Source: a virus. From it: a DNA stretch of 64,000 nt. Positions 1-64,000 of the stretch are shown here, one piece after another; the first letter of the stretch is position 1, and each line of letters begins with the position of its first letter. The notes beneath the pieces were generated by a model. That model was given only the letters and a program-made list of their open reading frames with translations, did no database searches and was not told where the DNA came from. Both the position numbers and the translations under genes were made by a program. The DNA is taken from the IMG/VR virus record IMGVR_UViG_3300042471_000228, positions 28,522 to 92,521 of that record; one strand, written 5' to 3'.

Positions 1-2631
1 TCTCCAGTAATCTTTATACTTCTGAAATAACTCGTCTATTGTTTTATCAAAAATACCAGTTGCTGCACCTGTAGCACCGCTAGTACCAATAGTAGTAAGA
101 TGCTTTTTGAATGCATCATATAGTAACTTTTCAGCTTCATCAGCACGTTCTATATTGTCTTGCTTCTCTTGGTCTGTTAAGTTCTGACCATTTAATAATT
201 TATATGCAGTAACAGCATTCTGTACAGATACAGATAGTGTCTGTAATGTATTTCTTTTTGCAGTTAACTGATTTCTTCTTCTTACAAGTTCTGGTTCGGT
301 AGCTCCTTTTAGATTATCAATTTCTTGTTTTAATAATTCTAATTCTGATTCCATTCCTAGGTTATCAGTAGCACCCATTAGAATGTTACCACCTCGACCG
401 ACACTGAATAAGTTTGCAATATCTCCATATAGCGGATCTAAACCAACAGAACCCATCATAGTTTTGATATCATCCTGTATAGATACCATTCTGTTACCTA
501 CACGATTGTAACTAAAATCATTATACGCAACTAGATCTCTAGCTTCTTCAAAACCTAACCAGTTAAAGAAGTCTGCTTTTGCATCATAAGGATTTGCAAT
601 CTTCTCTACTTCAGTAAGATGTTTATCTACATCATCTATTCTATTAAGTACAGATTGAATTCTTTCTCCTACTGTTTTCTTATCAACAGGATTAGCACCG
701 GGTTTTTCATTGAATGCTTCAGCTAACTCATCATTAGATAATTCTGATAAACCTTGTAATTGCTCTTTGAATAAGTCTAGTGTTCCGCTCTTTCTTAAAG
801 TTTTAATATGAGTGAAAAGAGAATCATCATTTGTATCAATAGCAGTTTTAGTATCATTGTTTAACGCTGCATCTTCAAATACATCCGCTAGATCTTTTTG
901 TTCCTTTACGTTTCTGTAAAGTTTAGAGAAGTATTCTTTTTTATTCTTAGTTAGATCATTAAGTGCTGTAACTACTTTACTATCCCAATCTTTAAACTCA
1001 TTTAGTTTTTTAGTATATGGATTCTCTTTACCTGCATTTTTAGGATCTGCTGTAAATGCTTTCTCTTGACGTTTAAGATTAAGCATTTGTGTATACTGTC
1101 CGGTTTTTGTTACTGCTAAATTTACAGCTTGTATCGGACCCGCCATCAAGAAACCTGATAAGAATACTTCTAAACCTTGACCACTCATTTGTGATTTAAG
1201 TCCGTGTTCCAAAGATTCTTTCATAAAACCTTGATGCGCACGAGAAGGATCATTATAAGTACCTATGTAATACTTCTTCATTGCTTCAGCTACACCTTCT
1301 TGATACACTTCTTGTGTACCTTCCATGACGTTAGCTGACATATATCTTATACCATTCTTAGGAAGATTCTTTACAGATTGTTTTAAAAACTCTTTGTTTG
1401 CAAGTCTTCCTATACCATACAATACTTCATATGGATTCTTTCCACTCTTTAACCAATCAGCATTTTTAATTATACTACCACGAACAGACTTAGAAGCAGC
1501 ATGTTCTACTTGCGCCATACCGGGAATACCTTTAAGTAATCTGTTGAGTACAACTTTATTACTTGCATAGATACCTGCCATGTTAGCGTAACTTGTAGAG
1601 TATCCTGCTTTTAATGCTTGATCATATATCTTCTTAGATTCTTGATCATTAGGATCTCTACCTTCTTTTGCTCTAAATTCTTTTATTAGATCATTAGCAA
1701 CTTCATTCTGTACAAATCCTCCTTCGAGTTTTGCTTCAGATGATACTAAGTTAATCTCACGTAAGTCTCTATAGAATGATCCAAAAGATTTATACGCTTT
1801 TGCAAAATCATCCATTTTATCCCAACCCATTGCAGCTCTCTCACTTTTTCTGAAAAGATCTGCTGTATTTTGAAATGGTAATATAACACGTGATACTTTA
1901 CCTACAGCATCCCATGTTTTTCTTGCTTCGTTTATATTAGAACCTGTTCTAAATACATCTGATAATCTATCAAATGCTTTACCAAGTCTTAATATATTTT
2001 TTGTAGTACCTGCTGCAGCAACACCTGCTCCTACACCAGTCGCTGCTAAACCAGCAAAGACTGCTTCTTCTGCAATAATAGATCCTATAACACCTGCAGT
2101 ATATGCTGAGTTTACACCAAAGTTTACTGCTTTAGCACCGAAACCTTCTCTTGAAGATGAACCGATATTCATATATCTTTCCATCTCAATTGCATTATCT
2201 ACATCAGGTCTTCCTGAAAGAAGATCATCCCAGTTACCAAATGTTCCACTAGCTGCTAATCCTACAAGACGTGGGAACTGTTTAGAAGCTCTTAGAGTAT
2301 CATCCCATAGACTAGACTTTTCATTATATATAGTTTCGTTATCTCTGAATGGAGAAAATCCTAATTGTTTAAACTTAGGATGCGCATAATATCTATCAAA
2401 GTTTTGTCCGTTTACATCTGAGTTAAAAGTATACGGTTTATCATATTTTAAAACATCTGCTTTAGGAGCTTCAGTAAGAAACTTATTCATGTCAGCCATC
2501 GCTCGCTCGCGAGCTTCTGCTGCAGTTTTTGGTGCAGGTTGTGGATTTGGTCCTGTTAATGCGTTACCTACATTTTTTCTAATATCAACATTAAAAGGCT
2601 TACCACTTGGTAAATTATATATTCTACTCAT
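1..2631 (-). CDS. giant virion (cargo-type) protein, partial, at least 877 aa
   Basis: The reading frame opens at ATG 2631-2629 and stays open to the window edge, so the C-terminus is missing. The start overlaps the end of the upstream 1053-aa gene by 8 nt, which suggests translational coupling. The N-terminus begins MSRIYNLPSGKPF. A small-residue-rich hydrophobic stretch lies near residues 172-210 and could cross or perturb a membrane. Most of the rest is charged, helical and coiled-coil-like. I recognise no catalytic motif. In crAss-like phages very large proteins at this end of the late arm are packaged and ejected, and some carry the virion RNA polymerase. That role is inference from position, since the part that would show it lies outside the window. 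Confidence 0.8.
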   Translation of the reverse strand, partial: MSRIYNLPSGKPFNVDIRKNVGNALTGPNPQPAPKTAAEARERAMADMNKFLTEAPKADVLKYDKPYTFNSDVNGQNFDRYYAHPKFKQLGFSPFRDNETIYNEKSSLWDDTLRASKQFPRLVGLAASGTFGNWDDLLSGRPDVDNAIEMERYMNIGSSSREGFGAKAVNFGVNSAYTAGVIGSIIAEEAVFAGLAATGVGAGVAAAGTTKNILRLGKAFDRLSDVFRTGSNINEARKTWDAVGKVSRVILPFQNTADLFRKSERAAMGWDKMDDFAKAYKSFGSFYRDLREINLVSSEAKLEGGFVQNEVANDLIKEFRAKEGRDPNDQESKKIYDQALKAGYSTSYANMAGIYASNKVVLNRLLKGIPGMAQVEHAASKSVRGSIIKNADWLKSGKNPYEVLYGIGRLANKEFLKQSVKNLPKNGIRYMSANVMEGTQEVYQEGVAEAMKKYYIGTYNDPSRAHQGFMKESLEHGLKSQMSGQGLEVFLSGFLMAGPIQAVNLAVTKTGQYTQMLNLKRQEKAFTADPKNAGKENPYTKKLNEFKDWDSKVVTALNDLTKNKKEYFSKLYRNVKEQKDLADVFEDAALNNDTKTAIDTNDDSLFTHIKTLRKSGTLDLFKEQLQGLSELSNDELAEAFNEKPGANPVDKKTVGERIQSVLNRIDDVDKHLTEVEKIANPYDAKADFFNWLGFEEARDLVAYNDFSYNRVGNRMVSIQDDIKTMMGSVGLDPLYGDIANLFSVGRGGNILMGATDNLGMESELELLKQEIDNLKGATEPELVRRRNQLTAKRNTLQTLSVSVQNAVTAYKLLNGQNLTDQEKQDNIERADEAEKLLYDAFKKHLTTIGTSGATGAATGIFDKTIDELFQKYKDYWR

Positions 2632-5600
2632 TTGTTTGTTCCTGTGATGGTGTTCTCAATAAATCAAAGTTTTGCTTGTATCTAGATGCAAGCTCAAGAT
2701 TAATCTTTTCATACATATCATTTACATCAAAGTCACCGTAGTCACCCATTACTAATTCTTCTAATTGACCAGTTTCAGGATTCATATACTTACGTGTTAA
2801 TGTAAAGGATTTAGTACCGCTAACTGGATCTTTTACAATAGAACCGGTTCCACCAAATTCATTGTAAGCATTTACGTCAACTCTTCCATTATTATGTAGT
2901 AAGAACTCTTGAGGTGTTGGTTCTGTCGATGTAAAGAAAGTTGAACTTACTTTATCTCTATCAAGTAATAGAGAGACTTTATTATCTCCTGATTCTGCAA
3001 GACCTGCTGTAATACCGGGATTGTTCTCACTACCATCATATTTGTTTATGAAGTCTTGATCAATCTCAAATGTTACAGCTACTTTGTTAGGATTATTTTG
3101 TGTAATACCAACTCTTGTAATATCAAACAATGGACGTTTACTATCTTTAGTTTTCCATTTTGTTGACAAAGATTCTTTTAAAAGATTTGAAATAATAGAT
3201 TGTGCTTGTGTAGAGTTGTTAACCTCATCTTCTCCGGTTATGTTTGTAGCATCTCCTAATGTAAACAAAGCACCTTTCATAGTAGGATTACTTAATGCAG
3301 GAGCAATATCTTTCAAGTATAGATCTTTTACAACAGCTCTAAGTGGTCCAGGTTGAGCAGGATCAAAAGAGAATCTGCGATTGTTTCTTCCAACAAGACC
3401 ACCACCTTCACCAACAGTATTTACACCAATACCTAATCCGGGAACTTCACCTCTATCATAAACACGATTGTATCTTTCCATTGCTGTCTCATATACATCG
3501 GCAGCGTCATCCATAACAATATCCATAACAAATGTTGCTGCAGGATTCATCATAGGATTATCAATTGTGTTTCTATATTTTCTAGAATATTCATTGATAA
3601 ATTCCCGCTCACTTCTTCTATGACCAGTCTCATCAATTAATAATTCAGTACCATCATTACCATATAATCCAACAAGTCTTTGACGAATTGCTAAATCATC
3701 TTTACGTGCTTTCTTAAATGCAGATTGACGCATCTGATCAGCTGTCTGAATTCTTTGATTAATTTCAGTAGATCTTGACTTAAATGTTTGCTTTCCTCTG
3801 AAAAGACCATTACCTTCAGTTGCAATAAAACTATCTAGTCGCTTATTAATATTCTGAATGTTATAAGGACTATTAGGATTACTAGCATCTACGTGACCTT
3901 TAACATTTACTATTCTACCAGAATCATCAACATAACCACCTTGTGTTACTGTAGGAGGTACTGTTTCTTCATCATCTGATAGATAGTTATATAAACCTGC
4001 TCCAACAGCAGTTACTCCTGCTGCTACTAACAATCCCCAACCTACTGGGTTCCATGCATTTACTGTACCTGCTGCTGCTAATGGTACAGCTGCACTTGCG
4101 GCAGCTACACCAGCGGTACCTGCTGCTACTGCGATACCTCCTGCAGCTACTCCTGGTGTAAGAGCATCAGTACCTCTTTGAGCTTGTGTTGTAGGTGTTG
4201 ATACAACTTGTGCTTTACCAAATATTTCTTCTTTCTGTCTCTTAGCACTTGCAACTTGTTCTTTAGAATATGCACCTGGGTTATTAATAATGCTATCAAG
4301 TTCAGAAAGTACAAATGTCATCTTCTCTTGAACAGCCATATCATAATCACCCATCTTCGCTTTCACTTGTTGTTGTGCTATTGCAGCAGCACCACCTTCA
4401 GGAATACCTGTTCCACCTGGTCCAGGTTCAACAGGAATACCTTGTTCATTAAAGTCAAGTGTTGATTCACTACCAGGTAGTCCACCATTCTCTAATGTAT
4501 ATTCAAATAATTTTAATTCTTTTTGTTTATCGAATTTAAGCATCTCCATCTCATAATCGATAGCTGCTTTGTATTCGATCTCTTCCATTTTTAAACCATG
4601 ATCAAATGATGCTAGAGCATATTTATCTTCGGTTATCTCTTCTTCCATTGTAAGATTAGCATACTGTGATGCATAATCAAACATTTCAGATGTCAATAAA
4701 CTCTGTGCTTTTGCAGAGTCAACTCTATAACGCATTGACTCAATATCTAAATTCTGAGCATTCTCAGTTTCATTGAGTGCTTGTGTAGAAGCATTTGCTA
4801 CACTATTAGCAGATTCTTCTTGACTATTTAGATTGTTTAAATAATCTAAGAAGTTTTGATCTGCTACATCATTAACGGGAACGTCGTTTATACTTTTCTC
4901 TGCAACTTTATTAGAATCGCTAATAGAAGTTTTAACAGACTCAGCGTCTTTTAATAACTTCTTCTGTTGTTCATTAATCTTAGCGAGTGCATCATTTAGA
5001 TATATTCTCTCAGCTTCTTCATCAGAACCATAAACACTAGCGTTACCTGTAATAAAATCTTTTCTATCTAAGTAAGCTTGTGTTTTATACATCTCTATAG
5101 CCTGTGGATTATTCAGAGTTCTATTCATGAATGTCTGAGTCAAGTCTTCAACAATACCAGGACCATTCTTAACAGTTACTCTATATTTACCATCAGGAGT
5201 TAGAGTTACCTCAGTTCTTTCAAAACCCATTTCTTTTGCAAACGCCATTACGTCTTCGTAAACATTTACATAAGGTGTATATGTAGGATTCTGAAATGAT
5301 AGAGATTGATCAGCTGTAGCTTTTACAAAATCTTCAGCTTGATAATTTAATGCGCGAACACCACCATCCCACCATTTTCCTCCACACTTTTTAGGATCTG
5401 TACAATTTTTAAGTGCTTCAGCACGAGATTGTTGATTTCTCCAATTCTTAGTATAAGAAATATCTTTTTGAATATACTTATCATCTATGATAGGTTGAAA
5501 TACTTTTTGAGCAGCAGATACATTTTGTTCTTTAGATAGATCTAACCCCGCTACCTTTTTTATTTCATTATCAATTTGTGTAAAGAACTGATCTCTTCGT

Positions 5601-5785
5601 TCTATATTATCAGAACGAAGCATTTCTGAGTTTAGTAATGTCCCATAGATGTTACTTAATTTTTCATAACCTGCTTTATACTGAGCTTCTTTTGTTTGAA
5701 GAGCATTAGTATAAAAATTAAAGTCGGGTTTAAAAGGTTGTAACCTAGGTATATAATCTGTTATTCCTTGTATATAGGTAGCCAT
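2624..5785 (-). CDS. giant virion protein, crAss-like conserved, 1053 aa
   Basis: This is an intact 1053-residue frame starting MATYIQGITDYIP. The N-terminal 200 residues (segments such as DNIERRDQFF and DPKKCGGKWWDGG) resemble a protein I remember as conserved in crAss-like and related Bacteroidota phages, always among the giant virion genes. The middle, about residues 540-610, is an Ala/Gly/Val-rich hydrophobic segment able to form one or two membrane helices, flanked by acidic and coiled-coil regions. No enzyme motif is visible. It lies in the late arm between the 872-aa protein and the partial giant protein, and overlaps the latter by 8 nt. A packaged protein ejected with the DNA is the likeliest role (inference). 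Confidence 0.85.
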   Translation of the reverse strand: MATYIQGITDYIPRLQPFKPDFNFYTNALQTKEAQYKAGYEKLSNIYGTLLNSEMLRSDNIERRDQFFTQIDNEIKKVAGLDLSKEQNVSAAQKVFQPIIDDKYIQKDISYTKNWRNQQSRAEALKNCTDPKKCGGKWWDGGVRALNYQAEDFVKATADQSLSFQNPTYTPYVNVYEDVMAFAKEMGFERTEVTLTPDGKYRVTVKNGPGIVEDLTQTFMNRTLNNPQAIEMYKTQAYLDRKDFITGNASVYGSDEEAERIYLNDALAKINEQQKKLLKDAESVKTSISDSNKVAEKSINDVPVNDVADQNFLDYLNNLNSQEESANSVANASTQALNETENAQNLDIESMRYRVDSAKAQSLLTSEMFDYASQYANLTMEEEITEDKYALASFDHGLKMEEIEYKAAIDYEMEMLKFDKQKELKLFEYTLENGGLPGSESTLDFNEQGIPVEPGPGGTGIPEGGAAAIAQQQVKAKMGDYDMAVQEKMTFVLSELDSIINNPGAYSKEQVASAKRQKEEIFGKAQVVSTPTTQAQRGTDALTPGVAAGGIAVAAGTAGVAAASAAVPLAAAGTVNAWNPVGWGLLVAAGVTAVGAGLYNYLSDDEETVPPTVTQGGYVDDSGRIVNVKGHVDASNPNSPYNIQNINKRLDSFIATEGNGLFRGKQTFKSRSTEINQRIQTADQMRQSAFKKARKDDLAIRQRLVGLYGNDGTELLIDETGHRRSEREFINEYSRKYRNTIDNPMMNPAATFVMDIVMDDAADVYETAMERYNRVYDRGEVPGLGIGVNTVGEGGGLVGRNNRRFSFDPAQPGPLRAVVKDLYLKDIAPALSNPTMKGALFTLGDATNITGEDEVNNSTQAQSIISNLLKESLSTKWKTKDSKRPLFDITRVGITQNNPNKVAVTFEIDQDFINKYDGSENNPGITAGLAESGDNKVSLLLDRDKVSSTFFTSTEPTPQEFLLHNNGRVDVNAYNEFGGTGSIVKDPVSGTKSFTLTRKYMNPETGQLEELVMGDYGDFDVNDMYEKINLELASRYKQNFDLLRTPSQEQTNE

Positions 5786-5811
5786 AATTCTTTGTAAATA
5801 TACTAAATAGT

Positions 5812-8430
5812 TTAACCTTGATCATAATAACCACCATATCCAGCTCCTGTTTGCACAGGATACATTGATGCTAATGATTTCATATAGTCATCTGCGTAAT
5901 TGGATTGAGTATTATCTGACATTAATTTCAAGAGTGTTTCATCATCTTCTTCTGGAAAACGATTTCTCAATAATGCAAAAGCATCCGCTTTCTGTTGACT
6001 ATAAGGATTACTTGGATTTAGTTCATCACCTCCTGTAAATTCTACAAAACCACCAGAAGAAGGATCTGTCATATAGTGATTACCATACACTTCGTTTAGT
6101 GCTTGTCCTTGTGCTCTATTAGTAATGGCATTAATTAGAGATTCTCTAATTCCTTGTCTTGCTTGAGCATTAGCATTATCAAACTGTTGATTAGCAATAA
6201 TAGTTTTATCATAGTAATCTTGCGCAGATGCTGCGTTTGCCATTCCAGTTTGATTGAATATATTTGCTTTTGTCAACTCAAACTGATTTGCCGCACCTAC
6301 ATTTATATTGTTGTATCTACCTAGTGTATCAGCAGTAGCTTTAGCAGCATTACCTTGAATCTGAGAAGCGCGTGCGTTGTATGCTTGTGCAGGTGCATAT
6401 GCTCCAGCACCTTGAGTAGCAATATTTGCTTGCTCAGATATTGCAGCAAGTTCTCTAGTGGGATCGTAAAAAGTTGGTTCTGGTATATACGGTGCTAACT
6501 TAGGTGTCCACGGCATGTATTTCTTTACACGCATTAAATCACCAAAAGCACCTGCTGTAGCAATAGCATCTTGTAACCACCATTCAGCACCAGGTCTTTC
6601 ACGTCTTTGAGTTACATCAAGTTCATTTGTTGGTATTTCTCCTGGTCCTTCTGTTTCATCAACTTCAACATCTTGCATCTCAGGATCAATAGTGTATGCA
6701 TCTAAATGATCTAGACCAATTTTTGCATCATCAGCACTTCTATAAATTTTACCTTCTGCACCTTTAAATGTTCTTTCATTTCTTGCCGTCAATCCATCTT
6801 TAGGATCTGTTACAAACTCTTTAGTATATAGTTTAGATGGATCGTTTACTTTATCTCCTAGTTTCTTTACATCATAACCATACAAACTAAGCATACCTTT
6901 ACGATTTTGAATCTTAGACGAATCATCTAAATTTTCATAATCATCAAAAGTACCATTAGGATTAGTAGCTTGCCAGTATCTGAATTCTAACATATCAGGA
7001 TCAGCAAATCCATAGAAACCATCATCTCTTTTCTTTCCTTTTCCTTTTGGTACATTAGCTTCAGTTGCATTTTCATATTGAGATTGTGAAGCAATTTTAA
7101 ATCCAGGAGCACCAAGATCTTTTAATCCTGTGCCTTTATTGTAAGATGATACTTTTGTAATAAAGTCTTTATCTTTTAAAGACATTGCATCTTTTGCTCC
7201 TGCATAGATGATCCAACCATCATTTGTTTTTTTAGCAAATCCTTTTTTATCTAGATCTTCTAAAAGAGCATTTGCTGCTTTTACATCCTCTTCAATAGAT
7301 CCGTACTGAGGTTTATAATTCTCAGCACCTGAGAAAGACTGTCTTGTAGGAGTATTCTTATAGCCTATTTTAGTTACTTGTCTAAGTTTACCATTAGCAT
7401 CTCTAAAGTAGTCACCAGCTTTTAAACTAGGATCACCTTGTTTTTTTACCTTAGACTCATCAATTTTTGCTTTAGATGGTTTACTCTGACTTACAGTTTT
7501 CTGAGTAGTCTTATTTGTTGTAGTGTTCATTACTGTACCAGGCTTAATAAAATCATTTGGTACACTAACACTTTGCGGCATTGCAACACCTCTTCCGTCT
7601 ACATAATACGCTCTACCTTGTGGATCAACATTTAAGTATATACCACTAGTAGGATCGAACTGTTGCTGTTGTCTTAGTCTATCTAATCTCCTTTGCAAAC
7701 GATTCTGTCTTCTTACATTCATACCAAACTGTGCTTCCGGCATAGTTTCTTCATCTACAAATTCTTGTTCAGAAGGATTCTCCATTTCATACATGTCATC
7801 ATCCAGCATCTCTTCCTGACCAGTCTCTTCAGTTCTTAATGGTAGCATATCCTTAGGATCAATCTGATTTACCATCATATATGGAAGTGCTACAGTAGGA
7901 ATACCATCTGGGAATCCTTTCATAGATTCTTGATATGCAGCAAGCTTTGCTAACTTAATATTGTAGTTAGAAATCATCTGCTCAGCAGTTTCCTTGCTAC
8001 GCTTATCTAAATCAGGATCAGCAAGAATCTCACGATACTTATTGATATCATATTTCTTAGCAATAGCTGCAGGAGTTTTAGATTTAGTTTCTCCAAACTC
8101 TGCAAGAATCTCAGGATCCTTTATAATCATTGCACGAGTGTCACTAAAAATAAAACTCTCATCTGGTACATTTAAGGGTACACCTCCTTGAGCATGTCTT
8201 TTACCTGATATATTAAAATGTGCAGGTAGACCACCAACTTTAGTTAGTACTGTTTCACCACCTTCAGCTTCTATAGTAGCTTGCTTTCTAGGTGCAGCTG
8301 TCAAGTTTTTTCTAACCTTCATAGGTTCTTGACTCATACCATTAGGTATGTACATTGGAGCTAGTTGATTGTAACTAACTCCTCCGTCTTTTTTCTGAGG
8401 TATGCTTTTTATTTTTACTCTTCTAACCAT
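5812..8430 (-). CDS. large virion protein with GG-rich N-terminus, 872 aa
   Basis: The protein starts MVRRVKIKSIPQKKDGG. Its first dozen residues match the C-terminal tail of the 2258-aa protein (VRKVKIKSLPRNTQ), so the two share a terminal tag. Residues 50-110 carry several Gly-Gly motifs (IEAEGGETVL, KVGGLPAHF, HAQGGVPLN) that I remember from large Bacteroidota phage virion proteins. The middle is Arg/Gln-rich and acidic, and the C-terminal third is Ala/Asn/Gln-rich and probably helical. It is separated by 26 nt and 6 nt from its neighbours in the giant-protein operon. The exact function is unknown. A structural or packaged protein processed at GG sites is possible but inferred. Confidence 0.82.
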   Translation of the reverse strand: MVRRVKIKSIPQKKDGGVSYNQLAPMYIPNGMSQEPMKVRKNLTAAPRKQATIEAEGGETVLTKVGGLPAHFNISGKRHAQGGVPLNVPDESFIFSDTRAMIIKDPEILAEFGETKSKTPAAIAKKYDINKYREILADPDLDKRSKETAEQMISNYNIKLAKLAAYQESMKGFPDGIPTVALPYMMVNQIDPKDMLPLRTEETGQEEMLDDDMYEMENPSEQEFVDEETMPEAQFGMNVRRQNRLQRRLDRLRQQQQFDPTSGIYLNVDPQGRAYYVDGRGVAMPQSVSVPNDFIKPGTVMNTTTNKTTQKTVSQSKPSKAKIDESKVKKQGDPSLKAGDYFRDANGKLRQVTKIGYKNTPTRQSFSGAENYKPQYGSIEEDVKAANALLEDLDKKGFAKKTNDGWIIYAGAKDAMSLKDKDFITKVSSYNKGTGLKDLGAPGFKIASQSQYENATEANVPKGKGKKRDDGFYGFADPDMLEFRYWQATNPNGTFDDYENLDDSSKIQNRKGMLSLYGYDVKKLGDKVNDPSKLYTKEFVTDPKDGLTARNERTFKGAEGKIYRSADDAKIGLDHLDAYTIDPEMQDVEVDETEGPGEIPTNELDVTQRRERPGAEWWLQDAIATAGAFGDLMRVKKYMPWTPKLAPYIPEPTFYDPTRELAAISEQANIATQGAGAYAPAQAYNARASQIQGNAAKATADTLGRYNNINVGAANQFELTKANIFNQTGMANAASAQDYYDKTIIANQQFDNANAQARQGIRESLINAITNRAQGQALNEVYGNHYMTDPSSGGFVEFTGGDELNPSNPYSQQKADAFALLRNRFPEEDDETLLKLMSDNTQSNYADDYMKSLASMYPVQTGAGYGGYYDQG

Positions 8431-8436
8431 AATTAA

Positions 8437-10896
8437 TTAGTCTAAGTATTCAACTTGTCCACCCATGTTAATGATCTCCTGAATCTCTTCGTCACTCAAA
8501 TAATATTCTCCACCTTTCTTATAGGATCCTCCATATCTAGCATATGGTGATGTAAAGTTATATCCGGGAAATTGTACAGGTACTTGTTGATCAAGTCTAA
8601 AGTATCCTTGATCATTATAATCACCTCTGTCCTTTTTTGTATTTTTTGTATATACCTGATCGGCAGACATTTTATTATACACTTCCTTTTTCTTCTTTTC
8701 ATTACCCATATTCTGAGTAAAACCTTCTATAAGATTTAAACCTGCCAACATTGTTGGTGCTTCGTATGGATTATAACTTCCCAATTTTTGTCTTACTCTT
8801 GTACGACTCTTTAGTTCAAGATCTTCATTTGCTCCTTCAGGCGCTTCTTCGTAAATAGTATTACCTGCGTAATCTTCACGTTCTGTAGTATCGTATCCAT
8901 CCATACTATAACCAGCTGTTCCAAATGGATCTTCTTCTTCTTCTTCATATTCAGAACCCATTTGATACTGAATGAGACCACCATATTCTTTTATGTATTC
9001 AGGTCTCATATATTGAGAGAAAGTTTCTGCTTCAGATGGTCCCATCATTCCAGGTGCAGGTCGCCAATTACCTATTCTATTATAGCGATTCTCTAATCTG
9101 TCTAGTTTATTGGATTCTCGTCTAGTTAAACCTTGTCCGTATTGCTCTCCTAAATTACCTTCACGTTGATACAACTCATCTATTCTAGAACCTAAATTAC
9201 GTCTTCTATTCTGGAAAGATTGATTACGCAGTTCAGAATATGCATTGTTATAACCTCTTGGATCATACACAGATTTCATAGGAATCTGTTCTTTCTGAGA
9301 TTTCATTTCTCCGACAGACATAGGATTTCCTCTCTCTGTATAATTAATATCACGATTATTTCGTGCAGCTCTATTAAAGATAGAACCTCTTTCACCAGTA
9401 GATTCTGCAGATTCTGCAGATTGAGATCCTGCGGTATTACCTAATGCATTTCCTGAAGGACCATATGTATCAAAATAAAAGTCTATAGACTTAGCTCTGT
9501 TACCAGGTAATAGAGCACGTCTCTTATTGATACTCATACGAGATAAGAAAGTTCTGTATTCAGCTGGTGTCATTCCTGCTGCAGCAGCTTCTTTCTTTTC
9601 TTGTTCACTTCCTGCTGCGGGTGCTCCTGCATTTGTAGAAGTTCCTTCTTTAGTTCCTTCTTTTCTTGCTGCTGCTTCCTCTTCTTTCTTCTTAGCAATA
9701 TCATCTATAGTTTTTTCTACAATAGATTCTTTTTTAGAATCATCTTCTGTTTTTAAAGTAGTAGGACCTTTTGATTGCAATTTAACAGGGGAATCCGTAA
9801 AAATAGGATCAATTATACTAGCATCAATTTCTTGAGGTGCAGCATTAGGATCTATGGGAACAGGTAGATATTCTTCTTCTTCTCCTTCAGGAATTAGTGA
9901 GATATTACGCATTTTATTTCGAAAATCTAATTGAGATTGAATATCAGTAGGATTTTCTGGAATGTATTCGTTATCCGGATATGGTGATAAAGAATTTCTA
10001 TTTATTTCATATTGTGAACGTACTTCAATAGGTGTTCCTGCTCCAGGTACATTTTCTGAAAGAATGTTTTGATTATATGATGGATTCTGAGTAGTAAGAC
10101 CTAATGATGGAATACTTGGAACATAGTTAACTATATTAGGATTAACTCCTTGTGCAGCATTAGGATCTATAGGAATAGGTAAATATTCTTCTTCTCCTTC
10201 AGGAAGTAGTGAGATACCAGAACGTAATATAGGAGGATTCATATGATCAAACGGTAGTGTTGCTTGATCTCTAAAATTACGACCCATCTGTGCAATAGGC
10301 ATCTGTTTAGTCTTTATCTTTTTAACGTACACATCATCAGGTGTACCCGCCCATTCTTCAGCAAGTGTTAAGAAATTATCTTGAAGTTTTCCTATATTAG
10401 CATTATTACTATATGCATCCATCCAAGCATTTGCTTTTGTGAAATCAGGTTGAGGACCAGCAAATCCACCGTATTGGAACATATTAGTCAATTCATTCTC
10501 GTACTCAGAAGCTTCGTTCATTAACTCTTCTTCCATAGTAGACATAGCTTTTTCTTTGACCTTTCTCAAGAAATCAGCTACTCTTGTTGACTTTTGAGAA
10601 CCCATGTCCATGGAAGATCCACCATCCTGCATCTTTCCATAATGCTGCATGTACTGCATATTCATCTTCTGAATATCATTCATTGCTCCACCATCCTGAA
10701 AAACAAAAGGTGTTTTAGGAGTAGGTGCACCATAGTTAAAGAACTGGTTCATAGTAGGTGCTTGTGGAAATGCTTCACCACCGGTTTTTCTAATCCGTGG
10801 TGCAAAACGTGATGGGTTACTATACATAAGGAAATCTCTTAATTCTATTGCAAGAGGATTGTTTTTTTTATTATTACGAGAGTTTCGTCTTTTCAT
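8437..10896 (-). CDS. large virion protein with internal duplication, 819 aa
   Basis: The protein is low in hydrophobicity and rich in Asn, Gln, Glu and Gly-Gly motifs (QDGGA, YGGL, YKKGGEYYL). A segment of about 21 residues occurs twice, at about 228-248 (LLPEGEEEYLPIPIDPNAA) and 332-353 (LIPEGEEEEYLPVPIDPNAA). An Ala/Glu/Lys-rich low-complexity stretch lies near 390-440. The C-terminus ends with the GG motif segment MGGQVEYLD. There is no enzymatic signature. It sits between the 2258-aa hydrolase protein and the 872-aa protein with 6-38 nt gaps, so it is part of the giant virion-protein operon. The extended, repeat-containing composition suggests a flexible packaged or scaffolding protein (inference). 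Confidence 0.82.
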   Translation of the reverse strand: MKRRNSRNNKKNNPLAIELRDFLMYSNPSRFAPRIRKTGGEAFPQAPTMNQFFNYGAPTPKTPFVFQDGGAMNDIQKMNMQYMQHYGKMQDGGSSMDMGSQKSTRVADFLRKVKEKAMSTMEEELMNEASEYENELTNMFQYGGFAGPQPDFTKANAWMDAYSNNANIGKLQDNFLTLAEEWAGTPDDVYVKKIKTKQMPIAQMGRNFRDQATLPFDHMNPPILRSGISLLPEGEEEYLPIPIDPNAAQGVNPNIVNYVPSIPSLGLTTQNPSYNQNILSENVPGAGTPIEVRSQYEINRNSLSPYPDNEYIPENPTDIQSQLDFRNKMRNISLIPEGEEEEYLPVPIDPNAAPQEIDASIIDPIFTDSPVKLQSKGPTTLKTEDDSKKESIVEKTIDDIAKKKEEEAAARKEGTKEGTSTNAGAPAAGSEQEKKEAAAAGMTPAEYRTFLSRMSINKRRALLPGNRAKSIDFYFDTYGPSGNALGNTAGSQSAESAESTGERGSIFNRAARNNRDINYTERGNPMSVGEMKSQKEQIPMKSVYDPRGYNNAYSELRNQSFQNRRRNLGSRIDELYQREGNLGEQYGQGLTRRESNKLDRLENRYNRIGNWRPAPGMMGPSEAETFSQYMRPEYIKEYGGLIQYQMGSEYEEEEEDPFGTAGYSMDGYDTTEREDYAGNTIYEEAPEGANEDLELKSRTRVRQKLGSYNPYEAPTMLAGLNLIEGFTQNMGNEKKKKEVYNKMSADQVYTKNTKKDRGDYNDQGYFRLDQQVPVQFPGYNFTSPYARYGGSYKKGGEYYLSDEEIQEIINMGGQVEYLD

Positions 10897-10933
10897 CTGG
10901 CTAATATAGTGATTATATACAAGATACTAAAAT

Positions 10934-13900
10934 TTACTGAGTATTCCTAGGAAGACTCTTGATCTTTACTTTTCTAACAGAACCTCCATTGTTTTTAAAA
11001 TAAAAGTCTCTACCATCAGGATTTGATATACCATCAGGTAGCATGTTTTTAGCTGAGGCTTTATATAGAATTTCTTTTTTAACTTTATTAGGTATAGGTA
11101 ATAACCCAATTGTTGTACCAGTAGCATTATTAAGTATGTCTTCTAATGCTTCTCTTCCTTTATATTTTAATGGTCTATCATCATTAAATATTGTACCTAG
11201 TTCATGTCCTACTCCCATGATGTTTGCACCTAACCAACCTAGTGCTGGAGAAACAATTGGTATATTACCTGTTTTATTTGCTATAGCTTGTTGAGTATAC
11301 ATTCCAGCTAAAGGATGTCTAAAATTATCTACTGGATCTTCTCCAGGTTCTAATCCTTCTGCTGCTTCACGAGCTGCTTTACCCATAGGATCTCCTAATG
11401 ATTTATTTAATCTATCTTCAAATGACATACGTCTACTGCGAATCTTTAGAGGTTTTTCACTATGAGTAGAATCCCAAGTATTATCTTGAGGATCATATAT
11501 CATAGAAAACTTTTGTAATTCAGTAACAGGAATAATATTACCATTTGAATCTAGATATCTAGCATAAGATTTAAAATTAGGATCTAGATAAATACTTTGT
11601 CCAGTAGGTGTTTTATATTCCTTACCTTTAGTAGATCCACCTTCTTGTTTAACAGGTATTGAATCAAGTATCTTTTTTGTAAATGCGTTTCTGCTAACCA
11701 TATCCTTACCTTTAGAGGTTCTCTTATATTCCTTTAGCATTTTCTGATGCGCTACTTCTTTTTCCTTAGGAGTTTTTGCATTACTATACTCATCTATAGC
11801 TGAAGTAAACTTTGTAAAGTCCTTTATTACACCATTGTAAGTATAATCTACTATTAGATCTTTTAGCGTGTCAGGTACTTTATCAAAAGCATTTTTTCCA
11901 TGTCTGTTGTTGTAAACTCTTTCAGCAGTAATTAGATGGTTTGCTAGATCTTTATTAAATAATTCTTCAGCTTGTTTTTCTGTTATACCTTTAGAGTATG
12001 TTCCCTTTCGTACTTCTTCATCAGTCAACTTATGTCCGTAAGCAATAGTTTTATTACCACCTTCTTTTGAAGCATGTGGTAACCACTTTTGAGAATTCTT
12101 ATTAAATCCTTCTCTAATACCGTTCTCCTCTATTTTTAATGCCTTTATGTATTCTTCTGTTGGAGTATACTTTTTACGAAGTTGTTTAGGTGTACTAGGA
12201 ACAGTTGTAGCATTAGCAGCAAATGGTTGGAAGTTTTCTCCCCATTGATAATTACCTATATCTCTAACTGCTCCAATAGTTTTAGGAACTAATGGATTTG
12301 AAGCAGTCTCTAACAATTTTGCTTGCTTTGCAACTTTATTTGCTGCTTTAGTAGCATTAGCTAATTTAGCAGTTTGTTGTGCTGCACGTAACCATTTAGC
12401 AGCACCTGCTGTAGCAATATTTAATCCATCTAATGCAGCTCCTGATAAATCTCCTTCATATAAATTTTTACCTAATCCTATTGCAGATGCTCCCATTCCT
12501 ATATATCCTGGTACAAAAGATGCCGCATCTAATGTTAAATCAAATGCATCAGACGTATCTGTTGATGGTTTGGTATTTCTTTTCCAATTTGCATTTTTAT
12601 ATTCATCAACGGTATTCCATCCCATAGCTTTCGCACGTCTCTCTAATTCTTTTTGATCAACTTGACCTTTAGATTGATACTTTACTAAACCCCCGTCTTT
12701 GAATTCGTACTTACCCAAATAGATACCTTCTACTGCACCACCTTTTTTCATTGTTTGTTTATCATACACGGTAACTAGATCTTCATATTTGAATCTATCA
12801 TTTCCTGCAGCTTTAGCTTGACTCCTTCTATTGTTTATATAGTTATCATAGGAACCAGCATCTACTAGATCTTTTGCAATCTTTCCTACAGACTGATTGT
12901 ATGCAATACCAGAAAGTTTTGCTAATTGATCCGCTGTCAGATTGATACCTTTATTATTAGATATCTCTTTTAAGAATAGATAGTCTTTTGCAATTTTATA
13001 GAAAGTTGGTAAAGCTGCCTTCTCAGGTTTATCTAACTCATAATCAGACTTTATCAGTTTTTTCCTTAACTCTTCATTTAGATTAGTTTCATCTTTAAGT
13101 TTTGTTAAACCCATTGACTTCTCTCTATCCGAAAGGAATGTATCCTGTAATGTTTTTTCAAATGCATTAACTTGTTCAGAACTTTTACCAGCATATGTTT
13201 CAAGTGTAGGTATTGCTCTTGATACACGCATCAATTTATCAAACTCATTCTCAGATATTGGAATATCTTTTAACAAAGCTTTTTTGTTATTCTCAATTGT
13301 CTTCAAGAATTTGTAAGTAGTCTTTCCAGAAATACTTTCAGCTAATCCATCAAATTCATTTCTTGCTAGTGCTCCTTTAGGATTAAACTTACCATATTCA
13401 GTTTGATAATAGTTAACACCTTGTTCAGGAATACCGGATCCATCAGCTAGTGCACCTTCATAATAGTTAGGTCTAGTGATACCAGATATCATTGAAACTT
13501 TGTTCTTTCCATTACCTTTAACCTTTCCTTCTAAGAAGTTAGTTAAAGGATCTTTTTCAACTTTACCGTGTACGTTGTGCTCAACAAATAGTTTACCTTG
13601 GTCATCTGCTTTTACTACACCAACGTGTGTTGTAAATAATCTATTATTTAATGACTTAGTTTGATTGTAAGCTTCTTCTGTATAGTTAGATCCTTCATAG
13701 AATATATTAACAACGTCACCTGGTTTTACTTTACTATCCCAAGTAACACCTCCACCTATAATATCTTTTAGATAAGATGCTTGATTCTGTAAGTTAGATT
13801 TTATAAATGATGCAATCTGATCTTTATTTTTTAAATCAGGAACCTGATCTCTTTCTGGTAAACCTGCAAATACTAATTTACCACCTTTACTTTGAATGTT

Positions 13901-16900
13901 ATCTGATATGTGCCATGCAGAACCACTTAAACCTAGATTCTCACGCGCTTCAAATCCAGCAGCATCTTCGTCACAAATAGTTCCATTAACATACTGAGCA
14001 CACATTCCAAATGGTGTCTTAGAATCAGGGTTTAATTTAAACTTAAACGCAACTCTAGGATTAAACTCAGTTATATCATCCGTGTTAAACTTGGTACCTT
14101 TGAAATAACCTTTACTATTTAGACTCTTTTCAAAATCTCTTATAGCTTGGTTTGAAGCACTGATATTAGCAGAACCATCTTCTTGAATAAATGTATTAAG
14201 ATCTAATGGCGTCTGTATACCAAGTGTGGTTTTAGAATCATTTTGATTTTTAAAATCCTTTATAGCTTTTTTGGTAACGTCATCTAGAACACCTTCTTTA
14301 TAAGGTTTATTATGTTCATTGTATTTCTCAACAGCTTCTCTTGTTTTTTTACCAAATATTCCATCAATACCATCTTTGTTAGGACCGTATTTACCTAACA
14401 TATCCATGAGTCCGTTACTAGCTAGGAACTTCTGAAGCTCAATAACTTCTTCTTTAGATTTATAATTTTTAGGATCAATCTCTTTAGACTCAAATACACC
14501 AGCGTTTTTAAAATTATTCTGTATGCTTTTAATATCATCTTCAGAATAGTCAGACTCATTCATGAATCTTAGTTTATAGTCTGCAGATTTTTTATAGTCC
14601 TTTACTAGATTCTCTTTGTTATTATATAGAGGTTCTGTGGAACTGAACTTTGGAGAAGTTTCATATTGCTTAATTTCTTTTTGAATTGCCGCTTCTTCTT
14701 GTGCAGTTTTTAATGCTGGAAACTTATCTTGAAAATAAGCATCCATGTTTTTCAAATCTACTTGTGGTTTCTGTAGAGCGATCCTTTCTTGTGGTATACC
14801 TAAAGCTTTTTCAAATCTATCTTTTTGAATAGCTTGTGCGTATTTCTCAGAACCACCGTCTACCATTTTCACAAGACCTCCATCTCTAAACTCATACTTA
14901 CCTAGATAGATACCACCATCTCTCATTCCTTCCGGTTCTTGAGATCTATTATATAATTGTGAACCTACATATCCTGCACCTATAGCAGGTACTGCAGCTG
15001 GTAACATTTTAATAAGTCTTCTCTTTTCTTCTAAAGATGTTTCTGGTTTAAAGTGTTTATTAAGATTTCCTGTTTCAATTAAGTAATCTGTAAAATCATC
15101 TCTATCTTGTTTAATAACATCAATAGCTTGTTGCATAGATAAACCATCTCTTTTCATGAGCTCTGATGCTAGATTTGCTCTAGCTCCTGATAACTCAGCG
15201 TGTAATTCAGTAGGAGCAGACGCCCACGTTCGATACGTCTTAGGAGCATTTGGTTGAACCATTGCTCTATTAAAATCTGCAGCAATAGGATTATTTGCAT
15301 GACTTGTAAAATACTCATACTGAGGATCATAACTTTCTAAAGTTGATTCCCACTTTCCTATCTTTTGAGCATCGTGTGCTATTTCATGAGCATTTGTGTG
15401 TCTTATTTTGTTAGGATCAATTAATCGATTTTGATTAACATCAACTAATACATCCTTAGTTTTTGTTTTAAAAGGATTTGATAAACTCCGAGGTAACTTC
15501 TCTTTTGCTAAGTGAGTTGTTAATACAGGACGACCCTGAGTACCTAGTGTAATTGTACTATGCTGAGTTCTTACACCACCTATATTATCAATATTTCCTT
15601 TTAAAAATAGCTTGTCATATTCTGGTAAGTTTTGAAAACTAGGATCATTCTCATCAAAGTATACTAGTTTATTTTTTTTATCATTTGGCAGAACAGTTTC
15701 TAATTTATCAACATCTCTATCAGCATTTGCTCTTTTTAAATCTAATACTTTTCTTTCAAACTCAGGATCATAAATAGAAGTGCTATTTTTTAATTCATTT
15801 ACTTTATTTAGATCTACATCATGAGAAGTAACCCAGTCACTTTCAAGTTTTCTACGATCATCCTGTAGTTTAAAAAACTCATCGGATAAACTTTCAAATC
15901 TTTCAAAGTTATTAGGATCTTTTAATTGCTCACTTATACTCTCTAATTGGTTATCTATATTATCAATATTCGCAGAAAACTCTGAGTCAGCTTTTGATCT
16001 TGCTTTTGAAATTTCATCAAGTTGTGGTTTTACCCTAGTGTTGTAATCATCTAATCCAGCTTGATTATATGTCCATTTTTTTTGAAATTCAGTAGCATCA
16101 TCAAAAGCTTTTTGTTGGTCAACTCTTGTAAAGTTTTCTGAATAACCCGATTCAGGTACTCTATCTATACTTACTCTTTTACGTTCTAAATCCTGTAGAC
16201 CTTCTAACTCTATGTCATCTACACTTCTACCAATATTATTTTCTTTAAAGAATTCATCTATAGTATAATTGTCATATGTTTTAGGAGGTATGCTTTTTGA
16301 AACTTTTTTTGCAAACGATCCAAATGGTAAAAATCCTGCAGTGTTTAATCCTAGTTCTCCAGCACCACCCCAAGTAGTATATGTTTCTTTTTCACCTAAA
16401 TCTCTACCAACTCTTCCTACATCCATTAATACAGATGCTGGATTGAACGCTCCTATTACATCACTCATAGGAGATGATGTAGGATAGTTACCACTTAGGT
16501 TACCTTGTGGTACATAACCTCTTTGCATTAAAGATCCTACTGCATCAAGAGGTTGATCCATTGCGTAAATAAACTGATTCTTTAATCTCTCAGTACCATC
16601 TGTAGCAGGTTTTATTTCTCCTTGATCTAATAGTTGTTGCTTGATTTGTTCTTTCTTTTCTTCCTCAGCAATCTTCTTTTTAGTAGCTGCAGCTTTAACT
16701 TTCTTTGCGGGAGTCATACCATCCCTTTCATCTCTTTTAGCCTCTTCTACTCTAGGATTAGTTACATAAGTATTATCTTGAACAGCTGTTTGAGGTCTCA
16801 GACCTTCCATCATATATTCATCAAAACTAACTTGTCCTTTCTTCTGATACTTTACTAAACCACCATCTTTGAATTCGTAGTCTCCCATATAGATACCACC

Positions 16901-17710
16901 TCCTTGCTGTTTTTTAATAGTACCTTTTTCTCTTTCGTAATCTATCTCTTCTTGTTCTGCTGGTTTGTTTTGCCATCTTTTAAGATCTTTATCGTAATAG
17001 TAAGTTCCTTTCTTTAATTGACCGGACTTCTGTGTATAGTTAGGATCATAAGAATCAAGAGTTCTATTCTTACTAATACTTAAATTAACTGGTTGCAATT
17101 TAGTTTCTGATACTGGTAACTTAGTAATCGGTCTAGGTTCTACTCTTTCTAAAGGTGGTTCAAATACAACAGGTCGAGTTGGTTTTTTATATTGCGGATA
17201 TAGTGTATTAATATCACCCATAGTGGGTTTATTACCATTAGCAAAAAAATTACCAGGATCTAAATAATAAGGTTTATTTCTTGGGGTTCTTATTTCCTCA
17301 CCAAGTTCTCTAGCTCTTTGAGCAACTAAATCATGTGATACAATATTCCAATTTTCTCTTCTAGCATCTTCTAAAAGACCAGGCTCATTAAAAGCGTTAT
17401 ATAAACTTAAACTATCAGCATATGCTTGATTAGCTATTTTAAATTCTTTAGGATCTGATATAACACGTGGCACTTGTCTACCTTTTTGATATTTACCTAA
17501 TGGTACTTCAGTAACATACTTACCAGGAAATTCATATTCTCCACCGGGCATCATCATCTGTTGATTACCAAGATCATCAATACCAAGTATTGGGAACTTA
17601 ACATCCTTCATAGTAATCCTGTTACTAGGAATGATGTTCATGTCATTAAATCTATCAGGACTATCTGGTAAATAACCCGTGTTCGTAATTTTTACTTTAC
17701 GCTTATTCAT
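10934..17710 (-). CDS. 2258-aa multi-module virion protein with peptidoglycan hydrolases
   Basis: Modules are separated by three copies of a repeat close to GIYLGKYEFKDGGLVKYQ, at about residues 272-290, 933-951 and 1661-1680. Module A holds an HEIAH zinc-peptidase motif (His775, Glu776, His779) with possible distal acids near 835-842. Module B has a PG_binding_1-like domain at about 1080-1155 (DGIDGIFGKKTREAV), then a CHAP/NlpC-like region with Cys1237 (GMCAQYV), GDVV at 1331, His1362 (THVGVV) and His1378. Module C has a GH24 lysozyme-like domain at about 1848-2018 with Glu1861/1862, Thr1888 and YGH at 1891-1893. The tail ends VRKVKIKSLPRNTQ. Acting on host wall during entry, or as lysin after processing, is inference. 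The start overlaps the stop of the muzzle-like gene by one base. Confidence 0.85.
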   Translation of the reverse strand: MNKRKVKITNTGYLPDSPDRFNDMNIIPSNRITMKDVKFPILGIDDLGNQQMMMPGGEYEFPGKYVTEVPLGKYQKGRQVPRVISDPKEFKIANQAYADSLSLYNAFNEPGLLEDARRENWNIVSHDLVAQRARELGEEIRTPRNKPYYLDPGNFFANGNKPTMGDINTLYPQYKKPTRPVVFEPPLERVEPRPITKLPVSETKLQPVNLSISKNRTLDSYDPNYTQKSGQLKKGTYYYDKDLKRWQNKPAEQEEIDYEREKGTIKKQQGGGIYMGDYEFKDGGLVKYQKKGQVSFDEYMMEGLRPQTAVQDNTYVTNPRVEEAKRDERDGMTPAKKVKAAATKKKIAEEEKKEQIKQQLLDQGEIKPATDGTERLKNQFIYAMDQPLDAVGSLMQRGYVPQGNLSGNYPTSSPMSDVIGAFNPASVLMDVGRVGRDLGEKETYTTWGGAGELGLNTAGFLPFGSFAKKVSKSIPPKTYDNYTIDEFFKENNIGRSVDDIELEGLQDLERKRVSIDRVPESGYSENFTRVDQQKAFDDATEFQKKWTYNQAGLDDYNTRVKPQLDEISKARSKADSEFSANIDNIDNQLESISEQLKDPNNFERFESLSDEFFKLQDDRRKLESDWVTSHDVDLNKVNELKNSTSIYDPEFERKVLDLKRANADRDVDKLETVLPNDKKNKLVYFDENDPSFQNLPEYDKLFLKGNIDNIGGVRTQHSTITLGTQGRPVLTTHLAKEKLPRSLSNPFKTKTKDVLVDVNQNRLIDPNKIRHTNAHEIAHDAQKIGKWESTLESYDPQYEYFTSHANNPIAADFNRAMVQPNAPKTYRTWASAPTELHAELSGARANLASELMKRDGLSMQQAIDVIKQDRDDFTDYLIETGNLNKHFKPETSLEEKRRLIKMLPAAVPAIGAGYVGSQLYNRSQEPEGMRDGGIYLGKYEFRDGGLVKMVDGGSEKYAQAIQKDRFEKALGIPQERIALQKPQVDLKNMDAYFQDKFPALKTAQEEAAIQKEIKQYETSPKFSSTEPLYNNKENLVKDYKKSADYKLRFMNESDYSEDDIKSIQNNFKNAGVFESKEIDPKNYKSKEEVIELQKFLASNGLMDMLGKYGPNKDGIDGIFGKKTREAVEKYNEHNKPYKEGVLDDVTKKAIKDFKNQNDSKTTLGIQTPLDLNTFIQEDGSANISASNQAIRDFEKSLNSKGYFKGTKFNTDDITEFNPRVAFKFKLNPDSKTPFGMCAQYVNGTICDEDAAGFEARENLGLSGSAWHISDNIQSKGGKLVFAGLPERDQVPDLKNKDQIASFIKSNLQNQASYLKDIIGGGVTWDSKVKPGDVVNIFYEGSNYTEEAYNQTKSLNNRLFTTHVGVVKADDQGKLFVEHNVHGKVEKDPLTNFLEGKVKGNGKNKVSMISGITRPNYYEGALADGSGIPEQGVNYYQTEYGKFNPKGALARNEFDGLAESISGKTTYKFLKTIENNKKALLKDIPISENEFDKLMRVSRAIPTLETYAGKSSEQVNAFEKTLQDTFLSDREKSMGLTKLKDETNLNEELRKKLIKSDYELDKPEKAALPTFYKIAKDYLFLKEISNNKGINLTADQLAKLSGIAYNQSVGKIAKDLVDAGSYDNYINNRRSQAKAAGNDRFKYEDLVTVYDKQTMKKGGAVEGIYLGKYEFKDGGLVKYQSKGQVDQKELERRAKAMGWNTVDEYKNANWKRNTKPSTDTSDAFDLTLDAASFVPGYIGMGASAIGLGKNLYEGDLSGAALDGLNIATAGAAKWLRAAQQTAKLANATKAANKVAKQAKLLETASNPLVPKTIGAVRDIGNYQWGENFQPFAANATTVPSTPKQLRKKYTPTEEYIKALKIEENGIREGFNKNSQKWLPHASKEGGNKTIAYGHKLTDEEVRKGTYSKGITEKQAEELFNKDLANHLITAERVYNNRHGKNAFDKVPDTLKDLIVDYTYNGVIKDFTKFTSAIDEYSNAKTPKEKEVAHQKMLKEYKRTSKGKDMVSRNAFTKKILDSIPVKQEGGSTKGKEYKTPTGQSIYLDPNFKSYARYLDSNGNIIPVTELQKFSMIYDPQDNTWDSTHSEKPLKIRSRRMSFEDRLNKSLGDPMGKAAREAAEGLEPGEDPVDNFRHPLAGMYTQQAIANKTGNIPIVSPALGWLGANIMGVGHELGTIFNDDRPLKYKGREALEDILNNATGTTIGLLPIPNKVKKEILYKASAKNMLPDGISNPDGRDFYFKNNGGSVRKVKIKSLPRNTQ

Positions 17711-20700
17711 TATCTAGGAGAATATTGATTTTTAACATTGGTGATCTTAAACAACATTTTAACAGGTCCTGATACACTTCTAGATAAAAGGACATGTGTA
17801 GTATAGTGTCTAAATTTCTTTCTTTCAAAAGATGCCTTTTGATAATCTAAGTTATTAATATTTAAGTCTCTTTTGTAACCGTTTAGTTCAGTGTTCCAAA
17901 TTGGTTGTTGTACGTTCGGATATGTGAACTCTCCACGGTCACGAGTGATATCCCAGAACTGATTGAAGCGATACTTCTGTTCTTCTTTACTAAAGATGAT
18001 ATCAATACTTGTGGGATTAATCTTAGGATATTGTAGAGCAGCAATAGGATTACCTTTAGGATTTAGATTTAGATTTAATACCCCGGATACTTGTTCGGTG
18101 TTATGTACAATAGCATGATCAAAGTTAAAGTCAAGCACATGATACATATCTATACCATCAATATCGTAAGTATAACATTCTAAGTCATACTCTAAAGATT
18201 TAAGAGTGTTTACAGTTTGTCCAGTAGCAGCTATAAATTCAATCTCAAAAGGATAACTTATTCCGTAATATCTACAGAACTCATAATCATTATCATTATG
18301 TTTCCATATACCACCAGCTTGAGACTGTAAGGTCTTGGTGGTAATAAAATAGTTCTTACTTGATATAGTTAGTTCTGGATGCCAGTCATGGAAAGAGATC
18401 CACATTTTATTTTTAGGATCATAACTTATTGTCCAACTACAATCTTCAAAGTAATCAGGATCTCCTAATGTGACTTGAATTGAGTCATTTATTAAGAACT
18501 TATTATAGCCGTATTGAGGTGCGTATTGAAACGATCCTGCAAAATCTCTACGTCTCCTAAAATCACGTTTAGAGAAGTATAGTATCTGATTAGTATTATC
18601 AAATACTGATTGACAACCAATACCTACTACAGGATTATCTGTTAAGTAGTAATTAGGAAAATCTTTTATCAACTGATAAGGTAAATATTTGTTGAACCAC
18701 CAACGCATTGCTGCAGCTGATATTTCTTCAATACCATTACCTGTTACAGCAAATACTTTTCCTTGAGACTGACTTAAATAATAAACTCCTGCTGGTGTAT
18801 TTGTCACAGACAATCTATTCTGACAAGATCCATGTTGAAACTCTGCATCAGCATTTGTAAGATACTGTAATGGTTGTGAGAATAATCCACCATCACCAAT
18901 TGTAATCTTAGTTCCTGTATCTGTTTGTAAAGTATCTACACCTAAGAACTGTGCTGGAGATTGTGTTTCAAACAAAAGCAAAGCTCCATTTTTAGAAATC
19001 TGTTTTACACTTATAGGTTTTGATGTAAAGTCTTTATAGTTGTTAGGTAAGAAAACTCTCCAATAATCTTTTACCGCTTCGTCTTGCTGTGGTAAAGAAT
19101 AGATTACTCTATTAGGATAATATGTAAAACATGTTTCTGCTACACTTGGATTATAGTATGTAGGCTGCATGTTTCCCCACGATATAAAATTATTGAATAT
19201 CTTAGATACACTTAATGATATATCATACTTAAAATAATTACCAGATTTAATGTGATCGATATCAAATAACTCTCTTAAATTAGTATATGCATATGGATCA
19301 TAGTGTCTTTCTGAAGGATCTTCTCCCCAGTCTCTTAAATCAATATTGATTTCAGACTCCACAAACAAATCAATAACACCTGACTGGAATAAATAGAAAT
19401 AGGCATTCTTTTTTAAGAACCTCAATCTATTTGCACTTTTCATATTATTAACAGCACTTCCGTCAATAGCATCACTAGCACTATTTATAAAATCTAGCAA
19501 TCCTGAAAAAATACCAGGATCTTCTTCGCTTGATGCATTTATATAAGAACTTACTGTTAGCTGTTCATCCAAATCCAGATTAAACATGTTAGTTGGTAAA
19601 CCTTCTAACATCTGACCAAAGTTTCCATCAACTGCTTTATTCAAAGCAGTATTTAAAAAACTAGTTATATCAAATTTTGTAAAGTCTGCCCAGAATCTAG
19701 GATTAGAAACCATTGTTCTAAGACGATAGTCAAACTCGGTACCATCGGGTTGATTAGATAACCAATCGTAAAAATAAAAGAATGTATTCTTTTCTGTATA
19801 TCTACCTATATAAACATCTCCTCCAAAAACTAGTGAACTTTCAGCAATTACAGGAACTGTATATATATTACTTATATTCAGTAAAGGTTTATATGGAAAT
19901 CTACAACGTGTTGTTAACTGCTTAACAGATGTTAATTGACCATACTGATTTCTAAAAGCTAACTTTAATGCACCATAATACATATAAGAGTTGGAATAGA
20001 AAGGTCTGCTAATACCTTCATCTGTTATATTAGCAGCTGTAACACGATCACTTAATATTTTTAAACTATCATCTGTACCACTAGGATCATTTAGATTACC
20101 TATTAAATCCAGAGCAACAAATCTACCTCTATACAAATTATTAATTGTCTTATCTCCAATACTCTGTAATTGATTATCTATATATCCAGCATCCTTTATA
20201 AATCTTCGGGAGTTGGTAGCAATATCTACATTACCTTTAGATGAATAATGAAAGTATCCATGTGATGTATAAGCTTGAGCATACTGAGTGTAGCTCATAA
20301 TATTTAATAATATATTAAATACAGATTGAGCACCTTCTGCAAAGTAATTTAAATAAGTAACTACACCAACTGCGCCTCGTAATAAAGTAGGTAAATAGTT
20401 TTGATCACTAGGTTCTATAGTAATTTCTCTAGTGGATCCTTCACCGGTTACGCCTGGTGTAAGAAGTGCAGCGTCACCAACCGCATTAGCAATAAGATAT
20501 GTTGTTACTGCAGGATTGACACCTGTTACCGCTTCTGTAAATATTCTAGTAAAACCAGGAAACCTGCTCTCTAATGCTGATTCATCTAATGCTGCTAAAG
20601 CAGGAGCAGGATTTGCTGGAAGAGCTCCAACAAGATTGGAAGTCCTACCTGACTTTAATACACGAGTATGTTTACCGTGCACACTCTTTCCTGCTAAACC

Positions 20701-22908
20701 TAAACCTATTACAGCTGATATAAAGAATACTAGGTTGGTTGGTAACTTCTCTAACGGGTGACCGTCTACAGGTGCAAAAGTTCCTTTGATATTTTGATAC
20801 CTACCTAATTGTTTATATAGATGTAATTCGTTTGCTGATAGAAAAGGATTTTTAAATTGAGTATCTGGTGAATGAAAACTTAAAAAACTTTGACTATAAT
20901 CTGTTAGAAAGTTAGATGGATTGTTCCAAGCACCATCACTACCTGTTGTATACTGAGATGGGTTACCTGAATAGAACGGAAGTTTAGTTAACGACTTATC
21001 AGCACCTCTAAAGTTATAAGGATAGTTTTGATAGTAAATTGTTTCATTATCTACGTTTTTATACGAACGCATATTTTTAACAACACCCTTTGCAATAATA
21101 GATCTATTACCATCACGAGAACTTCTTAGAATTTCATATGCAACAATACCGGGAATTGGATTACCATCGTTATCAAGAGGTGTATATATATTTTTAAAAC
21201 GTACTCCTAATATTCTAATTGCACGCGCAGTGTTTTTAATTTCATATGAAGATGCGTTTAAAACAGGATTTCTTGTTATACCCAATCCTTCTGTTCCTTG
21301 TAAATTAGTTGGTGAATAATCTAATATTTCACCAGGCATCTTATGATGACGAATAGGTTTACCACATAAGTCATGATTAGGATTTCCTGAATTTGACCAA
21401 GTATGATAAGAGGAATTCCATACTTCTGGTTTAGTATCAGGATACTTTTCCGTAGATTCCCAATAACCCATCTTACCAGTAGCTATTGTTTTAAAAGGAA
21501 TCACTTGCTCAGTGTCTTGTAAGTTTACATCTAAAGATGTTACATATGCAGTATTAACACTTCTCCAAAAAGGATCTGTAGTTAAATTTGTTAGATTATT
21601 AAATACAGAAGCTTGATGGGCGACGTCATTAGAACTTCCGGGAGATAATATTTCATATTCAGTTCCGTGATTATCAATTTCTCTACCCACTTCTTTTGCT
21701 CTACCAGGAATATGATAAGAACTACTGTAGTCACCTGTATTATAAACGAATCTAATCCAGAATGCATATTGTTCATCACGCATATAACCGGTAACATTTC
21801 CACCTTTTCTATAATAATCAATAGGTGCTTCTATCATTACCCATTCTGTTTCAATTTTATTAGCAATAGGTTGATAATTAAAATCAAAACGTCCTGTAGG
21901 AGAAGTTCTTAACATGTAAGGACCATTAACAAAAATACCTTCTGACTTCTCAATTACTTGAGATCGTATTGGAATTTGCTCAATAGGTATTGTAGGTAAA
22001 CTTTCATTTATATAATCGATGGCAATTTCTACATCTCCCTTTGTACTATATAGACCGATCCTCTTAGCACTAGTTTGTTGATTTATAGTTCTTACTATAA
22101 CTAATTCAAACTCATCAAATGTTTTAGAATCTAATCCACGGATTGTTAACTCTAAAGATCCTGATGCATTAGCATGAGAAAATAAAGGTTGTACTATACT
22201 AGGTGAGTAATATTCTGTAACCTTCTGTCCATTTACGGAATATGCAATAACTGCATAATAAGATCCATTAAGTAGTGTACCAGAAGATGCTCCTTTCCTA
22301 ATCTCAATACAAGGTGTTGAAATTAATCTAGCGAGTCTTATTTCCTCACAGTCTAGTGTATATGGTGTACTTGGTTGACAATCAACACAATCTGGATCAG
22401 AGTTAACATCTTCACAAATATATGGTACACCAGGCCATGGTTGTTCGAACGGTCCTAATCTAACATCACCTATGTTAAGAGTTCTATCAGGATTAACACC
22501 ATCAGACCAATAAACCTGAAAAGTACAGTCAAAGTTCTCTTTAGATGTTCCTATAATAAGATTCGACTTTTTAAAATTCAAACAAGAGTCATTGACTACT
22601 TTAGTATATAGACAGTTACCTTCTGTAAATATTCCTATTTCTGAATTAAGATCGTTTGTTGAAAAGATTAAAAAGTGATCACTTGTAATTCTAATTTGAC
22701 CTATAATCGTATAGGGTGCTAATGCACATAGTTTATTACCTTGTTCGTTACCTATTATCCCTTGATCACCACCTACCGTAAAGTTTGTTGCGTTACGTGC
22801 ATGTGACCATGTACCTTCTGGATAGAAGATATCATCATAGTCTTTGATCAGACCTTTATTAAAAATTTCTGATTCTTGACTGATGGATGAATCTTTAGAC
22901 TTTGCCAT
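17710..22908 (-). CDS. crAss-like muzzle / tail stabilisation protein, 1732 aa
   Basis: The N-terminal 150 residues contain GTWSHARNA (32-40), NEQGN (54-58), NDSCLNF (106-112) and YWSDGVNPDRTLN (133-145). I remember this pattern from the very large tail stabilisation or muzzle protein of crAss-like phages. The length fits that family. It follows directly after two proteins of 301 and 221 aa, with 2-nt gaps, in the expected ring, tube, muzzle order. The middle has a hydrophobic Leu/Ala/Gly segment; the rest looks beta-rich with many aromatic residues. It would close the tail tube of a short-tailed particle and be displaced at infection. The family is recognised with good confidence from motifs; the structural role is taken from crAss001 knowledge. 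Confidence 0.8.
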   Translation of the reverse strand: MAKSKDSSISQESEIFNKGLIKDYDDIFYPEGTWSHARNATNFTVGGDQGIIGNEQGNKLCALAPYTIIGQIRITSDHFLIFSTNDLNSEIGIFTEGNCLYTKVVNDSCLNFKKSNLIIGTSKENFDCTFQVYWSDGVNPDRTLNIGDVRLGPFEQPWPGVPYICEDVNSDPDCVDCQPSTPYTLDCEEIRLARLISTPCIEIRKGASSGTLLNGSYYAVIAYSVNGQKVTEYYSPSIVQPLFSHANASGSLELTIRGLDSKTFDEFELVIVRTINQQTSAKRIGLYSTKGDVEIAIDYINESLPTIPIEQIPIRSQVIEKSEGIFVNGPYMLRTSPTGRFDFNYQPIANKIETEWVMIEAPIDYYRKGGNVTGYMRDEQYAFWIRFVYNTGDYSSSYHIPGRAKEVGREIDNHGTEYEILSPGSSNDVAHQASVFNNLTNLTTDPFWRSVNTAYVTSLDVNLQDTEQVIPFKTIATGKMGYWESTEKYPDTKPEVWNSSYHTWSNSGNPNHDLCGKPIRHHKMPGEILDYSPTNLQGTEGLGITRNPVLNASSYEIKNTARAIRILGVRFKNIYTPLDNDGNPIPGIVAYEILRSSRDGNRSIIAKGVVKNMRSYKNVDNETIYYQNYPYNFRGADKSLTKLPFYSGNPSQYTTGSDGAWNNPSNFLTDYSQSFLSFHSPDTQFKNPFLSANELHLYKQLGRYQNIKGTFAPVDGHPLEKLPTNLVFFISAVIGLGLAGKSVHGKHTRVLKSGRTSNLVGALPANPAPALAALDESALESRFPGFTRIFTEAVTGVNPAVTTYLIANAVGDAALLTPGVTGEGSTREITIEPSDQNYLPTLLRGAVGVVTYLNYFAEGAQSVFNILLNIMSYTQYAQAYTSHGYFHYSSKGNVDIATNSRRFIKDAGYIDNQLQSIGDKTINNLYRGRFVALDLIGNLNDPSGTDDSLKILSDRVTAANITDEGISRPFYSNSYMYYGALKLAFRNQYGQLTSVKQLTTRCRFPYKPLLNISNIYTVPVIAESSLVFGGDVYIGRYTEKNTFFYFYDWLSNQPDGTEFDYRLRTMVSNPRFWADFTKFDITSFLNTALNKAVDGNFGQMLEGLPTNMFNLDLDEQLTVSSYINASSEEDPGIFSGLLDFINSASDAIDGSAVNNMKSANRLRFLKKNAYFYLFQSGVIDLFVESEINIDLRDWGEDPSERHYDPYAYTNLRELFDIDHIKSGNYFKYDISLSVSKIFNNFISWGNMQPTYYNPSVAETCFTYYPNRVIYSLPQQDEAVKDYWRVFLPNNYKDFTSKPISVKQISKNGALLLFETQSPAQFLGVDTLQTDTGTKITIGDGGLFSQPLQYLTNADAEFQHGSCQNRLSVTNTPAGVYYLSQSQGKVFAVTGNGIEEISAAAMRWWFNKYLPYQLIKDFPNYYLTDNPVVGIGCQSVFDNTNQILYFSKRDFRRRRDFAGSFQYAPQYGYNKFLINDSIQVTLGDPDYFEDCSWTISYDPKNKMWISFHDWHPELTISSKNYFITTKTLQSQAGGIWKHNDNDYEFCRYYGISYPFEIEFIAATGQTVNTLKSLEYDLECYTYDIDGIDMYHVLDFNFDHAIVHNTEQVSGVLNLNLNPKGNPIAALQYPKINPTSIDIIFSKEEQKYRFNQFWDITRDRGEFTYPNVQQPIWNTELNGYKRDLNINNLDYQKASFERKKFRHYTTHVLLSRSVSGPVKMLFKITNVKNQYSPR

Positions 22909-22910
22909 GT

Positions 22911-23816
22911 TTAGACAGCGTTATTTATATTAAACTGAGTAGGGTGAGAATATGATTTGAACATGTCATAGTACTTAGAGTACATTGCTTTTCTATTCAT
23001 CGCCCATACTTTTTGCATTTCGGAGAAGTTCGGTGTATTCACAATACTTAATGCATTGTTTCTTGCTGCACGAAGTTCCGCATTAACCAACTGAAATTGA
23101 TTACTGACTGTAGGATTACCATCCATAAGCATATTCTCTAATATACGTTTCTTAAGAGCATACTCATAGAATTCATTTATCATCGGATGATCCACAACTA
23201 GCAAGTTACCATCATCGTCTTCCATATTACCTTGGTAGTTAATATATAAGTTTCCGGTTTCAATATTCGTAAATATAAAACCATCTTTGATATAACCTTC
23301 ATCTTTTCCTTTATAATTAAGATCTGCACAATCACAATTGATCATGTATGAATTCTTAAATCTTAAAGGTGTTAGCATATCGTAAGTGCGAGTTTCTGTC
23401 CCTATTACTTGAATCAAACTATATGTAGTACCACATTGAGTTAGACAAGTTGATTCTGGAGGAAGTGTTGTTCCTGAACAAAGATTTGATTCAACCCAAG
23501 GTTTATAACTAGGCACTACTTCTTGAATATTAGTACCTTGTGGTACTTGTGTAGTAATACTATATGATCCGCAGATTAATGCAAAGTTCATTACGTGAAA
23601 GTTCTCAGGAAGTCTTGCTCGATAGTGTTCAATCTCAAGGACTTTCTCCATGGTCTTTTCTACACGCAATCCTAGATCATAATTAACCTTCATGGCAATC
23701 TTAATAAGTTGCGCAGGTTCAATAGCACCATCTGTAGCAATACTTCTTAGATCCGTTCTAACGTCTTCTAATAAAGATTCAAATGTTCTATATTTGAGAG
23801 TGTAATTGTAGTTCAT
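22911..23816 (-). CDS. tail tube/ring-type virion protein, 301 aa
   Basis: The 301-residue frame starts MNYNYTLKYRTFESLLEDV. It sits between the 221-aa protein and the muzzle-like protein with 2-nt gaps on both sides, a tight co-translated group. The N-terminal third is helical; the centre holds several cysteines (CGSYSITTQ, CSGTTLPPESTCLTQC, INCDCADL); the C-terminal third is helical again (EYALKKRILENMLMDG). In crAss-like phages two tail-tube or ring proteins lie immediately upstream of the muzzle gene, so this is assigned mainly by position and size. Which ring or tube it is cannot be told from the sequence alone. Confidence 0.7.
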   Translation of the reverse strand: MNYNYTLKYRTFESLLEDVRTDLRSIATDGAIEPAQLIKIAMKVNYDLGLRVEKTMEKVLEIEHYRARLPENFHVMNFALICGSYSITTQVPQGTNIQEVVPSYKPWVESNLCSGTTLPPESTCLTQCGTTYSLIQVIGTETRTYDMLTPLRFKNSYMINCDCADLNYKGKDEGYIKDGFIFTNIETGNLYINYQGNMEDDDGNLLVVDHPMINEFYEYALKKRILENMLMDGNPTVSNQFQLVNAELRAARNNALSIVNTPNFSEMQKVWAMNRKAMYSKYYDMFKSYSHPTQFNINNAV

Positions 23817-23818
23817 AA

Positions 23819-24484
23819 TTATCTAAGTAAGCTTTGTTTATCAGCTGGTGCAGGATCTGTATTTATCTGCATGCTTCTCATGAAGTCATTTATAACCTGT
23901 TGTTCTATTTGTGCAAATAAATCACCTGGAATATTTAAGTATTGTGATTGAACAGATTGACACTCATTATCACAAGTTAATCCGGAAATCGATCCTTCAA
24001 ATATTCCATCTATCTGAGCACTGTCCCATTCTACATTAGGAATGAATAAGTACCCATCTAATAACCAGTAATACTTTTTCTTATTATATTTGAATCCAGA
24101 TGTTTTTTGTAATGACGTGTATAACTGAGGAGTGGTTCTAAATACTTCAACTGATCCATCTATTGATGCGACAGTTCTTAGTAATGGACCATTAGATCCT
24201 TCTAATATAGAGGGCAGCTTTTCTTTTGACCTTTTAATTTTAACACCAGACTGAACCTCACAACAAGCGGCAACTTTATCCACCTCAATAAGATCAATGC
24301 AAGGTATTCTTTTATATAAAGAATTAAACTTTGCTTGCGATGTTTGTCCATCTTGACGTTTGATAAACATCTTAGCATACTTAAGTATGTTACTGTAAAT
24401 CAAACGGTCTGTGATAAAAGAATCAGCATCAACAGCTTTGATTCCATTACGTACTCGTGATATTGCTTCAGCGATTGTATTCAT
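23819..24484 (-). CDS. tail tube/ring-type virion protein, 221 aa
   Basis: The protein begins MNTIAEAISRVRNGIKAVD and has a helical N-terminus followed by a beta-rich centre (YYWLLDGYLFIPNVEW). It contains two cysteine pairs (AACCEVQ and TCDNEC) and ends in a helix. Its start overlaps the stop of the 187-aa upstream gene by one base, and it is followed after 2 nt by the 301-aa gene. This order of two small proteins before a giant muzzle protein is typical of crAss-like phages, where they form the ring or tube below the portal. The assignment rests on gene order and composition; I could not verify it against a family profile. Confidence 0.7.
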   Translation of the reverse strand: MNTIAEAISRVRNGIKAVDADSFITDRLIYSNILKYAKMFIKRQDGQTSQAKFNSLYKRIPCIDLIEVDKVAACCEVQSGVKIKRSKEKLPSILEGSNGPLLRTVASIDGSVEVFRTTPQLYTSLQKTSGFKYNKKKYYWLLDGYLFIPNVEWDSAQIDGIFEGSISGLTCDNECQSVQSQYLNIPGDLFAQIEQQVINDFMRSMQINTDPAPADKQSLLR

Positions 24485-25047
24485 TATTCAAATTCATTAT
24501 AGTCTTCAGAGACATTTGTTTTCTTTCTAGTTTTTTGTTTATGGTAGTTAGATATATAATCCTTACCATTAACCTCTACATACATTTTCCAGTTCTCTGG
24601 AAATACCTTAGCGACCAATCGCTTAAACTCACGAGCTGGTTTAAATATCCACAAAGTACTATCTTCTATTCTATACTTTACATTAGTGTTAGTATAGAAT
24701 ATCTTACCCAATTGACCATCGGTTGTCCAGTTCTTGTGCATTACTTTTACACCGTACTTAATAGACTTTCCAAAGTCAATGTTTTCTTTCTGAACTAAGT
24801 GACAACTTCCTATAAACACTCTACCAATACCTTGTGATAGATCTACTCCTTCTCTCGTATTTATAATAGCATCAACGACTTTCTCTTTGTTAAAGTTGCG
24901 GATGATCTTTGTTATCTCACTCTTCTTATACTTTTTAAACTCAGGATACTTTTCATAGAGTGTCTTGAAAAATGTTTCATCATGCACCATCTTTCTGGGT
25001 ACTCTATATCGAGGTTTATTAAGATTAGGTTTTCTAAAGTTCTCCAT
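24484..25047 (-). CDS. conserved basic crAss-like protein, possible HU/IHF-like core, 187 aa
   Basis: The start MENFRKPNLNKPRYRVPRKM and the segment VDLSQGIGRVFIGSC match what I remember of a protein widely conserved in crAss-like and large Bacteroidota phages next to tail genes. The segment REGVDLSQGIGRVFIG resembles the DNA-arm strand of HU/IHF proteins (consensus near EGVELPGFGKF), but the DNA-contacting arm is not obvious, so this is a weak inference. It is rich in Lys, Arg and aromatics. A terminator and a -7-like box lie upstream, so it probably heads a transcript with the ring and muzzle genes. Its function is unproven. Confidence 0.7.
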   Translation of the reverse strand: MENFRKPNLNKPRYRVPRKMVHDETFFKTLYEKYPEFKKYKKSEITKIIRNFNKEKVVDAIINTREGVDLSQGIGRVFIGSCHLVQKENIDFGKSIKYGVKVMHKNWTTDGQLGKIFYTNTNVKYRIEDSTLWIFKPAREFKRLVAKVFPENWKMYVEVNGKDYISNYHKQKTRKKTNVSEDYNEFE

Positions 25048-25061
25048 AGTCCTTATTATAA

Positions 25062-25070
25062 TTTACAAAA
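25062..25070 (-). promoter_or_regulatory. candidate -7 element upstream of the ring/muzzle operon
   Basis: The minus strand reads TAAATTTTG just upstream of the 187-aa gene and directly downstream of the terminator at 25.1 kb. It is one base longer than the Bacteroidota -7 consensus TAnnTTTG. I see no convincing -33 TTTG at the right distance, so this is a weak call based on position. Confidence 0.35.
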
Positions 25071-25114
25071 TTTATTCGAGGTTTGAAAGATACAACGCAT
25101 TTAAGTGATATCCA

Positions 25115-25142
25115 AAACGAAAAACCCCAGTTTCCCGGGGTT
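25115..25142 (-). terminator. intrinsic terminator after the FN3 gene
   Basis: The minus strand has a hairpin with stem AACCCC (25123-25128 paired with 25137-25142) followed by TTTTTCGTTTT. It lies between the 182-aa and 187-aa genes in a 135-nt gap and would end the adhesin transcript before the ring/muzzle group. Confidence 0.75.
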
Positions 25143-25182
25143 CTTCTTTGGTAGTCACGCTAAACCAACAAACGTAGACTAT

Positions 25183-25731
25183 TTATAAATTAGTTGTAAA
25201 TGATATAACTGCAGTAATACTAAATTGAATATCGCAGTTAGTAGTAAGTCGAGCGTAATAAGTTGTTCCAGCGGTTAAATTCTGAACTGTAATTGAGTTA
25301 TTGGTTATGTTTGAAATAGTACTGATTTCATCAAATGTTGGTGTAGTACTAATTTCCAATGTATATGTATCACCTAATTCTATTGTATTAGTCCAGCTAA
25401 ATACAACAGCTGTAGTACCTAGGTAACTTAAATGTAAGTCTGTAGGACATGGACAAACAGCGTCCCAAGATGTTAAAGACAGCATCTGATATACTTGTTC
25501 TAAAGTAGTATTAGGAGTAATCTCTAAACCTGTAAATCCAAGACCATTTATAGCATTGAAAATAGTATAGTTAGGTCTGTGTTTAACACACGTATCTAAA
25601 ATAGTCTCACTACAAGGACTAGGATCTGGAAACAATGGATCTGGTGGACACTGTGGTACAAATGGTACTACCACCGGAGTGTCTTTACAACCACAAGTGT
25701 TGTTTGATGTATTACATTTAGTGCAAGCCAT
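25183..25731 (-). CDS. cysteine-rich virion protein with fibronectin type III domain, 182 aa
   Basis: The N-terminus is cysteine-rich (CTKCNTSNNTCGC). The C-terminal 85 residues form a fibronectin type III domain: a proline-containing first strand after CPCPTD, the core Trp (FSWTN), and the Tyr of the F strand in NLTAGTTYYARLTT. FN3 domains in phage virions usually aid weak binding to surface glycans. The gene is the last of an adhesin-like group (1068, 176, 502 and 182 aa) and is followed by a terminator. A surface-exposed tail or head decoration is the likely role. The FN3 call is from visible motifs; the attachment site is unknown. Confidence 0.8.
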   Translation of the reverse strand: MACTKCNTSNNTCGCKDTPVVVPFVPQCPPDPLFPDPSPCSETILDTCVKHRPNYTIFNAINGLGFTGLEITPNTTLEQVYQMLSLTSWDAVCPCPTDLHLSYLGTTAVVFSWTNTIELGDTYTLEISTTPTFDEISTISNITNNSITVQNLTAGTTYYARLTTNCDIQFSITAVISFTTNL

Positions 25732-25746
25732 GATTATCTTTAGTTA

Positions 25747-27255
25747 TTATAAAGTTGTTATTGGTATAAATGCTCCGTATCTTACGTATGTTCCGATTTG
25801 AGTACCAATTCTTATGTTATAATTTGTACTAGAAGCTAAACCTAAGAATTGACCAAGTGTCTCTAAAGCAGACTGAGGATTTACAATAGATATTGCAGAA
25901 CCAACAGGTGTAGTTGCTGTAGAATCATATAACTGAACATGGAATGTTTTAGATAATGATGGAGCACCTGGATCTGTAAAACTGAACGCTATATCATTTG
26001 CTGCAGGAATCAATGTCAAAGTTGGAATCATAGCTGCATTTTCAAAGAATACAGATATTGTTGACGTACAAGCTATTGAACTACTTCCTGTTTCAATACA
26101 GTATGTAAGAATAACATTGTAGTCTGTCCATTGTGTAACAGATGATGTACTAAGATTAAGTGAAATAGGTGTAGCATTAATAGTTGAAATAATACTTGGT
26201 GTAGTATTATACATGTTGTTATACATGTCTTTTACTGTAAGTACTGTACCAGTTGTGCAGTCCGTAGATGTAGATGGAATACTACCTAACAAAGGAATTG
26301 TCAATGTAGGTGCTGCATATATTAATGATCCGAAGTATATATCAACAGTGTTACATACTAATGAATCATTACAGCATGTATTTAAAATATTATCTACAGC
26401 GGATCTAAGATCACAAACTGTTAACCATAGATTGTTAATAGCATCTGCTGCAGATGCATACTGACCACCAGCAACCCAACCGGAAATATTAGACATGATC
26501 CCGTTTCCGTATAATGTAGGAGAACTATCTAGATTACTACACTGTTTTTGAATAGCTGAATAAACTTTTGAAGGATCTCCTACAGCACTTTTCAATTGAC
26601 AAAATTGTTGCTCTAGTGTTTGGCAAAATATAGTTACTTGAACTACATTTCCTGGGAAAAGACAATTTGATAAAGCACTTGGAATTACAGGTGCATAGTT
26701 ATTAATCCAGTTTTCAACTGATAATAAACGAGCACCCTGATTAGCAACTGTAGATTGAAGTGCAGAAAACTGAGTCGATAAAGTACAAACTTTTGTTCCT
26801 ATTGCAGCAGCATAGTCTGCAATATTCATGGTTGTTATATTATTTCCAAAGTTGTCTGTGTATTGAAAACATTGTGCTACTGTTATAACACAATCTGGAC
26901 AGTTACCAGTAGCTTGAACATTAGTTGTTAAATTAGTACTTGTTGGAGGTGTAGTTACTACAGTTTGATTACAACAATTATTAAGTTCACATAGCTTGTC
27001 AATCAAAAATTGAACAAGTTGTTGAAAGTTATCAGGTTTAGGACAAACTGGTTCAAAGCATGTTAAGTCATAATTTAATATGTCAGTTTGTTCTAAAACT
27101 GTACACAATTCCAAAGCAAGCTTATAAGTAACATCACTTACAGTATCACCTTTCTGAAGATTGATACACGCGATATCTGGTCCTTGCCAAGTAACACAGT
27201 TACTTGATATAGGATTGCAGTTCTGCTGATTATTTGAAGGTTTTACAGGAGTCAT
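25747..27255 (-). CDS. cysteine-rich virion protein, adhesin-like, 502 aa
   Basis: The protein begins with a Cys-rich region (segments VTWQGPDIACINL and LCELNNCCNQ) that I remember from virion proteins of large Bacteroidota phages. The middle has a coiled-coil-like stretch (STQFSALQSTVANQGARL). The C-terminal 150 residues are Ser/Thr-rich and beta-like, probably FN3- or Ig-like. At least 20 cysteines are present, unusual for a protein folded in a reducing cytoplasm. It lies 15 nt upstream of the 182-aa FN3 gene. A fibre or decoration protein is likely; no enzyme motif is seen. Confidence 0.75.
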   Translation of the reverse strand: MTPVKPSNNQQNCNPISSNCVTWQGPDIACINLQKGDTVSDVTYKLALELCTVLEQTDILNYDLTCFEPVCPKPDNFQQLVQFLIDKLCELNNCCNQTVVTTPPTSTNLTTNVQATGNCPDCVITVAQCFQYTDNFGNNITTMNIADYAAAIGTKVCTLSTQFSALQSTVANQGARLLSVENWINNYAPVIPSALSNCLFPGNVVQVTIFCQTLEQQFCQLKSAVGDPSKVYSAIQKQCSNLDSSPTLYGNGIMSNISGWVAGGQYASAADAINNLWLTVCDLRSAVDNILNTCCNDSLVCNTVDIYFGSLIYAAPTLTIPLLGSIPSTSTDCTTGTVLTVKDMYNNMYNTTPSIISTINATPISLNLSTSSVTQWTDYNVILTYCIETGSSSIACTSTISVFFENAAMIPTLTLIPAANDIAFSFTDPGAPSLSKTFHVQLYDSTATTPVGSAISIVNPQSALETLGQFLGLASSTNYNIRIGTQIGTYVRYGAFIPITTL

Positions 27256-27305
27256 CTTATATATAATTTAAGTATTTTTAAACGTCTTTCAAAATTTAAT
27301 TGGGT

Positions 27306-27836
27306 TTATGTACCAGATGGTGTAGGTGTAGGTAACGGTGTTCCGGTTGGTTCTATACATACTTCAGGTTCTGGTGCAGGATCTGGTATGATACACGCAG
27401 AAGCATCATATAACTTTGCAAGATCTATTTCTCTTTTCTTAATAGTTATCTTGTTAAGATCAATATTATCACATCCAGATTCAATACCATGTTTAAGAGA
27501 CTTGAACAATTCCCAATAAGCATTTGCAAACTTAACATTAGTATCTATCTCGCACTGATCTTCTATAGTTTGTGTGAAGTTTTCAAAATACTCTGGTAAA
27601 ACCTTAGGAATGTTTTCAATTACAATATTCAAACATTCAAGACAATTATCAAAAGTTTCTGTAACTACTACAGGTTCTAAAGGTTCGATTATCTCAAAAG
27701 GATTAGGATCAATTGTAAAACAAGAGTCCTGACCAGTGATTTTAATTGTCTTACCTATATAGAACTGAATAGGTTCAGGTGCTTGTAGAGTAGATTGAAA
27801 ATTCTTGCAGTCTATTAAGTTATATCCGTTTGCCAT
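27306..27836 (-). CDS. virion-associated protein with proline/threonine tail, 176 aa
   Basis: The protein is acidic and mixed alpha/beta, with cysteines in the centre (DNCLECLNIVIENIP, DQCEID, ESGCDN), and ends in a low-complexity tail (PTGTPLPTPTPSGT). It is placed 6 nt after the 1068-aa VWA protein and 50 nt before the 502-aa gene. I do not recognise the family. The location among adhesin-like genes and the shared Cys-rich character suggest a partner in the same surface structure. Confidence 0.65.
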   Translation of the reverse strand: MANGYNLIDCKNFQSTLQAPEPIQFYIGKTIKITGQDSCFTIDPNPFEIIEPLEPVVVTETFDNCLECLNIVIENIPKVLPEYFENFTQTIEDQCEIDTNVKFANAYWELFKSLKHGIESGCDNIDLNKITIKKREIDLAKLYDASACIIPDPAPEPEVCIEPTGTPLPTPTPSGT

Positions 27837-27842
27837 TTTTTA

Positions 27843-30800
27843 CTAGTTATAGTCAATACAACATTGACAGTCATCAAAAATTTGTTTAATAGTTACCTCC
27901 ATTATATCTCCTGATGTAGCTACTTCCGCAGCAGTCCAACATAAACCTGGTAACTCATTTAATTCAATAGATTTACTCAATGCTGCAGGTTCTGCAAAAA
28001 CTTCATTATCTGTATACAAGAAGATTGTAGGATCATCGCATCTTGAGAGTTTGTATAAGAATCCCGCACATGTTACACAATCTGCAAAAACATCCATTAC
28101 AATAACATCTGAGAAATTTAAAGGATCACAATAGTCTTCAGTAGTACTTTGGAAAATAAAACATCCTTCAACAGGAAGTCCATCTACTTGAATTTTTGCA
28201 ACTTGTCCTGGAACTAAATCATTAGTTGTACAATATAATGGAGTTTCAAATGTTGTGTCATCACAAGCATAAACTTTTGTTATACAAGGACTTATATCTA
28301 AGACAGATTGACAATTACAGCGAACATTGTCACCATCTTGTACAGGTGTGCAATCTCCACAATCTACAGGAATAATTGCTGTACATAGATTAGATGCAAT
28401 TGCAGGTGCCATTATATCAGCTGCATTATCGAAAGTCTCTATGTAAAAATCAGGATTTCCATCAACTCTAAGACTAGTCATTGGAATCCAAGATGGATCA
28501 ATATCTGCGGGATCACAATCCCATATACCAAGGGGATTAAATCTTCCACTAGTGTCCCCCACACAGTTAGTAGTACTACTGGTTAAAGTGATATTATTAT
28601 ATGCTATAGGTAATACTGCCCAAGATCCTACAACACTACTAAAAAGATTATAATCTAATGGATTATTACAGTATTTATACAGGAGTCGTCCAAAAGGTAT
28701 ACCTTCTGCTTGACCTGTTAATCCAAGATTACCTAAGTTTCCTCCAACTATAGGATTAGGTGGTTCATAACCAGATACTACATAATAATCTGCATTTGTT
28801 GGATCTTCTGAAGGTGGAAATATATGAGTCATCTGATCTACGAATCCTAAAATTAGTGCTCTATGTGTCAAGTAAGATTCAACTCCAAAAGCATTACCTG
28901 GATTCTGAGTTGGTGTAAGTAACTGCTGAAATGTATAAGCGGGTCCTCCATTAGGAAGTGATGATAAAAATCCTGCAGTAATAGATACACCATCCAATGT
29001 TTTAATATCATGTGCAACTTCCATTGCAGTTTTAAATGTCATACATCGATCACAATCTGTTAAAGTGGAGGAAATTCTTCCACAAGGTGTATTGTAATCA
29101 TGATACATAGGATAGGTTCTTGTTGGTGTATCTACTTCATATATAATACCTGAAGGAACTACTGTAGCATTACTTGCAAAAACACTACCTCTTAAAGTAG
29201 ATAGATTACTTGCATTAAAATAAGGTGCAGCTGTAACTTTAATTGTAGTACCATCAACAACTTCTAATATAACACCTTCATTATCTATATTAAATTTGTA
29301 TTGAGGAGGCATTCCAGAAAGCAACTTTATAGTCATACCTGCTTCAAGACCTGCTGTAGTATTTAAGGTTAACGTAGCATATTCAGGATAAGATTGTGCA
29401 ACATTACCCAATAGTATATTGGCAGCTGTATTTGTACTATCTGCTGTAGTAGTGTATTGAACTTTTGTACCATCTGTAATAGTTATTAGATTTTCAAATG
29501 GAACAGAACCTTGTGCATGTTCTACACCATTCGGCCAACCATCAGTTAATATTACCATCTTTTTAATACTATTAGGATTGTAATAATTAGTATTAAATAA
29601 AAGATTCCTAGCAGCTGCTAAACCTATTGCAGTATTTGTTCCTCCTGGAGATGAAGCTACAAAAGTATTTATGTGATCAATGCAGCCTTGTAAGTCAGAT
29701 GTTGGTGTTAATTGACTTACTAAATATGTACTAAATGTAATAGCAGCTATCCTAAGTTTGTTTTGATTTATTAAATCTACTATAGCAGCTTGATAAAAGA
29801 ACCCAGAATTAGGATCTGTAAAAAAGTTTTTTAAACCAGCAATTTCTGTTCCATTAACTGAAGGACCTACGTCAATAGCAAACACAAGATCAATAGATGG
29901 ACAATCGCATTCTCCTTCACAAATACACTGCTCTTCATCTGGATCATATGTAAATCCAGCAGGACAGACTAGATCTCCAACACTTGTACCAATACATTGA
30001 TTACTATAAATATCTTGAATATATTGAGGAGGGCATTGATCGCATTGATACCATTCTGTTTTAAAATCTAAAATTTGATTTCCTGTATTTAGTAAATACT
30101 GTGATGTTAAAGCACCATCAAAACTTATATATAGATCTAATCCTTGTGTAAAATACAAACCTGGATAAACAGATGTCTCATCATCAAATCCAATCAGTTT
30201 ATTTACTGGATTTGTTGTATTACCAGTAGGTACTTGAATAACAGACCAAGTGGATCCTAAATCTTCGGATACTATAATTTCACCAGGCACATTGTTTATA
30301 CAAAATAACTTACCTTTAGAAAAAGTAAGTGCTATAGGAAAATTTAATATAAACTGTGAAGGAAACGTATATACAGGATTGAATACAGCGCCATCATTAG
30401 TTGATTTAAATATTCCAGTTCGTGTAACAGTTACAATTGCATCGTTAACAAAATCCGCAAATAAGTTTTGAACTATCGTTCCACTTACAGGTGCAGATAT
30501 TGCATTAGGTAAAAGTTCCCATGTTATACCACCATCTAAAGTTTTAAATAATTGAGGAATAGCTGTTGAAGAACTTAGACAAATGTAACCAGATGAAATA
30601 CTATTAAAAGAAAGAGCTATTTTACTAATCGTAGCTCCTATAAAATACAGAGTAGATAGATCTACTAATAAATCAAATGTTAGTCCTGAATCAGTAGATA
30701 GAAAAATATAATTAGTATCATAGATTAGTATCCTCTCAGAACTAAGATACAAGACACCTGATCCGTTATTTGGATTTAAGTTTATAGTAGAACTATACGT

Positions 30801-31049
30801 AAACCAATCTCCTATAGGAGTATTAAAAGTAAGACCATAATCATTTGATACAGCAATCTGTGTAGTATTTGTAGCCGGATCAGTTCCTGCAAAAATAACA
30901 TTGTTACCATTATTAGGATCTATTCCAATAACAACACTATATCCTGAGAATGCACCAGTTAATGCTGAAGATTCTGTAAAAGATAAACCATCTAAACTAT
31001 AATTACATGATCCTGTATCTTTTAAATGATAATAGCTTTTAATTCCCAT
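27843..31049 (-). CDS. adhesin-like virion protein: Asp-box propeller plus VWA domain, 1068 aa
   Basis: Residues 1-330 contain five or six Asp-box (BNR-type) motifs of the form S/T-x-D-x-G-x-T-F/W, at about 68, 118, 169, 216, 261 and 308, indicating a beta-propeller. A short Cys-rich linker (330-385) leads into a von Willebrand A domain at about 386-560. Its MIDAS reads Asp393-Val-Gly-Pro-Ser397, Thr471 and Asp503, canonical except that the first Ser is Gly. The C-terminal 200 residues are again Cys-rich. A metal-dependent surface ligand is the likely role. It lies 1 nt after a 46-aa zinc-finger-like gene. The domain calls come from visible motifs; the ligand is unknown. Confidence 0.8.
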   Translation of the reverse strand: MGIKSYYHLKDTGSCNYSLDGLSFTESSALTGAFSGYSVVIGIDPNNGNNVIFAGTDPATNTTQIAVSNDYGLTFNTPIGDWFTYSSTINLNPNNGSGVLYLSSERILIYDTNYIFLSTDSGLTFDLLVDLSTLYFIGATISKIALSFNSISSGYICLSSSTAIPQLFKTLDGGITWELLPNAISAPVSGTIVQNLFADFVNDAIVTVTRTGIFKSTNDGAVFNPVYTFPSQFILNFPIALTFSKGKLFCINNVPGEIIVSEDLGSTWSVIQVPTGNTTNPVNKLIGFDDETSVYPGLYFTQGLDLYISFDGALTSQYLLNTGNQILDFKTEWYQCDQCPPQYIQDIYSNQCIGTSVGDLVCPAGFTYDPDEEQCICEGECDCPSIDLVFAIDVGPSVNGTEIAGLKNFFTDPNSGFFYQAAIVDLINQNKLRIAAITFSTYLVSQLTPTSDLQGCIDHINTFVASSPGGTNTAIGLAAARNLLFNTNYYNPNSIKKMVILTDGWPNGVEHAQGSVPFENLITITDGTKVQYTTTADSTNTAANILLGNVAQSYPEYATLTLNTTAGLEAGMTIKLLSGMPPQYKFNIDNEGVILEVVDGTTIKVTAAPYFNASNLSTLRGSVFASNATVVPSGIIYEVDTPTRTYPMYHDYNTPCGRISSTLTDCDRCMTFKTAMEVAHDIKTLDGVSITAGFLSSLPNGGPAYTFQQLLTPTQNPGNAFGVESYLTHRALILGFVDQMTHIFPPSEDPTNADYYVVSGYEPPNPIVGGNLGNLGLTGQAEGIPFGRLLYKYCNNPLDYNLFSSVVGSWAVLPIAYNNITLTSSTTNCVGDTSGRFNPLGIWDCDPADIDPSWIPMTSLRVDGNPDFYIETFDNAADIMAPAIASNLCTAIIPVDCGDCTPVQDGDNVRCNCQSVLDISPCITKVYACDDTTFETPLYCTTNDLVPGQVAKIQVDGLPVEGCFIFQSTTEDYCDPLNFSDVIVMDVFADCVTCAGFLYKLSRCDDPTIFLYTDNEVFAEPAALSKSIELNELPGLCWTAAEVATSGDIMEVTIKQIFDDCQCCIDYN

Positions 31050-31050
31050 T

Positions 31051-31191
31051 TTACTTTTTTTGTGTTGTAGGATTTAATAGTTTACTCTTCATGCTATTAA
31101 TACACTTAGAACATCCTACTTTTCCGTCTGGTGTTACTCTTTTTTGACATCCGCAACTCATTGTTGCTTTACAATTTGGACAAGTACTCAT
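31051..31191 (-). CDS. 46-aa cysteine-rich putative zinc protein
   Basis: The 46-codon frame starts MSTCPNCKATMSCGCQKR and ends in a lysine-rich tail. Six cysteines occur as CxxC (4,7), CxC (13,15) and CxxC (27,30), consistent with a small zinc-binding fold. The start is preceded by the leader AAAACCAACAAAT, the same AACCAAC element seen before the 337-, 413- and 86-aa genes. It lies 20 nt after the 185-aa gene and 1 nt before the VWA gene. Function is unknown; a small virion or assembly factor is likely. Confidence 0.65.
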   Translation of the reverse strand: MSTCPNCKATMSCGCQKRVTPDGKVGCSKCINSMKSKLLNPTTQKK

Positions 31192-31211
31192 ATTTGTTGG
31201 TTTTTAAAGGG

Positions 31212-31769
31212 TTAACATGTTTCACATCCGCAGTTACAACTAAGCTTAGTCAATCTAGACATTACGTAGTTATAGATGTCCATTCCTTGTTTAGGATTGT
31301 GGCAATACTCTACTTTTGCTTTTGCTGCTTCTAACATAGTTTGTAGCAAATTTAGTTCACGCATCTTATCTTTCAAAGGTTGAATAGGTTCACAGTTAGG
31401 AACATCTAAACAACAGAGTATAGTTTGAATCTTAGCTAGTGCTGCAGTAATACGTAAATGATTGTATTCTACATATACGTATTCATTAGGAGCTACGCTG
31501 TATTTAATAGCATATATACCGTCGGGAATACTATTACGAACAGTTGTGCAGTTTGTTGTTTGTAAATCCAAGTCACAAGCTGTAAGACTCAAATTGAATC
31601 CGGAACTTGTTGGATAGTAAGCAACAGCGTTTGTGTATCCTGGTGCAAGAACTTCAAGAGTTAATGATCCAGGAGTCATACTAGGATCGTATGTACTAGT
31701 GTCTACCACTCTGAGAATACAAGTATTCAAAGTGTTAGGCATATCTAAAGATAAAAGATGTTTTGCCAT
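31212..31769 (-). CDS. virion-associated protein, 185 aa
   Basis: The protein begins MAKHLLSLDMPNTLN. Its N-terminal 100 residues are beta-rich; the C-terminal part is helical with cysteines (ILCCLDVPNCEPIQ, SCNCGCETC at the end). It follows a terminator and a TAATTTTG -7-like box, so it probably starts the transcript that runs through the 46-aa, VWA, 176-, 502- and 182-aa genes. The family resembles small conserved proteins near tail genes in large Bacteroidota phages, but I cannot name a function. Confidence 0.7.
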   Translation of the reverse strand: MAKHLLSLDMPNTLNTCILRVVDTSTYDPSMTPGSLTLEVLAPGYTNAVAYYPTSSGFNLSLTACDLDLQTTNCTTVRNSIPDGIYAIKYSVAPNEYVYVEYNHLRITAALAKIQTILCCLDVPNCEPIQPLKDKMRELNLLQTMLEAAKAKVEYCHNPKQGMDIYNYVMSRLTKLSCNCGCETC

Positions 31770-31783
31770 ATACTATTAAATTA

Positions 31784-31791
31784 CAAAATTA
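31784..31791 (-). promoter_or_regulatory. candidate -7 box before the adhesin operon
   Basis: The minus strand reads TAATTTTG, a full match to the Bacteroidota -7 consensus TAnnTTTG, 15 nt before the ATG of the 185-aa gene and just after a strong terminator. No clear -33 TTTG is seen. Confidence 0.45.
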
Positions 31792-31810
31792 ATCACAATA
31801 AATGAAATAA

Positions 31811-31840
31811 AAAAGGGTGAGATTTGATTCCCACCCTTTT
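31811..31840 (-). terminator. strong terminator after the 540-aa virion gene
   Basis: The perfect outer stem AAAAGGGTG/CACCCTTTT pairs 31811-31819 with 31832-31840, around a loop. The element is flanked by A and T tracts, so it could work on both strands; it directly follows the minus-strand 540-aa gene. Confidence 0.8.
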
Positions 31841-31859
31841 TTTATAGTCAGTAAATAGA

Positions 31860-33482
31860 TTAAGGAATAATAGGAGCTGCTACGTTAAATGGAGCATAAG
31901 TACAACCATCAGCACAGTTAATAGGTACTAAACGATTACTACTAAATGTAGCAATGCAACCTGAATTAGCATTGTTTAACCAATCTTCCATAAATCCTTC
32001 AAATGTTGCTAAACTTGATTCAACTGCGTCAACAACAAATTCTAAGTAATTACCTGCAACTACTGTTTCAGCATTACCGATAGTAATTTCATACATACCT
32101 TCGTATAAACCAGAAGTATTAGGAGTTGGTGCAATAGCAGTTACGTTAGAACCACTATCAGTACCATCAATATACATAGACTGTCCAATAACAATACCAG
32201 AAGTATTCCATACATATACAGTTGTAGATGCGCTATCTGCAGCAGCATACTTAGAAACTCTTGGTACCAAGATCTCTAACAAATATTGATCGTTATCAAA
32301 AGTACCACTTGGGTTATTAAAACGAGGAACATTATGTTGGATATAGTAACGAGTATAAGTACTAGTACGAGAGATAGCATCTTTAACATCATCACCATTA
32401 GTGATTTCACGAATACGCAAATCAGTTCCAGTATAGAAAGGTTGTTGCATGTAAGCTTCAGTCATGATCAAATCACGAATAGCAGATTCACCGAATCCAG
32501 TACCTTGATTACCAGCACAAACATTAGCTACACAAATTCCACCAAATGCACAAGGATCGCCATTCAAATCTACTTCAGAAGCATATACTTTAACTGGCTC
32601 CAAGAAAGCAATGATAGAATCACTAGGATAGAAAGTACAATCGTTGAAACGAGTATCAACATAAGCACCAGTGATAATCAAACCAGCACGACCAAGACCT
32701 GGAGTAACAGTACCACCTGAAACAGTATCATAGTTTACAACAGCAGGAAGAGGATCAGTACCGTTAATATAATTCTCTAATTGCTCCAAGTTTGCTTTAG
32801 AATTAGTACCATCTGTACCAGCAAGTTCTTGCCATGCTGCAGTTGCAGGATCTGTACTATAAGTAATACGAACTTGAATGAATGGAGCAATCAAAGGAGA
32901 ATTCAACAACTGATAAGCCCATTGTACATAAACAATCAAAGGATTAACTGGTGCTCCGATTCCATCAACACCTTCAGCACAACATCCTGTATAAGCAGCT
33001 GCTGTATAATAAGTGTTACGAGTCAAGAAACGCAATACAGGAGAACCTTTGATATCAACACGCAAGTTGTAAGTGCTGTTACACAAGAACTCACGGTTAA
33101 CAACAGTTCCTGAATTAAGATTGCAATCATAGGTTTCAGAATTACTTCCTACAGTAATTTGCATCTGCTGCAAAGGACAAGGATTAACCTTATAGAATGC
33201 AGAAACATACTTAGGATTAATAGTCTTAGACTTTACAGATTCAGAATAACCACCTGCAAAAGGACCGATTTTATCGTTTTCTAAGTGAATTGATGCTGAC
33301 GCTAATACAAGTGGACACTTCAATGCAGAACTTGTATCTACATCTGCAGGTACTTCCCAAGTTTTAGGGTCAACAAAAGCAAACTGACCAGCAGCCAATT
33401 CACTAGTTTTTGTTCCTGAGGAACTAACAAAACCATTCGTTCCTACGAAAGTTTTGTTAAAGGCATGATTAAAATAACTCAT
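31860..33482 (-). CDS. abundant virion structural protein, 540 aa
   Basis: The protein begins MSYFNHAFNKTFVGTNGFV. Its centre (YNLRVDIKGSPVLRFL, YTGCCAEGVDGIG) resembles a protein I remember from large Bacteroidota phage virions. It is beta-rich with several cysteines and no enzyme motif. It stands alone between a TAAATTTG -7 box and a strong terminator, and its codons end in C more often than those of its neighbours, as in the major capsid gene; both suggest high expression. A tail sheath was considered, but I do not see sheath motifs. The exact position in the particle is unknown. Confidence 0.75.
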   Translation of the reverse strand: MSYFNHAFNKTFVGTNGFVSSSGTKTSELAAGQFAFVDPKTWEVPADVDTSSALKCPLVLASASIHLENDKIGPFAGGYSESVKSKTINPKYVSAFYKVNPCPLQQMQITVGSNSETYDCNLNSGTVVNREFLCNSTYNLRVDIKGSPVLRFLTRNTYYTAAAYTGCCAEGVDGIGAPVNPLIVYVQWAYQLLNSPLIAPFIQVRITYSTDPATAAWQELAGTDGTNSKANLEQLENYINGTDPLPAVVNYDTVSGGTVTPGLGRAGLIITGAYVDTRFNDCTFYPSDSIIAFLEPVKVYASEVDLNGDPCAFGGICVANVCAGNQGTGFGESAIRDLIMTEAYMQQPFYTGTDLRIREITNGDDVKDAISRTSTYTRYYIQHNVPRFNNPSGTFDNDQYLLEILVPRVSKYAAADSASTTVYVWNTSGIVIGQSMYIDGTDSGSNVTAIAPTPNTSGLYEGMYEITIGNAETVVAGNYLEFVVDAVESSLATFEGFMEDWLNNANSGCIATFSSNRLVPINCADGCTYAPFNVAAPIIP

Positions 33483-33536
33483 AGTTTTTTGTTTTTATAA
33501 ATATATAAGTAATATAAGAAAGCTTTCTAAACTTTC

Positions 33537-33544
33537 CAAATTTA
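33537..33544 (-). promoter_or_regulatory. candidate -7 box before the 540-aa virion gene
   Basis: The minus strand reads TAAATTTG, matching TAnnTTTG, about 55 nt upstream of the start codon and overlapping the end of the 141-aa gene. No good -33 element is visible. Confidence 0.45.
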
Positions 33545-33967
33545 TTTCAAGAAAATTAACTTGTATTTAGTACTGTTAATCAATGACTTAATCTCATCGA
33601 TTGTGTTTATGATCTCTGAATGTTCACACATATCCTGAACCTTATTGCACATGTCATAAAGACCACGAAGATAAGTAACACATTCTTCCGGAGTACTACA
33701 TTTTGCTAGTTCAGCTGATGTAGGAAATTCTAGTAACTTCTCACTAAGACCTTGCCATTGTTCAGCAAGACTATCAGCAAAGTCACCAACTTCATCATAA
33801 AATGCACCCATTGTCATGTGTGCTGAATAACTTGTTGTTTTTAAATGTGCGATATGAATTTTAGTTACTCCATTTAGTAACTCAAATGTAAGAGCTGTGA
33901 TAGCTCCCGTCATTTGTTTCATTGCATTTCCGGTAGCTCCACCACCTTCAATTTTCAATTGTCTCAT
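33542..33967 (-). CDS. small helical virion or assembly protein, 141 aa
   Basis: The frame starts MRQLKIEGGGATGNAMKQM, 2 nt after the 235-aa ring-like gene. The protein is almost entirely helical, with a central segment (YSAHMTMGAFYDEVGDFADSL) and one cysteine-containing helix (MCNKVQDMCEHSE). The repeated pairing with the 235-aa gene and the tight spacing suggest it works with that protein in the neck or tail. I do not recognise its family with certainty. Confidence 0.65.
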   Translation of the reverse strand: MRQLKIEGGGATGNAMKQMTGAITALTFELLNGVTKIHIAHLKTTSYSAHMTMGAFYDEVGDFADSLAEQWQGLSEKLLEFPTSAELAKCSTPEECVTYLRGLYDMCNKVQDMCEHSEIINTIDEIKSLINSTKYKLIFLK

Positions 33968-33969
33968 TA

Positions 33970-34677
33970 TTAACTATTTTCTTGTACTGATTGTTGGGAT
34001 ACTTGATATTGAGTCATGTATTCAATATCTCCGGAAAGAATGTTAACCGCAGCATCTACTAGAATCTCAGCAATATCATCTTTAAATTCACAAAGTACAT
34101 CTGTTGTAGACTGGGTTGTTGTATAAGGATCTACACATCCATTTAATTCCACAAAAGTAGGAAGTCTATAATACATGAGTTTAACCTCATGCATTTCAAA
34201 ATCATTGTTTGTATAGATACGAACTTTGTTACCTACTAGGGTACAGAAGGTTTCTCCCCATTCAAAACTAGGTTTTTTTAACTCGTCTGATAGGAGTAAT
34301 GGAACATTCTCTTCCTCTGCAAGGTATGTAATAGTCATTGCCATAGGATTGTCACAACAACCTTTATTAGCATGACCATTAATACGTTTAAAGAATAAGT
34401 AATCTGCAGGAAGATCATCAGACTCCATATAAAGATCTTTCTTTTTTAGAGTTACGTTCTTTTCCTTTAGTAATCTTTGCAAGTCATCAATGCGCATTTT
34501 AGTTTGCTCATCACCAGTTTTGGTGATATTTACACCTTGTACTTGACGACGTATCCACTCTACTTGAGCTTTATTAAATGCTTCAACGATCTGCCAACAT
34601 TGTAGATTGTCATAATCCTGACTATCTAACTTGTTCAGACGTTGTTTAATTTTTAACTGTAGAGTAGTGTTATTCAT
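33970..34677 (-). CDS. ring/neck-type virion protein, crAss-like conserved, 235 aa
   Basis: The N-terminus (IKQRLNKLDSQDYDNLQCW, then EAFNKAQVEWIRRQV) and the segment KTGDEQTKMRIDDL match what I remember of a conserved crAss-like neck or ring protein. Residues 1-85 are helical, then a beta core with a short Cys motif (NKGCCDNP), then a C-terminal helix (DIAEILVDAAVNILSG), an arrangement common in head-completion and connector proteins. It lies downstream of the capsid genes. The role is by family memory and position. Confidence 0.75.
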   Translation of the reverse strand: MNNTTLQLKIKQRLNKLDSQDYDNLQCWQIVEAFNKAQVEWIRRQVQGVNITKTGDEQTKMRIDDLQRLLKEKNVTLKKKDLYMESDDLPADYLFFKRINGHANKGCCDNPMAMTITYLAEEENVPLLLSDELKKPSFEWGETFCTLVGNKVRIYTNNDFEMHEVKLMYYRLPTFVELNGCVDPYTTTQSTTDVLCEFKDDIAEILVDAAVNILSGDIEYMTQYQVSQQSVQENS

Positions 34678-34679
34678 GA

Positions 34680-34868
34680 TTACTTACGTTTTTTTACAGC
34701 TCCTCCTTTCTTCATAGAGGACTTCTTTGCACCGACAATTCTATCAGCTGCTGTAGGTTTAGGATTATTATCCACACCTGCTTTTACTGAAAGCATTCCG
34801 AAAGATGTAGACCCACCAGATTTCATTTTCTTCATGGATCCACCACATTGCATACATTTCTTTTTCAT
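34680..34868 (-). CDS. 62-aa lysine-rich small protein with CxxC and KKGGAV tail
   Basis: The protein starts MKKKCMQCGGSMKKM, contains one CxxC pair, and ends SMKKGGAVKKRK. The MKKGGAV string also occurs inside the 2258-aa virion protein, and a similar KKGGSVKKKK ends the 109-aa protein nearby. It is strongly basic with no predicted fold. It is one of a run of six tiny basic genes between the 337-aa and 235-aa genes, with 2-nt spacing to both neighbours. Binding packaged DNA, or being processed from the particle, are possible roles (inference). Confidence 0.65.
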   Translation of the reverse strand: MKKKCMQCGGSMKKMKSGGSTSFGMLSVKAGVDNNPKPTAADRIVGAKKSSMKKGGAVKKRK

Positions 34869-34870
34869 AA

Positions 34871-35014
34871 TTATTTATTTTTTGCGATTCGTTTTAAAGT
34901 TTTAGCAAGTGCTTTCCTCTTAGGAGTACACGTAGGTTTAGTCATTGGAGTACAATAACCCTTGTGTTCTGGGTTGATTGCTTTTTGAATCCATTTTTTA
35001 TCTTTCTTCGCCAT
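34871..35014 (-). CDS. 47-aa basic small protein
   Basis: The 47-codon frame begins MAKKDKKWIQKAINPEHKGY. It contains two cysteines in CTPMTKPTCTPKRK and ends KRIAKNK. About a third of residues are Lys or Arg. It sits 2 nt before the 62-aa gene and 6 nt after the 83-aa gene, so it is translated as part of the small basic cluster. The N-terminal pattern WIQKAI...HKGYCTPM resembles tiny proteins of many large phages. The function is unknown, probably DNA-associated or structural. Confidence 0.65.
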   Translation of the reverse strand: MAKKDKKWIQKAINPEHKGYCTPMTKPTCTPKRKALAKTLKRIAKNK

Positions 35015-35020
35015 AGTGTT

Positions 35021-35272
35021 TTAACACTTCCATTTACGGAGTGACTTATTAATTCTGCTGTTAGGATCATTAGCTGTCTTAGATGAGGTATTCTTCTTCT
35101 TCATACCTTCCATTCTAGCACAGAATGATCTCTTTCTAGGACCACCTTCTGGTTGTGGTGCTTTTAAATCTGAACCAGGATTCTGTCTTTCATAAGACTT
35201 TCTTCCTTTTTCATTAAGACCACCAGAAGGTGACTTACCAGCTTTACGAGTCCATGCAGCAGATTTCGCCAT
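35021..35272 (-). CDS. 83-aa small basic protein, DUF6321-like
   Basis: The sequence pattern AWTRKAGKSPSGGLNEKGR, then SFCARMEGMKKK, ANDPNSRINKSLRKWKC, matches a small family I remember as DUF6321, found in many large phages and some algal viruses. Conserved Trp, Gly-Gly-Leu and the final RKWKC are all present. It overlaps the stop of the 48-aa gene by one base. The family has no established function; its presence in a virion gene block and high positive charge suggest a packaged nucleic-acid-binding protein. Confidence 0.75.
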   Translation of the reverse strand: MAKSAAWTRKAGKSPSGGLNEKGRKSYERQNPGSDLKAPQPEGGPRKRSFCARMEGMKKKNTSSKTANDPNSRINKSLRKWKC

Positions 35273-35418
35273 TACTTCTTTTTCTTACGCATTAGCATTT
35301 TCTCGCGCTTCTCTTCTTTCTTACCCTCAGTCTTTTCATGCTTCATAGCAGCAGACTTAGAAGAATAGCGCTCTTCTGCTTTAGTACCTTTGTACTCAAT
35401 GATCTTTTTCTTTTTCAT
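35272..35418 (-). CDS. 48-aa lysine/glutamate-rich small protein
   Basis: The frame runs from MKKKKIIEYKGTKAEERYSS to LMRKKKK. More than a third of residues are Lys or Arg and it is probably a single charged helix. Its start follows the stop of the LCIB-like gene by 1 nt, and its stop overlaps the start of the 83-aa gene by 1 nt, so it is translationally coupled on both sides. No family recognised. Confidence 0.6.
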   Translation of the reverse strand: MKKKKIIEYKGTKAEERYSSKSAAMKHEKTEGKKEEKREKMLMRKKKK

Positions 35419-35419
35419 A

Positions 35420-36379
35420 TTACAATCCTTCTAAAAATTCAGTTGTTAAATCTTCCCATTCTCCAACACTATTATATTTTTGAAATGATGTTACATCAAC
35501 ATAAGCATTAAATCCATCATCAGTATTTATAAATGTACCACTACAATAAAACACATCTGTATTAGCTGGAACATTTGGGGTAACAATACCACTAGCACCA
35601 GTTAAAAAAGCATCTGAAGCTAATCTTATTTTTTCAGTAGCATAAAACATTTGAGCACCATAAGTTAGTTCAGCTGCAAGATCTGCTTTAAATGGAAATA
35701 ATATATCACATAAGGTATAGTATTGATAATTATTTGGAAACTCTGCAGTATCTGGTGCAGCAACACTACCAGCAACCCAGTTAATAGCTGTTGCTACTGC
35801 ACCACAAGTATTATCTTCAAGAGATTGTTCTTCAGATTTACCTCTTCTCCATATTCTACCTACATTACCAGCTCTTGATATTCCTATATGCGGCATATTA
35901 ATCATAAACAATCCACCCTGCGTAGTGGTTGTAACATGTGATCCCCAAGCTTGTATACCTAGTATACCTGTATGTGGGTAACCAGCTAAACCACCAGACA
36001 TAAATGCACCCAAGAATTGATTTTGAGATGCAGGTGTTTGACCAATGTTTGAGATGTCTGAGTAAATAGGACCATCAACATCATCAGAACAAATTGAATT
36101 TGACAATACAATATTATCAGGAGTATATCCTTTAGATCTAATAAAGTCTTTAGCATGTGTACCGAATATTTCAGCAGAAACAGCATTAGGATAAGTTGAC
36201 TTTACAGTATTATCATAATCTATAGGATTAGGTGATCTTTCAATCAATCCTTCAGTCGATCCTTCAATTACATGAACCCATGGTCCAGGAGCGGGTTGTT
36301 TATATGCTTTTATTAAACTTCCTGGAACAAATTCATCTGTTTTGCGATTCTTTAACGCAAATGCTTTTAGTTTAGTCAT
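35420..36379 (-). CDS. LCIB/theta-carbonic-anhydrase-like protein, 319 aa
   Basis: The motif order matches the LCIB (limiting-CO2-inducible B/C, theta-type carbonic anhydrase) family as I remember it: Cys97-Ser-Asp99-Asp, then FMSGGLAGYPHTGILG (126-141), His148, PHIGIS (163-168) with GNVGRIWRRG, and CGA with Cys192. Cys97, His148 and Cys192 would be the zinc ligands. The Arg usually paired with the Asp after the first Cys is not evident, so activity is uncertain. The C-terminal 110 residues are extra and beta-like. It lies inside the virion block, flanked by tiny basic genes (it overlaps the 109-aa stop by 1 nt). A metal-binding or enzymatic virion component is the inference. Confidence 0.55.
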   Translation of the reverse strand: MTKLKAFALKNRKTDEFVPGSLIKAYKQPAPGPWVHVIEGSTEGLIERSPNPIDYDNTVKSTYPNAVSAEIFGTHAKDFIRSKGYTPDNIVLSNSICSDDVDGPIYSDISNIGQTPASQNQFLGAFMSGGLAGYPHTGILGIQAWGSHVTTTTQGGLFMINMPHIGISRAGNVGRIWRRGKSEEQSLEDNTCGAVATAINWVAGSVAAPDTAEFPNNYQYYTLCDILFPFKADLAAELTYGAQMFYATEKIRLASDAFLTGASGIVTPNVPANTDVFYCSGTFINTDDGFNAYVDVTSFQKYNSVGEWEDLTTEFLEGL

Positions 36380-36708
36380 TATTTCTTCTTTTTTACTGAA
36401 CCACCTTTTTTAAGTTCTTGTTCAGCGAGTTTCTGATTTCTAGTTTTACTACCAGTAAGTCTTGCTTTTTTATCTTTAAGCATCTCAGCTCTTTCAGATA
36501 ATCTTTGAGATTTTTCTGTTTGACCTATTGCTCTATTTTCCCAGTATCCAGCAGACGTATCTCCTTTTGAACTAGTTTGATTATACATATCAAGAGCACT
36601 TTTAGCTTTAGATTTAGCATTACTCGCTCGGTTCTCTACTCGATTGATTCTATTTTCAATGCGAGTAACTTTACCACCACCTTGTTTTTTAACTAGTTGT
36701 TTTGCCAT
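36379..36708 (-). CDS. 109-aa basic coiled-coil protein with KKGGSVKKKK tail
   Basis: I chose the ATG at 36708, giving MAKQLVKKQGGGKVTRIENR, because longer upstream versions run into the preceding 50-aa gene. The protein is a charged helix with heptad-like spacing (RIENRINRVENRASNAKSK) and ends ELKKGGSVKKKK. That tail resembles the 62-aa protein's KKGGAVKKRK and part of the 2258-aa protein. It overlaps the start of the LCIB-like gene by 1 nt. A DNA-condensing or scaffolding peptide is possible; no family is recognised. Confidence 0.65.
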   Translation of the reverse strand: MAKQLVKKQGGGKVTRIENRINRVENRASNAKSKAKSALDMYNQTSSKGDTSAGYWENRAIGQTEKSQRLSERAEMLKDKKARLTGSKTRNQKLAEQELKKGGSVKKKK

Positions 36709-36709
36709 G

Positions 36710-36862
36710 TTATTTCTTTTTAGCGGTTTTTGCTGATTTAACAAAGTCTTTCTTAGTAGGTGCACCTTTAGTTCCAGGTGTTCTCATTGTTTCACCAGAG
36801 CCCGCTTTAATGCGAGCTCTCTTTGCGTGAATATTTGCGTATAAACCTTTCTTTGCTACCAT
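36710..36862 (-). CDS. 50-aa basic conserved phage protein (KKGLYANIHAKR type)
   Basis: The frame begins MVAKKGLYANIHAKRARIKA and continues GSGETMRTPGTKGAPTKKDF to a KKK end. I remember nearly identical tiny proteins (KKGLYANIHAKR, MRKPGTKGAPT) in many large dsDNA phages, usually near capsid genes. It is 12 nt downstream of the 337-aa gene and begins the run of small basic genes. The function is not established; strong charge and virion context suggest DNA or capsid contact. Confidence 0.75.
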   Translation of the reverse strand: MVAKKGLYANIHAKRARIKAGSGETMRTPGTKGAPTKKDFVKSAKTAKKK

Positions 36863-36874
36863 ACTAATAATATA

Positions 36875-37888
36875 CTAATTATTCCAATACTTTTCTACAG
36901 TTTTTGTAACTTCCATCAAAACTGATTCATTTAAAGGATTCTTCATATACTCAACAACTTCTGCAATATTACGTCCTAGTAATGATCCGGTCTTTTTATC
37001 GTAGATCATACCATCAGCTTTTGCTGTAAATACTTTATAATAAATTGCATCTTTAACAATACACTTCAATTTCAAAGTCTCCATGTCAAGATTACAAGTA
37101 TCGATAAACTCTTGAGCAGCACGCTTAGCATTACGCTCAGCACCATCACCCATTACAAACTTATCCATCATATCATAGATAACATCAATAGGAGTTGACT
37201 TACGATAAGTAGCACCAGCAACGTCCACCAACTTACCTACATAGAATAACTTATTAGTATTCTTGTCAGAAAGTTTTTGAAGTTCTGCAAGAGCTTTGTT
37301 ACGAAGTTTCTTAAGCTCTGTTCTTGTAGAAGCTGTATCTTCGTATCTATCTAAATAGAATTTAGGAGCACGTGGTCTAGATTTTGCATCTTCATATGAC
37401 TTTGAAATAATACTAAAACCACCTGCTTCAATTGCAAATATTTTAATAAGATCATAAGGATCTTTTGTAGGATCAAGATTTACTGGAGTATTACCACAAC
37501 GCATTGTGATCTTTGACCAGAAGTCGTCATTATCCGGACGTAGTAATTTTACTTTATTCCAGAATTCCACATCGTCAGGATTAATAACATTTGCTGCAAG
37601 TTGTTTCTCTAACTCACATACAACGTTTCTGATTTCTCTAACTTTAGCTTCTTTTACTTCAGGATCCTTAATCAATTTGATCTCAGGAGCAAATTCATTA
37701 AGACCTGTAACATAACGCTTGATTCCGTTATGCTCAATACAAGCTAATTGTTCTTCGTGATAAACACCTTCAAATAGTGCTAGTCCATAATTTTGAAGAC
37801 CCATATTATCAACGGACTGATTGATGTAAGGTTTAACTGCAATAGGACCGCGTTTAGAGATCGGTTCCTGTACCATTGTGAAACTCAT
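36875..37888 (-). CDS. conserved protein downstream of the capsid gene, 337 aa
   Basis: The protein starts MSFTMVQEPISKRGPIAVK. It has an N-terminal beta/alpha region, a helical middle rich in Lys and Glu (EVKEAKVREIRNVVCELEKQ), and a C-terminal segment (LKCIVKDAIYYKVFTAKADG, DKKTGSLLGRN). It is preceded by the leader AAAAACCAACAAAATT and a TATATTTG box, just after the capsid-gene terminator. Its place immediately after the major capsid gene suggests a head-associated or accessory capsid protein, but no family function is known to me. Confidence 0.7.
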   Translation of the reverse strand: MSFTMVQEPISKRGPIAVKPYINQSVDNMGLQNYGLALFEGVYHEEQLACIEHNGIKRYVTGLNEFAPEIKLIKDPEVKEAKVREIRNVVCELEKQLAANVINPDDVEFWNKVKLLRPDNDDFWSKITMRCGNTPVNLDPTKDPYDLIKIFAIEAGGFSIISKSYEDAKSRPRAPKFYLDRYEDTASTRTELKKLRNKALAELQKLSDKNTNKLFYVGKLVDVAGATYRKSTPIDVIYDMMDKFVMGDGAERNAKRAAQEFIDTCNLDMETLKLKCIVKDAIYYKVFTAKADGMIYDKKTGSLLGRNIAEVVEYMKNPLNESVLMEVTKTVEKYWNN

Positions 37889-37913
37889 AATTTTGTTGGT
37901 TTTTTATGTTTGA

Positions 37914-37921
37914 CAAATATA
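37914..37921 (-). promoter_or_regulatory. candidate -7 box after the capsid terminator
   Basis: The minus strand reads TATATTTG, a perfect match to TAnnTTTG, 26 nt before the 337-aa gene. The expected -33 position falls inside the capsid terminator hairpin and shows no TTTG. Confidence 0.45.
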
Positions 37922-37951
37922 GTAAAAAAGGGGAGAGTTTTACCCCTCCCC
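37922..37951 (-). terminator. terminator after the major capsid gene
   Basis: The stem GGGGAG/CTCCCC pairs 37930-37935 with 37946-37951 and is followed on the minus strand by a run of six T. It follows the capsid gene directly. Confidence 0.75.
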
Positions 37952-37970
37952 CATTTTACATTTTTTAAGA

Positions 37971-39593
37971 TTAGAATGAACCTCCGGTGATCGGGTTACG
38001 CATAACAATCTTCAACACCTTGGTTGGGTCTTTAACCCAGATAGCAGGCATCATTTGAGTCATGAATACGCGATATCCATTGAATTGACCAGAAGACTGG
38101 AATCCTTGAGTACGTCCCATGTAATCCATGGTTCCGTTTTGGTACCACCACTTCAATTGATTATCCCAACCCAACTTCAACATATAGATGTTATCGTTAG
38201 TATTGTCAGTGATATCAAAGATAATGAAGTTATAAGAAGACAATGGGAAACCATCGATGATTGGGTTTTCAATGTCGTTAGTATGCAAGTTGTCGAACGC
38301 TGGGTTCAATACAAACTTAACGTTTGCCAAGAATGGGATAACGTAAGAAGTGTAAGCAAAACCGAAGTTCAAATCCATACCTTTACCAGTGATTGCACCG
38401 ATATCAGCAGCTTGGATCAACAAACCAGAATTGATTGCTTCTTTCTTAATAGCTTCGTTAACCATGCGCATACCACCCATACCAGTTTGTACGATCAATT
38501 GACGCTTAGGATCTGGTCCTTGGAAGTCAACTTTACCAGCATAGAAGTTATAGATTTCAGAACGGAACAAGTCCAAAGTGAAACCAGATTTGTTGTATAC
38601 ACGCTTGAAAGAGTTATCCAACTGTCTCCACAAACCGACAGACAAACGCAAATCGTCTGGACCATCTTGACGAACACGACCACCTTGTCCCCACATCAAG
38701 TAAGTCTCGATGTCAGATGCAACTTTGGTCAAGTGAGCTGCTTCCATAGCAGTCAAGAAAGTACGAGACAATGAACCGTTACCCATTGCACGCTTAACAT
38801 AATCCTTACCCATCTTAGATACCATAGTATCCATAGAAGTAATAGAAGGATCAGTAGTTTTATCAAAGTTTCTCCAGATCTCTACAACAGGAACAGTACC
38901 ATCAGCGTTCATACCACCTTTGATCATCAAGTCAGCACGAGATGAAACAGAATAGTGAACGTGAGCTTCAGCACCACCTACGAAGTTGTAGTATTCACGG
39001 AAACCAGATTGGATTTGAATGTCAGAGAAACGCTCTCCGTACTCACCACGTGCAGAACCTTTACGGAACAATTTGTCACCAGGTTGCAAATACAAAGTGG
39101 TGTCAATACCTGCTGTGTTGTCATTATTAACCAACTGAACAGTGTAGATAAATCCATCACCTGTTGGGATGATATCATCTACAGTGATGTACATTTCCAT
39201 TCCGTTGTACTTATCATAAGTGATAATATCACCATGACCGAACTCACGACGTGAGATCTTAACTTGGAATGTTGTACCATCAGTACCTACGTTAGTACCT
39301 TGAGTGGTTTCAACGGTGTCAATAACGTAAGGAAGATCTTGTACAACTGGTGTTTGCCACTTGTACTCTCCACGAGCGTTATCGACTGTGATTACGTTCT
39401 TTCCACCGAAGCTAGACATTTGATACAAAGGCATTTCTACTTTCTGAACCATTGCCCACAAGTCAACTGGTCCTAGATCCATAGGTTCTGCATTTCTCAA
39501 CATGTTAACCAAGTGGTAAGAATCTACGTGTGAACTAGCTGCGTAGTTGGTATCTCGTAGAAATATACCATTGTTTAAAACTGGAGTTGCCAT
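37971..39593 (-). CDS. major capsid protein, HK97-fold expected, 540 aa
   Basis: The protein starts MATPVLNNGIFLRDTNYAASSH. The regions VDLWAMVQKVEMPLY, YKWQTPVV, MNADGTVPVVEIWRNFDKT and YVIPFLANVKFVLNPAFDN fit a phage major capsid protein as I remember from large Bacteroidota phages; length is typical. Its codons end in C more often than its neighbours' (aac, ttc, atc), consistent with very high expression. It follows the acidic scaffold candidate, portal and terminase in the usual order, and ends at a strong terminator. The HK97 fold is expected from family, not proven here. Confidence 0.85.
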   Translation of the reverse strand: MATPVLNNGIFLRDTNYAASSHVDSYHLVNMLRNAEPMDLGPVDLWAMVQKVEMPLYQMSSFGGKNVITVDNARGEYKWQTPVVQDLPYVIDTVETTQGTNVGTDGTTFQVKISRREFGHGDIITYDKYNGMEMYITVDDIIPTGDGFIYTVQLVNNDNTAGIDTTLYLQPGDKLFRKGSARGEYGERFSDIQIQSGFREYYNFVGGAEAHVHYSVSSRADLMIKGGMNADGTVPVVEIWRNFDKTTDPSITSMDTMVSKMGKDYVKRAMGNGSLSRTFLTAMEAAHLTKVASDIETYLMWGQGGRVRQDGPDDLRLSVGLWRQLDNSFKRVYNKSGFTLDLFRSEIYNFYAGKVDFQGPDPKRQLIVQTGMGGMRMVNEAIKKEAINSGLLIQAADIGAITGKGMDLNFGFAYTSYVIPFLANVKFVLNPAFDNLHTNDIENPIIDGFPLSSYNFIIFDITDNTNDNIYMLKLGWDNQLKWWYQNGTMDYMGRTQGFQSSGQFNGYRVFMTQMMPAIWVKDPTKVLKIVMRNPITGGSF

Positions 39594-39614
39594 TTTTATT
39601 TATTTATATAAGGG

Positions 39615-40856
39615 TTATCTTTTAAAAAAGTTGTCGTTTCTTGGAATTCTACGTTGACGTGTTTCTTCGCGCTCCACTACAGGAGTACTAGATTGCATCT
39701 TCGCTTGTTCCGTTTTTAATTGTCTCACTGTTTTCTCTACAGTTTGTTGTTGACCTTGGTTTCTAATTTTACCTTTGTAACCATCTGGATCAGCTAACAA
39801 CCATAAAGCTTCAGCAATCAAATCGTGGCGAGGTTCAACATACTGATACTTCTCTAGCAAGTGACCTAACAAATTAGTAGGTCTTCCTGACATAGAGGGG
39901 TACTGAGGTTGAACCAAACCTGAATAAAGCATAGATTGTGTTTTCTTATCTAGCTTTACACCGTTTAACTCACCGGGTTGTAGTGTAGTGTAAACATTCT
40001 GCATATAGTGTTGTGCAGCTGCTTCTTGTTGCTTACGGATTTTCTCCTGTTGTGCAACTTTCTGAGCTACTACTTGCTCCTGCATTTTGTCCAACTTTGG
40101 TTTGAACTTCATAGCTTTCGCTTCAAGTTCACCTCTGTCTTTCCAACCTAAGATCTCTTCATCAATATCATCATCGTTTCCAAAGTTAGTTGCTCTCAAA
40201 TACTCACGTAGAATTACTTCTTGGTCACGCTCGTTTTTAGGATTCAACTCTCTATGTTCTTCAACCTCTGATAAGATCTTAAACAAACCTTTTAGATCCT
40301 GACCTCCATCTGATACATACTTTGCAGCATATAACAGTTCATCAGGAAGAGAGTCATAAAACTCTTGAGGAGTTTCTTGACGAATTCTGTTCTCAACTTC
40401 GTTAAAGTTTGCATCAAGCAACTCTTCAAAGTCTTTTACAGAATACTCTTCTAAAGGTTTGTCATCATCAAATGGTACAATTTTACCAGCTTCGATCATT
40501 TTATTGAAAACTTCTGCAAGTCCACTCTTTTCGATCTTTGGTCTACCTGCTGATTTCTCAACAGGAGCATCGTCTTTAGGACCAGAGAAGTCATCTTCAG
40601 GATCAGCTTCTTTGATGATAGCATCTACATCTACCTTTTTTTTCTTTGACTCATCGTCATCATCGTCTGAGTCGTTGTCAATAAATGATAGATCTGGTGA
40701 AGTTGAACTGAAGATATTTGGTTTAGCTTCAGTCTTCTTACCATCTCCATCAGGAAGCATCACGTTTTCTGCTCCCGGGGTTCCTAGAATTTCATCTAGG
40801 TTGATTTCTACTTCTTCTACAGAGGTAGAATCATTGTTTTGGTCTGTCGTACTCAT
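39615..40856 (-). CDS. probable scaffolding/head assembly protein, acidic, 413 aa
   Basis: The N-terminal 120 residues are extremely acidic with a poly-Asp run (NDSDDDDDESKKKK). The remainder is helical and Gln-rich with a coiled-coil stretch (KMQEQVVAQKVAQQEKIRKQ) and a basic C-terminus (RQRRIPRNDNFFKR). An acidic, coiled, basic-tailed protein between portal and major capsid is the classic profile of a scaffolding protein. The start is preceded by the AACCAAC leader and a TAATTTTG box in a 102-nt gap. No protease motif is seen in it. Confidence 0.7.
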   Translation of the reverse strand: MSTTDQNNDSTSVEEVEINLDEILGTPGAENVMLPDGDGKKTEAKPNIFSSTSPDLSFIDNDSDDDDDESKKKKVDVDAIIKEADPEDDFSGPKDDAPVEKSAGRPKIEKSGLAEVFNKMIEAGKIVPFDDDKPLEEYSVKDFEELLDANFNEVENRIRQETPQEFYDSLPDELLYAAKYVSDGGQDLKGLFKILSEVEEHRELNPKNERDQEVILREYLRATNFGNDDDIDEEILGWKDRGELEAKAMKFKPKLDKMQEQVVAQKVAQQEKIRKQQEAAAQHYMQNVYTTLQPGELNGVKLDKKTQSMLYSGLVQPQYPSMSGRPTNLLGHLLEKYQYVEPRHDLIAEALWLLADPDGYKGKIRNQGQQQTVEKTVRQLKTEQAKMQSSTPVVEREETRQRRIPRNDNFFKR

Positions 40857-40889
40857 AAAGTTGGTTTAGCTTTACATTAATAATATACA

Positions 40890-40897
40890 CAAAATTA
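40890..40897 (-). promoter_or_regulatory. candidate -7 box before the scaffold/capsid group
   Basis: The minus strand reads TAATTTTG, matching TAnnTTTG, 33 nt upstream of the scaffold candidate's ATG. It is preceded by AAAGTTTAAAGTTA, a sequence also found beside the promoter at 49.3 kb. No clear -33 TTTG. Confidence 0.45.
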
Positions 40898-40958
40898 TAA
40901 CTTTAAACTTTATAGATTAACCATATAAAAAAATTAATCTAGATACTATAGCTAAAAG

Positions 40959-43709
40959 TTATTTTTTCTTAGTTTTGTCACTGTCTTTTTTGTCGAATTT
41001 GTTCTTGTTTTCACGTGCAATCTGTAATTGAGTCTGTGCAATTTGCTGTTGAGTTGCTAATTTTTGCTGCTCAATGTTCATCTTATCACGATGTTCAGAT
41101 TGCTTAGTAATTTCTTTTTGTCTTTCAAAATTCATTGTTTGCTGATACTCATCAGAACTTTGAATTTGTTTAAGAGCATCCATATAATCTGACTGTTGAT
41201 TCTGATTCTGATCTTGCATAGCACCGTAACCAGCTGATCTAATCTGTGATTCAAGAATACGAGCTTCTCTATCTTTCTGATTTTCAGATGCTTCAAACTC
41301 CATTTTCTGACGTTGTTCTTCAGCTTTAGCTTGAAGTGCTTGTTCTTGCATTTGTTGTGCTTGTTGCATTTCAGCTTGTTTCTGTTCTTGCATTTTAACC
41401 TCAGCTTTCTTAAGAACATGTGATACTTCAGCAACCGATTCAGATTTAAGAACATTACCTAGATCATATATAGATGCACCAGTAGTGTTATTCTGAATAG
41501 CCATTTGCTTTAACTGTTCTAGGATAGCACGTTGATTTGCTTTAGTAGCTACAAATATATTTAGATCTCTAAGTAGTAGATCTGTTCCGTTAATCTCAAA
41601 GTTAGTACGTTCGTCCTCAGTGATCATATACTGCAAACGACTTGATGGTTTTGTAGAATGATAGAACTGTGCTAGGTCTGTGCGCATCTGATGCACGCGC
41701 GGCATTAAATAATCACAGTGTTGAATGAAGTAAGTCTCAGTTTGTGCATATGATGCATTGATAGACTGTTCTATACCAGTAGCTGTTTGCTGACCAATCT
41801 GTTGACCTAGACGCTGTGGGGTAATACCAATTACTTCAAATGCTTGCATCTTAAAGTAATTAGCTAACTGAATACGTGACATCAAACGATTAGTCTGATC
41901 TAGATCTAGTTTTTGATAGTGTTGAAACGCAAGTGCATTTTCTGTATTAGTAATTGATGTATCTAAAGGTAGCATCTGGAAGTTCTTCATAGCAACATAA
42001 GCTTTCGCTAAGTTGTTCTTACCCCAGTCCTCACCTAGAGAATGTTTCGGTAATGCATTCTGATCAAGCATGATTACAGTACCTAATTCATCTACTAAGA
42101 TATCAGCAATCTGATTATTTACAATGTTGTAACCAATTTGGAAAGGTTTCATCAAGTCTACCAAAGATACAGATCTTGTATTTCTATCTGAGAATACAGA
42201 ACCTTCTACAGGTAGTTTACATCCATATAGAGATGACTCTCCTTTAAATTGGAATTTAAGAGGTTTGATATTATTCTGATTAACACCTAAGTAGATAGGA
42301 TTAATACCACCTGGATTATTACTACCCCAGAATGTAGGTCTGTTTGGTCCGATCTTTACACCACCCCACACTTCATTAATCCAGATCCAGTCAATGTGCT
42401 CACCGAAGATCAAGTTATCCTTAGTCTTATTTTTAATAAGTGCTGTATCATACTGAGGTTTATCAGTTACCTTATATGACTCATCTACAATGTCTTGCAT
42501 TACATCACCATTATCATTGATCTTGGTAAGATGTCCTACTTTACGTTGTGACTTCCAATATGCTGTGGTAACACGAAGCATATTAGACATACCCATATCA
42601 AAGTAGTCTTCATCTTGTGTCATAATCCAGTTTACAATATCACCACCATATGCAGTGTTGTCCCACATAGATGTGAACTGACGATACCCTAATGATGGTA
42701 AGTTAGTATTCCATTCATAGGATTTAGTAGCATCATAGTAGCTACCATCGTTTTGGTAACCTTGAATAGGATAACCAGCAGATCTAACTGGATAAATAAG
42801 TTCTAATGATTCTAACTGATCTTCAGTCATTAACCATCCGTATTTATCAATGACGTCTGCAACAGTCATCATATCAAATTTACCAACCCATTGACCTTGA
42901 GATATATAGCGATTGTCTGGTGACTTCTGATAGAATGTAAGAACAGGATTCCATAATTCTACATCATAGTCATCTTCCATCATCTTGAAGTGCCAGAACT
43001 CACGGTCTGTAATCAACATATCACGGAATGCACGCTCCTCTAACTCATCTATTTTAAAGCGATCAACATCAACTTTATGCTGATGTTCTGCCCATTGCTC
43101 AACCATACTCTTGTAACTCTTTGAGAAAAAGTCTTGAATTTCTGGTAAAGTCTTTAATTTCTCTGGTGCCATTGCTTGTTGAAATTCCTCAGAATCTTGA
43201 GGATATCCCATTTCAGCAAGCTTCATCATCATCTCTTGCTGTGCATTAAATAGAAGAACTTCTTCTACCTGAGCACGTTTTTGTTCCATCATCTCGTTAT
43301 AAGAGATGTCATCTACACCCGAGTAACTAACTCGAGTATTACGTTTAGCAAACTCAGAAACTAATGTATTTATTACATTAGGAATAATAGGATAGAATTT
43401 TAATTCTAGTGCTGATACGTCGTCTTGTGTAAGAGTTTCAATGAGATCTGCATACTCATTATCTTGTTCGACAATGTAGTCACCACGATCTATGATACCT
43501 TTTGCCAGTTTGTAGTTCTTCATCAAACGACGCGCGTTGCGACGAATTTGTTTCAAACCTTCCCATTCTAACCAGTCTAGATTCCACGCTGTCCAGTCAT
43601 TATCTTTCTTCGCTCTTGGAATAAACTGAATAGGTTGATTAAGGGTACCCATTCGGTTAGTTTCCGCTTTCGCACCGTTTTTTAATTGTATTGCGTTATA
43701 GACTTGCAT
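40959..43709 (-). CDS. portal protein, 916 aa
   Basis: The protein lies 1 nt after the terminase gene and before the scaffold and capsid genes. It begins MQVYNAIQLKNGAKAET. The segments NDWTAWNLDWLEWEGLKQI, PIIPNVINTLVSEFAKRNTR and FKMQAFEVIGITPQRLGQQI, then GIEQSINASYAQTETYF, fit portal proteins of crAss-like and large Bacteroidota phages. From about residue 750 to the end it is a Gln/Glu/Lys-rich coiled coil ending KKDSDKTKKK. It would form the dodecameric ring at the capsid vertex for packaging and ejection (family role). Confidence 0.85.
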   Translation of the reverse strand: MQVYNAIQLKNGAKAETNRMGTLNQPIQFIPRAKKDNDWTAWNLDWLEWEGLKQIRRNARRLMKNYKLAKGIIDRGDYIVEQDNEYADLIETLTQDDVSALELKFYPIIPNVINTLVSEFAKRNTRVSYSGVDDISYNEMMEQKRAQVEEVLLFNAQQEMMMKLAEMGYPQDSEEFQQAMAPEKLKTLPEIQDFFSKSYKSMVEQWAEHQHKVDVDRFKIDELEERAFRDMLITDREFWHFKMMEDDYDVELWNPVLTFYQKSPDNRYISQGQWVGKFDMMTVADVIDKYGWLMTEDQLESLELIYPVRSAGYPIQGYQNDGSYYDATKSYEWNTNLPSLGYRQFTSMWDNTAYGGDIVNWIMTQDEDYFDMGMSNMLRVTTAYWKSQRKVGHLTKINDNGDVMQDIVDESYKVTDKPQYDTALIKNKTKDNLIFGEHIDWIWINEVWGGVKIGPNRPTFWGSNNPGGINPIYLGVNQNNIKPLKFQFKGESSLYGCKLPVEGSVFSDRNTRSVSLVDLMKPFQIGYNIVNNQIADILVDELGTVIMLDQNALPKHSLGEDWGKNNLAKAYVAMKNFQMLPLDTSITNTENALAFQHYQKLDLDQTNRLMSRIQLANYFKMQAFEVIGITPQRLGQQIGQQTATGIEQSINASYAQTETYFIQHCDYLMPRVHQMRTDLAQFYHSTKPSSRLQYMITEDERTNFEINGTDLLLRDLNIFVATKANQRAILEQLKQMAIQNNTTGASIYDLGNVLKSESVAEVSHVLKKAEVKMQEQKQAEMQQAQQMQEQALQAKAEEQRQKMEFEASENQKDREARILESQIRSAGYGAMQDQNQNQQSDYMDALKQIQSSDEYQQTMNFERQKEITKQSEHRDKMNIEQQKLATQQQIAQTQLQIARENKNKFDKKDSDKTKKK

Positions 43710-43710
43710 C

Positions 43711-45918
43711 TTATTTTAAATTTCTAAAAGGTTGTTTAGGTATTTTCATACTAAATGCTGAACCATGCGATCCGATGTGACGGAATGGGCTCATATTCAA
43801 TTTACTGAAATTATCTCGCTTATCCAACTTTTTCACCTTATCTGTCTCCTCATAACGCTTTTTATAACCGCGATTTGCTTGTTGAACTTTTGCAAAAGCA
43901 ATAAGTGCTGCAAATGAAACAAGTCTATCGACGTTTAATCCTTCTTGATATGCTGCCATTTCAGTAAGCAACATAGAATCTGGTATACGTTCTACCCCAT
44001 ATATAGTTTTTACAACCTCACCATCTGGTTTAACTTCTTGATCTAATTCTTCTTTTAAGAAGTCAATAGCATAACTTAGCATATGACTCTTAAATAGTGT
44101 ACCTGTGTTTTTCCACCCGTATTCTTGGAATACATTAGCATTAGCACCTAGATCCTTTAAGAATAATATCTGAGATCTTTGAACTAAATACTTTTGTTTC
44201 TTCCTATAGATCATATGATTAATAAATTGGGAGATATTACTCTCCACAATTGTCCAGGCGTTATACCATTCTATAATCATCTCTAGGCGCTCATGTGTCT
44301 TATTGATATCATCAAATCGACCACACCATGCGGCTACAATCTTATCACGCTCTATAAAAGTCTCTACCTTTTCACCATCATTACGGGTTACCTCTACTGC
44401 AGTTTTGTATACATATATAGAACATAGAGATTCTGATGTAGTTGTCTTACCTTCACCTACGGGGTCAATAGATGCATAGTACATCCCAAACTCCGGATTC
44501 TTAACAGGTCTCTCATAGCATACAAACACACCTGTTTTATCTTCCTGCTTCTTATCCACCGGGAATGTCATAATTGGTAGTTTAGATGTAGGTTTAACAT
44601 CCACATCTCCTTTCTCATCTCTGTAGATATCTAGATATTCTGTAGGATATGTCTTATCTTCTATCCTACGCATCTGTGCACCAATTAAATTTAGAGGAAA
44701 GATTGATACCTTTCTATAAGCAAATGCTTCTTCGATATTTCTAGGATGCTGAGAAATACGTAACTGATACTGTTCCGGACTAAGATCTTTCTTCCACTTC
44801 TCAAATTGTTCATCTAACGCTTTAAGAGCTTCTTCTACTAAAGAATTACCAAACTCATCAATGAATGGTGGCATCGACCACTGCTCAGGAATAAATAATC
44901 CTGATTTACCTATAGTACCTTTTGAGTCTATAAGATTTGTTTCTACTGCATATATATCATTTGGTTCTGGTCTAAGTGTCATCTCTTTTAGAGGTTCGCA
45001 CTGATCCAAGTCACCCACAGATCCTGCTGCAATGAACATACCTGTAGTTACAAAACCTGATCGCATCGCAGGACGGATATACTCAAATGTTGTATCCATC
45101 TTAGGAGCAATACCAGCTTCCTCGTGGAAGAAGTACTTACAAGGTCCACCGACTCCATTTGTAGGATCTTTTTCAAATGACATACCTTGTAGTACACCTT
45201 TAAGACCTACTTCTGTTTTACGTTTTTGAGTACCTTGTACAATCTCAATCTTTTGTTGCCATAGTAATACTTTACCAGGATTCATCGGACGATACCATGC
45301 AGTATGTTTATTTAAGAATGCTTCGTACTCATTTAAGAATTTCCAAGAACCTTTATCATTGATGTAGTCTTTAAGACTAGCACCAACCTTTAGAGTGATA
45401 CCTTCTTCAAACCAGATCTGATTAATCATTTTACCCATGTGGTAGTATGATGAAGCTATCTGACGTTTCTTAAGTATAGAACTATGTTTATAGTGTAACT
45501 CTGCTAATAGTTCGTACAGTGCCATATGGTACTGTGCGTCGCGCACGTCCGCGAAACCAAACCTTTGAATCTCTTTATTGAAGATAGGTAAGAAGTTCAA
45601 CCACATATAGTAATCTCTTGGTAGGTACCAAGTATTACCAGCATTTTTATAGATTGTACCATATCGGCACTTATTCTTTTCGTGATCCCAATATATTCTA
45701 TAGTCTTTACTTCCTTGAGGTGATGTGCAGTAAACACCGTTCTTATTAAACAATCTAGCTTGTTCATTAAATAGAAAACTGGTATCATCAAAGTTATACT
45801 GACCTGGTTCCTTAAATATAGATAATACAAAATCAGTATACTCTTCTCTTGTAGTAAAGGATGTTGTAGTCCAGGTACCGTTATCCCAGGTAGGTATGTC
45901 TATAAAACTAGTATTCAT
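43711..45918 (-). CDS. terL: terminase large subunit, 735 aa
   Basis: The protein cleaves and pumps phage DNA into the capsid. An N-terminal ATPase region has a degenerate Walker A (KRQIASS, residues 151-157, where RQxGKT/S is expected) and a Walker B-like segment with Glu266-Glu267 (YFFHEEAG). A nuclease domain follows: Asp485 (ASIDPVGEG), Glu559 (TIVESN) and Asp664 (NVDRLVSFA) or Asp647. The missing Walker A lysine may be a family trait rather than inactivation. It overlaps the PhoH gene's end by 11 nt and is followed after 1 nt by the portal gene. Length is normal for crAss-like terminases. Confidence 0.88.
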   Translation of the reverse strand: MNTSFIDIPTWDNGTWTTTSFTTREEYTDFVLSIFKEPGQYNFDDTSFLFNEQARLFNKNGVYCTSPQGSKDYRIYWDHEKNKCRYGTIYKNAGNTWYLPRDYYMWLNFLPIFNKEIQRFGFADVRDAQYHMALYELLAELHYKHSSILKKRQIASSYYHMGKMINQIWFEEGITLKVGASLKDYINDKGSWKFLNEYEAFLNKHTAWYRPMNPGKVLLWQQKIEIVQGTQKRKTEVGLKGVLQGMSFEKDPTNGVGGPCKYFFHEEAGIAPKMDTTFEYIRPAMRSGFVTTGMFIAAGSVGDLDQCEPLKEMTLRPEPNDIYAVETNLIDSKGTIGKSGLFIPEQWSMPPFIDEFGNSLVEEALKALDEQFEKWKKDLSPEQYQLRISQHPRNIEEAFAYRKVSIFPLNLIGAQMRRIEDKTYPTEYLDIYRDEKGDVDVKPTSKLPIMTFPVDKKQEDKTGVFVCYERPVKNPEFGMYYASIDPVGEGKTTTSESLCSIYVYKTAVEVTRNDGEKVETFIERDKIVAAWCGRFDDINKTHERLEMIIEWYNAWTIVESNISQFINHMIYRKKQKYLVQRSQILFLKDLGANANVFQEYGWKNTGTLFKSHMLSYAIDFLKEELDQEVKPDGEVVKTIYGVERIPDSMLLTEMAAYQEGLNVDRLVSFAALIAFAKVQQANRGYKKRYEETDKVKKLDKRDNFSKLNMSPFRHIGSHGSAFSMKIPKQPFRNLK

Positions 45919-46570
45919 TCAATAATCTTAGGATCTCATTCAATGATTCGTGTCTATGATTATCATGTAGAACAATTTTATTTACCCATTGTGACTTATC
46001 TAACTTTGCTATATCGTGAATAGCTGAATCATTTTTAAACTTTAAATCTATCTGTTGAGAATCACCTGTAAAAATCATAGTAGCATTTTTACCAAGACGA
46101 CCTATACACATTTGCAATTGTGCTTTAGTTAAGTTCTGAAACTCATCTATAATACACACGCAGTCTTCAAAGGTTCTACCTCTAAAGTGTGTAAGTGATA
46201 CCAACTCTAGCGCTTCATTCTCTTCTAACTTAGTAAGAATCTCTGGTTTGTTATAGACCTTACGGATGTTAGACTTAATAGGAACTAACCACGGTTCCAT
46301 TTTTTCTTTCTCAGAACCTGGTAAGAAACCATTATCTTCAGTAGAAACAGTTGGTCTTGTAATAACAATCTTATTAACTTTACGCTTAAACAACATATCT
46401 AATGCTATCTGTACAGCTAAGAGAGTTTTACCAGATCCTGCTTGACCTATTAAAAAGTTAAACGGTCTTTGTAAGATTAACTCTTTAGCACGTTTTTGTT
46501 CTTCAGAAAGAGTCAACGAAAAATTAATTTCTCCTTTTGGTGGAGTCTTCTCAATGTTTTGCTTTGCCAT
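45908..46570 (-). CDS. phoH: PhoH-like ATPase, 220 aa
   Basis: The protein has a perfect Walker A, GQAGSGKT (42-49), followed by ITRPTV, the PhoH motif ENGFLPGSEKEKMEPWL, a Walker B CIIDEFQN, and the sensor segment IFTGDSQQID. This order is diagnostic of PhoH-family P-loop ATPases, RNA-associated helicase-like proteins common in phages. It lies 11 nt overlapping the terminase start and 20 nt overlapping the end of the 72-aa gene. Its role in phages is unsettled; RNA handling or host metabolic takeover are usual suggestions. Confidence 0.9.
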   Translation of the reverse strand: MAKQNIEKTPPKGEINFSLTLSEEQKRAKELILQRPFNFLIGQAGSGKTLLAVQIALDMLFKRKVNKIVITRPTVSTEDNGFLPGSEKEKMEPWLVPIKSNIRKVYNKPEILTKLEENEALELVSLTHFRGRTFEDCVCIIDEFQNLTKAQLQMCIGRLGKNATMIFTGDSQQIDLKFKNDSAIHDIAKLDKSQWVNKIVLHDNHRHESLNEILRLLNEY

Positions 46571-46769
46571 CTTCTATCCTTTTAATCAAAGATACGACAT
46601 CTTTATGAGAACTCGGCAAAGAAGCATCATTCATAAACTCAGCAACCTTATCTCTTGGTATCGCTAACCACTCTTTTCTGAACTCATTATAGTACAAAAA
46701 GAAATCTGATAAATTACATTTGATCATATGCGAGTCCTTGTCCACCTCTAACGTGGCTTGTTTGTTCAT
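46551..46769 (-). CDS. small hypothetical protein upstream of phoH, 72 aa
   Basis: I set the start at ATG 46769 (MNKQATLEVDKDSHM). Longer versions overlap the previous gene by nearly 190 nt and are unlikely. An even shorter start at 46727 (MIKCNLSDFFLYYNEF) would reduce the overlap with the 172-aa gene from 56 to 14 nt and is a real alternative. The protein is charged and helical (REWLAIPRDKVAEF style segment EWLAIPRDKVAEFM). It overlaps phoH by 20 nt. No family recognised. Confidence 0.55.
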   Translation of the reverse strand: MNKQATLEVDKDSHMIKCNLSDFFLYYNEFRKEWLAIPRDKVAEFMNDASLPSSHKDVVSLIKRIEDGKAKH

Positions 46770-47232
46770 CTTGTAAGTCTTTGTATGCTCCTTTATAGCT
46801 CTCTCTAATTTGCTGGAATTTTGAAGCAGCAGAGACCAAAGCGGTAATGTTCCCATCTCGTCCGTGTGTAATTGGTGTTTTATCCATATAGTCAGCAAGT
46901 TTATCTAGCATCTTCTTGATACCATTATAAGCTCGTGACGTAGGTGTTTCATATAACTTTCTACAAAAGTGTAAAGCCGCAGGAATACCATTATCTTCTG
47001 GTGAAAACTCAGCTTGTATTTCTGCTAGTATAATCTCTTCCTTATCTTCTTCCATCATATAAAAAAACGGATTAAGATCGGGATTAGGACATGTCATGTA
47101 GAATAAATACTGGTATACTTTAAGATAGTCTTCTGGATACTTTTCCATTAGATCTTTTAAAGTACTAAGAGTGTAACAGTGTTCTGTTGGAATCACTACA
47201 CCATTTTGTATATCGAATAATTTAATTGTCAT
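46714..47232 (-). CDS. conserved phage protein near terminase, 172 aa
   Basis: The protein begins MTIKLFDIQNGVVIPTEHC. The pattern PEDYLKVYQYLFYMTCPN, then NPFFYMMEEDKEEIILAEI, then a C-terminal helix bundle (GIKKMLDKLADYMDKT, SKFQQIRESYKGAYKDL), is one I remember as conserved beside terminase and PhoH genes in crAss-like and other Bacteroidota phages. It is mostly helical. A small-terminase role would fit the position, but nothing in the sequence proves it. It overlaps the nuclease gene by 11 nt. Confidence 0.7.
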   Translation of the reverse strand: MTIKLFDIQNGVVIPTEHCYTLSTLKDLMEKYPEDYLKVYQYLFYMTCPNPDLNPFFYMMEEDKEEIILAEIQAEFSPEDNGIPAALHFCRKLYETPTSRAYNGIKKMLDKLADYMDKTPITHGRDGNITALVSAASKFQQIRESYKGAYKDLQDEQTSHVRGGQGLAYDQM

Positions 47233-48037
47233 TTCTTAAGTGATTAATTATACTTATGACTTCAGATTTTAAATAAGGTAGTTCATAAGATACTATATTT
47301 TCTACAATAGGTTCTCCAAACTCATCATAGTAAACAACTCTATTACCATACGCATCTTTACCAGCTTCTTTAAACTGTATATGTTCTATTACAAGTTTTC
47401 CCGGTTTTAATTTAGGATTGTGTTTTAGAATCATATACATATACAAACTCAACTGAATATTGTAGTGATTAAGATTGCAATCATCAAGATGACTGAGAGG
47501 ATCCACCATTTTATCAGAGATACCTTCCCAATTAATATAAGATTCTGTTTTGATCTCTTTGTTAGTTTTATAGTCATAGACATTTACTACACCATTAATT
47601 ACTTCAATGCGGTCAGCCTGACCACATATACCAGCAGACTTAAGATAAACCAAATGCTCAGGATACACACCATTTCCAAGCTTTTGTTCAGGAGCTTTTT
47701 TAAATCCATTTTCTTCTATAGGTTTTATTATGGGAACAATTACATCTTCTCGACTTATAGTTTCACAAGACAATAAATCTTTTTCTCTCTGGTTATGATA
47801 CCATGTACCAAGATTCATTGCTTTCTGTGATTCATTTTTCCAAGCTTCTTTAATATCTTCTGGTGACATACCATACCATTTACCCTTCTTATTCTTAGAA
47901 GATTTAATAGCAATAGTCTCAGCATCAAAAGGTTTCTTAAACTTAGATATAACACTAGTTACACTAGTCCATATGATATTCTCATTAGGATCTATACTTA
48001 CGTAACTATGTGTTTCGGGTTTAAATATCAGTGCCAT
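47222..48037 (-). CDS. PD-(D/E)XK nuclease, RecB/Cas4-type, 271 aa
   Basis: The nuclease motifs are in order: His81 (GTWYHNQRE), Glu127 (PEHLVY), Asp142 (GICGQADRIEV), Asp155-x-Lys157 (VYDYKTNK) and Gln195/Tyr199 (NIQLSLYMY). This is the RecB-family exonuclease arrangement with the QxxxY motif. Such proteins resect or process DNA ends in replication, recombination or packaging. It sits between a zinc protein and the conserved 172-aa gene, upstream of PhoH and terminase, so packaging-linked or recombination processing of concatemers is plausible. Confidence 0.88.
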   Translation of the reverse strand: MALIFKPETHSYVSIDPNENIIWTSVTSVISKFKKPFDAETIAIKSSKNKKGKWYGMSPEDIKEAWKNESQKAMNLGTWYHNQREKDLLSCETISREDVIVPIIKPIEENGFKKAPEQKLGNGVYPEHLVYLKSAGICGQADRIEVINGVVNVYDYKTNKEIKTESYINWEGISDKMVDPLSHLDDCNLNHYNIQLSLYMYMILKHNPKLKPGKLVIEHIQFKEAGKDAYGNRVVYYDEFGEPIVENIVSYELPYLKSEVISIINHLRNDN

Positions 48038-48371
48038 CTATATATGCATTTAGTTTATCTTCGTCTTCTTGAGACATTATAGCTTCCCAGTGTTCTTCTG
48101 GACAAGATGATGACATACTATGTATTTTATAATCTAAAGAGCATCCGCAGTTACCACAACAAGGTTGAGTACCTGGTACTAAACACTTGGTTCCTACTAT
48201 ATCATATAGAGGACATCTTTTGCAGATCTTCTTTCTATAGTCTGCAATTTTCTTGTGTTTCTTCTTGGTGAAGTAATAACCTATCACTCCTTCAAGAATT
48301 AACCACTTATTCTTCCAGATTGTTTTGATCTTGTTTATCACTGTGTTTTTGTTTAAATTCTTTTTTTGCAT
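48021..48371 (-). CDS. putative zinc-binding protein, 116 aa
   Basis: The first 40 residues are basic with a hydrophobic stretch (WLILEGVIGYYF) and may form a short membrane-touching helix. A Cys cluster follows: CKRC, TKC, PCCGNCGC and SSC, enough for one or two zinc sites. The C-terminus is acidic. The start overlaps the end of the upstream 128-aa gene by 65 nt, unusually long, so a later non-ATG start is possible. It overlaps the nuclease gene by 17 nt. No precise family assigned. Confidence 0.7.
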   Translation of the reverse strand: MQKKNLNKNTVINKIKTIWKNKWLILEGVIGYYFTKKKHKKIADYRKKICKRCPLYDIVGTKCLVPGTQPCCGNCGCSLDYKIHSMSSSCPEEHWEAIMSQEDEDKLNAYIDGTDI

Positions 48372-48693
48372 TTACAACATCGTAACTCTTGCTAAGTAAT
48401 TCTTTATAAGTCTTCAATCTAAGTTGAAGATCTGTATACTTAGCAATTCCAGTGTAGTCTTTCTTATCTAATTGATCAATATATGCATAAGTTTGAGCGA
48501 TCTTCTTTGTAAGTTTCTTTCTATTTATTGAGAACTCACCAAGACCAACTAGAAAGATATAAGGATCTTCTTTCTTAACCATCAGTTTTCGAGTATGTGA
48601 CCAGTATAGAGAAAGCATATCTTCTATTTCTTCTCCATACTGTTTTTCTTCACAGTACTCTTTTATTAACTGATTAACTGTTCTCGCTTTCAA
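48307..48693 (-). CDS. conserved phage protein with IHF-like strand, 128 aa
   Basis: The segment PYIFLVGLGEFSINRKKLTK resembles the HU/IHF beta strand (GFGxF) and a conserved protein I remember near replication or packaging genes in Bacteroidota phages, described with N-terminal WSHxRK (here YWSHTRKLMVKKEDPY). The rest is charged helix. It overlaps its upstream neighbour by 20 nt. DNA binding is a reasonable inference, not proven. Confidence 0.65.
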   Translation of the reverse strand: MKARTVNQLIKEYCEEKQYGEEIEDMLSLYWSHTRKLMVKKEDPYIFLVGLGEFSINRKKLTKKIAQTYAYIDQLDKKDYTGIAKYTDLQLRLKTYKELLSKSYDVVNAKKEFKQKHSDKQDQNNLEE

Positions 48694-49045
48694 CTCTTAC
48701 GAATTTATAGTCCAACAGTATGTTACCAGAAGTCTGAATTCTTAAATCAGGATTCAACTTGATCAGTTTATTATAACCTCCGTTTTTAATAACTAGATCT
48801 TTCTTTTCTGCTTTAGTAATGGCACTTCTAACAGATTGACTGCTACCAAAAATCTTGTTCTTGGTAGCAGCATCACAAAATTCTGTTAGTGGTTGTTCAC
48901 CACCTAAAGCTAAAAAAGTTAAACAGTTCAAGTCTAAATCTGATACGTTCAGCTCTCTTAACGTGCAGTGGGTAGCTATTTGAAAACGAACAATGTTCCA
49001 AAGATCCATCCGCACGGTTTTACGTACCTGATTTACTTTAGCCAT
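48674..49045 (-). CDS. winged-helix-like DNA-binding protein, 123 aa
   Basis: The protein is Lys/Arg-rich at the start (MAKVNQVRKTVRMDLWN). A helix-turn-helix-like segment (GSSQSVRSAITKAEKKDLVI) and following beta wing (NGGYNKLIKLNPDLRIQ) suggest a MarR-type winged helix. Similar small proteins are common upstream of packaging genes in crAss-like phages. It overlaps the 86-aa gene by one base. A late-gene regulator is plausible (inference). Confidence 0.7.
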   Translation of the reverse strand: MAKVNQVRKTVRMDLWNIVRFQIATHCTLRELNVSDLDLNCLTFLALGGEQPLTEFCDAATKNKIFGSSQSVRSAITKAEKKDLVIKNGGYNKLIKLNPDLRIQTSGNILLDYKFVRVESENS

Positions 49046-49305
49046 TACTTCTGTTTTTTAAGTGAGCGCGGTTTAGATTCTTCTTCAATCTCTTCTTCTT
49101 CTGGAGTAGGTGCATAAATAGAAGCAAGTTTTTGTTGAACTAATGCTCTACGTAAACGTTGTTCATCAATATCAGAGATAAGAGTTTCGTACTCTTTCTG
49201 AACATTTAGAAATTCCATTTCTTTTTTGTAGTACTGAAGCATTTCAGTTTTTCTTGCTTCGTACTCCTCCTGACTAATTTCAGGATTCATTGATTCAGTA
49301 TTCAT
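49045..49305 (-). CDS. small coiled-coil protein, 86 aa
   Basis: The protein is almost entirely charged helix (YEARKTEMLQYYKKEMEFL, QRLRRALVQQKLA) with an acidic/basic C-terminus (EEEEIEEESKPRSLKKQK). It is preceded by the AACCAAC leader and by the best promoter in the window (49329-49359). It is the first gene of the regulation and packaging transcript. No family recognised; assembly or regulatory partner possible. Confidence 0.65.
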   Translation of the reverse strand: MNTESMNPEISQEEYEARKTEMLQYYKKEMEFLNVQKEYETLISDIDEQRLRRALVQQKLASIYAPTPEEEEIEEESKPRSLKKQK

Positions 49306-49328
49306 ACAGTTGGTTTTAAAGTTTAATA

Positions 49329-49359
49329 CAAATATATGTATAAAACTTTAAACTCCAAA
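49329..49359 (-). promoter_or_regulatory. consensus Bacteroidota promoter for the packaging operon
   Basis: The minus strand has TTTG (49359-49356), a spacer of 19 nt, and TATATTTG (49336-49329), a complete match to the Bacteroidota -33/-7 consensus. The first ATG (86-aa gene) lies 24 nt downstream. The -7 box is enclosed by an inverted repeat (TTAAAGTTTAATAC and GTATAAAACTTTAA), which could be an operator or hairpin. Confidence 0.8.
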
Positions 49360-49367
49360 ACATTAAT

Positions 49368-49388
49368 AAACCTTTAGAGTTAAGGTTT
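49368..49388 (-). terminator. possible weak terminator after the 104-aa gene
   Basis: A 7-bp stem AAACCTT/AAGGTTT (49368-49374 with 49382-49388) overlaps the gene's stop and is followed on the minus strand by TTTATTAATG. It is short and lacks a strong T run. Confidence 0.35.
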
Positions 49389-49701
49389 AATCATCTTTCT
49401 TTGCTTTAATGTATCCTGTAAGTTCAGCAAGACTTGTGCTGATTGTATTCATATGCTGATTTAAAGTGTCTATCTTAACAGAAAGTTTTTCATGATCTGA
49501 TTTCTGTTCATCCTTGATCTCTGACATACGCTTATAAATTATAGTTTCTTTGTGTAATAACTGAGTATCAATCTCTTTAATCTTAGTAACAGCTTTTTCT
49601 ACATCTTTCTTTAATGCAAAGTAAGCACCTAGAACTGATACAGCTAATAGGATTATACCTATAACATCTTTAGCTGTGAACATTAAACTTTCTGCTTCCA
49701 T
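49387..49701 (-). CDS. membrane-anchored coiled-coil protein, holin-like candidate, 104 aa
   Basis: Residues 12-28 form a single hydrophobic helix (GIILLAVSVLGAYFAL), followed by a long charged coiled coil (KEIDTQLLHKETIIYKRM, KLSVKIDTLNQHMNTI). This layout resembles small phage membrane proteins such as holin-like or XhlA-type lysis proteins, though with the order reversed from XhlA. It overlaps the start of the 148-aa gene's stop by one base and lies between tail-fibre genes and the packaging operon. Lysis is a plausible role; not certain. Confidence 0.55.
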   Translation of the reverse strand: MEAESLMFTAKDVIGIILLAVSVLGAYFALKKDVEKAVTKIKEIDTQLLHKETIIYKRMSEIKDEQKSDHEKLSVKIDTLNQHMNTISTSLAELTGYIKAKKDD

Positions 49702-50147
49702 TACGCTTTATATAATCTTATTTCAAAAGAAAAAGGAAAATCTTTTCCAGCACCTAAACCTCTTGAATCAAGATCACCATTTAAATTTACTGATCTATAT
49801 GTCAATACTAAATCAGGACTATCATCTATAAGCTCACAACTTACAAGATTAGTTGGATGCATAGAAGCACTACTGATTACTTGAATTTTTTCATTTGAGT
49901 AAGGGGATGCTTCGTCAAAAGCATTTAATAATGTAAGTTCCACAAAGCTATCAGCTATTGCACCTTTTTCTAAGATTAACCCTGTCTCATTAATAGCTTC
50001 TATTAGCTCTATATCCCAATTAACACCATCATAACTAAGTCTGAAAAAACCACTTATAATATCGTAAGGTTTGCTACCTATATTATCGTAAATACCTTTT
50101 AATAGAGATATTACATTACTTTCAAATTGTGGATCTACTGAATTCAT
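49701..50147 (-). CDS. tail-fibre-associated protein with N-terminal docking-type helix, 148 aa
   Basis: The N-terminus (FESNVISLLKGIYDNIG) is an amphipathic helix similar to those of the 22-aa gene just upstream and of the 88-aa protein. The rest is beta-rich and acidic (LSYDGVNWDIELIEAINETG). The start overlaps the end of the 22-aa gene as ATGA, so the two are coupled. It closes the tail-fibre group. Function is unknown; assembly onto a fibre or baseplate-like structure through the helix is inference. Confidence 0.65.
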   Translation of the reverse strand: MNSVDPQFESNVISLLKGIYDNIGSKPYDIISGFFRLSYDGVNWDIELIEAINETGLILEKGAIADSFVELTLLNAFDEASPYSNEKIQVISSASMHPTNLVSCELIDDSPDLVLTYRSVNLNGDLDSRGLGAGKDFPFSFEIRLYKA

Positions 50148-50212
50148 AGTTTTACCTTATTATAGATTCCTTTTAGAAGCTCTATCACGTATTTTTTGAA
50201 TGTTTCGCTCAT
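50144..50212 (-). CDS. 22-aa helical peptide gene coupled to the 148-aa gene
   Basis: The 22-codon frame starts at ATG 50212 and its core is FKKYVIELLKGIYNKV. The stop overlaps the start of the 148-aa gene (ATGA), and the helix closely resembles that protein's own N-terminus (VISLLKGIYDNI). A second peptide gene of the same length and layout occurs at 52929-52997. Coupling, equal length and shared helix pattern support real translation, although the size alone makes it tentative. Confidence 0.5.
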   Translation of the reverse strand: MSETFKKYVIELLKGIYNKVKL

Positions 50213-50231
50213 ACTATAATATACAAAAAAG

Positions 50232-50435
50232 TTAGGTAAGTTGGTCAGTGAACTTCAAAAATGCTGTGTTACTATCTTCAATAAGTAAGTCAACAAAGGC
50301 ATCAATACCTTTCTCAATTAGTGCGTTCCGGAATGGTGCGTAATCTTCGGATGCATCGAATCCAAAGAATATATTTTGCTCAATGACGTGAATAATAGTC
50401 ACGTCTTGCTTTTCAGTTATTGTATATCTCATCAT
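50232..50435 (-). CDS. small hypothetical protein among tail-fibre genes, 67 aa
   Basis: The 67-residue frame begins MMRYTITEKQDVTII and has a beta strand region followed by helix (FRNALIEKGIDAFVDLLIED). It overlaps the 216-aa fibre gene's stop by 4 nt (ATGA-type), so it is translationally coupled to it. No family recognised; a chaperone or small structural subunit for the fibre is possible because such genes often follow fibre genes. Confidence 0.6.
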   Translation of the reverse strand: MMRYTITEKQDVTIIHVIEQNIFFGFDASEDYAPFRNALIEKGIDAFVDLLIEDSNTAFLKFTDQLT

Positions 50436-51082
50436 ATTTCAGCCGTTACTGATACCGCTACAATTGCACCGCTTGATGTTGCTGCATTATTCGTTATCTT
50501 ATATTCTAAAATTCCTTGCGCTGGAACACTTAATGAACCTGATGTATTTTGATAAACACCAGTAACACTACCCGCAGCGACTGTAATTGTATATGCAGTA
50601 TCAACCAAGTCTAAACGCATCGTAAATACAAGACTACCAGTTGCAGGTTGAGCGCCTACATATACAGACCAATTACGCAACGTGCAGGCTTGAGGCATTA
50701 CAGTTCTTACGTTAAAAGCCTGTGCAGCACTTGTTAAAAGATTTTTGACGAAACCACCATAACTTGTCACTCCAGTTGCCACCGTGCTCGCTCCGTGATT
50801 GCCCAGTAAAAATGATTTTGAAACACCAATTTTAGAATTGAACGTAGACCAATCAGTTGAACTAAGAAATCCATTACTTGATGAGGATGCTTGATTTATT
50901 GTAAATACGCCTGTACTACTTGAATAAGTTAATGGTGTTGTAGCAGATAAATCTGATGGATTTAAAAAATTAGTATCAACATAAGACTTTATAGCTTTCT
51001 GTGACGGTACTAATAAATCACTGTCAGCTGCTAGTGTGGAATCCACATCTATAGGTACTCCTTTAGTTGTTCCTTGTGCCAT
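50432..51082 (-). CDS. tail fibre / receptor-binding protein, 216 aa
   Basis: The N-terminal half carries the fibre-type sequence AIKSYVDTNFLNPSDLSATT, STGVFTINQASSSSNGFLSS and TDWSTFNSKIG, a repeat pattern I remember from tail fibres of large Bacteroidota phages. The C-terminal 120 residues are a beta domain (LRNWSVYVGAQPATGSLVF) likely to contact the receptor. It is 2 nt after the 414-aa gene. Fibre assignment is by motif; the target is unknown. Confidence 0.75.
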   Translation of the reverse strand: MAQGTTKGVPIDVDSTLAADSDLLVPSQKAIKSYVDTNFLNPSDLSATTPLTYSSSTGVFTINQASSSSNGFLSSTDWSTFNSKIGVSKSFLLGNHGASTVATGVTSYGGFVKNLLTSAAQAFNVRTVMPQACTLRNWSVYVGAQPATGSLVFTMRLDLVDTAYTITVAAGSVTGVYQNTSGSLSVPAQGILEYKITNNAATSSGAIVAVSVTAEI

Positions 51083-51084
51083 AA

Positions 51085-52329
51085 TTATCTACTTATTTCC
51101 TCCCAATCTAATGATGCAACAACTGTATCACTAGCACTATCAGAAGCAATTATAAGCGTAAGTTCATAAGGTGTTGCTGTTAATCCATTTCTTTCCAACT
51201 GAAACTTAAACAATGCTTCTTTTAAAATATCTACTTGACCTGCTCCCTGATTTGTAGCATTAAAAAATCCACTAGCAAGTATTCTTCCACCTGTAGTAGA
51301 GAAAGAAGTTCCTGTTATATTATATTCTACACAAGAATTTGTTCCTGCACTAGTCCAAGTTCCTCCTGTAGTGGTACCTGTTGCTACCACCTGCCAATTA
51401 TAATTACCTGTAGTAATTGGCATTGCAGAAAGAGCAGTGAGAATAACTATACCATCTAATCTAGCTGTCTTTAAACGTAAACTCACTATGGGATAGAATG
51501 TTCCTGCAGTTCCTAATGTTCTTGGAGAATTAATGGGAATACCAATAGCTTGTTGTAATCCAACAAGCTCATATCCTCCTTCAGATAGAACAGTGGAACA
51601 TATTTGTTTTAATGTACTAGCTCCACTTGTAGCACTTGTATTTGTTATTTCATATCTTAATGGTAATGAAGCTGATGTGATGTATGTAGATATAATTATG
51701 TTAGCATGATGAAAGTTATGACAAACATAGAAGTTACCATTTATAACAAAACCCATTCTAACTGTTCCCACACCTAACCACTCAAGATCCATAAATAAAA
51801 TCTGAGCTTTTGTAAGATCAAGAGTAATACCACTAGGACCTGAACCATTCATAGGATCTACATTCCAACTTGCTTGAGCAACAGGTGAATTCACTAATGA
51901 TCCTGAAACAGAAGTTCTTTCTACAAAACTTACTGTGCTGTCATTCTGCTCTAGATAGTATCCATTAGCTGCTCCATAATATCCAACCCTTTGTCTAAGA
52001 CCTGTTTTAGTAGCATTCATTACAAATGTGTTTAGAACAAGAAGACTTTTACCAGGCTGATATGAAAATATTTTTGTAGTTTCTCTAACCACCTCAGAAC
52101 CTGATGCTGCTGTTACAGCTAAATCAACTAATCCTTGAGCAGTATTAAATGTAGCAGATCCACTTGTAGCAGTAGCTGTAGACCATAATCCATTATCTGC
52201 ATATCTATGACTTGAGTCAAACAATGTAAAGGGTGTACTAACTCTTAGTCTACCAAACGCATCTATATTTGGAGAGTTAGCATATGAAATAGCTGGACTT
52301 ATTATACTGTATCCTGAATATCCTTGCAT
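51085..52329 (-). CDS. tail-associated beta-rich protein, 414 aa
   Basis: The protein begins MQGYSGYSIISPAISYANSP. It is beta-rich and Ser/Thr/Gly-rich, with segments FGRLRVSTPFTLFDSSHRYA and QNDSTVSFVERTSV typical of a phage tail protein family I have seen near fibre genes. No catalytic or cysteine motif is visible. It is 4 nt after the 109-aa gene and 2 nt before the 216-aa fibre. A baseplate, fibre or adaptor component is likely; precise role is unknown. Confidence 0.7.
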   Translation of the reverse strand: MQGYSGYSIISPAISYANSPNIDAFGRLRVSTPFTLFDSSHRYADNGLWSTATATSGSATFNTAQGLVDLAVTAASGSEVVRETTKIFSYQPGKSLLVLNTFVMNATKTGLRQRVGYYGAANGYYLEQNDSTVSFVERTSVSGSLVNSPVAQASWNVDPMNGSGPSGITLDLTKAQILFMDLEWLGVGTVRMGFVINGNFYVCHNFHHANIIISTYITSASLPLRYEITNTSATSGASTLKQICSTVLSEGGYELVGLQQAIGIPINSPRTLGTAGTFYPIVSLRLKTARLDGIVILTALSAMPITTGNYNWQVVATGTTTGGTWTSAGTNSCVEYNITGTSFSTTGGRILASGFFNATNQGAGQVDILKEALFKFQLERNGLTATPYELTLIIASDSASDTVVASLDWEEISR

Positions 52330-52333
52330 ATTA

Positions 52334-52663
52334 TTAACTTATTTGGGTACCCCACACTTGAAATGATAGATTACTACTTCCTGAGTAAACTCTAATTTTA
52401 TCTGTTGCTGCCAAAGTTACACCAATAGTAGCAATAAATGTATCATTACCTGCTAAAGTAACATCATAGTAAAGATAATCTTGATTTGCTGTAGCAGCAC
52501 CTCCTTGTGATATACTTACTCTGAATGTAGTTTGTGAACTACCTCTATTACATATAGAAATAGAGCTACAAATTGCAGACGTAGCTGCTGGAACAGTATA
52601 TAAATCTGTTGGAGTTGTCGCAGCTGGACTAGATTGTCCTAATATTTTATATACGTTTGGCAT
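52334..52663 (-). CDS. small tail-associated beta protein, 109 aa
   Basis: The frame starts MPNVYKILGQSSPAATTPTD. The pattern LYTVPAATSAICSSISICNR, then RVSISQGGAA, then IATIGVTLAATDKIRVYSGS, matches a common small phage tail or decoration protein of about 110 residues that I remember from many tailed phages. It is a beta-sandwich-like domain. Spacing is 2-4 nt to its neighbours. Family role is thought to be adsorption-related, not proven. Confidence 0.75.
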   Translation of the reverse strand: MPNVYKILGQSSPAATTPTDLYTVPAATSAICSSISICNRGSSQTTFRVSISQGGAATANQDYLYYDVTLAGNDTFIATIGVTLAATDKIRVYSGSSNLSFQVWGTQIS

Positions 52664-52665
52664 AG

Positions 52666-52932
52666 TTAAGCTCCCATTAATAAAAAGTTTTGTTCAAAAC
52701 CTACAGAACCAGTAGTAGGAAGAGTAGCTAAAGTTCCATCTCCTCTAATATATTCAGAAGTAGTTCCAGTAGGATTATTAAACTTAGCATTGAGAGCATT
52801 CTGTAAATCAACCTGTAGCGCTAACGTACCAGTAATAGAACCCCAGATTGCAGAACCTGGAGGATAACTAATAATAAGATCATAAATCTTACGTAATAGT
52901 GCTAAGACCTTTATATCAAAACCCGGAATCAT
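52666..52932 (-). CDS. small tail-fibre-associated protein with docking-type helix, 88 aa
   Basis: The N-terminus GFDIKVLALLRKIYDLII is an amphipathic helix with the same pattern as the 22-aa gene just upstream. The remainder (AIWGSITGTLALQVDLQNAL, TSEYIRGDGTLATL) is the fibre-type sequence SITGTL...QxDLxxAL...RGDGT seen at phage fibre ends. It overlaps the 22-aa gene's stop as ATGA. It probably forms a coiled or trimeric adaptor (inference). Confidence 0.7.
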   Translation of the reverse strand: MIPGFDIKVLALLRKIYDLIISYPPGSAIWGSITGTLALQVDLQNALNAKFNNPTGTTSEYIRGDGTLATLPTTGSVGFEQNFLLMGA

Positions 52933-52997
52933 GGTGTTAGAGCATCAATAATTTTATTGAGTAATTCTAATACTTTTTGTTGAAAATTTTGAACCAT
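52929..52997 (-). CDS. 22-aa helical peptide gene coupled to the 88-aa gene
   Basis: The 22-codon frame has core FQQKVLELLNKIIDALTP. Its start overlaps the stop of the 1045-aa gene (TAATG) and its stop overlaps the start of the 88-aa gene (ATGA), so it is coupled on both sides and fills what would otherwise be a 64-nt gap. The helix pattern matches the next protein's N-terminus (KVLALLRKIYDLI) and the other 22-aa gene. This pairing is the main reason for calling it. Confidence 0.55.
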   Translation of the reverse strand: MVQNFQQKVLELLNKIIDALTP

Positions 52998-55900
52998 TAG
53001 CAAGGTCTATTAAACATTATATTATACAAAGAATTTGCAAAGTTATCAGCATCAAAATCTCCAGAAGGTGTTTTTGGTATTTTATAATAGTTCTCATCTT
53101 CAGATGGTACACTAAAATATCTTATACCTGGTACATAACCTTTTAAAGATACAATCTCACCAGCGCCATTAGGAGTTTCTGTACTCATACCAAATGTTTT
53201 ACCCAAAGTATCTCCAAAATTGGGAATTGTTCCTGCAACGTGGGTATTGGTTGATAAATCTGGAAAATTACTATCAATTGATAATCCAGGGATACCATTA
53301 TTTGGCATAATATTAATTGTAGTACTTTGTTTTATAGTTGATGTACTTGATAGAAATCTAGCATCTGTACCAGTTAAAATGTTATTAGAGTAATTACCAG
53401 AACCCATTCGAAGATTTCTACCATTAGGTAATGAAATATTAAAGCTATAAGTTCCAGCAACTGAACTACTAATATTAGATGTTCCAGTTACATGACTAAT
53501 ACTTTCTGTTACAGGATCAAAAACCAGTATTCCATAATTTGATAATCCTGGTGCAGGAACAACGGTTCCTGAACTAAGTGTTCTATACAAATAAACTTTT
53601 AATCTAGTAAGATCTTGCTTTGCTCTAATAACCGACCCAATTTGAGGAGGATTCGCTATATTATAAGGTGTAGAACCTTCTTTATTTTTTACATTTACAG
53701 TTATTACTGAGTTTGTTACTGATATAGAATTTACATAGGGTGTTCCGTTAAATATGCCATCATCTGATTCTAATAACATATACTGAAAAACTTTTTCAGA
53801 ATTCATATTATACCGATCGATTTTAAACTGCATGGTTGTGGCATCTAATACTGTAAAAGCTTGTGTGGGTTCAGTTTGTATTTCTAAAGTTACAGGTACA
53901 GCTATTAGACCGCAAGTTGAATTACTATATAAATAAATTCTAACTGTCTCATTGTATGTGCTGTTCAAAGTAATACCAGTTGCTGCATTATTTTTCGCAT
54001 AGACTCTGGTTAAATCCGAAGACATTGCGTAAATATAACCACCGGAACCTTTAATAGTATAGGTTTTACCAATCTCAACATCTATTTGTTGATATTGACC
54101 AGCTTTAAAAAATGAATATCTCTGTAAATTATTAAAGTATAGATTTTTAGCGTTATCTATAGATGCCTGAGCTCCTACAAAAAATGTAATATTATCAATA
54201 GCTTTAATACTATTATATATAAATGTACTTGTAGCACCTGTAGATCTTTTTGTAATTGTTAATCTATATTGTGTAGGCTGTATTCTTTTTACATCTATCA
54301 ACATAGCATTAGTACCAGGTTGATCATCAATTATATTACTTTGTGCTTCACCAGTAGCTACAATATTATCTGAAGAACCATTAACTATAGCTAATACAGT
54401 AGATTGTCCAGATTTAAAGTAAACACCTTTGCTACCATCAATACCACTGTTGTCATTTATACCTATATAAAATGATATACCCTCACCTACTTCTAATGGT
54501 GTAATTAAATCTCTTGAGAAATAACCAAATGCTGTATTAGATGATTGGATTGCAAAAGCTGTTGTTCCAATATTTGCAGTATTAATACCACCTGTACTAG
54601 GATTTTGAATAAGTGTATTTATTCCGGATGGCTTTGTAAATACCCAAGGTTCAAATCCAGAACCAAAGTTAGAAGATGTTATCCAAGTTGCTGTTGTATA
54701 ATTTATAGCATTATCCGTAGATTGTTGTATTGTAGCTGGAATTGTTTCAAAAACATTACTTAAACTTGGTGTAAATGTTGTATTAAACTCTCCATATGGA
54801 GCTCCTTCGCATGTATATGTGGTTCTATTTTCTGAAGGTACTATTCTTGTTTCAACTGTGTCTAGTGGTTTTTCAAAAGCATTTGACCAAAAAGTATTTG
54901 CAGTAGTTACCGAAACTGTATTAGGAACACCTAAAGATGTTTTTGATACATATTGTCTGTTTGTTGTCCAACTATTTGCATTAATATCATGATAAAAAGT
55001 AAACTGTCCAACACTTGGATAATAAATTTTACCATTTGGATGATAAAATGCTGAAGCAAAGACAGATGATACAGCTGCTGAATTTGGTAAAGTTACACCA
55101 GATGGAGGAACTACATCAATTCCGTTTTCATCAATTGGATAATAAATTTTACTTGACAACGATGGTGTAGTAGTATTAAGATTTGTAAGAACCCTACTTG
55201 GACTAGACGCATTATAATAACCAAACTCATAAATATCTGTTGTAGTACTTGTGTTATCTGGATTAGTCCATGTAGCACTAGATCTAGGAATGATTCTACA
55301 AGTCTTAGCAGCATTTCCAAAATTTTGAGGTGACTTTGTAGGTGTTAAATATATTTTATTGTCTCCTGCTAACACACCTCCATTATATTTATCAAATCCA
55401 TTTCTTAAATTAAGAAAGGGTGATACAAACTCCCATGTACAATCAGGAAACGGAGATCCTGTTATAGGGACTGCAACGGCTATTGTTGCAGAATTACTTA
55501 TAACATAAGTTCCAGCACTTCCTCGACCTGTATCAAATCTTGTAATTGTAGTATTAGATGGAATACCAACACCTGTAATAGTTTGACCCACTCCAAAAGA
55601 ACCTGATGTAGGAGCTACTGTAATAGTTAAAGTTGTACCAGAAATTGTTCCTTGAGCACCTGTGCAAGAGACTAATCCTGAACCAGGATTCAAAACAACT
55701 AGACCGGGTAATCCGACTGTAGATGGTGCGTAAGGAGTAAAACATGTAAAATATAATAAACCATTAGGTGCAAGAATACCTTTAGAATTATATTGTGCAT
55801 CAGATGCTGTACCAGATTGCAATGGAAATTGAGGTCTGTTGGTATAGTTATCACCTACCCAATATGATTTTACAGGTTCCCATGATTCTAATACACCGTC

Positions 55901-56134
55901 TGAGTTTCTACCGTTTGTTTTACCAGGATCCAGTACAAGAATAACAGAGTTTTGAATAGGGGCTGCTGTGTTTGTCCGAGATCTTGATACACTATAAGAA
56001 AGACCATTAGGTGCTAAAGATGGTGCTGCGAATCCCTGATTAGTTCCTGCAAAAGGATATCCAAAATAGGAACTGCTAATTTTTGAATCAAATGCTCTTA
56101 CAGAGCTGCTATTACCAACTAGACTACTAAACAT
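52997..56134 (-). CDS. large tail-fibre/adsorption protein with propeller and inserted beta module, 1045 aa
   Basis: The N-terminal 420 residues look like a kelch-type propeller (PNGLLYFTCF, LAGDNKIYLTP, FYHPNGKIYYPS, each an xPNGKIYxxP-type blade). A Gly/Thr-rich module at about residues 155-230 (GTISGTTLTITVAPTSGSFG and GVGIPSNTTITRFDTG) interrupts it; I remember this module as mobile among phage structural proteins. The rest is beta-rich, with a laminin-G-like stretch around 500-670. It lies 1 nt after the 384-aa gene. Receptor or glycan binding is likely; no catalytic site is recognised. Confidence 0.75.
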   Translation of the reverse strand: MFSSLVGNSSSVRAFDSKISSSYFGYPFAGTNQGFAAPSLAPNGLSYSVSRSRTNTAAPIQNSVILVLDPGKTNGRNSDGVLESWEPVKSYWVGDNYTNRPQFPLQSGTASDAQYNSKGILAPNGLLYFTCFTPYAPSTVGLPGLVVLNPGSGLVSCTGAQGTISGTTLTITVAPTSGSFGVGQTITGVGIPSNTTITRFDTGRGSAGTYVISNSATIAVAVPITGSPFPDCTWEFVSPFLNLRNGFDKYNGGVLAGDNKIYLTPTKSPQNFGNAAKTCRIIPRSSATWTNPDNTSTTTDIYEFGYYNASSPSRVLTNLNTTTPSLSSKIYYPIDENGIDVVPPSGVTLPNSAAVSSVFASAFYHPNGKIYYPSVGQFTFYHDINANSWTTNRQYVSKTSLGVPNTVSVTTANTFWSNAFEKPLDTVETRIVPSENRTTYTCEGAPYGEFNTTFTPSLSNVFETIPATIQQSTDNAINYTTATWITSSNFGSGFEPWVFTKPSGINTLIQNPSTGGINTANIGTTAFAIQSSNTAFGYFSRDLITPLEVGEGISFYIGINDNSGIDGSKGVYFKSGQSTVLAIVNGSSDNIVATGEAQSNIIDDQPGTNAMLIDVKRIQPTQYRLTITKRSTGATSTFIYNSIKAIDNITFFVGAQASIDNAKNLYFNNLQRYSFFKAGQYQQIDVEIGKTYTIKGSGGYIYAMSSDLTRVYAKNNAATGITLNSTYNETVRIYLYSNSTCGLIAVPVTLEIQTEPTQAFTVLDATTMQFKIDRYNMNSEKVFQYMLLESDDGIFNGTPYVNSISVTNSVITVNVKNKEGSTPYNIANPPQIGSVIRAKQDLTRLKVYLYRTLSSGTVVPAPGLSNYGILVFDPVTESISHVTGTSNISSSVAGTYSFNISLPNGRNLRMGSGNYSNNILTGTDARFLSSTSTIKQSTTINIMPNNGIPGLSIDSNFPDLSTNTHVAGTIPNFGDTLGKTFGMSTETPNGAGEIVSLKGYVPGIRYFSVPSEDENYYKIPKTPSGDFDADNFANSLYNIMFNRPC

Positions 56135-56135
56135 A

Positions 56136-57290
56136 TTAAATAACGTTTGTTAAATCACCTGTTAAATGCCATACTGTAGCTCCTCCGCTATAACTAATTT
56201 TAGTTAAAACTGCAGCACTCTGAATAGTTCTTAAATAGAGCATACTATCAGCAACCTTAATCGTGCTTGATGATCCTGCTGAAAAATTTATAGTAGTTGT
56301 TAAAGGTCCATCATACCATACAAACATAACCTGAGCACCCACTGGAAAAGCTGTATCATCTAAAGTGGGTATAGTAATTGTGATTGATGCTGCTGTTGTA
56401 TCAAGTAAATACATATTACCTTTTGTTCCAGCTGATAATGTAAAAGAACCACCTGCAGGAGGAAAAGCATTTACTGTAGAAGTTCCATCTTGACCAGCAT
56501 AAGTAATAGATTCAGATGATGATGCTGTCCATGATATTGAAACACTAGGATCTATAAGATTATCTGTATGAATCATTTTTACTTTCCATAAAAACTGACC
56601 CGCTACAGGTGCTGGAATAGTTTGCGACCAACTGTTTAATGTAGGAGGAGGCGTCCATGAACCTGTAGACCATGTATATACAGAAGCACCAGATGGATAT
56701 GTAGCAGGTGCTGTTGCAGACCATCTATACATTTCTAATACAGCTGTTCTATATCCATTATCACCTTTATCACCTAACTGACCCCAATCTGTATTAGAGT
56801 ATCCTGATGTAGGAGGAGGTGTGGTATTTGGAATAGTTTGATCAGTTCTTGCAAACCATGTAGTATAAGAACTACCATTATCTACATATACAACATCATT
56901 TATTAAATACGGACCTAATGCATCCGCGGGTGCAGTAGTTACATACTCACCTCTCCATCTTAAACCATTAGGTACACTGATAACATTAATTCCTACGGTA
57001 CTATTTTCAGTAGGCGTAAAAGGACCTGTTTGAGGAATCTCGTTAAGAGTTAACTCTATATAAGTACTTAGAGATTCTAACTGAAAGTTTACACCACCTC
57101 CGGTACCACCACCACCACCGATAGCAGCAGCTAGATCAGCTAGTGTCATCGCATAAGGTTGCCATGTATCTTGTTTCTTTAAACCACCAGGAGTATTAGT
57201 ACCAATGATTACTAAGTCATTATCTAAGTTTCTTGGTGTTTTTGCAAGTCGCTTACTCTTTAAGAGTTCTGACCAGTTATTAATTTGCAT
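56136..57290 (-). CDS. tail fibre protein with carbohydrate-binding-like region, 384 aa
   Basis: The N-terminus (MQINNWSELLKSKRLAKTPR) is a short attachment-type segment followed by Gly-rich linkers (GGGGGTGGG). Residues 100-175 show the pattern WRGEY, NDVVYVDNGSSYTTW and DWGQLG, similar to CBM5/12-type chitin-binding modules used in fibres. A minimal collagen-like GDKGDNG follows. The C-terminal beta domain ends in WHLTGDLTNVI. It is 20 nt after the 919-aa gene. Fibre assignment is by domain style; ligand unknown. Confidence 0.75.
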   Translation of the reverse strand: MQINNWSELLKSKRLAKTPRNLDNDLVIIGTNTPGGLKKQDTWQPYAMTLADLAAAIGGGGGTGGGVNFQLESLSTYIELTLNEIPQTGPFTPTENSTVGINVISVPNGLRWRGEYVTTAPADALGPYLINDVVYVDNGSSYTTWFARTDQTIPNTTPPPTSGYSNTDWGQLGDKGDNGYRTAVLEMYRWSATAPATYPSGASVYTWSTGSWTPPPTLNSWSQTIPAPVAGQFLWKVKMIHTDNLIDPSVSISWTASSSESITYAGQDGTSTVNAFPPAGGSFTLSAGTKGNMYLLDTTAASITITIPTLDDTAFPVGAQVMFVWYDGPLTTTINFSAGSSSTIKVADSMLYLRTIQSAAVLTKISYSGGATVWHLTGDLTNVI

Positions 57291-57310
57291 ATATTTTGAT
57301 TTTTAAGTTT

Positions 57311-60070
57311 TTATACAGCGTATGGAGCACAAAATTTAATTATTTTAGTGGGATTTCCACCACTTGAATAAATGAAAGGATACAATGATCCTCCATCTAT
57401 AGGTGGTCCATAACTGAAATTACTAAGTATGGAATTAACAAAATACGATTGACCCGAAGATGTACCTGCAATAATATCGCCTAAAAATTCATCAGTAGTT
57501 AAATTATAACAACTAAAAGCTGTAGTCAAAGATGTTGTTACTTCTGACCAAGTATTTTTTCTATAGAAAAGAATTCTATTACCATTAACCTGTCTTTCTA
57601 TCATGAATCCACAATTTCCTATAGTTCTTGTTAATAATGGTGTAAAGCTAGTATATTCCATTTCATAAAACTTCCCTTCTAAAGAATTAGTTACAAAATA
57701 AGTACCTTCTTCGGAAGCTGCAATTGTTAGTATACTACCTACAATTGTTGGACCTGTACCCATGTCAGGAATAACTTCTGTACCAAACTCACGTTTTGAG
57801 TATGTTCCATCAGTTAAATTAACCAAATATAAATATGGTATTTCTCCTACAGAATATCTTGATGGTCTAATTAACATATTTCCTGTTTGGTCAGCAAATT
57901 CGTACTTAAAACCTGCATCACTTGCTGCATCAACACCAGTCCCAATACCTATAAATGTTACCTCTGCAGTCATATTAGTACCCTCTATATAATCTATAGA
58001 ATCTAAAGTTTCTAAATCATGTATTATTATATTTAATGATCTTTGATTATTTACAAATGGAGCAAGCGAATTAGTGATACCATATAAAGAACCATCGTAA
58101 ACATAAAACTGGTATCTACTATATGATGTTGCTGGATCTTCATAAGTAACTATATCATTTTGAACAATACTTTTTACAGTTGTTGTATTTGCTGTTATAT
58201 CGTACTTAACTATATGTTCAGCATTTCCTAAATAGCTTTCTACACCAGTTCCATCAGTTCCTGCTGTTTCACCATACGTAAAGTATAAACAATTGTTTGC
58301 ACTATTATAAGCAAGACCCATACCCATAGTAAAACCTCTATCGGGAGCTAATCTTGGTAAATTATCTTCATTAAGAATAACTGTAAACTGTTCTGTTGAT
58401 ATATCAAAAACACCTAACGATCTATCACCACCACTAGTTAACATATAAACTTTATTACCTAATCTTGCGGTATTTGCTGGAAAAATACCTGGTGTTACTT
58501 CAGTAATACCACCATTAGGGAATACACACTCAGGAGCAGGAGTAGGAGCAGTACCACAACATGTGTCAAACCAAGCAGTACCACTAAACATAAACAACTT
58601 GTTCAATGTATTATTAAAGTAGATGCTACCTGGTTCTGGATTTGCAGGGTGTGTTGGTTCAACTGGAATACTTAATCTACCAGGAACATTCAATTGATTA
58701 ACTCTAACATGCTCACCAGCTTCAGGATTAGCTATGGTTACTCTAAGACCGGTCCAACTATTAGAATAAGCGGCATCTCCAAAAACATTATTACCACCTT
58801 GATCTAAGATCTGATTTACGAAAGTCATTGATCCATCAGGTGATTCTGTTGGATTCTCAGGATCATAAGTATTTACTAAATCATCAATATGGAAATTATA
58901 TACGTCCTCTAAACGATATAAGTACTTAGTAGTTGAGGTACCAGCCGCTTTGAAGTTATCCATGTTAACTTTTGTAGTACCGTCTACTCCATGAATATGA
59001 GCTGTATACTTACTAAGAAAAGTTGGTAAACCTGCACGATTACCAGGATCTTTAGAATAACAAGATATACCAGTAATATTCTCACCACCGGTAAACAAGA
59101 AACTTGTACCTTTAACGAATCCAGCATTATCTGATCCAATATCATTAATGGTAACAGTACCAGCTTGAGCAGGTAGAGTTATACCTAGTGAGTTAGGAAT
59201 ACTTGTTCTTACTTGGTTAGCTTCTGCTCCACAACTTGACATTGTTACAGAGTTAGCATTTCTCATCCAGTAACCAAGACCATTTGAATCTGATGCACAG
59301 TTACTAAGAGTAGAGTAGGTTGTATTATGAATAGAGAAACCAGCTAAGTAACAACCTGAAGCATAACATGTATCCAAGCTAGTACTAGTTGTAGAACCAG
59401 CAATATAGAATCCGTGACCACCTGCATTTCTAACACGAGTGTTTTGGATTTTAGATGCCATTCCACCATACATCATGATACCATGACGACGAGCTCCATC
59501 AATAAGAACTTCATTAATCCAAATATTGTTCAAGTTAGAACCAGATGCGTCAGGATTACCTTCAGTCAATAAGATACCACCAGAACCTTGTGTAGAATAT
59601 GAAACTGTTCCACCAGAACTAGTATAAACAGACTTAACACCTACAAGATCTACATTCATAATAGTAAGAGAATCAGACGATGTCCAACCATTACCTGAGT
59701 CAGGTGTTGTTATAATATGATAACCACCATTGGTACTAGTCATAACAAAACGAGTAGAACCATTTGTAGACAAGCTGTCTTTTGCAGATCTACTAACACC
59801 AGTGATTGTAACATTGGGAGCTTGAATGTCAAACATATTTTGACCACTGGCAGACATTGTAAAGTCTCCTTCTCCAAATAGGAAAGTGGTACCTGCTCTG
59901 CGAATAATTACAGTACTATCAATAGTTGCTGTCTTATAAGCACTGCAGTCAAATACTGTTCCTTCTGGATATACAGCACTAGATCCTGCATTTTGAAGTT
60001 TTGCAGTAAAAGTACTACCTGTAACATTCTGTATAGGAATTGTACCTTTTTGATTAATTGATAAAGCCAT
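57311..60070 (-). CDS. tailspike-like beta-helix protein with C-terminal propeller, 919 aa
   Basis: Residues about 1-470 form a parallel beta-helix of pectate-lyase type: rungs such as NIWINEVLIDGARRHGIMMY, IQNTRVRNAGGHGFYIAG, DTCYASGCYLAGFSI and LSNCASDSNGLGYW. A linker (GSIYFNNTLNKLFMFSGTAW) leads to a C-terminal beta-propeller-like half (ITEVTPGIFPANTARLG, SEEGTYFVTNS). Beta-helix tailspikes often bind or cut capsule polysaccharide. I cannot point to a catalytic residue, so depolymerase activity is inference. It follows the first gene of the arm by 3 nt. Confidence 0.78.
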   Translation of the reverse strand: MALSINQKGTIPIQNVTGSTFTAKLQNAGSSAVYPEGTVFDCSAYKTATIDSTVIIRRAGTTFLFGEGDFTMSASGQNMFDIQAPNVTITGVSRSAKDSLSTNGSTRFVMTSTNGGYHIITTPDSGNGWTSSDSLTIMNVDLVGVKSVYTSSGGTVSYSTQGSGGILLTEGNPDASGSNLNNIWINEVLIDGARRHGIMMYGGMASKIQNTRVRNAGGHGFYIAGSTTSTSLDTCYASGCYLAGFSIHNTTYSTLSNCASDSNGLGYWMRNANSVTMSSCGAEANQVRTSIPNSLGITLPAQAGTVTINDIGSDNAGFVKGTSFLFTGGENITGISCYSKDPGNRAGLPTFLSKYTAHIHGVDGTTKVNMDNFKAAGTSTTKYLYRLEDVYNFHIDDLVNTYDPENPTESPDGSMTFVNQILDQGGNNVFGDAAYSNSWTGLRVTIANPEAGEHVRVNQLNVPGRLSIPVEPTHPANPEPGSIYFNNTLNKLFMFSGTAWFDTCCGTAPTPAPECVFPNGGITEVTPGIFPANTARLGNKVYMLTSGGDRSLGVFDISTEQFTVILNEDNLPRLAPDRGFTMGMGLAYNSANNCLYFTYGETAGTDGTGVESYLGNAEHIVKYDITANTTTVKSIVQNDIVTYEDPATSYSRYQFYVYDGSLYGITNSLAPFVNNQRSLNIIIHDLETLDSIDYIEGTNMTAEVTFIGIGTGVDAASDAGFKYEFADQTGNMLIRPSRYSVGEIPYLYLVNLTDGTYSKREFGTEVIPDMGTGPTIVGSILTIAASEEGTYFVTNSLEGKFYEMEYTSFTPLLTRTIGNCGFMIERQVNGNRILFYRKNTWSEVTTSLTTAFSCYNLTTDEFLGDIIAGTSSGQSYFVNSILSNFSYGPPIDGGSLYPFIYSSGGNPTKIIKFCAPYAV

Positions 60071-60073
60071 TTT

Positions 60074-60523
60074 TTATATTTTAAAGTAATTATATAACGT
60101 ATACCATTGTGCTGCTAGTGTATTATCTGCAATATAAGTAGCACTTGTTATTACACCAGCAGCAATTCCGTTTGCTGGTTTGATTGTTTGAGAATATGCA
60201 ACATCACCGTCTACAGCTGAACCAGCTGCGGGTTCTACAATAACATCATCAACACTCATAGACTGGATACTAATTTTATATCCGGAGTTACCATCACCTA
60301 CCTGGGGTAAATAAATAGTAACACTTCCTGCACCAACTGTAACAGTATTAGCAACAATAAAAACAGTCTCTAATGAAGTTAAGTCTGTCCATGTAATATT
60401 ATAACTTGTAACCGCTTCCGCATAAGGATCTAGTATAACCACTCTGGGTACACTAGGATTGGGTGGTGGTTCAAATGGTAGTTGAATCGTTCCACCTCTT
60501 ATTAAAAACGGATTGTTCGGCAT
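60074..60523 (-). CDS. first gene of the late arm, tail-associated, 149 aa
   Basis: The protein begins MPNNPFLIRGGTIQLPFEPP. It is beta-rich (ETVFIVANTVTVGAGSVTIY) with a Gly/Asp loop (QVGDGNSGYKISIQ) and resembles small tail or fibre-adaptor domains that also appear at the C-terminus of larger fibres. It is the first gene downstream of the promoter at 60557-60586 and sits 3 nt before the beta-helix gene. Function is inferred from context only. Confidence 0.7.
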   Translation of the reverse strand: MPNNPFLIRGGTIQLPFEPPPNPSVPRVVILDPYAEAVTSYNITWTDLTSLETVFIVANTVTVGAGSVTIYLPQVGDGNSGYKISIQSMSVDDVIVEPAAGSAVDGDVAYSQTIKPANGIAAGVITSATYIADNTLAAQWYTLYNYFKI

Positions 60524-60556
60524 ATACTATAATATACAAAAGTACAAAGATATCTA

Positions 60557-60586
60557 CAAATATAAAAGCATAATTCGGACAATCAA
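60557..60586 (-). promoter_or_regulatory. consensus Bacteroidota promoter at the head of the late arm
   Basis: The minus strand has TTG (60586-60584), a 19-nt spacer, and TATATTTG (60564-60557), matching the Bacteroidota -33/-7 consensus. The first ATG (149-aa gene) is 34 nt downstream. Confidence 0.75.
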
Positions 60587-60599
60587 CATACTGTCGTAT

Positions 60600-60850
60600 A
60601 TATCATGCATTAATACACCTTTCGGGGTATAATGTCCGTTATAACATACATAATCATACCTCAACGGGTGTTATATGACACATTATATTTATACCAGTGA
60701 GTATTATACCCCCGGGTACATCTGGTAGCACGTGTACCCCCGGTATAACCGGTGAACGTTTTGTTATAGGGGAGAGAGGGTGATGGGGTATATACGCATC
60801 ACTCCCCCGTGCGCACGCGGAACCGGGGTACCCCCCTTGATTCTGTGACT
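60600..60850. promoter_or_regulatory. GC-rich palindrome-dense divergent control region
   Basis: This 250-nt stretch between the late and early arms holds no convincing gene. It contains perfect palindromes CGTGCGCACG (60808-60817) and GGGGTACCCC (60825-60834), inverted repeats GGGTACA/TGTACCC (60714/60733), GTGATG/CATCAC (60780/60797), CCCC-TATAAC/GTTATAGGGG (60737/60763), and a long-range pair CGGGGTATAAT/ATTATACCCCCG (60623/60703). It is clearly GC-richer than the rest. Control of both arms, an origin, or transcription stops are possible uses. Confidence 0.6.
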
Positions 60851-60851
60851 C

Positions 60852-60892
60852 TTTGTCTATCATTAACACCGTAATAGTAAAAATTCTACACC
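60852..60892 (+). promoter_or_regulatory. early-array leader element, copy 1
   Basis: TTTGTCTAT is followed by AACACCGTAATAGTAAAA and TTCTACACC up to the ATG. AACACC starts 28 nt before the start codon, the spacing shared by most copies in this array. Confidence 0.6.
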
Positions 60893-61027
60893 ATGAAAAC
60901 AGATAAACAATGCACATGCAAAGGTGCAAGAACACTCACCTTTGACAAGAGCACACATGAACTTACATGTACTGGATGCTCGAAGCAAGTCGTTCGTGAA
61001 GATGATACTGATGACCTTCCATTCTAA
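60893..61027 (+). CDS. 44-aa zinc-ribbon-like protein
   Basis: The frame begins MKTDKQCTCKGARTLTFD and ends with an acidic tail (REDDTDDLPF). Four cysteines form CxC (7,9) and CxxC (26,29), typical of a single zinc ribbon. It is the first gene of the plus-strand array, with its own leader element upstream and a hairpin downstream. Small zinc ribbons of this kind often contact nucleic acid or polymerase, but the target here is unknown. Confidence 0.7.
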   Translation: MKTDKQCTCKGARTLTFDKSTHELTCTGCSKQVVREDDTDDLPF

Positions 61028-61037
61028 TATGGGGGTC

Positions 61038-61055
61038 ATCACCCTTCGGGGTGAT
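61038..61055 (+). terminator. hairpin with TTCG loop after the zinc-ribbon gene
   Basis: The 7-bp stem ATCACCC/GGGTGAT encloses a TTCG tetraloop. No T run follows, so it may be a processing or stability hairpin rather than a full terminator. Confidence 0.6.
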
Positions 61056-61058
61056 TCA

Positions 61059-61095
61059 GCTATGAGTAACACCTTAATAATTAAAATCTATACAC
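61059..61095 (+). promoter_or_regulatory. early-array leader element, copy 2
   Basis: AGCTATGAGT is followed by AACACCTTAATAATTAAAA and TCTATACAC up to the ATG; AACACC starts 28 nt before the start codon. Confidence 0.65.
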
Positions 61096-61293
61096 ATGAA
61101 AACAATTAAGTTATTTAGTTGGTTCTTCGGAACCTTTTTCGCATCATTGTTAATACTATCAATGTGCATCGCTCTTGTCACGTGGACACCTGTCTACAAC
61201 GTAATTCACTCTGGTTGGAGTGTGTTCACAGTATTGACCTCGTTATGTATGGGGTTATTCGTCATTGCTGAGTTGGAGGATACCATCTCGTAG
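61096..61293 (+). CDS. small two-helix membrane protein, 65 aa
   Basis: Two hydrophobic helices, at about residues 7-30 (FSWFFGTFFASLLILSMCIA) and 40-58 (GWSVFTVLTSLCMGLFVIA), suggest an inner membrane protein with a short acidic end (ELEDTIS). It has its own leader and terminator. Functions such as superinfection exclusion or holin-like action are possible but unsupported; no family recognised. Confidence 0.7.
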   Translation: MKTIKLFSWFFGTFFASLLILSMCIALVTWTPVYNVIHSGWSVFTVLTSLCMGLFVIAELEDTIS

Positions 61294-61307
61294 TGTGTAG
61301 AGGAGAG

Positions 61308-61330
61308 AGCACCCTTCGGGGTGCTTTTTT
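61308..61330 (+). terminator. intrinsic terminator after the 65-aa membrane gene
   Basis: The stem AGCACCC/GGGTGCT with loop TTCG is followed by TTTTTT, a textbook rho-independent terminator. Confidence 0.85.
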
Positions 61331-61331
61331 A

Positions 61332-61368
61332 GCTATCAATAACACCTTAATGCTTCAAATTATACACT
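61332..61368 (+). promoter_or_regulatory. early-array leader element, copy 3
   Basis: GCTATCAAT is followed by AACACCTTAATGCTTCAAA and TTATACACT up to the ATG; AACACC starts 28 nt before the start codon. Confidence 0.65.
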
Positions 61369-61674
61369 ATGCAAAACAATCAGCCCATTCTATCCTGCGC
61401 GGGTAGAGACAGTGTCAACATCGACGCTGTATTACTTCAACAGTTGTTGGAGAATTTCACACCAAATCTCATCGGTGCCAAACAACGTGCGGGTCTACTC
61501 GAACTTGATTTGCGTCTAATTGCCAAAGGTGAGTATGGTGATGATTCCTTGAAAGTATTCAAGGATATTATTACTAAAGAGTTCCTTTTCATCCAACTAA
61601 TGGAAGCATCTCGTCTTGCGAGACAGGTACCTGCGGGTTGCGAAGAAGTTCCATCTGTTGAAGATGATTTGTGA
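61369..61674 (+). CDS. hypothetical early protein, 101 aa
   Basis: The protein starts MQNNQPILSCAGRDSVNIDA. It is mostly helical (AVLLQQLLENFTPNLIG, LELDLRLIAKGEYG) with an acidic C-terminus (EEVPSVEDDL). It has two cysteines but no motif. It has its own leader and terminator. I recognise no family; an early host-interaction protein is the usual interpretation for such genes. Confidence 0.65.
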   Translation: MQNNQPILSCAGRDSVNIDAVLLQQLLENFTPNLIGAKQRAGLLELDLRLIAKGEYGDDSLKVFKDIITKEFLFIQLMEASRLARQVPAGCEEVPSVEDDL

Positions 61675-61687
61675 ACAAACTAAAAAC

Positions 61688-61723
61688 AAGCGAGGCACCC
61701 TTAATTGGGTGTCTTGTTTTTTT
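61688..61723 (+). terminator. intrinsic terminator after the 101-aa gene
   Basis: A stem of about 13 pairs (core GCACCC/GGGTGT, with wobble pairs, extending to AAGCGAG/CTTGTT) around loop TTAATT is followed by a run of seven T. Confidence 0.8.
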
Positions 61724-61728
61724 ATCTA

Positions 61729-61757
61729 CTAATAACACCTTAATGATTAAAAATTGA
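61729..61757 (+). promoter_or_regulatory. early-array leader element, copy 4 (no gene follows)
   Basis: The copy reads AATAACACCTTAATGATTAA, but no start codon follows at the usual 28-nt distance; the sequence instead leads into two hairpins ending at 61832. Confidence 0.6.
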
Positions 61758-61833
61758 TCAAAAATTGATTAAAACAAACCCTAGAAGCGGGGTTCAATAG
61801 AGATATAATGCGAAGTGAAACTCTATTATTTTT
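61758..61833 (+). ncRNA. candidate small structured RNA A
   Basis: Between a leader copy and the next one there is no plausible reading frame. Two hairpins can form: AACCC/GGGTT (61777-61781 with 61790-61794) and AATAGAG/CTCTATT (61796-61802 with 61821-61827), the second followed by a T-rich tail (ATTTTTAT), which reads like a terminator. A direct repeat AAAAATTGAT lies at the start. This is called from signals plus absence of a gene; expression is not shown. Confidence 0.4.
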
Positions 61834-61837
61834 ATCT

Positions 61838-61873
61838 AATAAGAACACCGTAATAGTTTAAACTCTATATACT
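61838..61873 (+). promoter_or_regulatory. early-array leader element, copy 5
   Basis: AATAAGAACACCGTAATAG is followed by TTTAAACTCTATATACT up to the ATG; AACACC starts 30 nt before the start codon. Confidence 0.6.
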
Positions 61874-62074
61874 ATGGAACCAACACCATTATCACCAGCA
61901 GAACGCGCAGAGTTATTGCGCAACATTAACATGAAACAGGAGATGTTATTCGGTATACCGATTACTCCTGAAATGTACGACGAGGTGTTGCACGACGCAA
62001 CAGATTCTGCGCTGTTCGGAATCGCACTCGCGTTAACGCTAATGTTAATGACTAAGAGAAGAGAGGGGATGTGA
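61874..62074 (+). CDS. small protein with C-terminal membrane helix, 66 aa
   Basis: The N-terminal 40 residues are soluble and helical (SPAERAELLRNINMKQEML). The C-terminus is a hydrophobic helix (LFGIALALTLMLM) ending in basic TKRREGM, so it is probably tail-anchored. Leader element upstream, two hairpins downstream, one overlapping its own stop codon. No family recognised. Confidence 0.65.
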   Translation: MEPTPLSPAERAELLRNINMKQEMLFGIPITPEMYDEVLHDATDSALFGIALALTLMLMTKRREGM

Positions 62075-62080
62075 TCCCCT
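62064..62080 (+). terminator. hairpin overlapping the stop codon of the 66-aa gene
   Basis: The stem AGGGGAT/ATCCCCT with the stop TGA at the loop is followed by TTTCTC. It may terminate or protect the transcript. Confidence 0.6.
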
Positions 62081-62097
62081 TTTCTCAAAGGTTACGC

Positions 62098-62127
62098 AAA
62101 GAGAGTACACTAATGTGCTCTCTTTTG
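62098..62127 (+). terminator. second terminator after the 66-aa gene
   Basis: The stem AAAGAGAG/CTCTCTTT with inner CAC/GTG and a 2-nt bulge is followed by TTTTG, giving this gene two stops in tandem. Confidence 0.65.
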
Positions 62128-62164
62128 TCTACGAATAACACCTTAATAATTCAAATCTATACAT
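62128..62164 (+). promoter_or_regulatory. early-array leader element, copy 6
   Basis: TCTACGAAT is followed by AACACCTTAATAATTCAAA and TCTATACAT up to the ATG; AACACC starts 28 nt before the start codon. Confidence 0.65.
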
Positions 62165-62374
62165 ATGATAATTGTAACTGAATACAGAAAGATTTTCATC
62201 TTAGCAATGCTTGATGAAAATGAAAAAATTGTAGACACTCGTCGTTATACTGACTATGGTCTGGCAATGCACTGCAAAAAGAAATTTATCGAAGAAAGTG
62301 CTTATCATTCCGTAACACTAATTACGAAAGAAGTTCCTCATAGAGGATTCACGATTCAAGCAACTCCGTGGTAA
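62165..62374 (+). CDS. hypothetical early protein, 69 aa
   Basis: The frame begins MIIVTEYRKIFILAMLDENE, continues with a central helix (YGLAMHCKKKFIEESAY) and ends in strands (VTLITKEVPHRGFTIQ). It looks like a small alpha/beta domain. Leader and terminator flank it. No family recognised. Confidence 0.6.
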   Translation: MIIVTEYRKIFILAMLDENEKIVDTRRYTDYGLAMHCKKKFIEESAYHSVTLITKEVPHRGFTIQATPW

Positions 62375-62379
62375 CAACA

Positions 62380-62401
62380 GCACCCCTTAGGGGGTGCCTT
62401 T
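62380..62401 (+). terminator. terminator after the 69-aa gene
   Basis: The perfect 7-bp stem GCACCCC/GGGGTGC with loop TTAG is followed by CTTT. Confidence 0.75.
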
Positions 62402-62402
62402 G

Positions 62403-62438
62403 TCTATAACTAACACCTTAATAATTCAAATATACACT
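62403..62438 (+). promoter_or_regulatory. early-array leader element, copy 7; decides the next start
   Basis: TCTATAACT is followed by AACACCTTAATAATTCAAA and TATACACT up to ATG 62439; AACACC starts 27 nt before it. A longer in-frame GTG start at 62394 lies inside the preceding terminator and would translate this element, so ATG 62439 is preferred. Confidence 0.65.
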
Positions 62439-62816
62439 ATGATTAAAACAATCACTATTGAGTGTTCATTAACGGATTTAATGGACGTACTCAACGCAAC
62501 AGGTAACGCGAAAGTTGCCACAGAAATCTTGAATGGTACTTATGTAGCACCTGATTATCCCAAGGAAATCATCGGTGAGTTCGAGACCAAGAAAGAAATA
62601 CATATCGTAAATGGTGATGAAGAAGCGATAGAAACCAAAATACCTGTTATATATACAGCAATTGGTTTAAATCCATTCAACGAATCAATAGGCTATCTGT
62701 ATGTAGATAGGTGGAATCAAACGTGCAATCGTGAAATGAGTCTGCGTGCATGGATGAAACTTGATGCAAAACACGGTTCACCGTATGCATTAGCAGCGTG
62801 TGACGACTGTATGTAA
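62439..62816 (+). CDS. hypothetical early protein, 125 aa
   Basis: The start at ATG 62439 (MIKTITIECSLTDLMDVLNA) fits the fixed leader spacing. The protein is alpha/beta with strands (EIHIVNGDEEAIETKIPVIY, GYLYVDRWNQ) and ends with a Cys pair (AACDDCM). Nothing identifies a family. It has its own terminator. Roles in early takeover are possible; none is supported by motif. Confidence 0.65.
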   Translation: MIKTITIECSLTDLMDVLNATGNAKVATEILNGTYVAPDYPKEIIGEFETKKEIHIVNGDEEAIETKIPVIYTAIGLNPFNESIGYLYVDRWNQTCNREMSLRAWMKLDAKHGSPYALAACDDCM

Positions 62817-62824
62817 TGTAATGA

Positions 62825-62852
62825 AAAGCACCCCTTAATTGGGGTGTTTTTC
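62825..62852 (+). terminator. terminator after the 125-aa gene
   Basis: The stem CACCCC/GGGGTG (plus outer AAAG/TTTT) with loop TTAATT is followed by TTTTTC. Confidence 0.8.
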
Positions 62853-62960
62853 TATTATCAAAATGCGATTCTGTCACCGGTAGAATACCAGTGTTTACGG
62901 GAAAAACACCTTTTGTGTGGTGTGCCTGCGTAACCAGTATTCTAATCTACTCTTTTTTGT
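62853..62960 (+). ncRNA. candidate structured RNA B (gene-free interval)
   Basis: No reading frame fills this 108-nt gap. A perfect 8-bp inverted repeat TAGAATAC/GTATTCTA (62881-62888 with 62937-62944) encloses about 48 nt in which GTTTACG/CGTAAC and ACACC/GGTGT stems can also pair, followed by a T run (62953-62959). The layout resembles a branched RNA with a terminator-like end. No leader copy directly precedes it, so transcription is doubtful. Confidence 0.35.
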
Positions 62961-62996
62961 CTATTAATAACACCTTAACGATTAAAATTATACATT
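62960..62996 (+). promoter_or_regulatory. early-array leader element, copy 8
   Basis: TCTATTAAT is followed by AACACCTTAACGATTAAAA and TTATACATT up to the ATG; AACACC starts 28 nt before the start codon. Confidence 0.65.
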
Positions 62997-63464
62997 ATGT
63001 TCTACAAAATCAATTACACAGGGATTACTGTTCCGGGAGGAATGGACCCAATCACGAAAGAGCGTCGTGACGCAAAGCATTATTTCACAATCGTCGGTAT
63101 GGACGAGGAAACCATCGCACTATTCGCATCAGAGCAGATAGATAAGAATGGTTCCAATTTCTACAAGACCGACGAAAAGACGGGTTTACCGTTGTTCATT
63201 TCTCACGGATTTCAGCACGACGGAGAAATGTACGTCACACGTGCAAGCAAACCCAATAAGAAGGGTGTTCACAGTTGGTATGCGATTTCTTCGGAGGAAG
63301 AATTCGATACACTGTGTAAGGAACGTCCGCATATGCTCGTGTCCGAATTCGGAGGTAACGAACTGCGACGTCTTGCTGTGAAACGAATCAGAGACCGTGT
63401 GAGAGCGGTAAACACAACGGGTACAACCGTCGTGACCGAGAACACCGCGGAAGACGCGCTGTAA
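62997..63464 (+). CDS. hypothetical early protein, 155 aa
   Basis: The protein starts MFYKINYTGITVPGGMDPIT and is alpha/beta with segments KHYFTIVGMDEETIALFAS, YVTRASKPNKKGVHSWYAIS and a basic helix (GGNELRRLAVKRIRDRVRAV). The C-terminal tail is acidic and Thr-rich (TEN-TAEDAL), a style often seen in single-stranded DNA-binding proteins, but the OB-fold motifs are not evident to me. Leader and strong terminator flank it. Function unknown. Confidence 0.65.
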   Translation: MFYKINYTGITVPGGMDPITKERRDAKHYFTIVGMDEETIALFASEQIDKNGSNFYKTDEKTGLPLFISHGFQHDGEMYVTRASKPNKKGVHSWYAISSEEEFDTLCKERPHMLVSEFGGNELRRLAVKRIRDRVRAVNTTGTTVVTENTAEDAL

Positions 63465-63468
63465 CGGA

Positions 63469-63505
63469 GATGCACTGCACCCTAACGGGTGTGGTGCATT
63501 TTTTA
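63469..63505 (+). terminator. strong terminator after the 155-aa gene
   Basis: A stem of about 14 pairs (ATGCAC...GCACCC with GGGTGT...GTGCAT) around a TAAC loop is followed by TTTTTT. One of the best terminators in the window. Confidence 0.85.
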
Positions 63506-63540
63506 TCTATATGGGAAATTATCCTTAACACCTTATATAT
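63506..63540 (+). promoter_or_regulatory. early-array leader element, variant copy 9
   Basis: TCTATATGGGAAATTATCC is followed by TTAACACCTTATATATATG. The AACACC part is kept, but an ATG follows after only 14 nt and opens a 10-codon frame. A similar TCTAT-TGGGAAATTA stretch recurs before the last gene. Confidence 0.5.
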
Positions 63541-63660
63541 ATGCGTGCAGTGGTCAGTGCTATAACCACGTAACACTAATATACCGAAAAACGTAAGTGC
63601 GTCCAGTGCGATAGCGCGATAGCACTATAATACTCGCTTTTGCGTTTTTGGTGTTTTTTT
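63541..63660 (+). ncRNA. candidate structured RNA C
   Basis: The 120-nt interval has no gene of useful length. It can fold as GTGGT/ACCAC (63550-63554 with 63565-63569), then a long-range stem ACCGAAAAACG/CGTTTTTGGT (63583-63593 with 63643-63652) that encloses AGTGC/GCACT (63605-63609 with 63622-63626), with a tandem GCGATAGC repeat (63608-63623) in the loop, and ends in a run of seven T. A leader copy precedes it. This is the best small-RNA candidate in the array. Confidence 0.45.
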
Positions 63661-63722
63661 GTCTATTTGGGAAATTAACCTTAATAACGAAAACAAGTTT
63701 AACCATTTAATAACTAAAAACA
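63661..63722 (+). promoter_or_regulatory. early-array leader element, divergent copy 10
   Basis: GTCTATTTGGGAAATTAACC is followed by TTAATAACGAAAAC, a version that has lost the CA of AACACC. The distance to the GTG start is about 46 nt, longer than elsewhere. Confidence 0.45.
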
Positions 63723-64000
63723 GTGAAAGCAGTATCACTAAGTAGCTACACAAAGATTAGCGACAAGACCGGTAAACCCTACGATATGTTCGTATATGGT
63801 ATTACCAAAAGCACGGAAGATGAGATGAACGCGTATAAAGCGTTTATGAACAGCAAGAACTATGAAATCCGCGAAGAGGATGGAATGGTTATCTTCCAAT
63901 CACCGTCATTCGGTGGTGAAAACATCGATGTTAAGATATCACCTACCACAGGTATACCTTATATTGATAACAGTGCAGTGAAGAAAGCACGCAGTATCGC
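63723..64000 (+). CDS. early-array protein with GTG start, partial
   Basis: The frame opens with GTG at 63723 (KAVSLSSYTKISDKTGKPYD) and runs off the right edge after 92 codons, so the C-terminus is missing. No earlier ATG is in frame after the leader, and an in-frame ATG appears only at codon 22. The visible part is alpha/beta and acidic (STEDEMNAYKAFMNSKNYEI, IREEDGMVIFQSPSFGG). No family recognised from this fragment. Confidence 0.55.
   Translation, partial: MKAVSLSSYTKISDKTGKPYDMFVYGITKSTEDEMNAYKAFMNSKNYEIREEDGMVIFQSPSFGGENIDVKISPTTGIPYIDNSAVKKARSI

Follow-up and report, generated by a model that had tools for sequence, protein, structure and literature searches.

The 2258-aa product of one reading frame, P0001 (Table 1), is probably a giant protein carried in the virus particle. 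Comparison with relatives shows an N-terminal domain of about 75 aa and a gene position, immediately after the muzzle gene, that both stay constant; the interior modules are exchangeable, and the seams of this exchange coincide with a short conserved GG-containing peptide. The reading frame itself had already been delimited in an initial annotation, which our analysis confirmed, on the minus strand.

The window (the whole 64,000-nucleotide stretch of DNA analysed here) belongs to a distant crAss-like phage, recognised as Crassvirales-type by one block with portal, terminase, major capsid and muzzle homologues (PHROG matches: portal, E = 1e-90; terminase, E = 1e-56; major head protein, E = 4e-32). 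Its source record is linear and therefore possibly incomplete. A full-length profile of the muzzle-type protein matched phi4:1 gp42 (E = 5e-119), Leptolyngbya phage Lbo-JY46 (E = 7e-168) and crAss001 gp44 (E = 2e-9), and the third gene position behind the muzzle bears tags in relatives as well. A PDB sequence search gave no match for the whole of P0001, the muzzle-type protein, two cargo genes or the C-terminal muzzle profile, and an NCBIfam search gave weak matches only, far under the cut-off. Between the portal and capsid genes, the reading frame at 39615-40856 was considered as a maturation protease and rejected: its product looks like an acidic, scaffold-like protein and has no PHROG match.

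Table 1. Coordinates of P0001, its modules and the neighbouring genes in the window.
Feature	Residues	Positions	Strand	Remarks
P0001, probable modular virion cargo protein	1-2258	10934..17710	minus	whole gene, 2258 aa
Muzzle-type tail protein, homologue of crAss001 gp44		17710..22908	minus	just upstream of P0001
Next cargo gene		8437..10896	minus	four [YFM][KQ]xGG tags
Third gene behind muzzle		5812..8430	minus	begins with tag RRVKIKSIP
Constant N-terminal domain	1-77	17480..17710	minus	all-beta model, block-mean pLDDT 92-96 for residues 21-70
Module with ..DP..Y.DSL.LYN.. start	80-267	16910..17473	minus	also present in L105 and L159
Linker 1 (GGGIYMGDYEFKDGGLVKYQKKGQ)	268-294	16829..16909	minus	
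Mostly helical module	295-690	15641..16828	minus	common to L105
Putative zincin (HEIAH 775-779, E835)	691-928	14927..15640	minus	Pro/Ala/Gly-rich stretch at end
Linker 2	929-953	14852..14926	minus	start of DNA identity with L004
Peptidoglycan-binding domain PF01471	1086-1150	14261..14455	minus	Pfam
NlpC/P60-like cysteine peptidase (C1237, H1362, N1379)	1234-1417	13460..14011	minus	
Lytic-transglycosylase / goose-lysozyme-like domain (E1504)	1453-1655	12746..13354	minus	
Linker 3 (GGAVEGIYLGKYEFKDGGLVKYQSKGQ)	1657-1684	12659..12742	minus	GGWLNKYQ at same place in L187
GH24 phage lysozyme, predicted (E1861, T1888)	1850-2018	11657..12163	minus	
C-terminal module	2020-2240	10991..11653	minus	81% identical in L105
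C-terminal tag (GG)SVRKVKIKSLP	2241-2258	10937..10990	minus	also in L005, L098, L105 and L062

The constancy of the N-terminal domain was surveyed on a hold-out set of 65 loci (80, less 9 on earlier-used contigs and 6 duplicates), one of which has no following ORF. On 41 of 64 contigs the ORF that follows the muzzle directly encodes the domain, within a protein of 179-2926 aa; the domain was not detectable in this slot on the other 23, three of which have it in the next ORF. It also occurs stand-alone, as a gene of 79-127 aa in 57 loci. Foldseek matched its predicted fold to nothing at E <= 0.001, and the best VIA Z was 4.9; no match of its profile to bacterial genomes was confirmed.

The initial annotation had described three wall-degrading modules separated by a repeated linker. 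Its catalytic residues (HEIAH at 775, C1237, H1362, E1861, and T1888 with YGH) are exactly where it placed them, and three near-identical linkers do start at 271, 932 and 1662 (about 272, 933 and 1661 in its count). Its inventory stands for the PG-binding/NlpC-P60-like and GH24 modules, which appear wall-directed; it had overlooked the lytic-transglycosylase-like (LT-like) domain, and the HEIAH module, a putative zincin metalloprotease, gives no sign of action on the wall. Profile searches, which it had proposed module by module, recovered PG_binding_1 (E = 8e-8, above the Pfam cut-off) and Phage_lysozyme at 1883-1959 (E = 2e-4; 21.9 bits, just under the cut-off of 22.3), T1888 sitting within NKTIAYGH, while Pfam returned no match for the HEIAH or the Cys/His part. 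C1237, H1362 and N1379 are identical in all eight sequences covering these residues, and this module aligns with 6bim (VIA Z 6.4, rmsd 2.9, 98 aligned residues; low-confidence model); E1504 is likewise kept in eight of eight, and its domain aligns with MltF 5aa1 (VIA Z 6.7, rmsd 4.2, 149 aligned residues; low-confidence model). Both best Z values lie below 8, the mean pLDDT of the model is 50 and Foldseek gave no match for it at E <= 0.001. We call these two modules NlpC/P60-like and LT-like, on their conserved residues and a low-confidence model; together with the GH24 module they are the candidates for wall cutting. HExxH and E835 of the putative zincin, a region without a confident model, are conserved between P0001 and L105, and a search for further zincin relatives led only to L105's own contig. 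A role of the zincin as universal processing enzyme was dropped, as no more than 9 of 27 slot-region proteins contain HExxH.

Among related phages, the linkers mark where homology sets in and ends, and each block between them looks self-contained. In L004, 98% DNA identity with P0001 sets in at codon 932, the first after the linker GG, with no in-register match upstream of it. L105 matches P0001 at 54% over the block from linker 1 through the zincin to linker 2, and its C-terminal module follows this block and linker directly; it therefore lacks the wall modules that lie in P0001 between linker 2 and the final internal GG. The part common to L186 runs only from linker 2 to just past linker 3, and L187 keeps the module but has GGWLNKYQ where P0001 has GGAVEGIYLGKYEFKDGGLVKYQ, so that two different linker types have GG..KYQ in common at the same place. 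Homology breaks lay near a GG in 37 of 108 cases, against 18.2 expected and a maximum of 32 in 5000 shifts. Since the breaks are anchored at them, the linkers are more than a chance feature.

At the DNA level, the linker copies (at 12681, 14868 and 16851) are 74-82% identical to one another. With copies only 74% identical to the middle one over 50 nt, the peptide is conserved more than its DNA. Differences by codon position (69/42/259 in 35 pairwise comparisons of nine copies from four related genes) indicate that purifying selection acts on the linker peptide. The bare number of GG dipeptides in P0001 alone was tried as a signal and rejected as not significant (17, where shuffled sequences gave 12.1; p = 0.07); an analysis of context replaced it. 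Y, F or M stands at offset -3 in 246 of 543 cases and K or Q at -2 in 222 of 543, compared with 145 and 51 of 950 in control proteins, and the information around GG lies upstream of it. The resulting pattern [YFM][KQ]xGG reaches 1.8, 2.5 and 1.1 per 1000 aa in the three consecutive genes behind the muzzle and 0-0.09 elsewhere, as counted in ORFs of at least 200 aa (62 slot ORFs) on the same contigs that had suggested it. C-terminal tags, by patterns written after the hold-out C-termini had been seen, end 25 of 64 slot ORFs, 2 of 179 following ORFs and 0 of 439 upstream ORFs. The motif patterns were tuned on the data themselves; for T1 the definition came from the first set and the test from the hold-out. 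A literature search covering mostly journals outside subscription found no account of a tag or module exchange of this kind.

Between the two readings offered initially, a polyprotein cut at the GG sites and an ejected multi-tool, the latter fits best, given the several wall-directed modules, the repeated linker and the cargo-gene position behind the muzzle. On balance, we favour P0001 as a virion cargo or ejection protein in which a GG tag on each module serves docking or packaging and doubles as exchange seam. Its N-terminal domain would dock it in the tail or portal region, from where it would exit through the tail, partly unfolded, upon infection; the PG-binding/NlpC-P60-like, LT-like and GH24 modules may then clear the channel's way through the peptidoglycan, and the zincin would have a separate proteolytic job. 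Docking or packaging of its own stretch within the particle would be the reason why every module keeps a tag; and as all modules share that tag, recombination could swap them there with function intact.

We consider it unlikely that P0001 is instead a polyprotein from which a protease, active during assembly or once entry has taken place, frees separate enzymes by cutting the linkers after GG. GG sites are found in adenovirus and asfarvirus polyproteins, and known GG proteases have their consensus upstream of GG, as the tags do; the self-contained look of the blocks would fit, and C39 double-glycine proteases (PCAT1, Z 4.8; 6mpz, Z 4.3) are among the structures to which the cysteine-peptidase module aligns. 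These scores are, however, under that for NlpC/P60 (Z 6.4), the module is placed between PG-binding and LT-like domains, and L105 and L007 keep tags without having it. Nor is there a peptidase family in 25 of the 27 Pfam families listed for 41 other ORFs of this possibly incomplete record, and the scarcity of HExxH among slot-region proteins argues against the zincin in this role. Cuts at tags in the last 10-25 residues would free almost nothing, the other genes tested have hardly any tags, and in crAss001 gp45 the GGWLN segment lies inside a resolved portal-bound stretch, 425-552, according to the accessible part of the structure paper (PMC10172136).

Still less probable is that the linkers are mere flexible spacers and recombination homologies with no role as peptides. 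They do coincide with exchange points, and short shared repeats favour recombination; but the differences by codon position point to selection on the peptide, the DNA copies have diverged to the extent given above, GG..KYQ recurs in two different linker types at the same place, and tags occur at protein ends too. That P0001 is the phage's lysis enzyme (endolysin) rather than an entry device seems very improbable: no endolysin family was found in those 25 of 27 Pfam families, in a linear and possibly incomplete record, but the gene, at 2258 aa, lies inside the virion gene block, its N-terminal domain is shared with a virion protein detected by MS/MS, and many slot relatives have no recognised hydrolase.

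Several known systems resemble the cargo protein that we favour. Podoviruses have virion-associated peptidoglycan hydrolases, such as T7 gp16, a virion protein with wall-cutting entry domains; P0001 differs in its several predicted wall activities, its putative metalloprotease and the cassette exchange at a repeated tag. In the Cellulophaga phages phi4:1/phi17:2 (Lightbulbvirus), phi4:1 gp40, detected in virions by MS/MS per its GenBank record, has the N-terminal domain of P0001, and gp41, also listed as MS/MS-detected, reads lysozyme-GG-HExxH module-GG-HExxH module; anchor and hydrolases are thus on two proteins there, whereas P0001 is a single chain with more modules. The crAss001 cargo protein C1 (gp45; PDB 7QOG etc.) is, like P0001, encoded by the first gene behind the muzzle and bears aromatic-GG segments, of which AFGGWLN opens the stretch resolved by cryo-EM; unlike P0001, it has no wall enzyme mentioned in the accessible part of that paper (PMC10172136). 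The chance that both resolved gp45 stretches begin within 5 residues of a GG is 6%, and the support is therefore only weak. The slot protein and the two genes tested behind it had no significant sequence homology to gp45/gp46 (N-terminal profile, no gp45 match; profile of the third gene against gp45, E = 0.14 only), and the genes behind the slot were dropped as gp45/gp46 homologues. T4 internal proteins have highly diverse bodies with only a short capsid targeting sequence in common, as described in the accessible part of PMC3012670; P0001 has tags at each module and at C-termini, plus a folded constant N-terminal domain.

More tentatively, and as a possibility we rate below even, [YFM][KQ]xGG-x-[ILV] may be an address code for one virion compartment. 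It would mark the products of the three genes behind the muzzle, as proteins lining the tail barrel and portal, but not the capsid proteins encoded by the genes that follow, the RNA polymerases; fusion to the tag would then allow any enzyme module to be loaded and ejected. If so, the three genes would be a plug-in payload platform evolving by swaps of tagged cassettes. Virion-carried wall enzymes are already known; what P0001 suggests is a natural plug-in system of constant anchor, tagged seams and exchangeable payloads, an arrangement visible across dozens of contigs. It offers a sequence handle on how cargo is loaded and ordered in crAss-like phages, a point left open in the accessible part of the crAss001 structure paper, and the cultured relatives phi4:1, phi17:2 and Lbo-JY46, with the published crAss001 maps, make the tag system directly testable. 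If the tag is sufficient for loading, one could tell from sequence which proteins accompany the DNA into the host in phages that have not been cultured.

The gene lying directly behind the muzzle-type tail gene (hereafter the slot gene) encodes a modular, tag-seamed protein, probably a virion cargo protein, in which a constant N-terminal head is followed by variable modules separated by short GG-containing tags, exchange taking place at the tags. The feature is real and informative, and extends well past the coordinates given in the initial annotation. The genes around it hit the PHROG families for portal (E = 1e-90), terminase (1e-56) and major head protein (4e-32), and the 1732 aa gene directly upstream grouped with the crassvirus muzzle. 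A full-length muzzle profile built from eight relatives and searched against three phage segments matched Leptolyngbya phage Lbo-JY46 (7e-168) and phi4:1 gp42 (5e-119), and much more weakly crAss001 gp44 (2e-9, chiefly residues 6-158). In crAss001, virion cargo proteins are described as encoded behind the muzzle, one of them, gp45, being located on the portal and also within the tail barrel (PMC10172136). The virus record is linear (92.5 kb, of which the window covers 64 kb); its 41 other ORFs include a beta-carbonic-anhydrase-like protein (LCIB_C_CA, E = 1e-27) and a PhoH-like protein (8e-49), and a small gene lies within the virion block (table).

Coordinates of the slot gene, its parts and associated genes
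Feature	Position	Details
Slot gene	window 10934-17710, minus strand	2258 aa
Linkers	residues 271, 932, 1662 (starts)	
HEIAH module	residues 775 (HEIAH), 835 (E)	putative metalloprotease
Peptidoglycan-binding domain	residues 1086-1150	Pfam, E = 8e-8
Cys/His part	residues 1234-1417 (model 595-778)	C1237, H1362, N1379
Helical domain	residues 1453-1658 (model 814-1019)	E1504
Lysozyme part	residues 1883-1959	Pfam phage lysozyme, E = 2e-4, slightly below curated cut-off; E1861, T1888
Small gene	window 33542-33967	PHROG starvation-inducible transcriptional regulator, E = 9e-27
Stand-alone N-terminal domain gene (example)	L058:9992-10240	

The residues singled out in the initial annotation (HEIAH, C1237, H1362, E1861 and T1888) fell exactly where it placed them in the translation, and the repeated linkers are present. 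Its proposal of three wall-degrading modules found support for the peptidoglycan-binding/Cys-His and lysozyme parts and none for the HEIAH part, which is likely a metalloprotease; HExxH and E835 are kept in the related locus L105, and 9 of the 27 slot-region proteins contain HExxH. Module by module, Pfam recovered the peptidoglycan-binding and, below its cut-off, lysozyme domains, and no family over the HEIAH or Cys/His parts. In the latter region C1237, H1362 and N1379 are invariant in all eight sequences covering them, as is E1504 in the helical domain that follows. The structural model of residues 640-1660 has low overall confidence (mean pLDDT 50), with values mostly of 65-75 in the Cys/His part beyond about residue 1260, and gave no Foldseek match at E ≤ 0.001. 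With this low-confidence model, VIA-align nevertheless suggests an NlpC/P60 peptidase for the Cys/His part (6bim Z = 6.4, LytE 5.9, 4xcm 5.8, PlyPy 5.6; CHAP and C39 scored lower) and a lytic transglycosylase or goose lysozyme for the helical domain (MltF 6.7, MltC 5.4, cod lysozyme 5.1), all Z values being below 8. Both placements coincide with the two stretches marked by sequence conservation, and together with the peptidoglycan-binding domain they would plausibly form a three-part wall enzyme.

The first IMG/VR search returned fifteen loci related to the slot gene, most sharing just the ~40-77 N-terminal residues; a profile of this stretch (A1) matched 80 loci. Among all loci collected by then, the domain opens a longer protein of 490-2286 aa at 40 (23 distinct sequences) and forms a separate gene of 79-127 aa at 57 (47 distinct sequences). 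These stand-alone genes, of ~82 aa, occur in other phages (between L023 and L097), and L077 carries the domain in tandem inside one ORF. At the five stand-alone loci examined, the remaining genes scarcely match the window. Each of the five also has, several genes downstream, an ORF of 739-741 aa; the one in L041 matches the terminase gene of the window (E = 1e-5). AlphaFold predicts with high confidence an all-beta core (mean pLDDT per block 92-96 over residues 21-70), for which comparison with known structures identified no known fold. The domain also opens the corresponding protein in phi4:1 and phi17:2, and the phi4:1 record lists MS/MS detection of gp40 in virions. It likewise opens the gene immediately behind the muzzle in Lbo-JY46, whose opposite end is weakly transglycosylase-like. 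Lbo-JY46 (PP438436.1), recorded from a cyanobacterium, has the same muzzle-plus-anchor block as Bacteroidota phages such as phi4:1.

As a hold-out set, the muzzle profile retrieved 80 further loci, of which 9 on previously analysed contigs and 6 duplicates were discarded, leaving 65. The N-terminal domain was found in the first ORF behind the muzzle in 41 of 64 (179-2926 aa), and in the second ORF on three more contigs. Among these 41 ORFs Pfam recognised DUF5872 (3), SLT (2), and LysM, glucosaminidase, YkuD and phage lysozyme (1 each). In the first set (22 slot-region relatives, together with gp41 of phi4:1; E ≤ 0.01) it found DUF5872 (10), LysM (2), PG_binding (2), SLT (1) and YkuD (1), with Phage_lysozyme and Peptidase_M91 (1 each) below cut-off, and phage tail lysozyme on gp41. 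Wall enzymes are thus a recurrent payload, not a universal one. With the whole slot protein as query, a phage collection yielded no close relative, the lysozyme part being the sole match. The domain family of unknown function DUF5872 is common as a module, often directly behind the N-terminal domain (L007, L008, L011, L012, L020, L108 and others).

The linkers are the seams of module exchange. Against L004, the slot gene is 98% identical in DNA from nucleotide 2794 to the stop, identity beginning at codon 932, the residue following the linker's GG; upstream, the sole match is to a second copy of the linker. L005 matches over nucleotides 1-231 (89%), ending where its own linker begins, and over the final 62 nucleotides (89%), with a diverged Cys/His-LT (lytic transglycosylase-like) module at 25% identity between. 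L105 shares residues 244-955 (linker 1, HEIAH module, linker 2; 54%) and 2020-2255 (81%) as adjoining blocks, the wall modules from linker 2 to the last internal GG being absent. L186 shares residues 930-1709, from linker 2 to slightly past linker 3 (66%), and L187 residues 1010-1673 (48%); at the linker-3 position L187 has KQTMQYGGWLNKYQ in place of KQTMKKGGAVEGIYLGKYEFKDGGLVKYQ, so the two linker types are equivalent. In pairwise comparisons of first-set slot-region proteins, 70 of 173 homology ends fell no more than 15 residues from a GG, where 32.7 would be expected and 2000 shifts gave at most 51; excluding short matches and the N-terminal boundary, 37 of 108 did, against 18.2 (maximum 32 in 5000 shifts), the proteins being related and the events not independent. 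A second recurrent tag, the 25-residue ..ELT.EEI..Y..GGYIVEELD, is C-terminal in many slot proteins (L121, L153, L166 and others) and also internal at module joints (slot genes of L015 and L017 carry it).

The linker is a peptide under selection: nine copies from four genes (35 pairs) differ 69, 42 and 259 times at first, second and third codon positions. In DNA, identity to the middle copy is 74% over 50 nt, while the first and third copies share 82% of 76 nt. The pattern T1 (GG.{0,3}[LIVM].[KQND][AYFM]Q), derived from the first set, occurred there 40 times in 250 ORFs against 2.35 in shuffles; in the hold-out, the 189,491 aa encoded behind the muzzle contain 57 matches (2-4 when shuffled), and the 223,503 aa of the muzzle and the genes preceding it contain 6. 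Independently of any pattern, GG sites of 64 slot proteins carry Y/F/M at -3 (246/543) and K/Q at -2 (222/543), compared with 145/950 and 51/950 in 432 proteins encoded upstream on these contigs; I/L/V at +2 (193/542 vs 263/948) is also common in those upstream proteins and hence not specific. The tag is restricted to the three genes behind the muzzle: the consensus that these preferences give, [YFM][KQ]xGG, occurs per 1000 aa at 1.82 in the slot gene and at 2.54 and 1.11 in the two genes that follow it; the fourth and fifth genes behind the muzzle have 0.04 and 0.00, and the muzzle together with the genes preceding it 0.09. Within the virus record that contains the window, among ORFs of at least 150 aa, only the slot gene and the next have it. 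C-terminal tags of three recognisable kinds end 25/64 slot ORFs, 2/179 later and 0/439 earlier ORFs.

The initial annotation offered, as one of two possibilities, that the polypeptide is cut at the GG of these linkers, which is the less likely reading. In its favour, the residue bias lies upstream of GG, as a GG protease would leave it. Against it, no such enzyme turned up among the 25 of 27 Pfam families listed for 41 other ORFs of the record. The tags are also kept in relatives that lack the cysteine-peptidase module or HExxH, sit at extreme C-termini, and are almost absent from the muzzle and the genes preceding it. A docking role for the tag finds a lead, by analogy, in the published structure of crAss001 gp45: its resolved portal-bound stretch starts AFGGWLN, close to the GGWLNKYQ tags of slot-protein relatives, and the other resolved stretch begins 5 residues from a GG (chance of both, ~6%).

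If it behaves like the ejected proteins that PMC10172136 describes for crAss001, P22 and T7, the slot protein would be carried in the particle and exit ahead of the DNA. The N-terminal head would anchor it, the tag would dock or package each stretch, and the wall modules would open peptidoglycan. The slot protein would add a variant to the ejection proteins and virion-associated wall hydrolases already known.

Follow-up and report, generated by a model that had tools for sequence, protein, structure and literature searches.

Within the virion gene cluster of a phage lies a gene whose product resembles the LCIB/theta-carbonic-anhydrase (CA) proteins, and the question arises whether such a protein is an enzyme of the infected cell, a part of the virus particle or both. 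The window, i.e., the whole stretch of DNA that was analysed, comprises 64,000 nucleotides (positions 28,522 to 92,521) of the IMG/VR record IMGVR_UViG_3300042471_000228. The complete record (92,521 b) encodes homologs of the crAss001 portal protein, major capsid protein (MCP), gp33, R1 and R2, and weakly of the muzzle protein. The portal matches its crAss001 counterpart with an E-value of 2.7e-32; the MCP, gp33, R1 and R2 matches are weaker yet syntenic. TerL matches crAss-like records. Judged by gene homology and shared gene order, the source is a crAss-like phage. The genes and domains of the locus are the following.

37971..39593, minus strand: major capsid protein (MCP) gene (phrog_11589 major head protein, E 4.2e-32; crAss001 gp32)
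36875..37888, minus strand: gp33-like protein gene adjoining the capsid gene, left border of a variable slot (BLASTP to crAss001 gp33, E 8.6e-6)
36379..36708, minus strand: upstream small basic gene (1-nt overlap, taATG, with the LCIB start)
35420..36379, minus strand: LCIB/theta-CA-fold protein gene (319 aa, ATG at 36379; Pfam PF18599, E 9.6e-28)
36242..36379, minus strand: N-terminal module, residues 1-46 (LKAFALKN...VPGSLIKAYKQPAPGPWVHV), proposed virion anchor (profile match, E 1.1e-19)
35480..36166, minus strand: LCIB_C_CA core, residues 72-300 (Pfam profile 7-220/223; PtLCIB4 fold match, E 1.6e-13)
35272..35418, minus strand: downstream Lys-rich small gene (1-nt gap after the LCIB stop)
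35021..35272, minus strand: DUF6321 protein gene, recurrent neighbour of viral LCIB genes (Pfam PF19846, E 1.9e-21; synteny)
33970..34677, minus strand: ring-like virion structural protein gene, right border of the variable slot (phrog_29507, E 6.7e-13; synteny)
33542..33967, minus strand: DUF5856/Dps-like protein gene, recurrent neighbour (Pfam PF19174, E 5.1e-22; phrog_858; synteny)

An earlier note on this DNA, made from the letters and their open reading frames, had described the frame at 35420-36379 and a series of motifs in it. The frame is real and the motifs occur in the order given: C97-S-D99, GGLAGYPHTG (129-138), H148, PHIGIS (163-168), GNVGRIWRRG (171-180) and C192-G-A. The gene also lies, as described, between the capsid gene and ring genes, with the MCP and gp33-like genes on one side and the ring-like gene on the other. 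The name 'ring-like' for the product of 33970-34677 is taken from synteny, the PHROG label being virion structural; clear R1/R2 homologs are found further on, at 22911-24484. Coupling by 1-nt overlaps to tiny basic genes had also been described. This is true of the upstream gene, but the downstream gene starts at 35418, after a 1-nt gap, and itself shares a 1-nt overlap with the DUF6321 gene. Elsewhere in the window, the tail region contains a gene (27843-31049) whose 1068-aa product has a VWA domain and weak BNR/sortilin repeats, and 57311-60070 encodes a 919-aa right-handed beta-helix protein that is likely a tail spike.

Membership of the LCIB/theta-CA family, proposed earlier from the motifs, is borne out by profile and fold alike. 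The protein matches the Pfam LCIB_C_CA model (PF18599) over residues 72-300 with 97.4 bits (E 9.6e-28; cut-off 25 bits). Pattern-based scans of IMG/VR yielded 37 loci first and then 65; of 47 viral relatives compared with this Pfam model, all 47 pass. By sequence, the nearest solved structures are 6kfs (5e-13), 9vzj (8e-13) and PtLCIB4 5b5y (6e-11), and a profile from 27 phage relatives reaches LCIC too, and LCIB more weakly. A first AlphaFold2 model, made with 27 viral sequences, had weak confidence near the first motif (pLDDT 71) and matched PtLCIB4 at E 6.8e-11. A second one, made with 47 viral sequences, has a pLDDT of 80.6 and a pTM of 0.76, with a poorly modelled loop at 112-126. The earlier note had suggested that a predicted structure be compared with theta-CA structures, and Foldseek with the second model indeed retrieves the LCIB fold: 5b5y (E 1.6e-13, TM 0.78 by target), 6kfs (E 4.9e-13), LCIB (E 2.9e-7) and LCIC (E 1.2e-6). 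Classical beta-CAs come next after the LCIB-type structures, at a non-significant level. That the phage protein is a true member of the LCIB family can be taken as practically certain.

To place the zinc site, residues were counted along the HMMER alignment with PtLCIB4, and the S47R and H88A mutant chains served to anchor the count. The zinc ligands of PtLCIB4 are C46, H102 and C126 (legend in PMC6352938); residue roles follow papers later than the primary LCIB and theta-CA ones. The alignment pairs C46, D48, R52, H88, H102 and C126 of PtLCIB4 with C97, D99, G103, H148, H164 and C192 of the phage protein, and thus gives the following positions.

36089..36091, minus strand: Cys97, predicted zinc ligand 1 (PtLCIB4 C46; alignment; invariant in 55 viral sequences; PMC6352938)
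36083..36085, minus strand: Asp99, Asp of the CxD motif (PtLCIB4 D48; invariant in 55 viral sequences)
36071..36073, minus strand: Gly103, at the Cys+6 Arg position of the aligned cellular proteins (Gly/Ala in all viral members)
35936..35938, minus strand: His148, equivalent of the catalytic PtLCIB4 His88 (alignment with the 5b5z H88A mutant; invariant)
35888..35890, minus strand: His164, predicted zinc ligand 2 (PtLCIB4 H102; alignment; invariant; PMC6352938)
35843..35848, minus strand: Arg178-Arg179, RRG motif common to cellular LCIBs (R178 invariant, R179 R/K; alignment)
35804..35806, minus strand: Cys192, predicted zinc ligand 3 (PtLCIB4 C126; alignment; invariant; PtLCIB4 ligands from PMC6352938)

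His148 had been named as a zinc ligand in the earlier note. This assignment was dropped, as the PtLCIB4 ligands align to C97, H164 and C192; His148 instead falls on His88, which is the mutated position of 5b5z. Besides the ligands, D99, D100, H148 and R178 are invariant in the 55 distinct viral sequences. Invariance is found in 32 of the 319 columns, so that the chance of six chosen positions (the three ligands, D99, H148 and R178) all being invariant is p ~6e-7. In eight close pairs dN/dS is 0.08-0.54, and the gene is therefore under purifying selection. The phage protein very probably binds zinc.

The part of the protein that precedes the LCIB domain connects it to a different set of proteins. 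Residues 1-46 follow the consensus LKxYxxx..G.iVPGSL.L...P..G.W.EV. This N-module opens 62/76 LCIB ORFs (overlapping loci included), and its profile also matches other ORFs of the LCIB loci. A dedicated scan combined with a profile search located it in 234 ORFs. Of these, 172 (131 distinct) have no LCIB part, and the module almost always begins at most 8 residues from a Met. In the proteins without LCIB, the module is followed by a Thr-rich linker, a PKD-like domain, LRR_5 (E 1.5e-25), Lcl_C (E 8.4e-10) or other display-type sequence. Such proteins are encoded in loci L070-L148 and L024-L059, for example at L088:5992-6633, L111:1477-2622 and L133:6246-7718. Judged by this distribution, the segment is a mobile N-terminal module; no database name was found for it. 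Because it has no relative in the PDB and no match in the sequenced phages, its role as a virion anchor is a proposal drawn from gene position and company. The suggestion that the gene has been recruited into the virion gene cluster, which relied on gene position, is strengthened by this shared display module.

The LCIB core also occurs behind other N-termini. In L012-L015 it carries a different, fibre-like N-terminus instead of the N-module, and in L014 and L015 this N-terminus weakly resembles the start of a Flavobacterium phage tail fibre (65% over 23 aa, E 0.3). The phage record G005 (202,880 bases) has two tandem LCIB genes; a different N-terminal domain precedes the core in one of them, and the other lacks any extension. 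Tandem LCIB genes with different N-termini are located at L054:7593-9662 and L060:7584-9717, i.e., in this 202,880-base record and a related contig.

The preferred reading, with an estimated probability of about 60%, is that of a two-part accessory virion protein, in which the N-module serves as anchor and a zinc-binding LCIB-fold domain, displayed on or carried with the particle, acts on CO2/bicarbonate or a similar molecule. It starts from what was observed: the family and fold, the conserved metal and pocket residues, the sharing of the module, the genomic setting and the accessory distribution. The anchor (residues 1-46) would fix the protein to the particle, and residues ~50-319 would form the zinc-binding domain with the LCIB/theta (beta-like) CA fold. 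Zinc would be held by Cys97, His164 and Cys192, with Asp99, His148 and Arg178 lining the pocket. By analogy with known beta-type CAs the domain is probably dimeric. Its zinc site would work close to the host surface or immediately after entry, with CO2/bicarbonate or some comparable small molecule as its target. The parts of this reading differ in strength. Association with the virion is likely, going by gene position and the shared module, and the odds that the protein performs some catalysis are about even. CO2 hydration is a tentative assignment and the least certain, because all viral members have Gly/Ala in place of the Cys+6 Arg. This loss and the G005 copy without N-terminal extension count against a virion enzyme. 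Rather speculatively, the particles of some crass-like phages could bear a functional zinc carbonic anhydrase (or a zinc hydratase with altered properties) on a swappable N-terminal anchor, and local CO2/bicarbonate or pH could thereby be changed at the host surface or sensed during attachment.

Alternatively, though this is fairly unlikely, the LCIB fold could be a non-catalytic, zinc-stabilised binding domain that serves as adhesin or decoration, comparable to the LRR, Lcl_C and PKD-like domains found on the N-module. Every other nameable domain on this module is indeed adhesive or structural, and the viral members have lost the Cys+6 Arg throughout. The earlier note had already remarked, rightly, that the Arg paired with the Asp of the first motif is not evident: position 103 holds Gly or Ala in all 55 viral sequences versus Arg in 6kfs, 9vzj and 5b5y, a comparison with three solved cellular proteins that is not taken as universal in the LCIB family. 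A second candidate mark of a lost catalytic Arg, the S47R position, was dropped, since Ser98 aligns to PtLCIB4 Ser47 and PtLCIB4, carrying this Ser, is described as active (PMC9614477). The algal proteins LCIB and LCIC offer a precedent for a silent domain, as they have no CA activity despite a kept fold and zinc site (PMC5876011; PMC8825250). According to a review, their inactivity is caused by disorder of His162/161 and Arg194/193 (PMC5876011). Algal His162 probably corresponds to the His88 position, and the disordered Arg may belong to the RRG segment that is kept in the phage protein. Fold and ligands are thus no proof of catalysis, because the algal proteins are inactive with both kept. 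However, Asp99, His148 and Arg178 show the same invariance as the zinc ligands, although a protein that only binds, or a zinc site with a purely structural role, could do without them, and adhesin faces usually diverge faster. A working site is favoured over a bare binding domain because these pocket residues beyond the zinc ligands are strictly conserved.

The genomic setting bears on the question whether the protein belongs to the particle at all. In ~25-30 loci the gene order is portal, scaffold, MCP, gp33-like, small basic genes, LCIB, DUF6321, ring-like, DUF5856/Dps-like, p540 and p185. In another, distantly related crass-like group (MCP 28%, TerL 29%), LCIB is located far from the MCP gene, and its cluster comprises DUF6321, a Dps-like gene and genes for N-module display proteins. 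The DUF5856/Dps-like gene (window 33542-33967, phrog_858) hence recurs beside LCIB in two distant crass-like groups. The LCIB gene is an accessory gene, as it is missing from the slot in 39/39 relatives with both borders (from 80 of the closest MCP relatives, 82-93%). The slot itself varies from 345 to 4611 nt and contains mostly small Lys-rich proteins. This hypervariable region between the gp33-like and ring-like genes (window:33970-37888; L168-L247) often includes a DUF6321 gene besides the short Lys-rich proteins, which are possibly packaged basic proteins. Crass-like phages are usually tied to Bacteroidota. By portal, the nearest sequenced isolate is Leptolyngbya phage Lbo-JY46 (L167, PP438436.1; 32% over 927 aa), in which the gp33-like and ring-like genes are directly adjacent with nothing between them. 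This phage, recorded from a cyanobacterium, has the portal, MCP, gp33-like and ring-like genes in common with the window.

An ordinary auxiliary metabolic enzyme would agree with part of this picture. Such an enzyme would be made late and stay free in the host cell, where it would raise CO2/HCO3- interconversion, and its place in the virion cluster would reflect late expression only. The accessory status of the gene suits it, as does the G005 copy without N-terminal extension, and since Lbo-JY46 infects a cyanobacterium, carbon metabolism could matter to the host. Nevertheless, this explanation is unlikely. Most members carry the N-module of display proteins and L012-L015 a fibre-like N-terminus, neither of evident use in the cytosol, and the distant crass-like genomes again place LCIB among N-module display genes although it lies far from MCP there.

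Another possibility concerns the reaction and not the location. Some enzymes with the beta-CA fold use other substrates, of the COS, CS2 or cyanate type. The viral clade has two marks of its own, i.e., His136 in GGLxGYPHTG, where the cellular proteins have Phe, and an insertion at 111-114, a NIGQ segment that hardly varies. Together with the Cys+6 change from Arg to Gly/Ala, these systematic pocket changes would fit a zinc hydrolase with shifted chemistry, acting on e.g. COS, CS2 or cyanate instead of hydrating CO2. Yet the loop at 112-126 is poorly modelled, and this proposal is judged quite improbable. Chance resemblance without LCIB kinship, finally, has a negligible probability and was ruled out by profile (E 9.6e-28), sequence and fold (E 1.6e-13) matches to LCIB proteins, the Pfam model being passed by all 47 viral members compared with it.

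Returning to the reading of an anchored virion protein, its LCIB domain belongs to a lineage of its own. In the tree, a long branch (SH-aLRT 100) separates the viral sequences, which form a single clade, from three cellular ones; as these cellular rows are three PDB sequences only, the tree makes a separate viral clade visible but is too small to resolve its origin. None of the 47 viral members matches PHROGs, and the AlphaFold2 model has no match among the BFVD viral structures, because of which the family is apparently unnamed in phage resources. Tblastn with the phage protein and 6kfs gave no match in sequenced phages and plasmids, and LCIB/theta-CA relatives are absent from the 50,697 phage records searched. 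In the open literature, LCIB/theta-CA proteins were found from algae and other cells, none from a phage. Scans of viral contigs with the cellular alignment A2 found none, and scans of cellular genome contigs with alignments A1 and A2 gave no confirmed relative, although the patterns are short exact stretches and do not imply absence from bacteria.

A metabolic-enzyme fold is thus found as a swappable phage display part, with zinc and pocket residues kept behind at least three kinds of N-terminus. It raises the possibility that a zinc enzyme of carbon metabolism travels on or with the particles of some phages, and it makes a direct test possible of whether a zinc enzyme of inorganic-carbon chemistry is present on a phage particle. 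The widespread N-module additionally provides a handle for finding other display proteins of uncultured phages. Moreover, the catalytic requirements of theta-CAs can be studied with an LCIB variant that naturally lacks the Cys+6 Arg.

Among known systems, the LCIB/LCIC and PtLCIB family (PF18599; 5b5y, 6kfs, 9vzj, 5k5w, 5b5x) is closest to the phage protein in profile, fold, zinc ligands, Asp, the His88 equivalent and the RRG motif. The phage proteins differ from these cellular ones in forming a long-branch clade with Gly/Ala at Cys+6, His136, the NIGQ insertion and a fused phage N-module. A second comparison is with the crAss001 head-fibre proteins gp21 and gp29, which consist of a short N-terminal capsid anchor and a variable outer domain (PMC10172136). 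The phage protein likewise combines a short N-terminal segment with a variable display domain among virion genes; however, its N-module has no significant sequence similarity to gp21, and its cargo is a zinc-enzyme fold. The N-module display proteins of environmental phages have the 46-residue N-terminus in common with it, but theirs carry Thr-rich, LRR_5, Lcl_C or PKD-like sequence and not LCIB. Lastly, DabA2, the beta-CA-like subunit of DAB2, is alike in its Cys-His-Cys zinc site with Asp and in its beta-CA-like architecture. DabA2 keeps the Asp-Arg dyad (D353-R355) and misses the transition-state-stabilising His/Gln, whereas the phage protein has the opposite pattern (PMC13144422).
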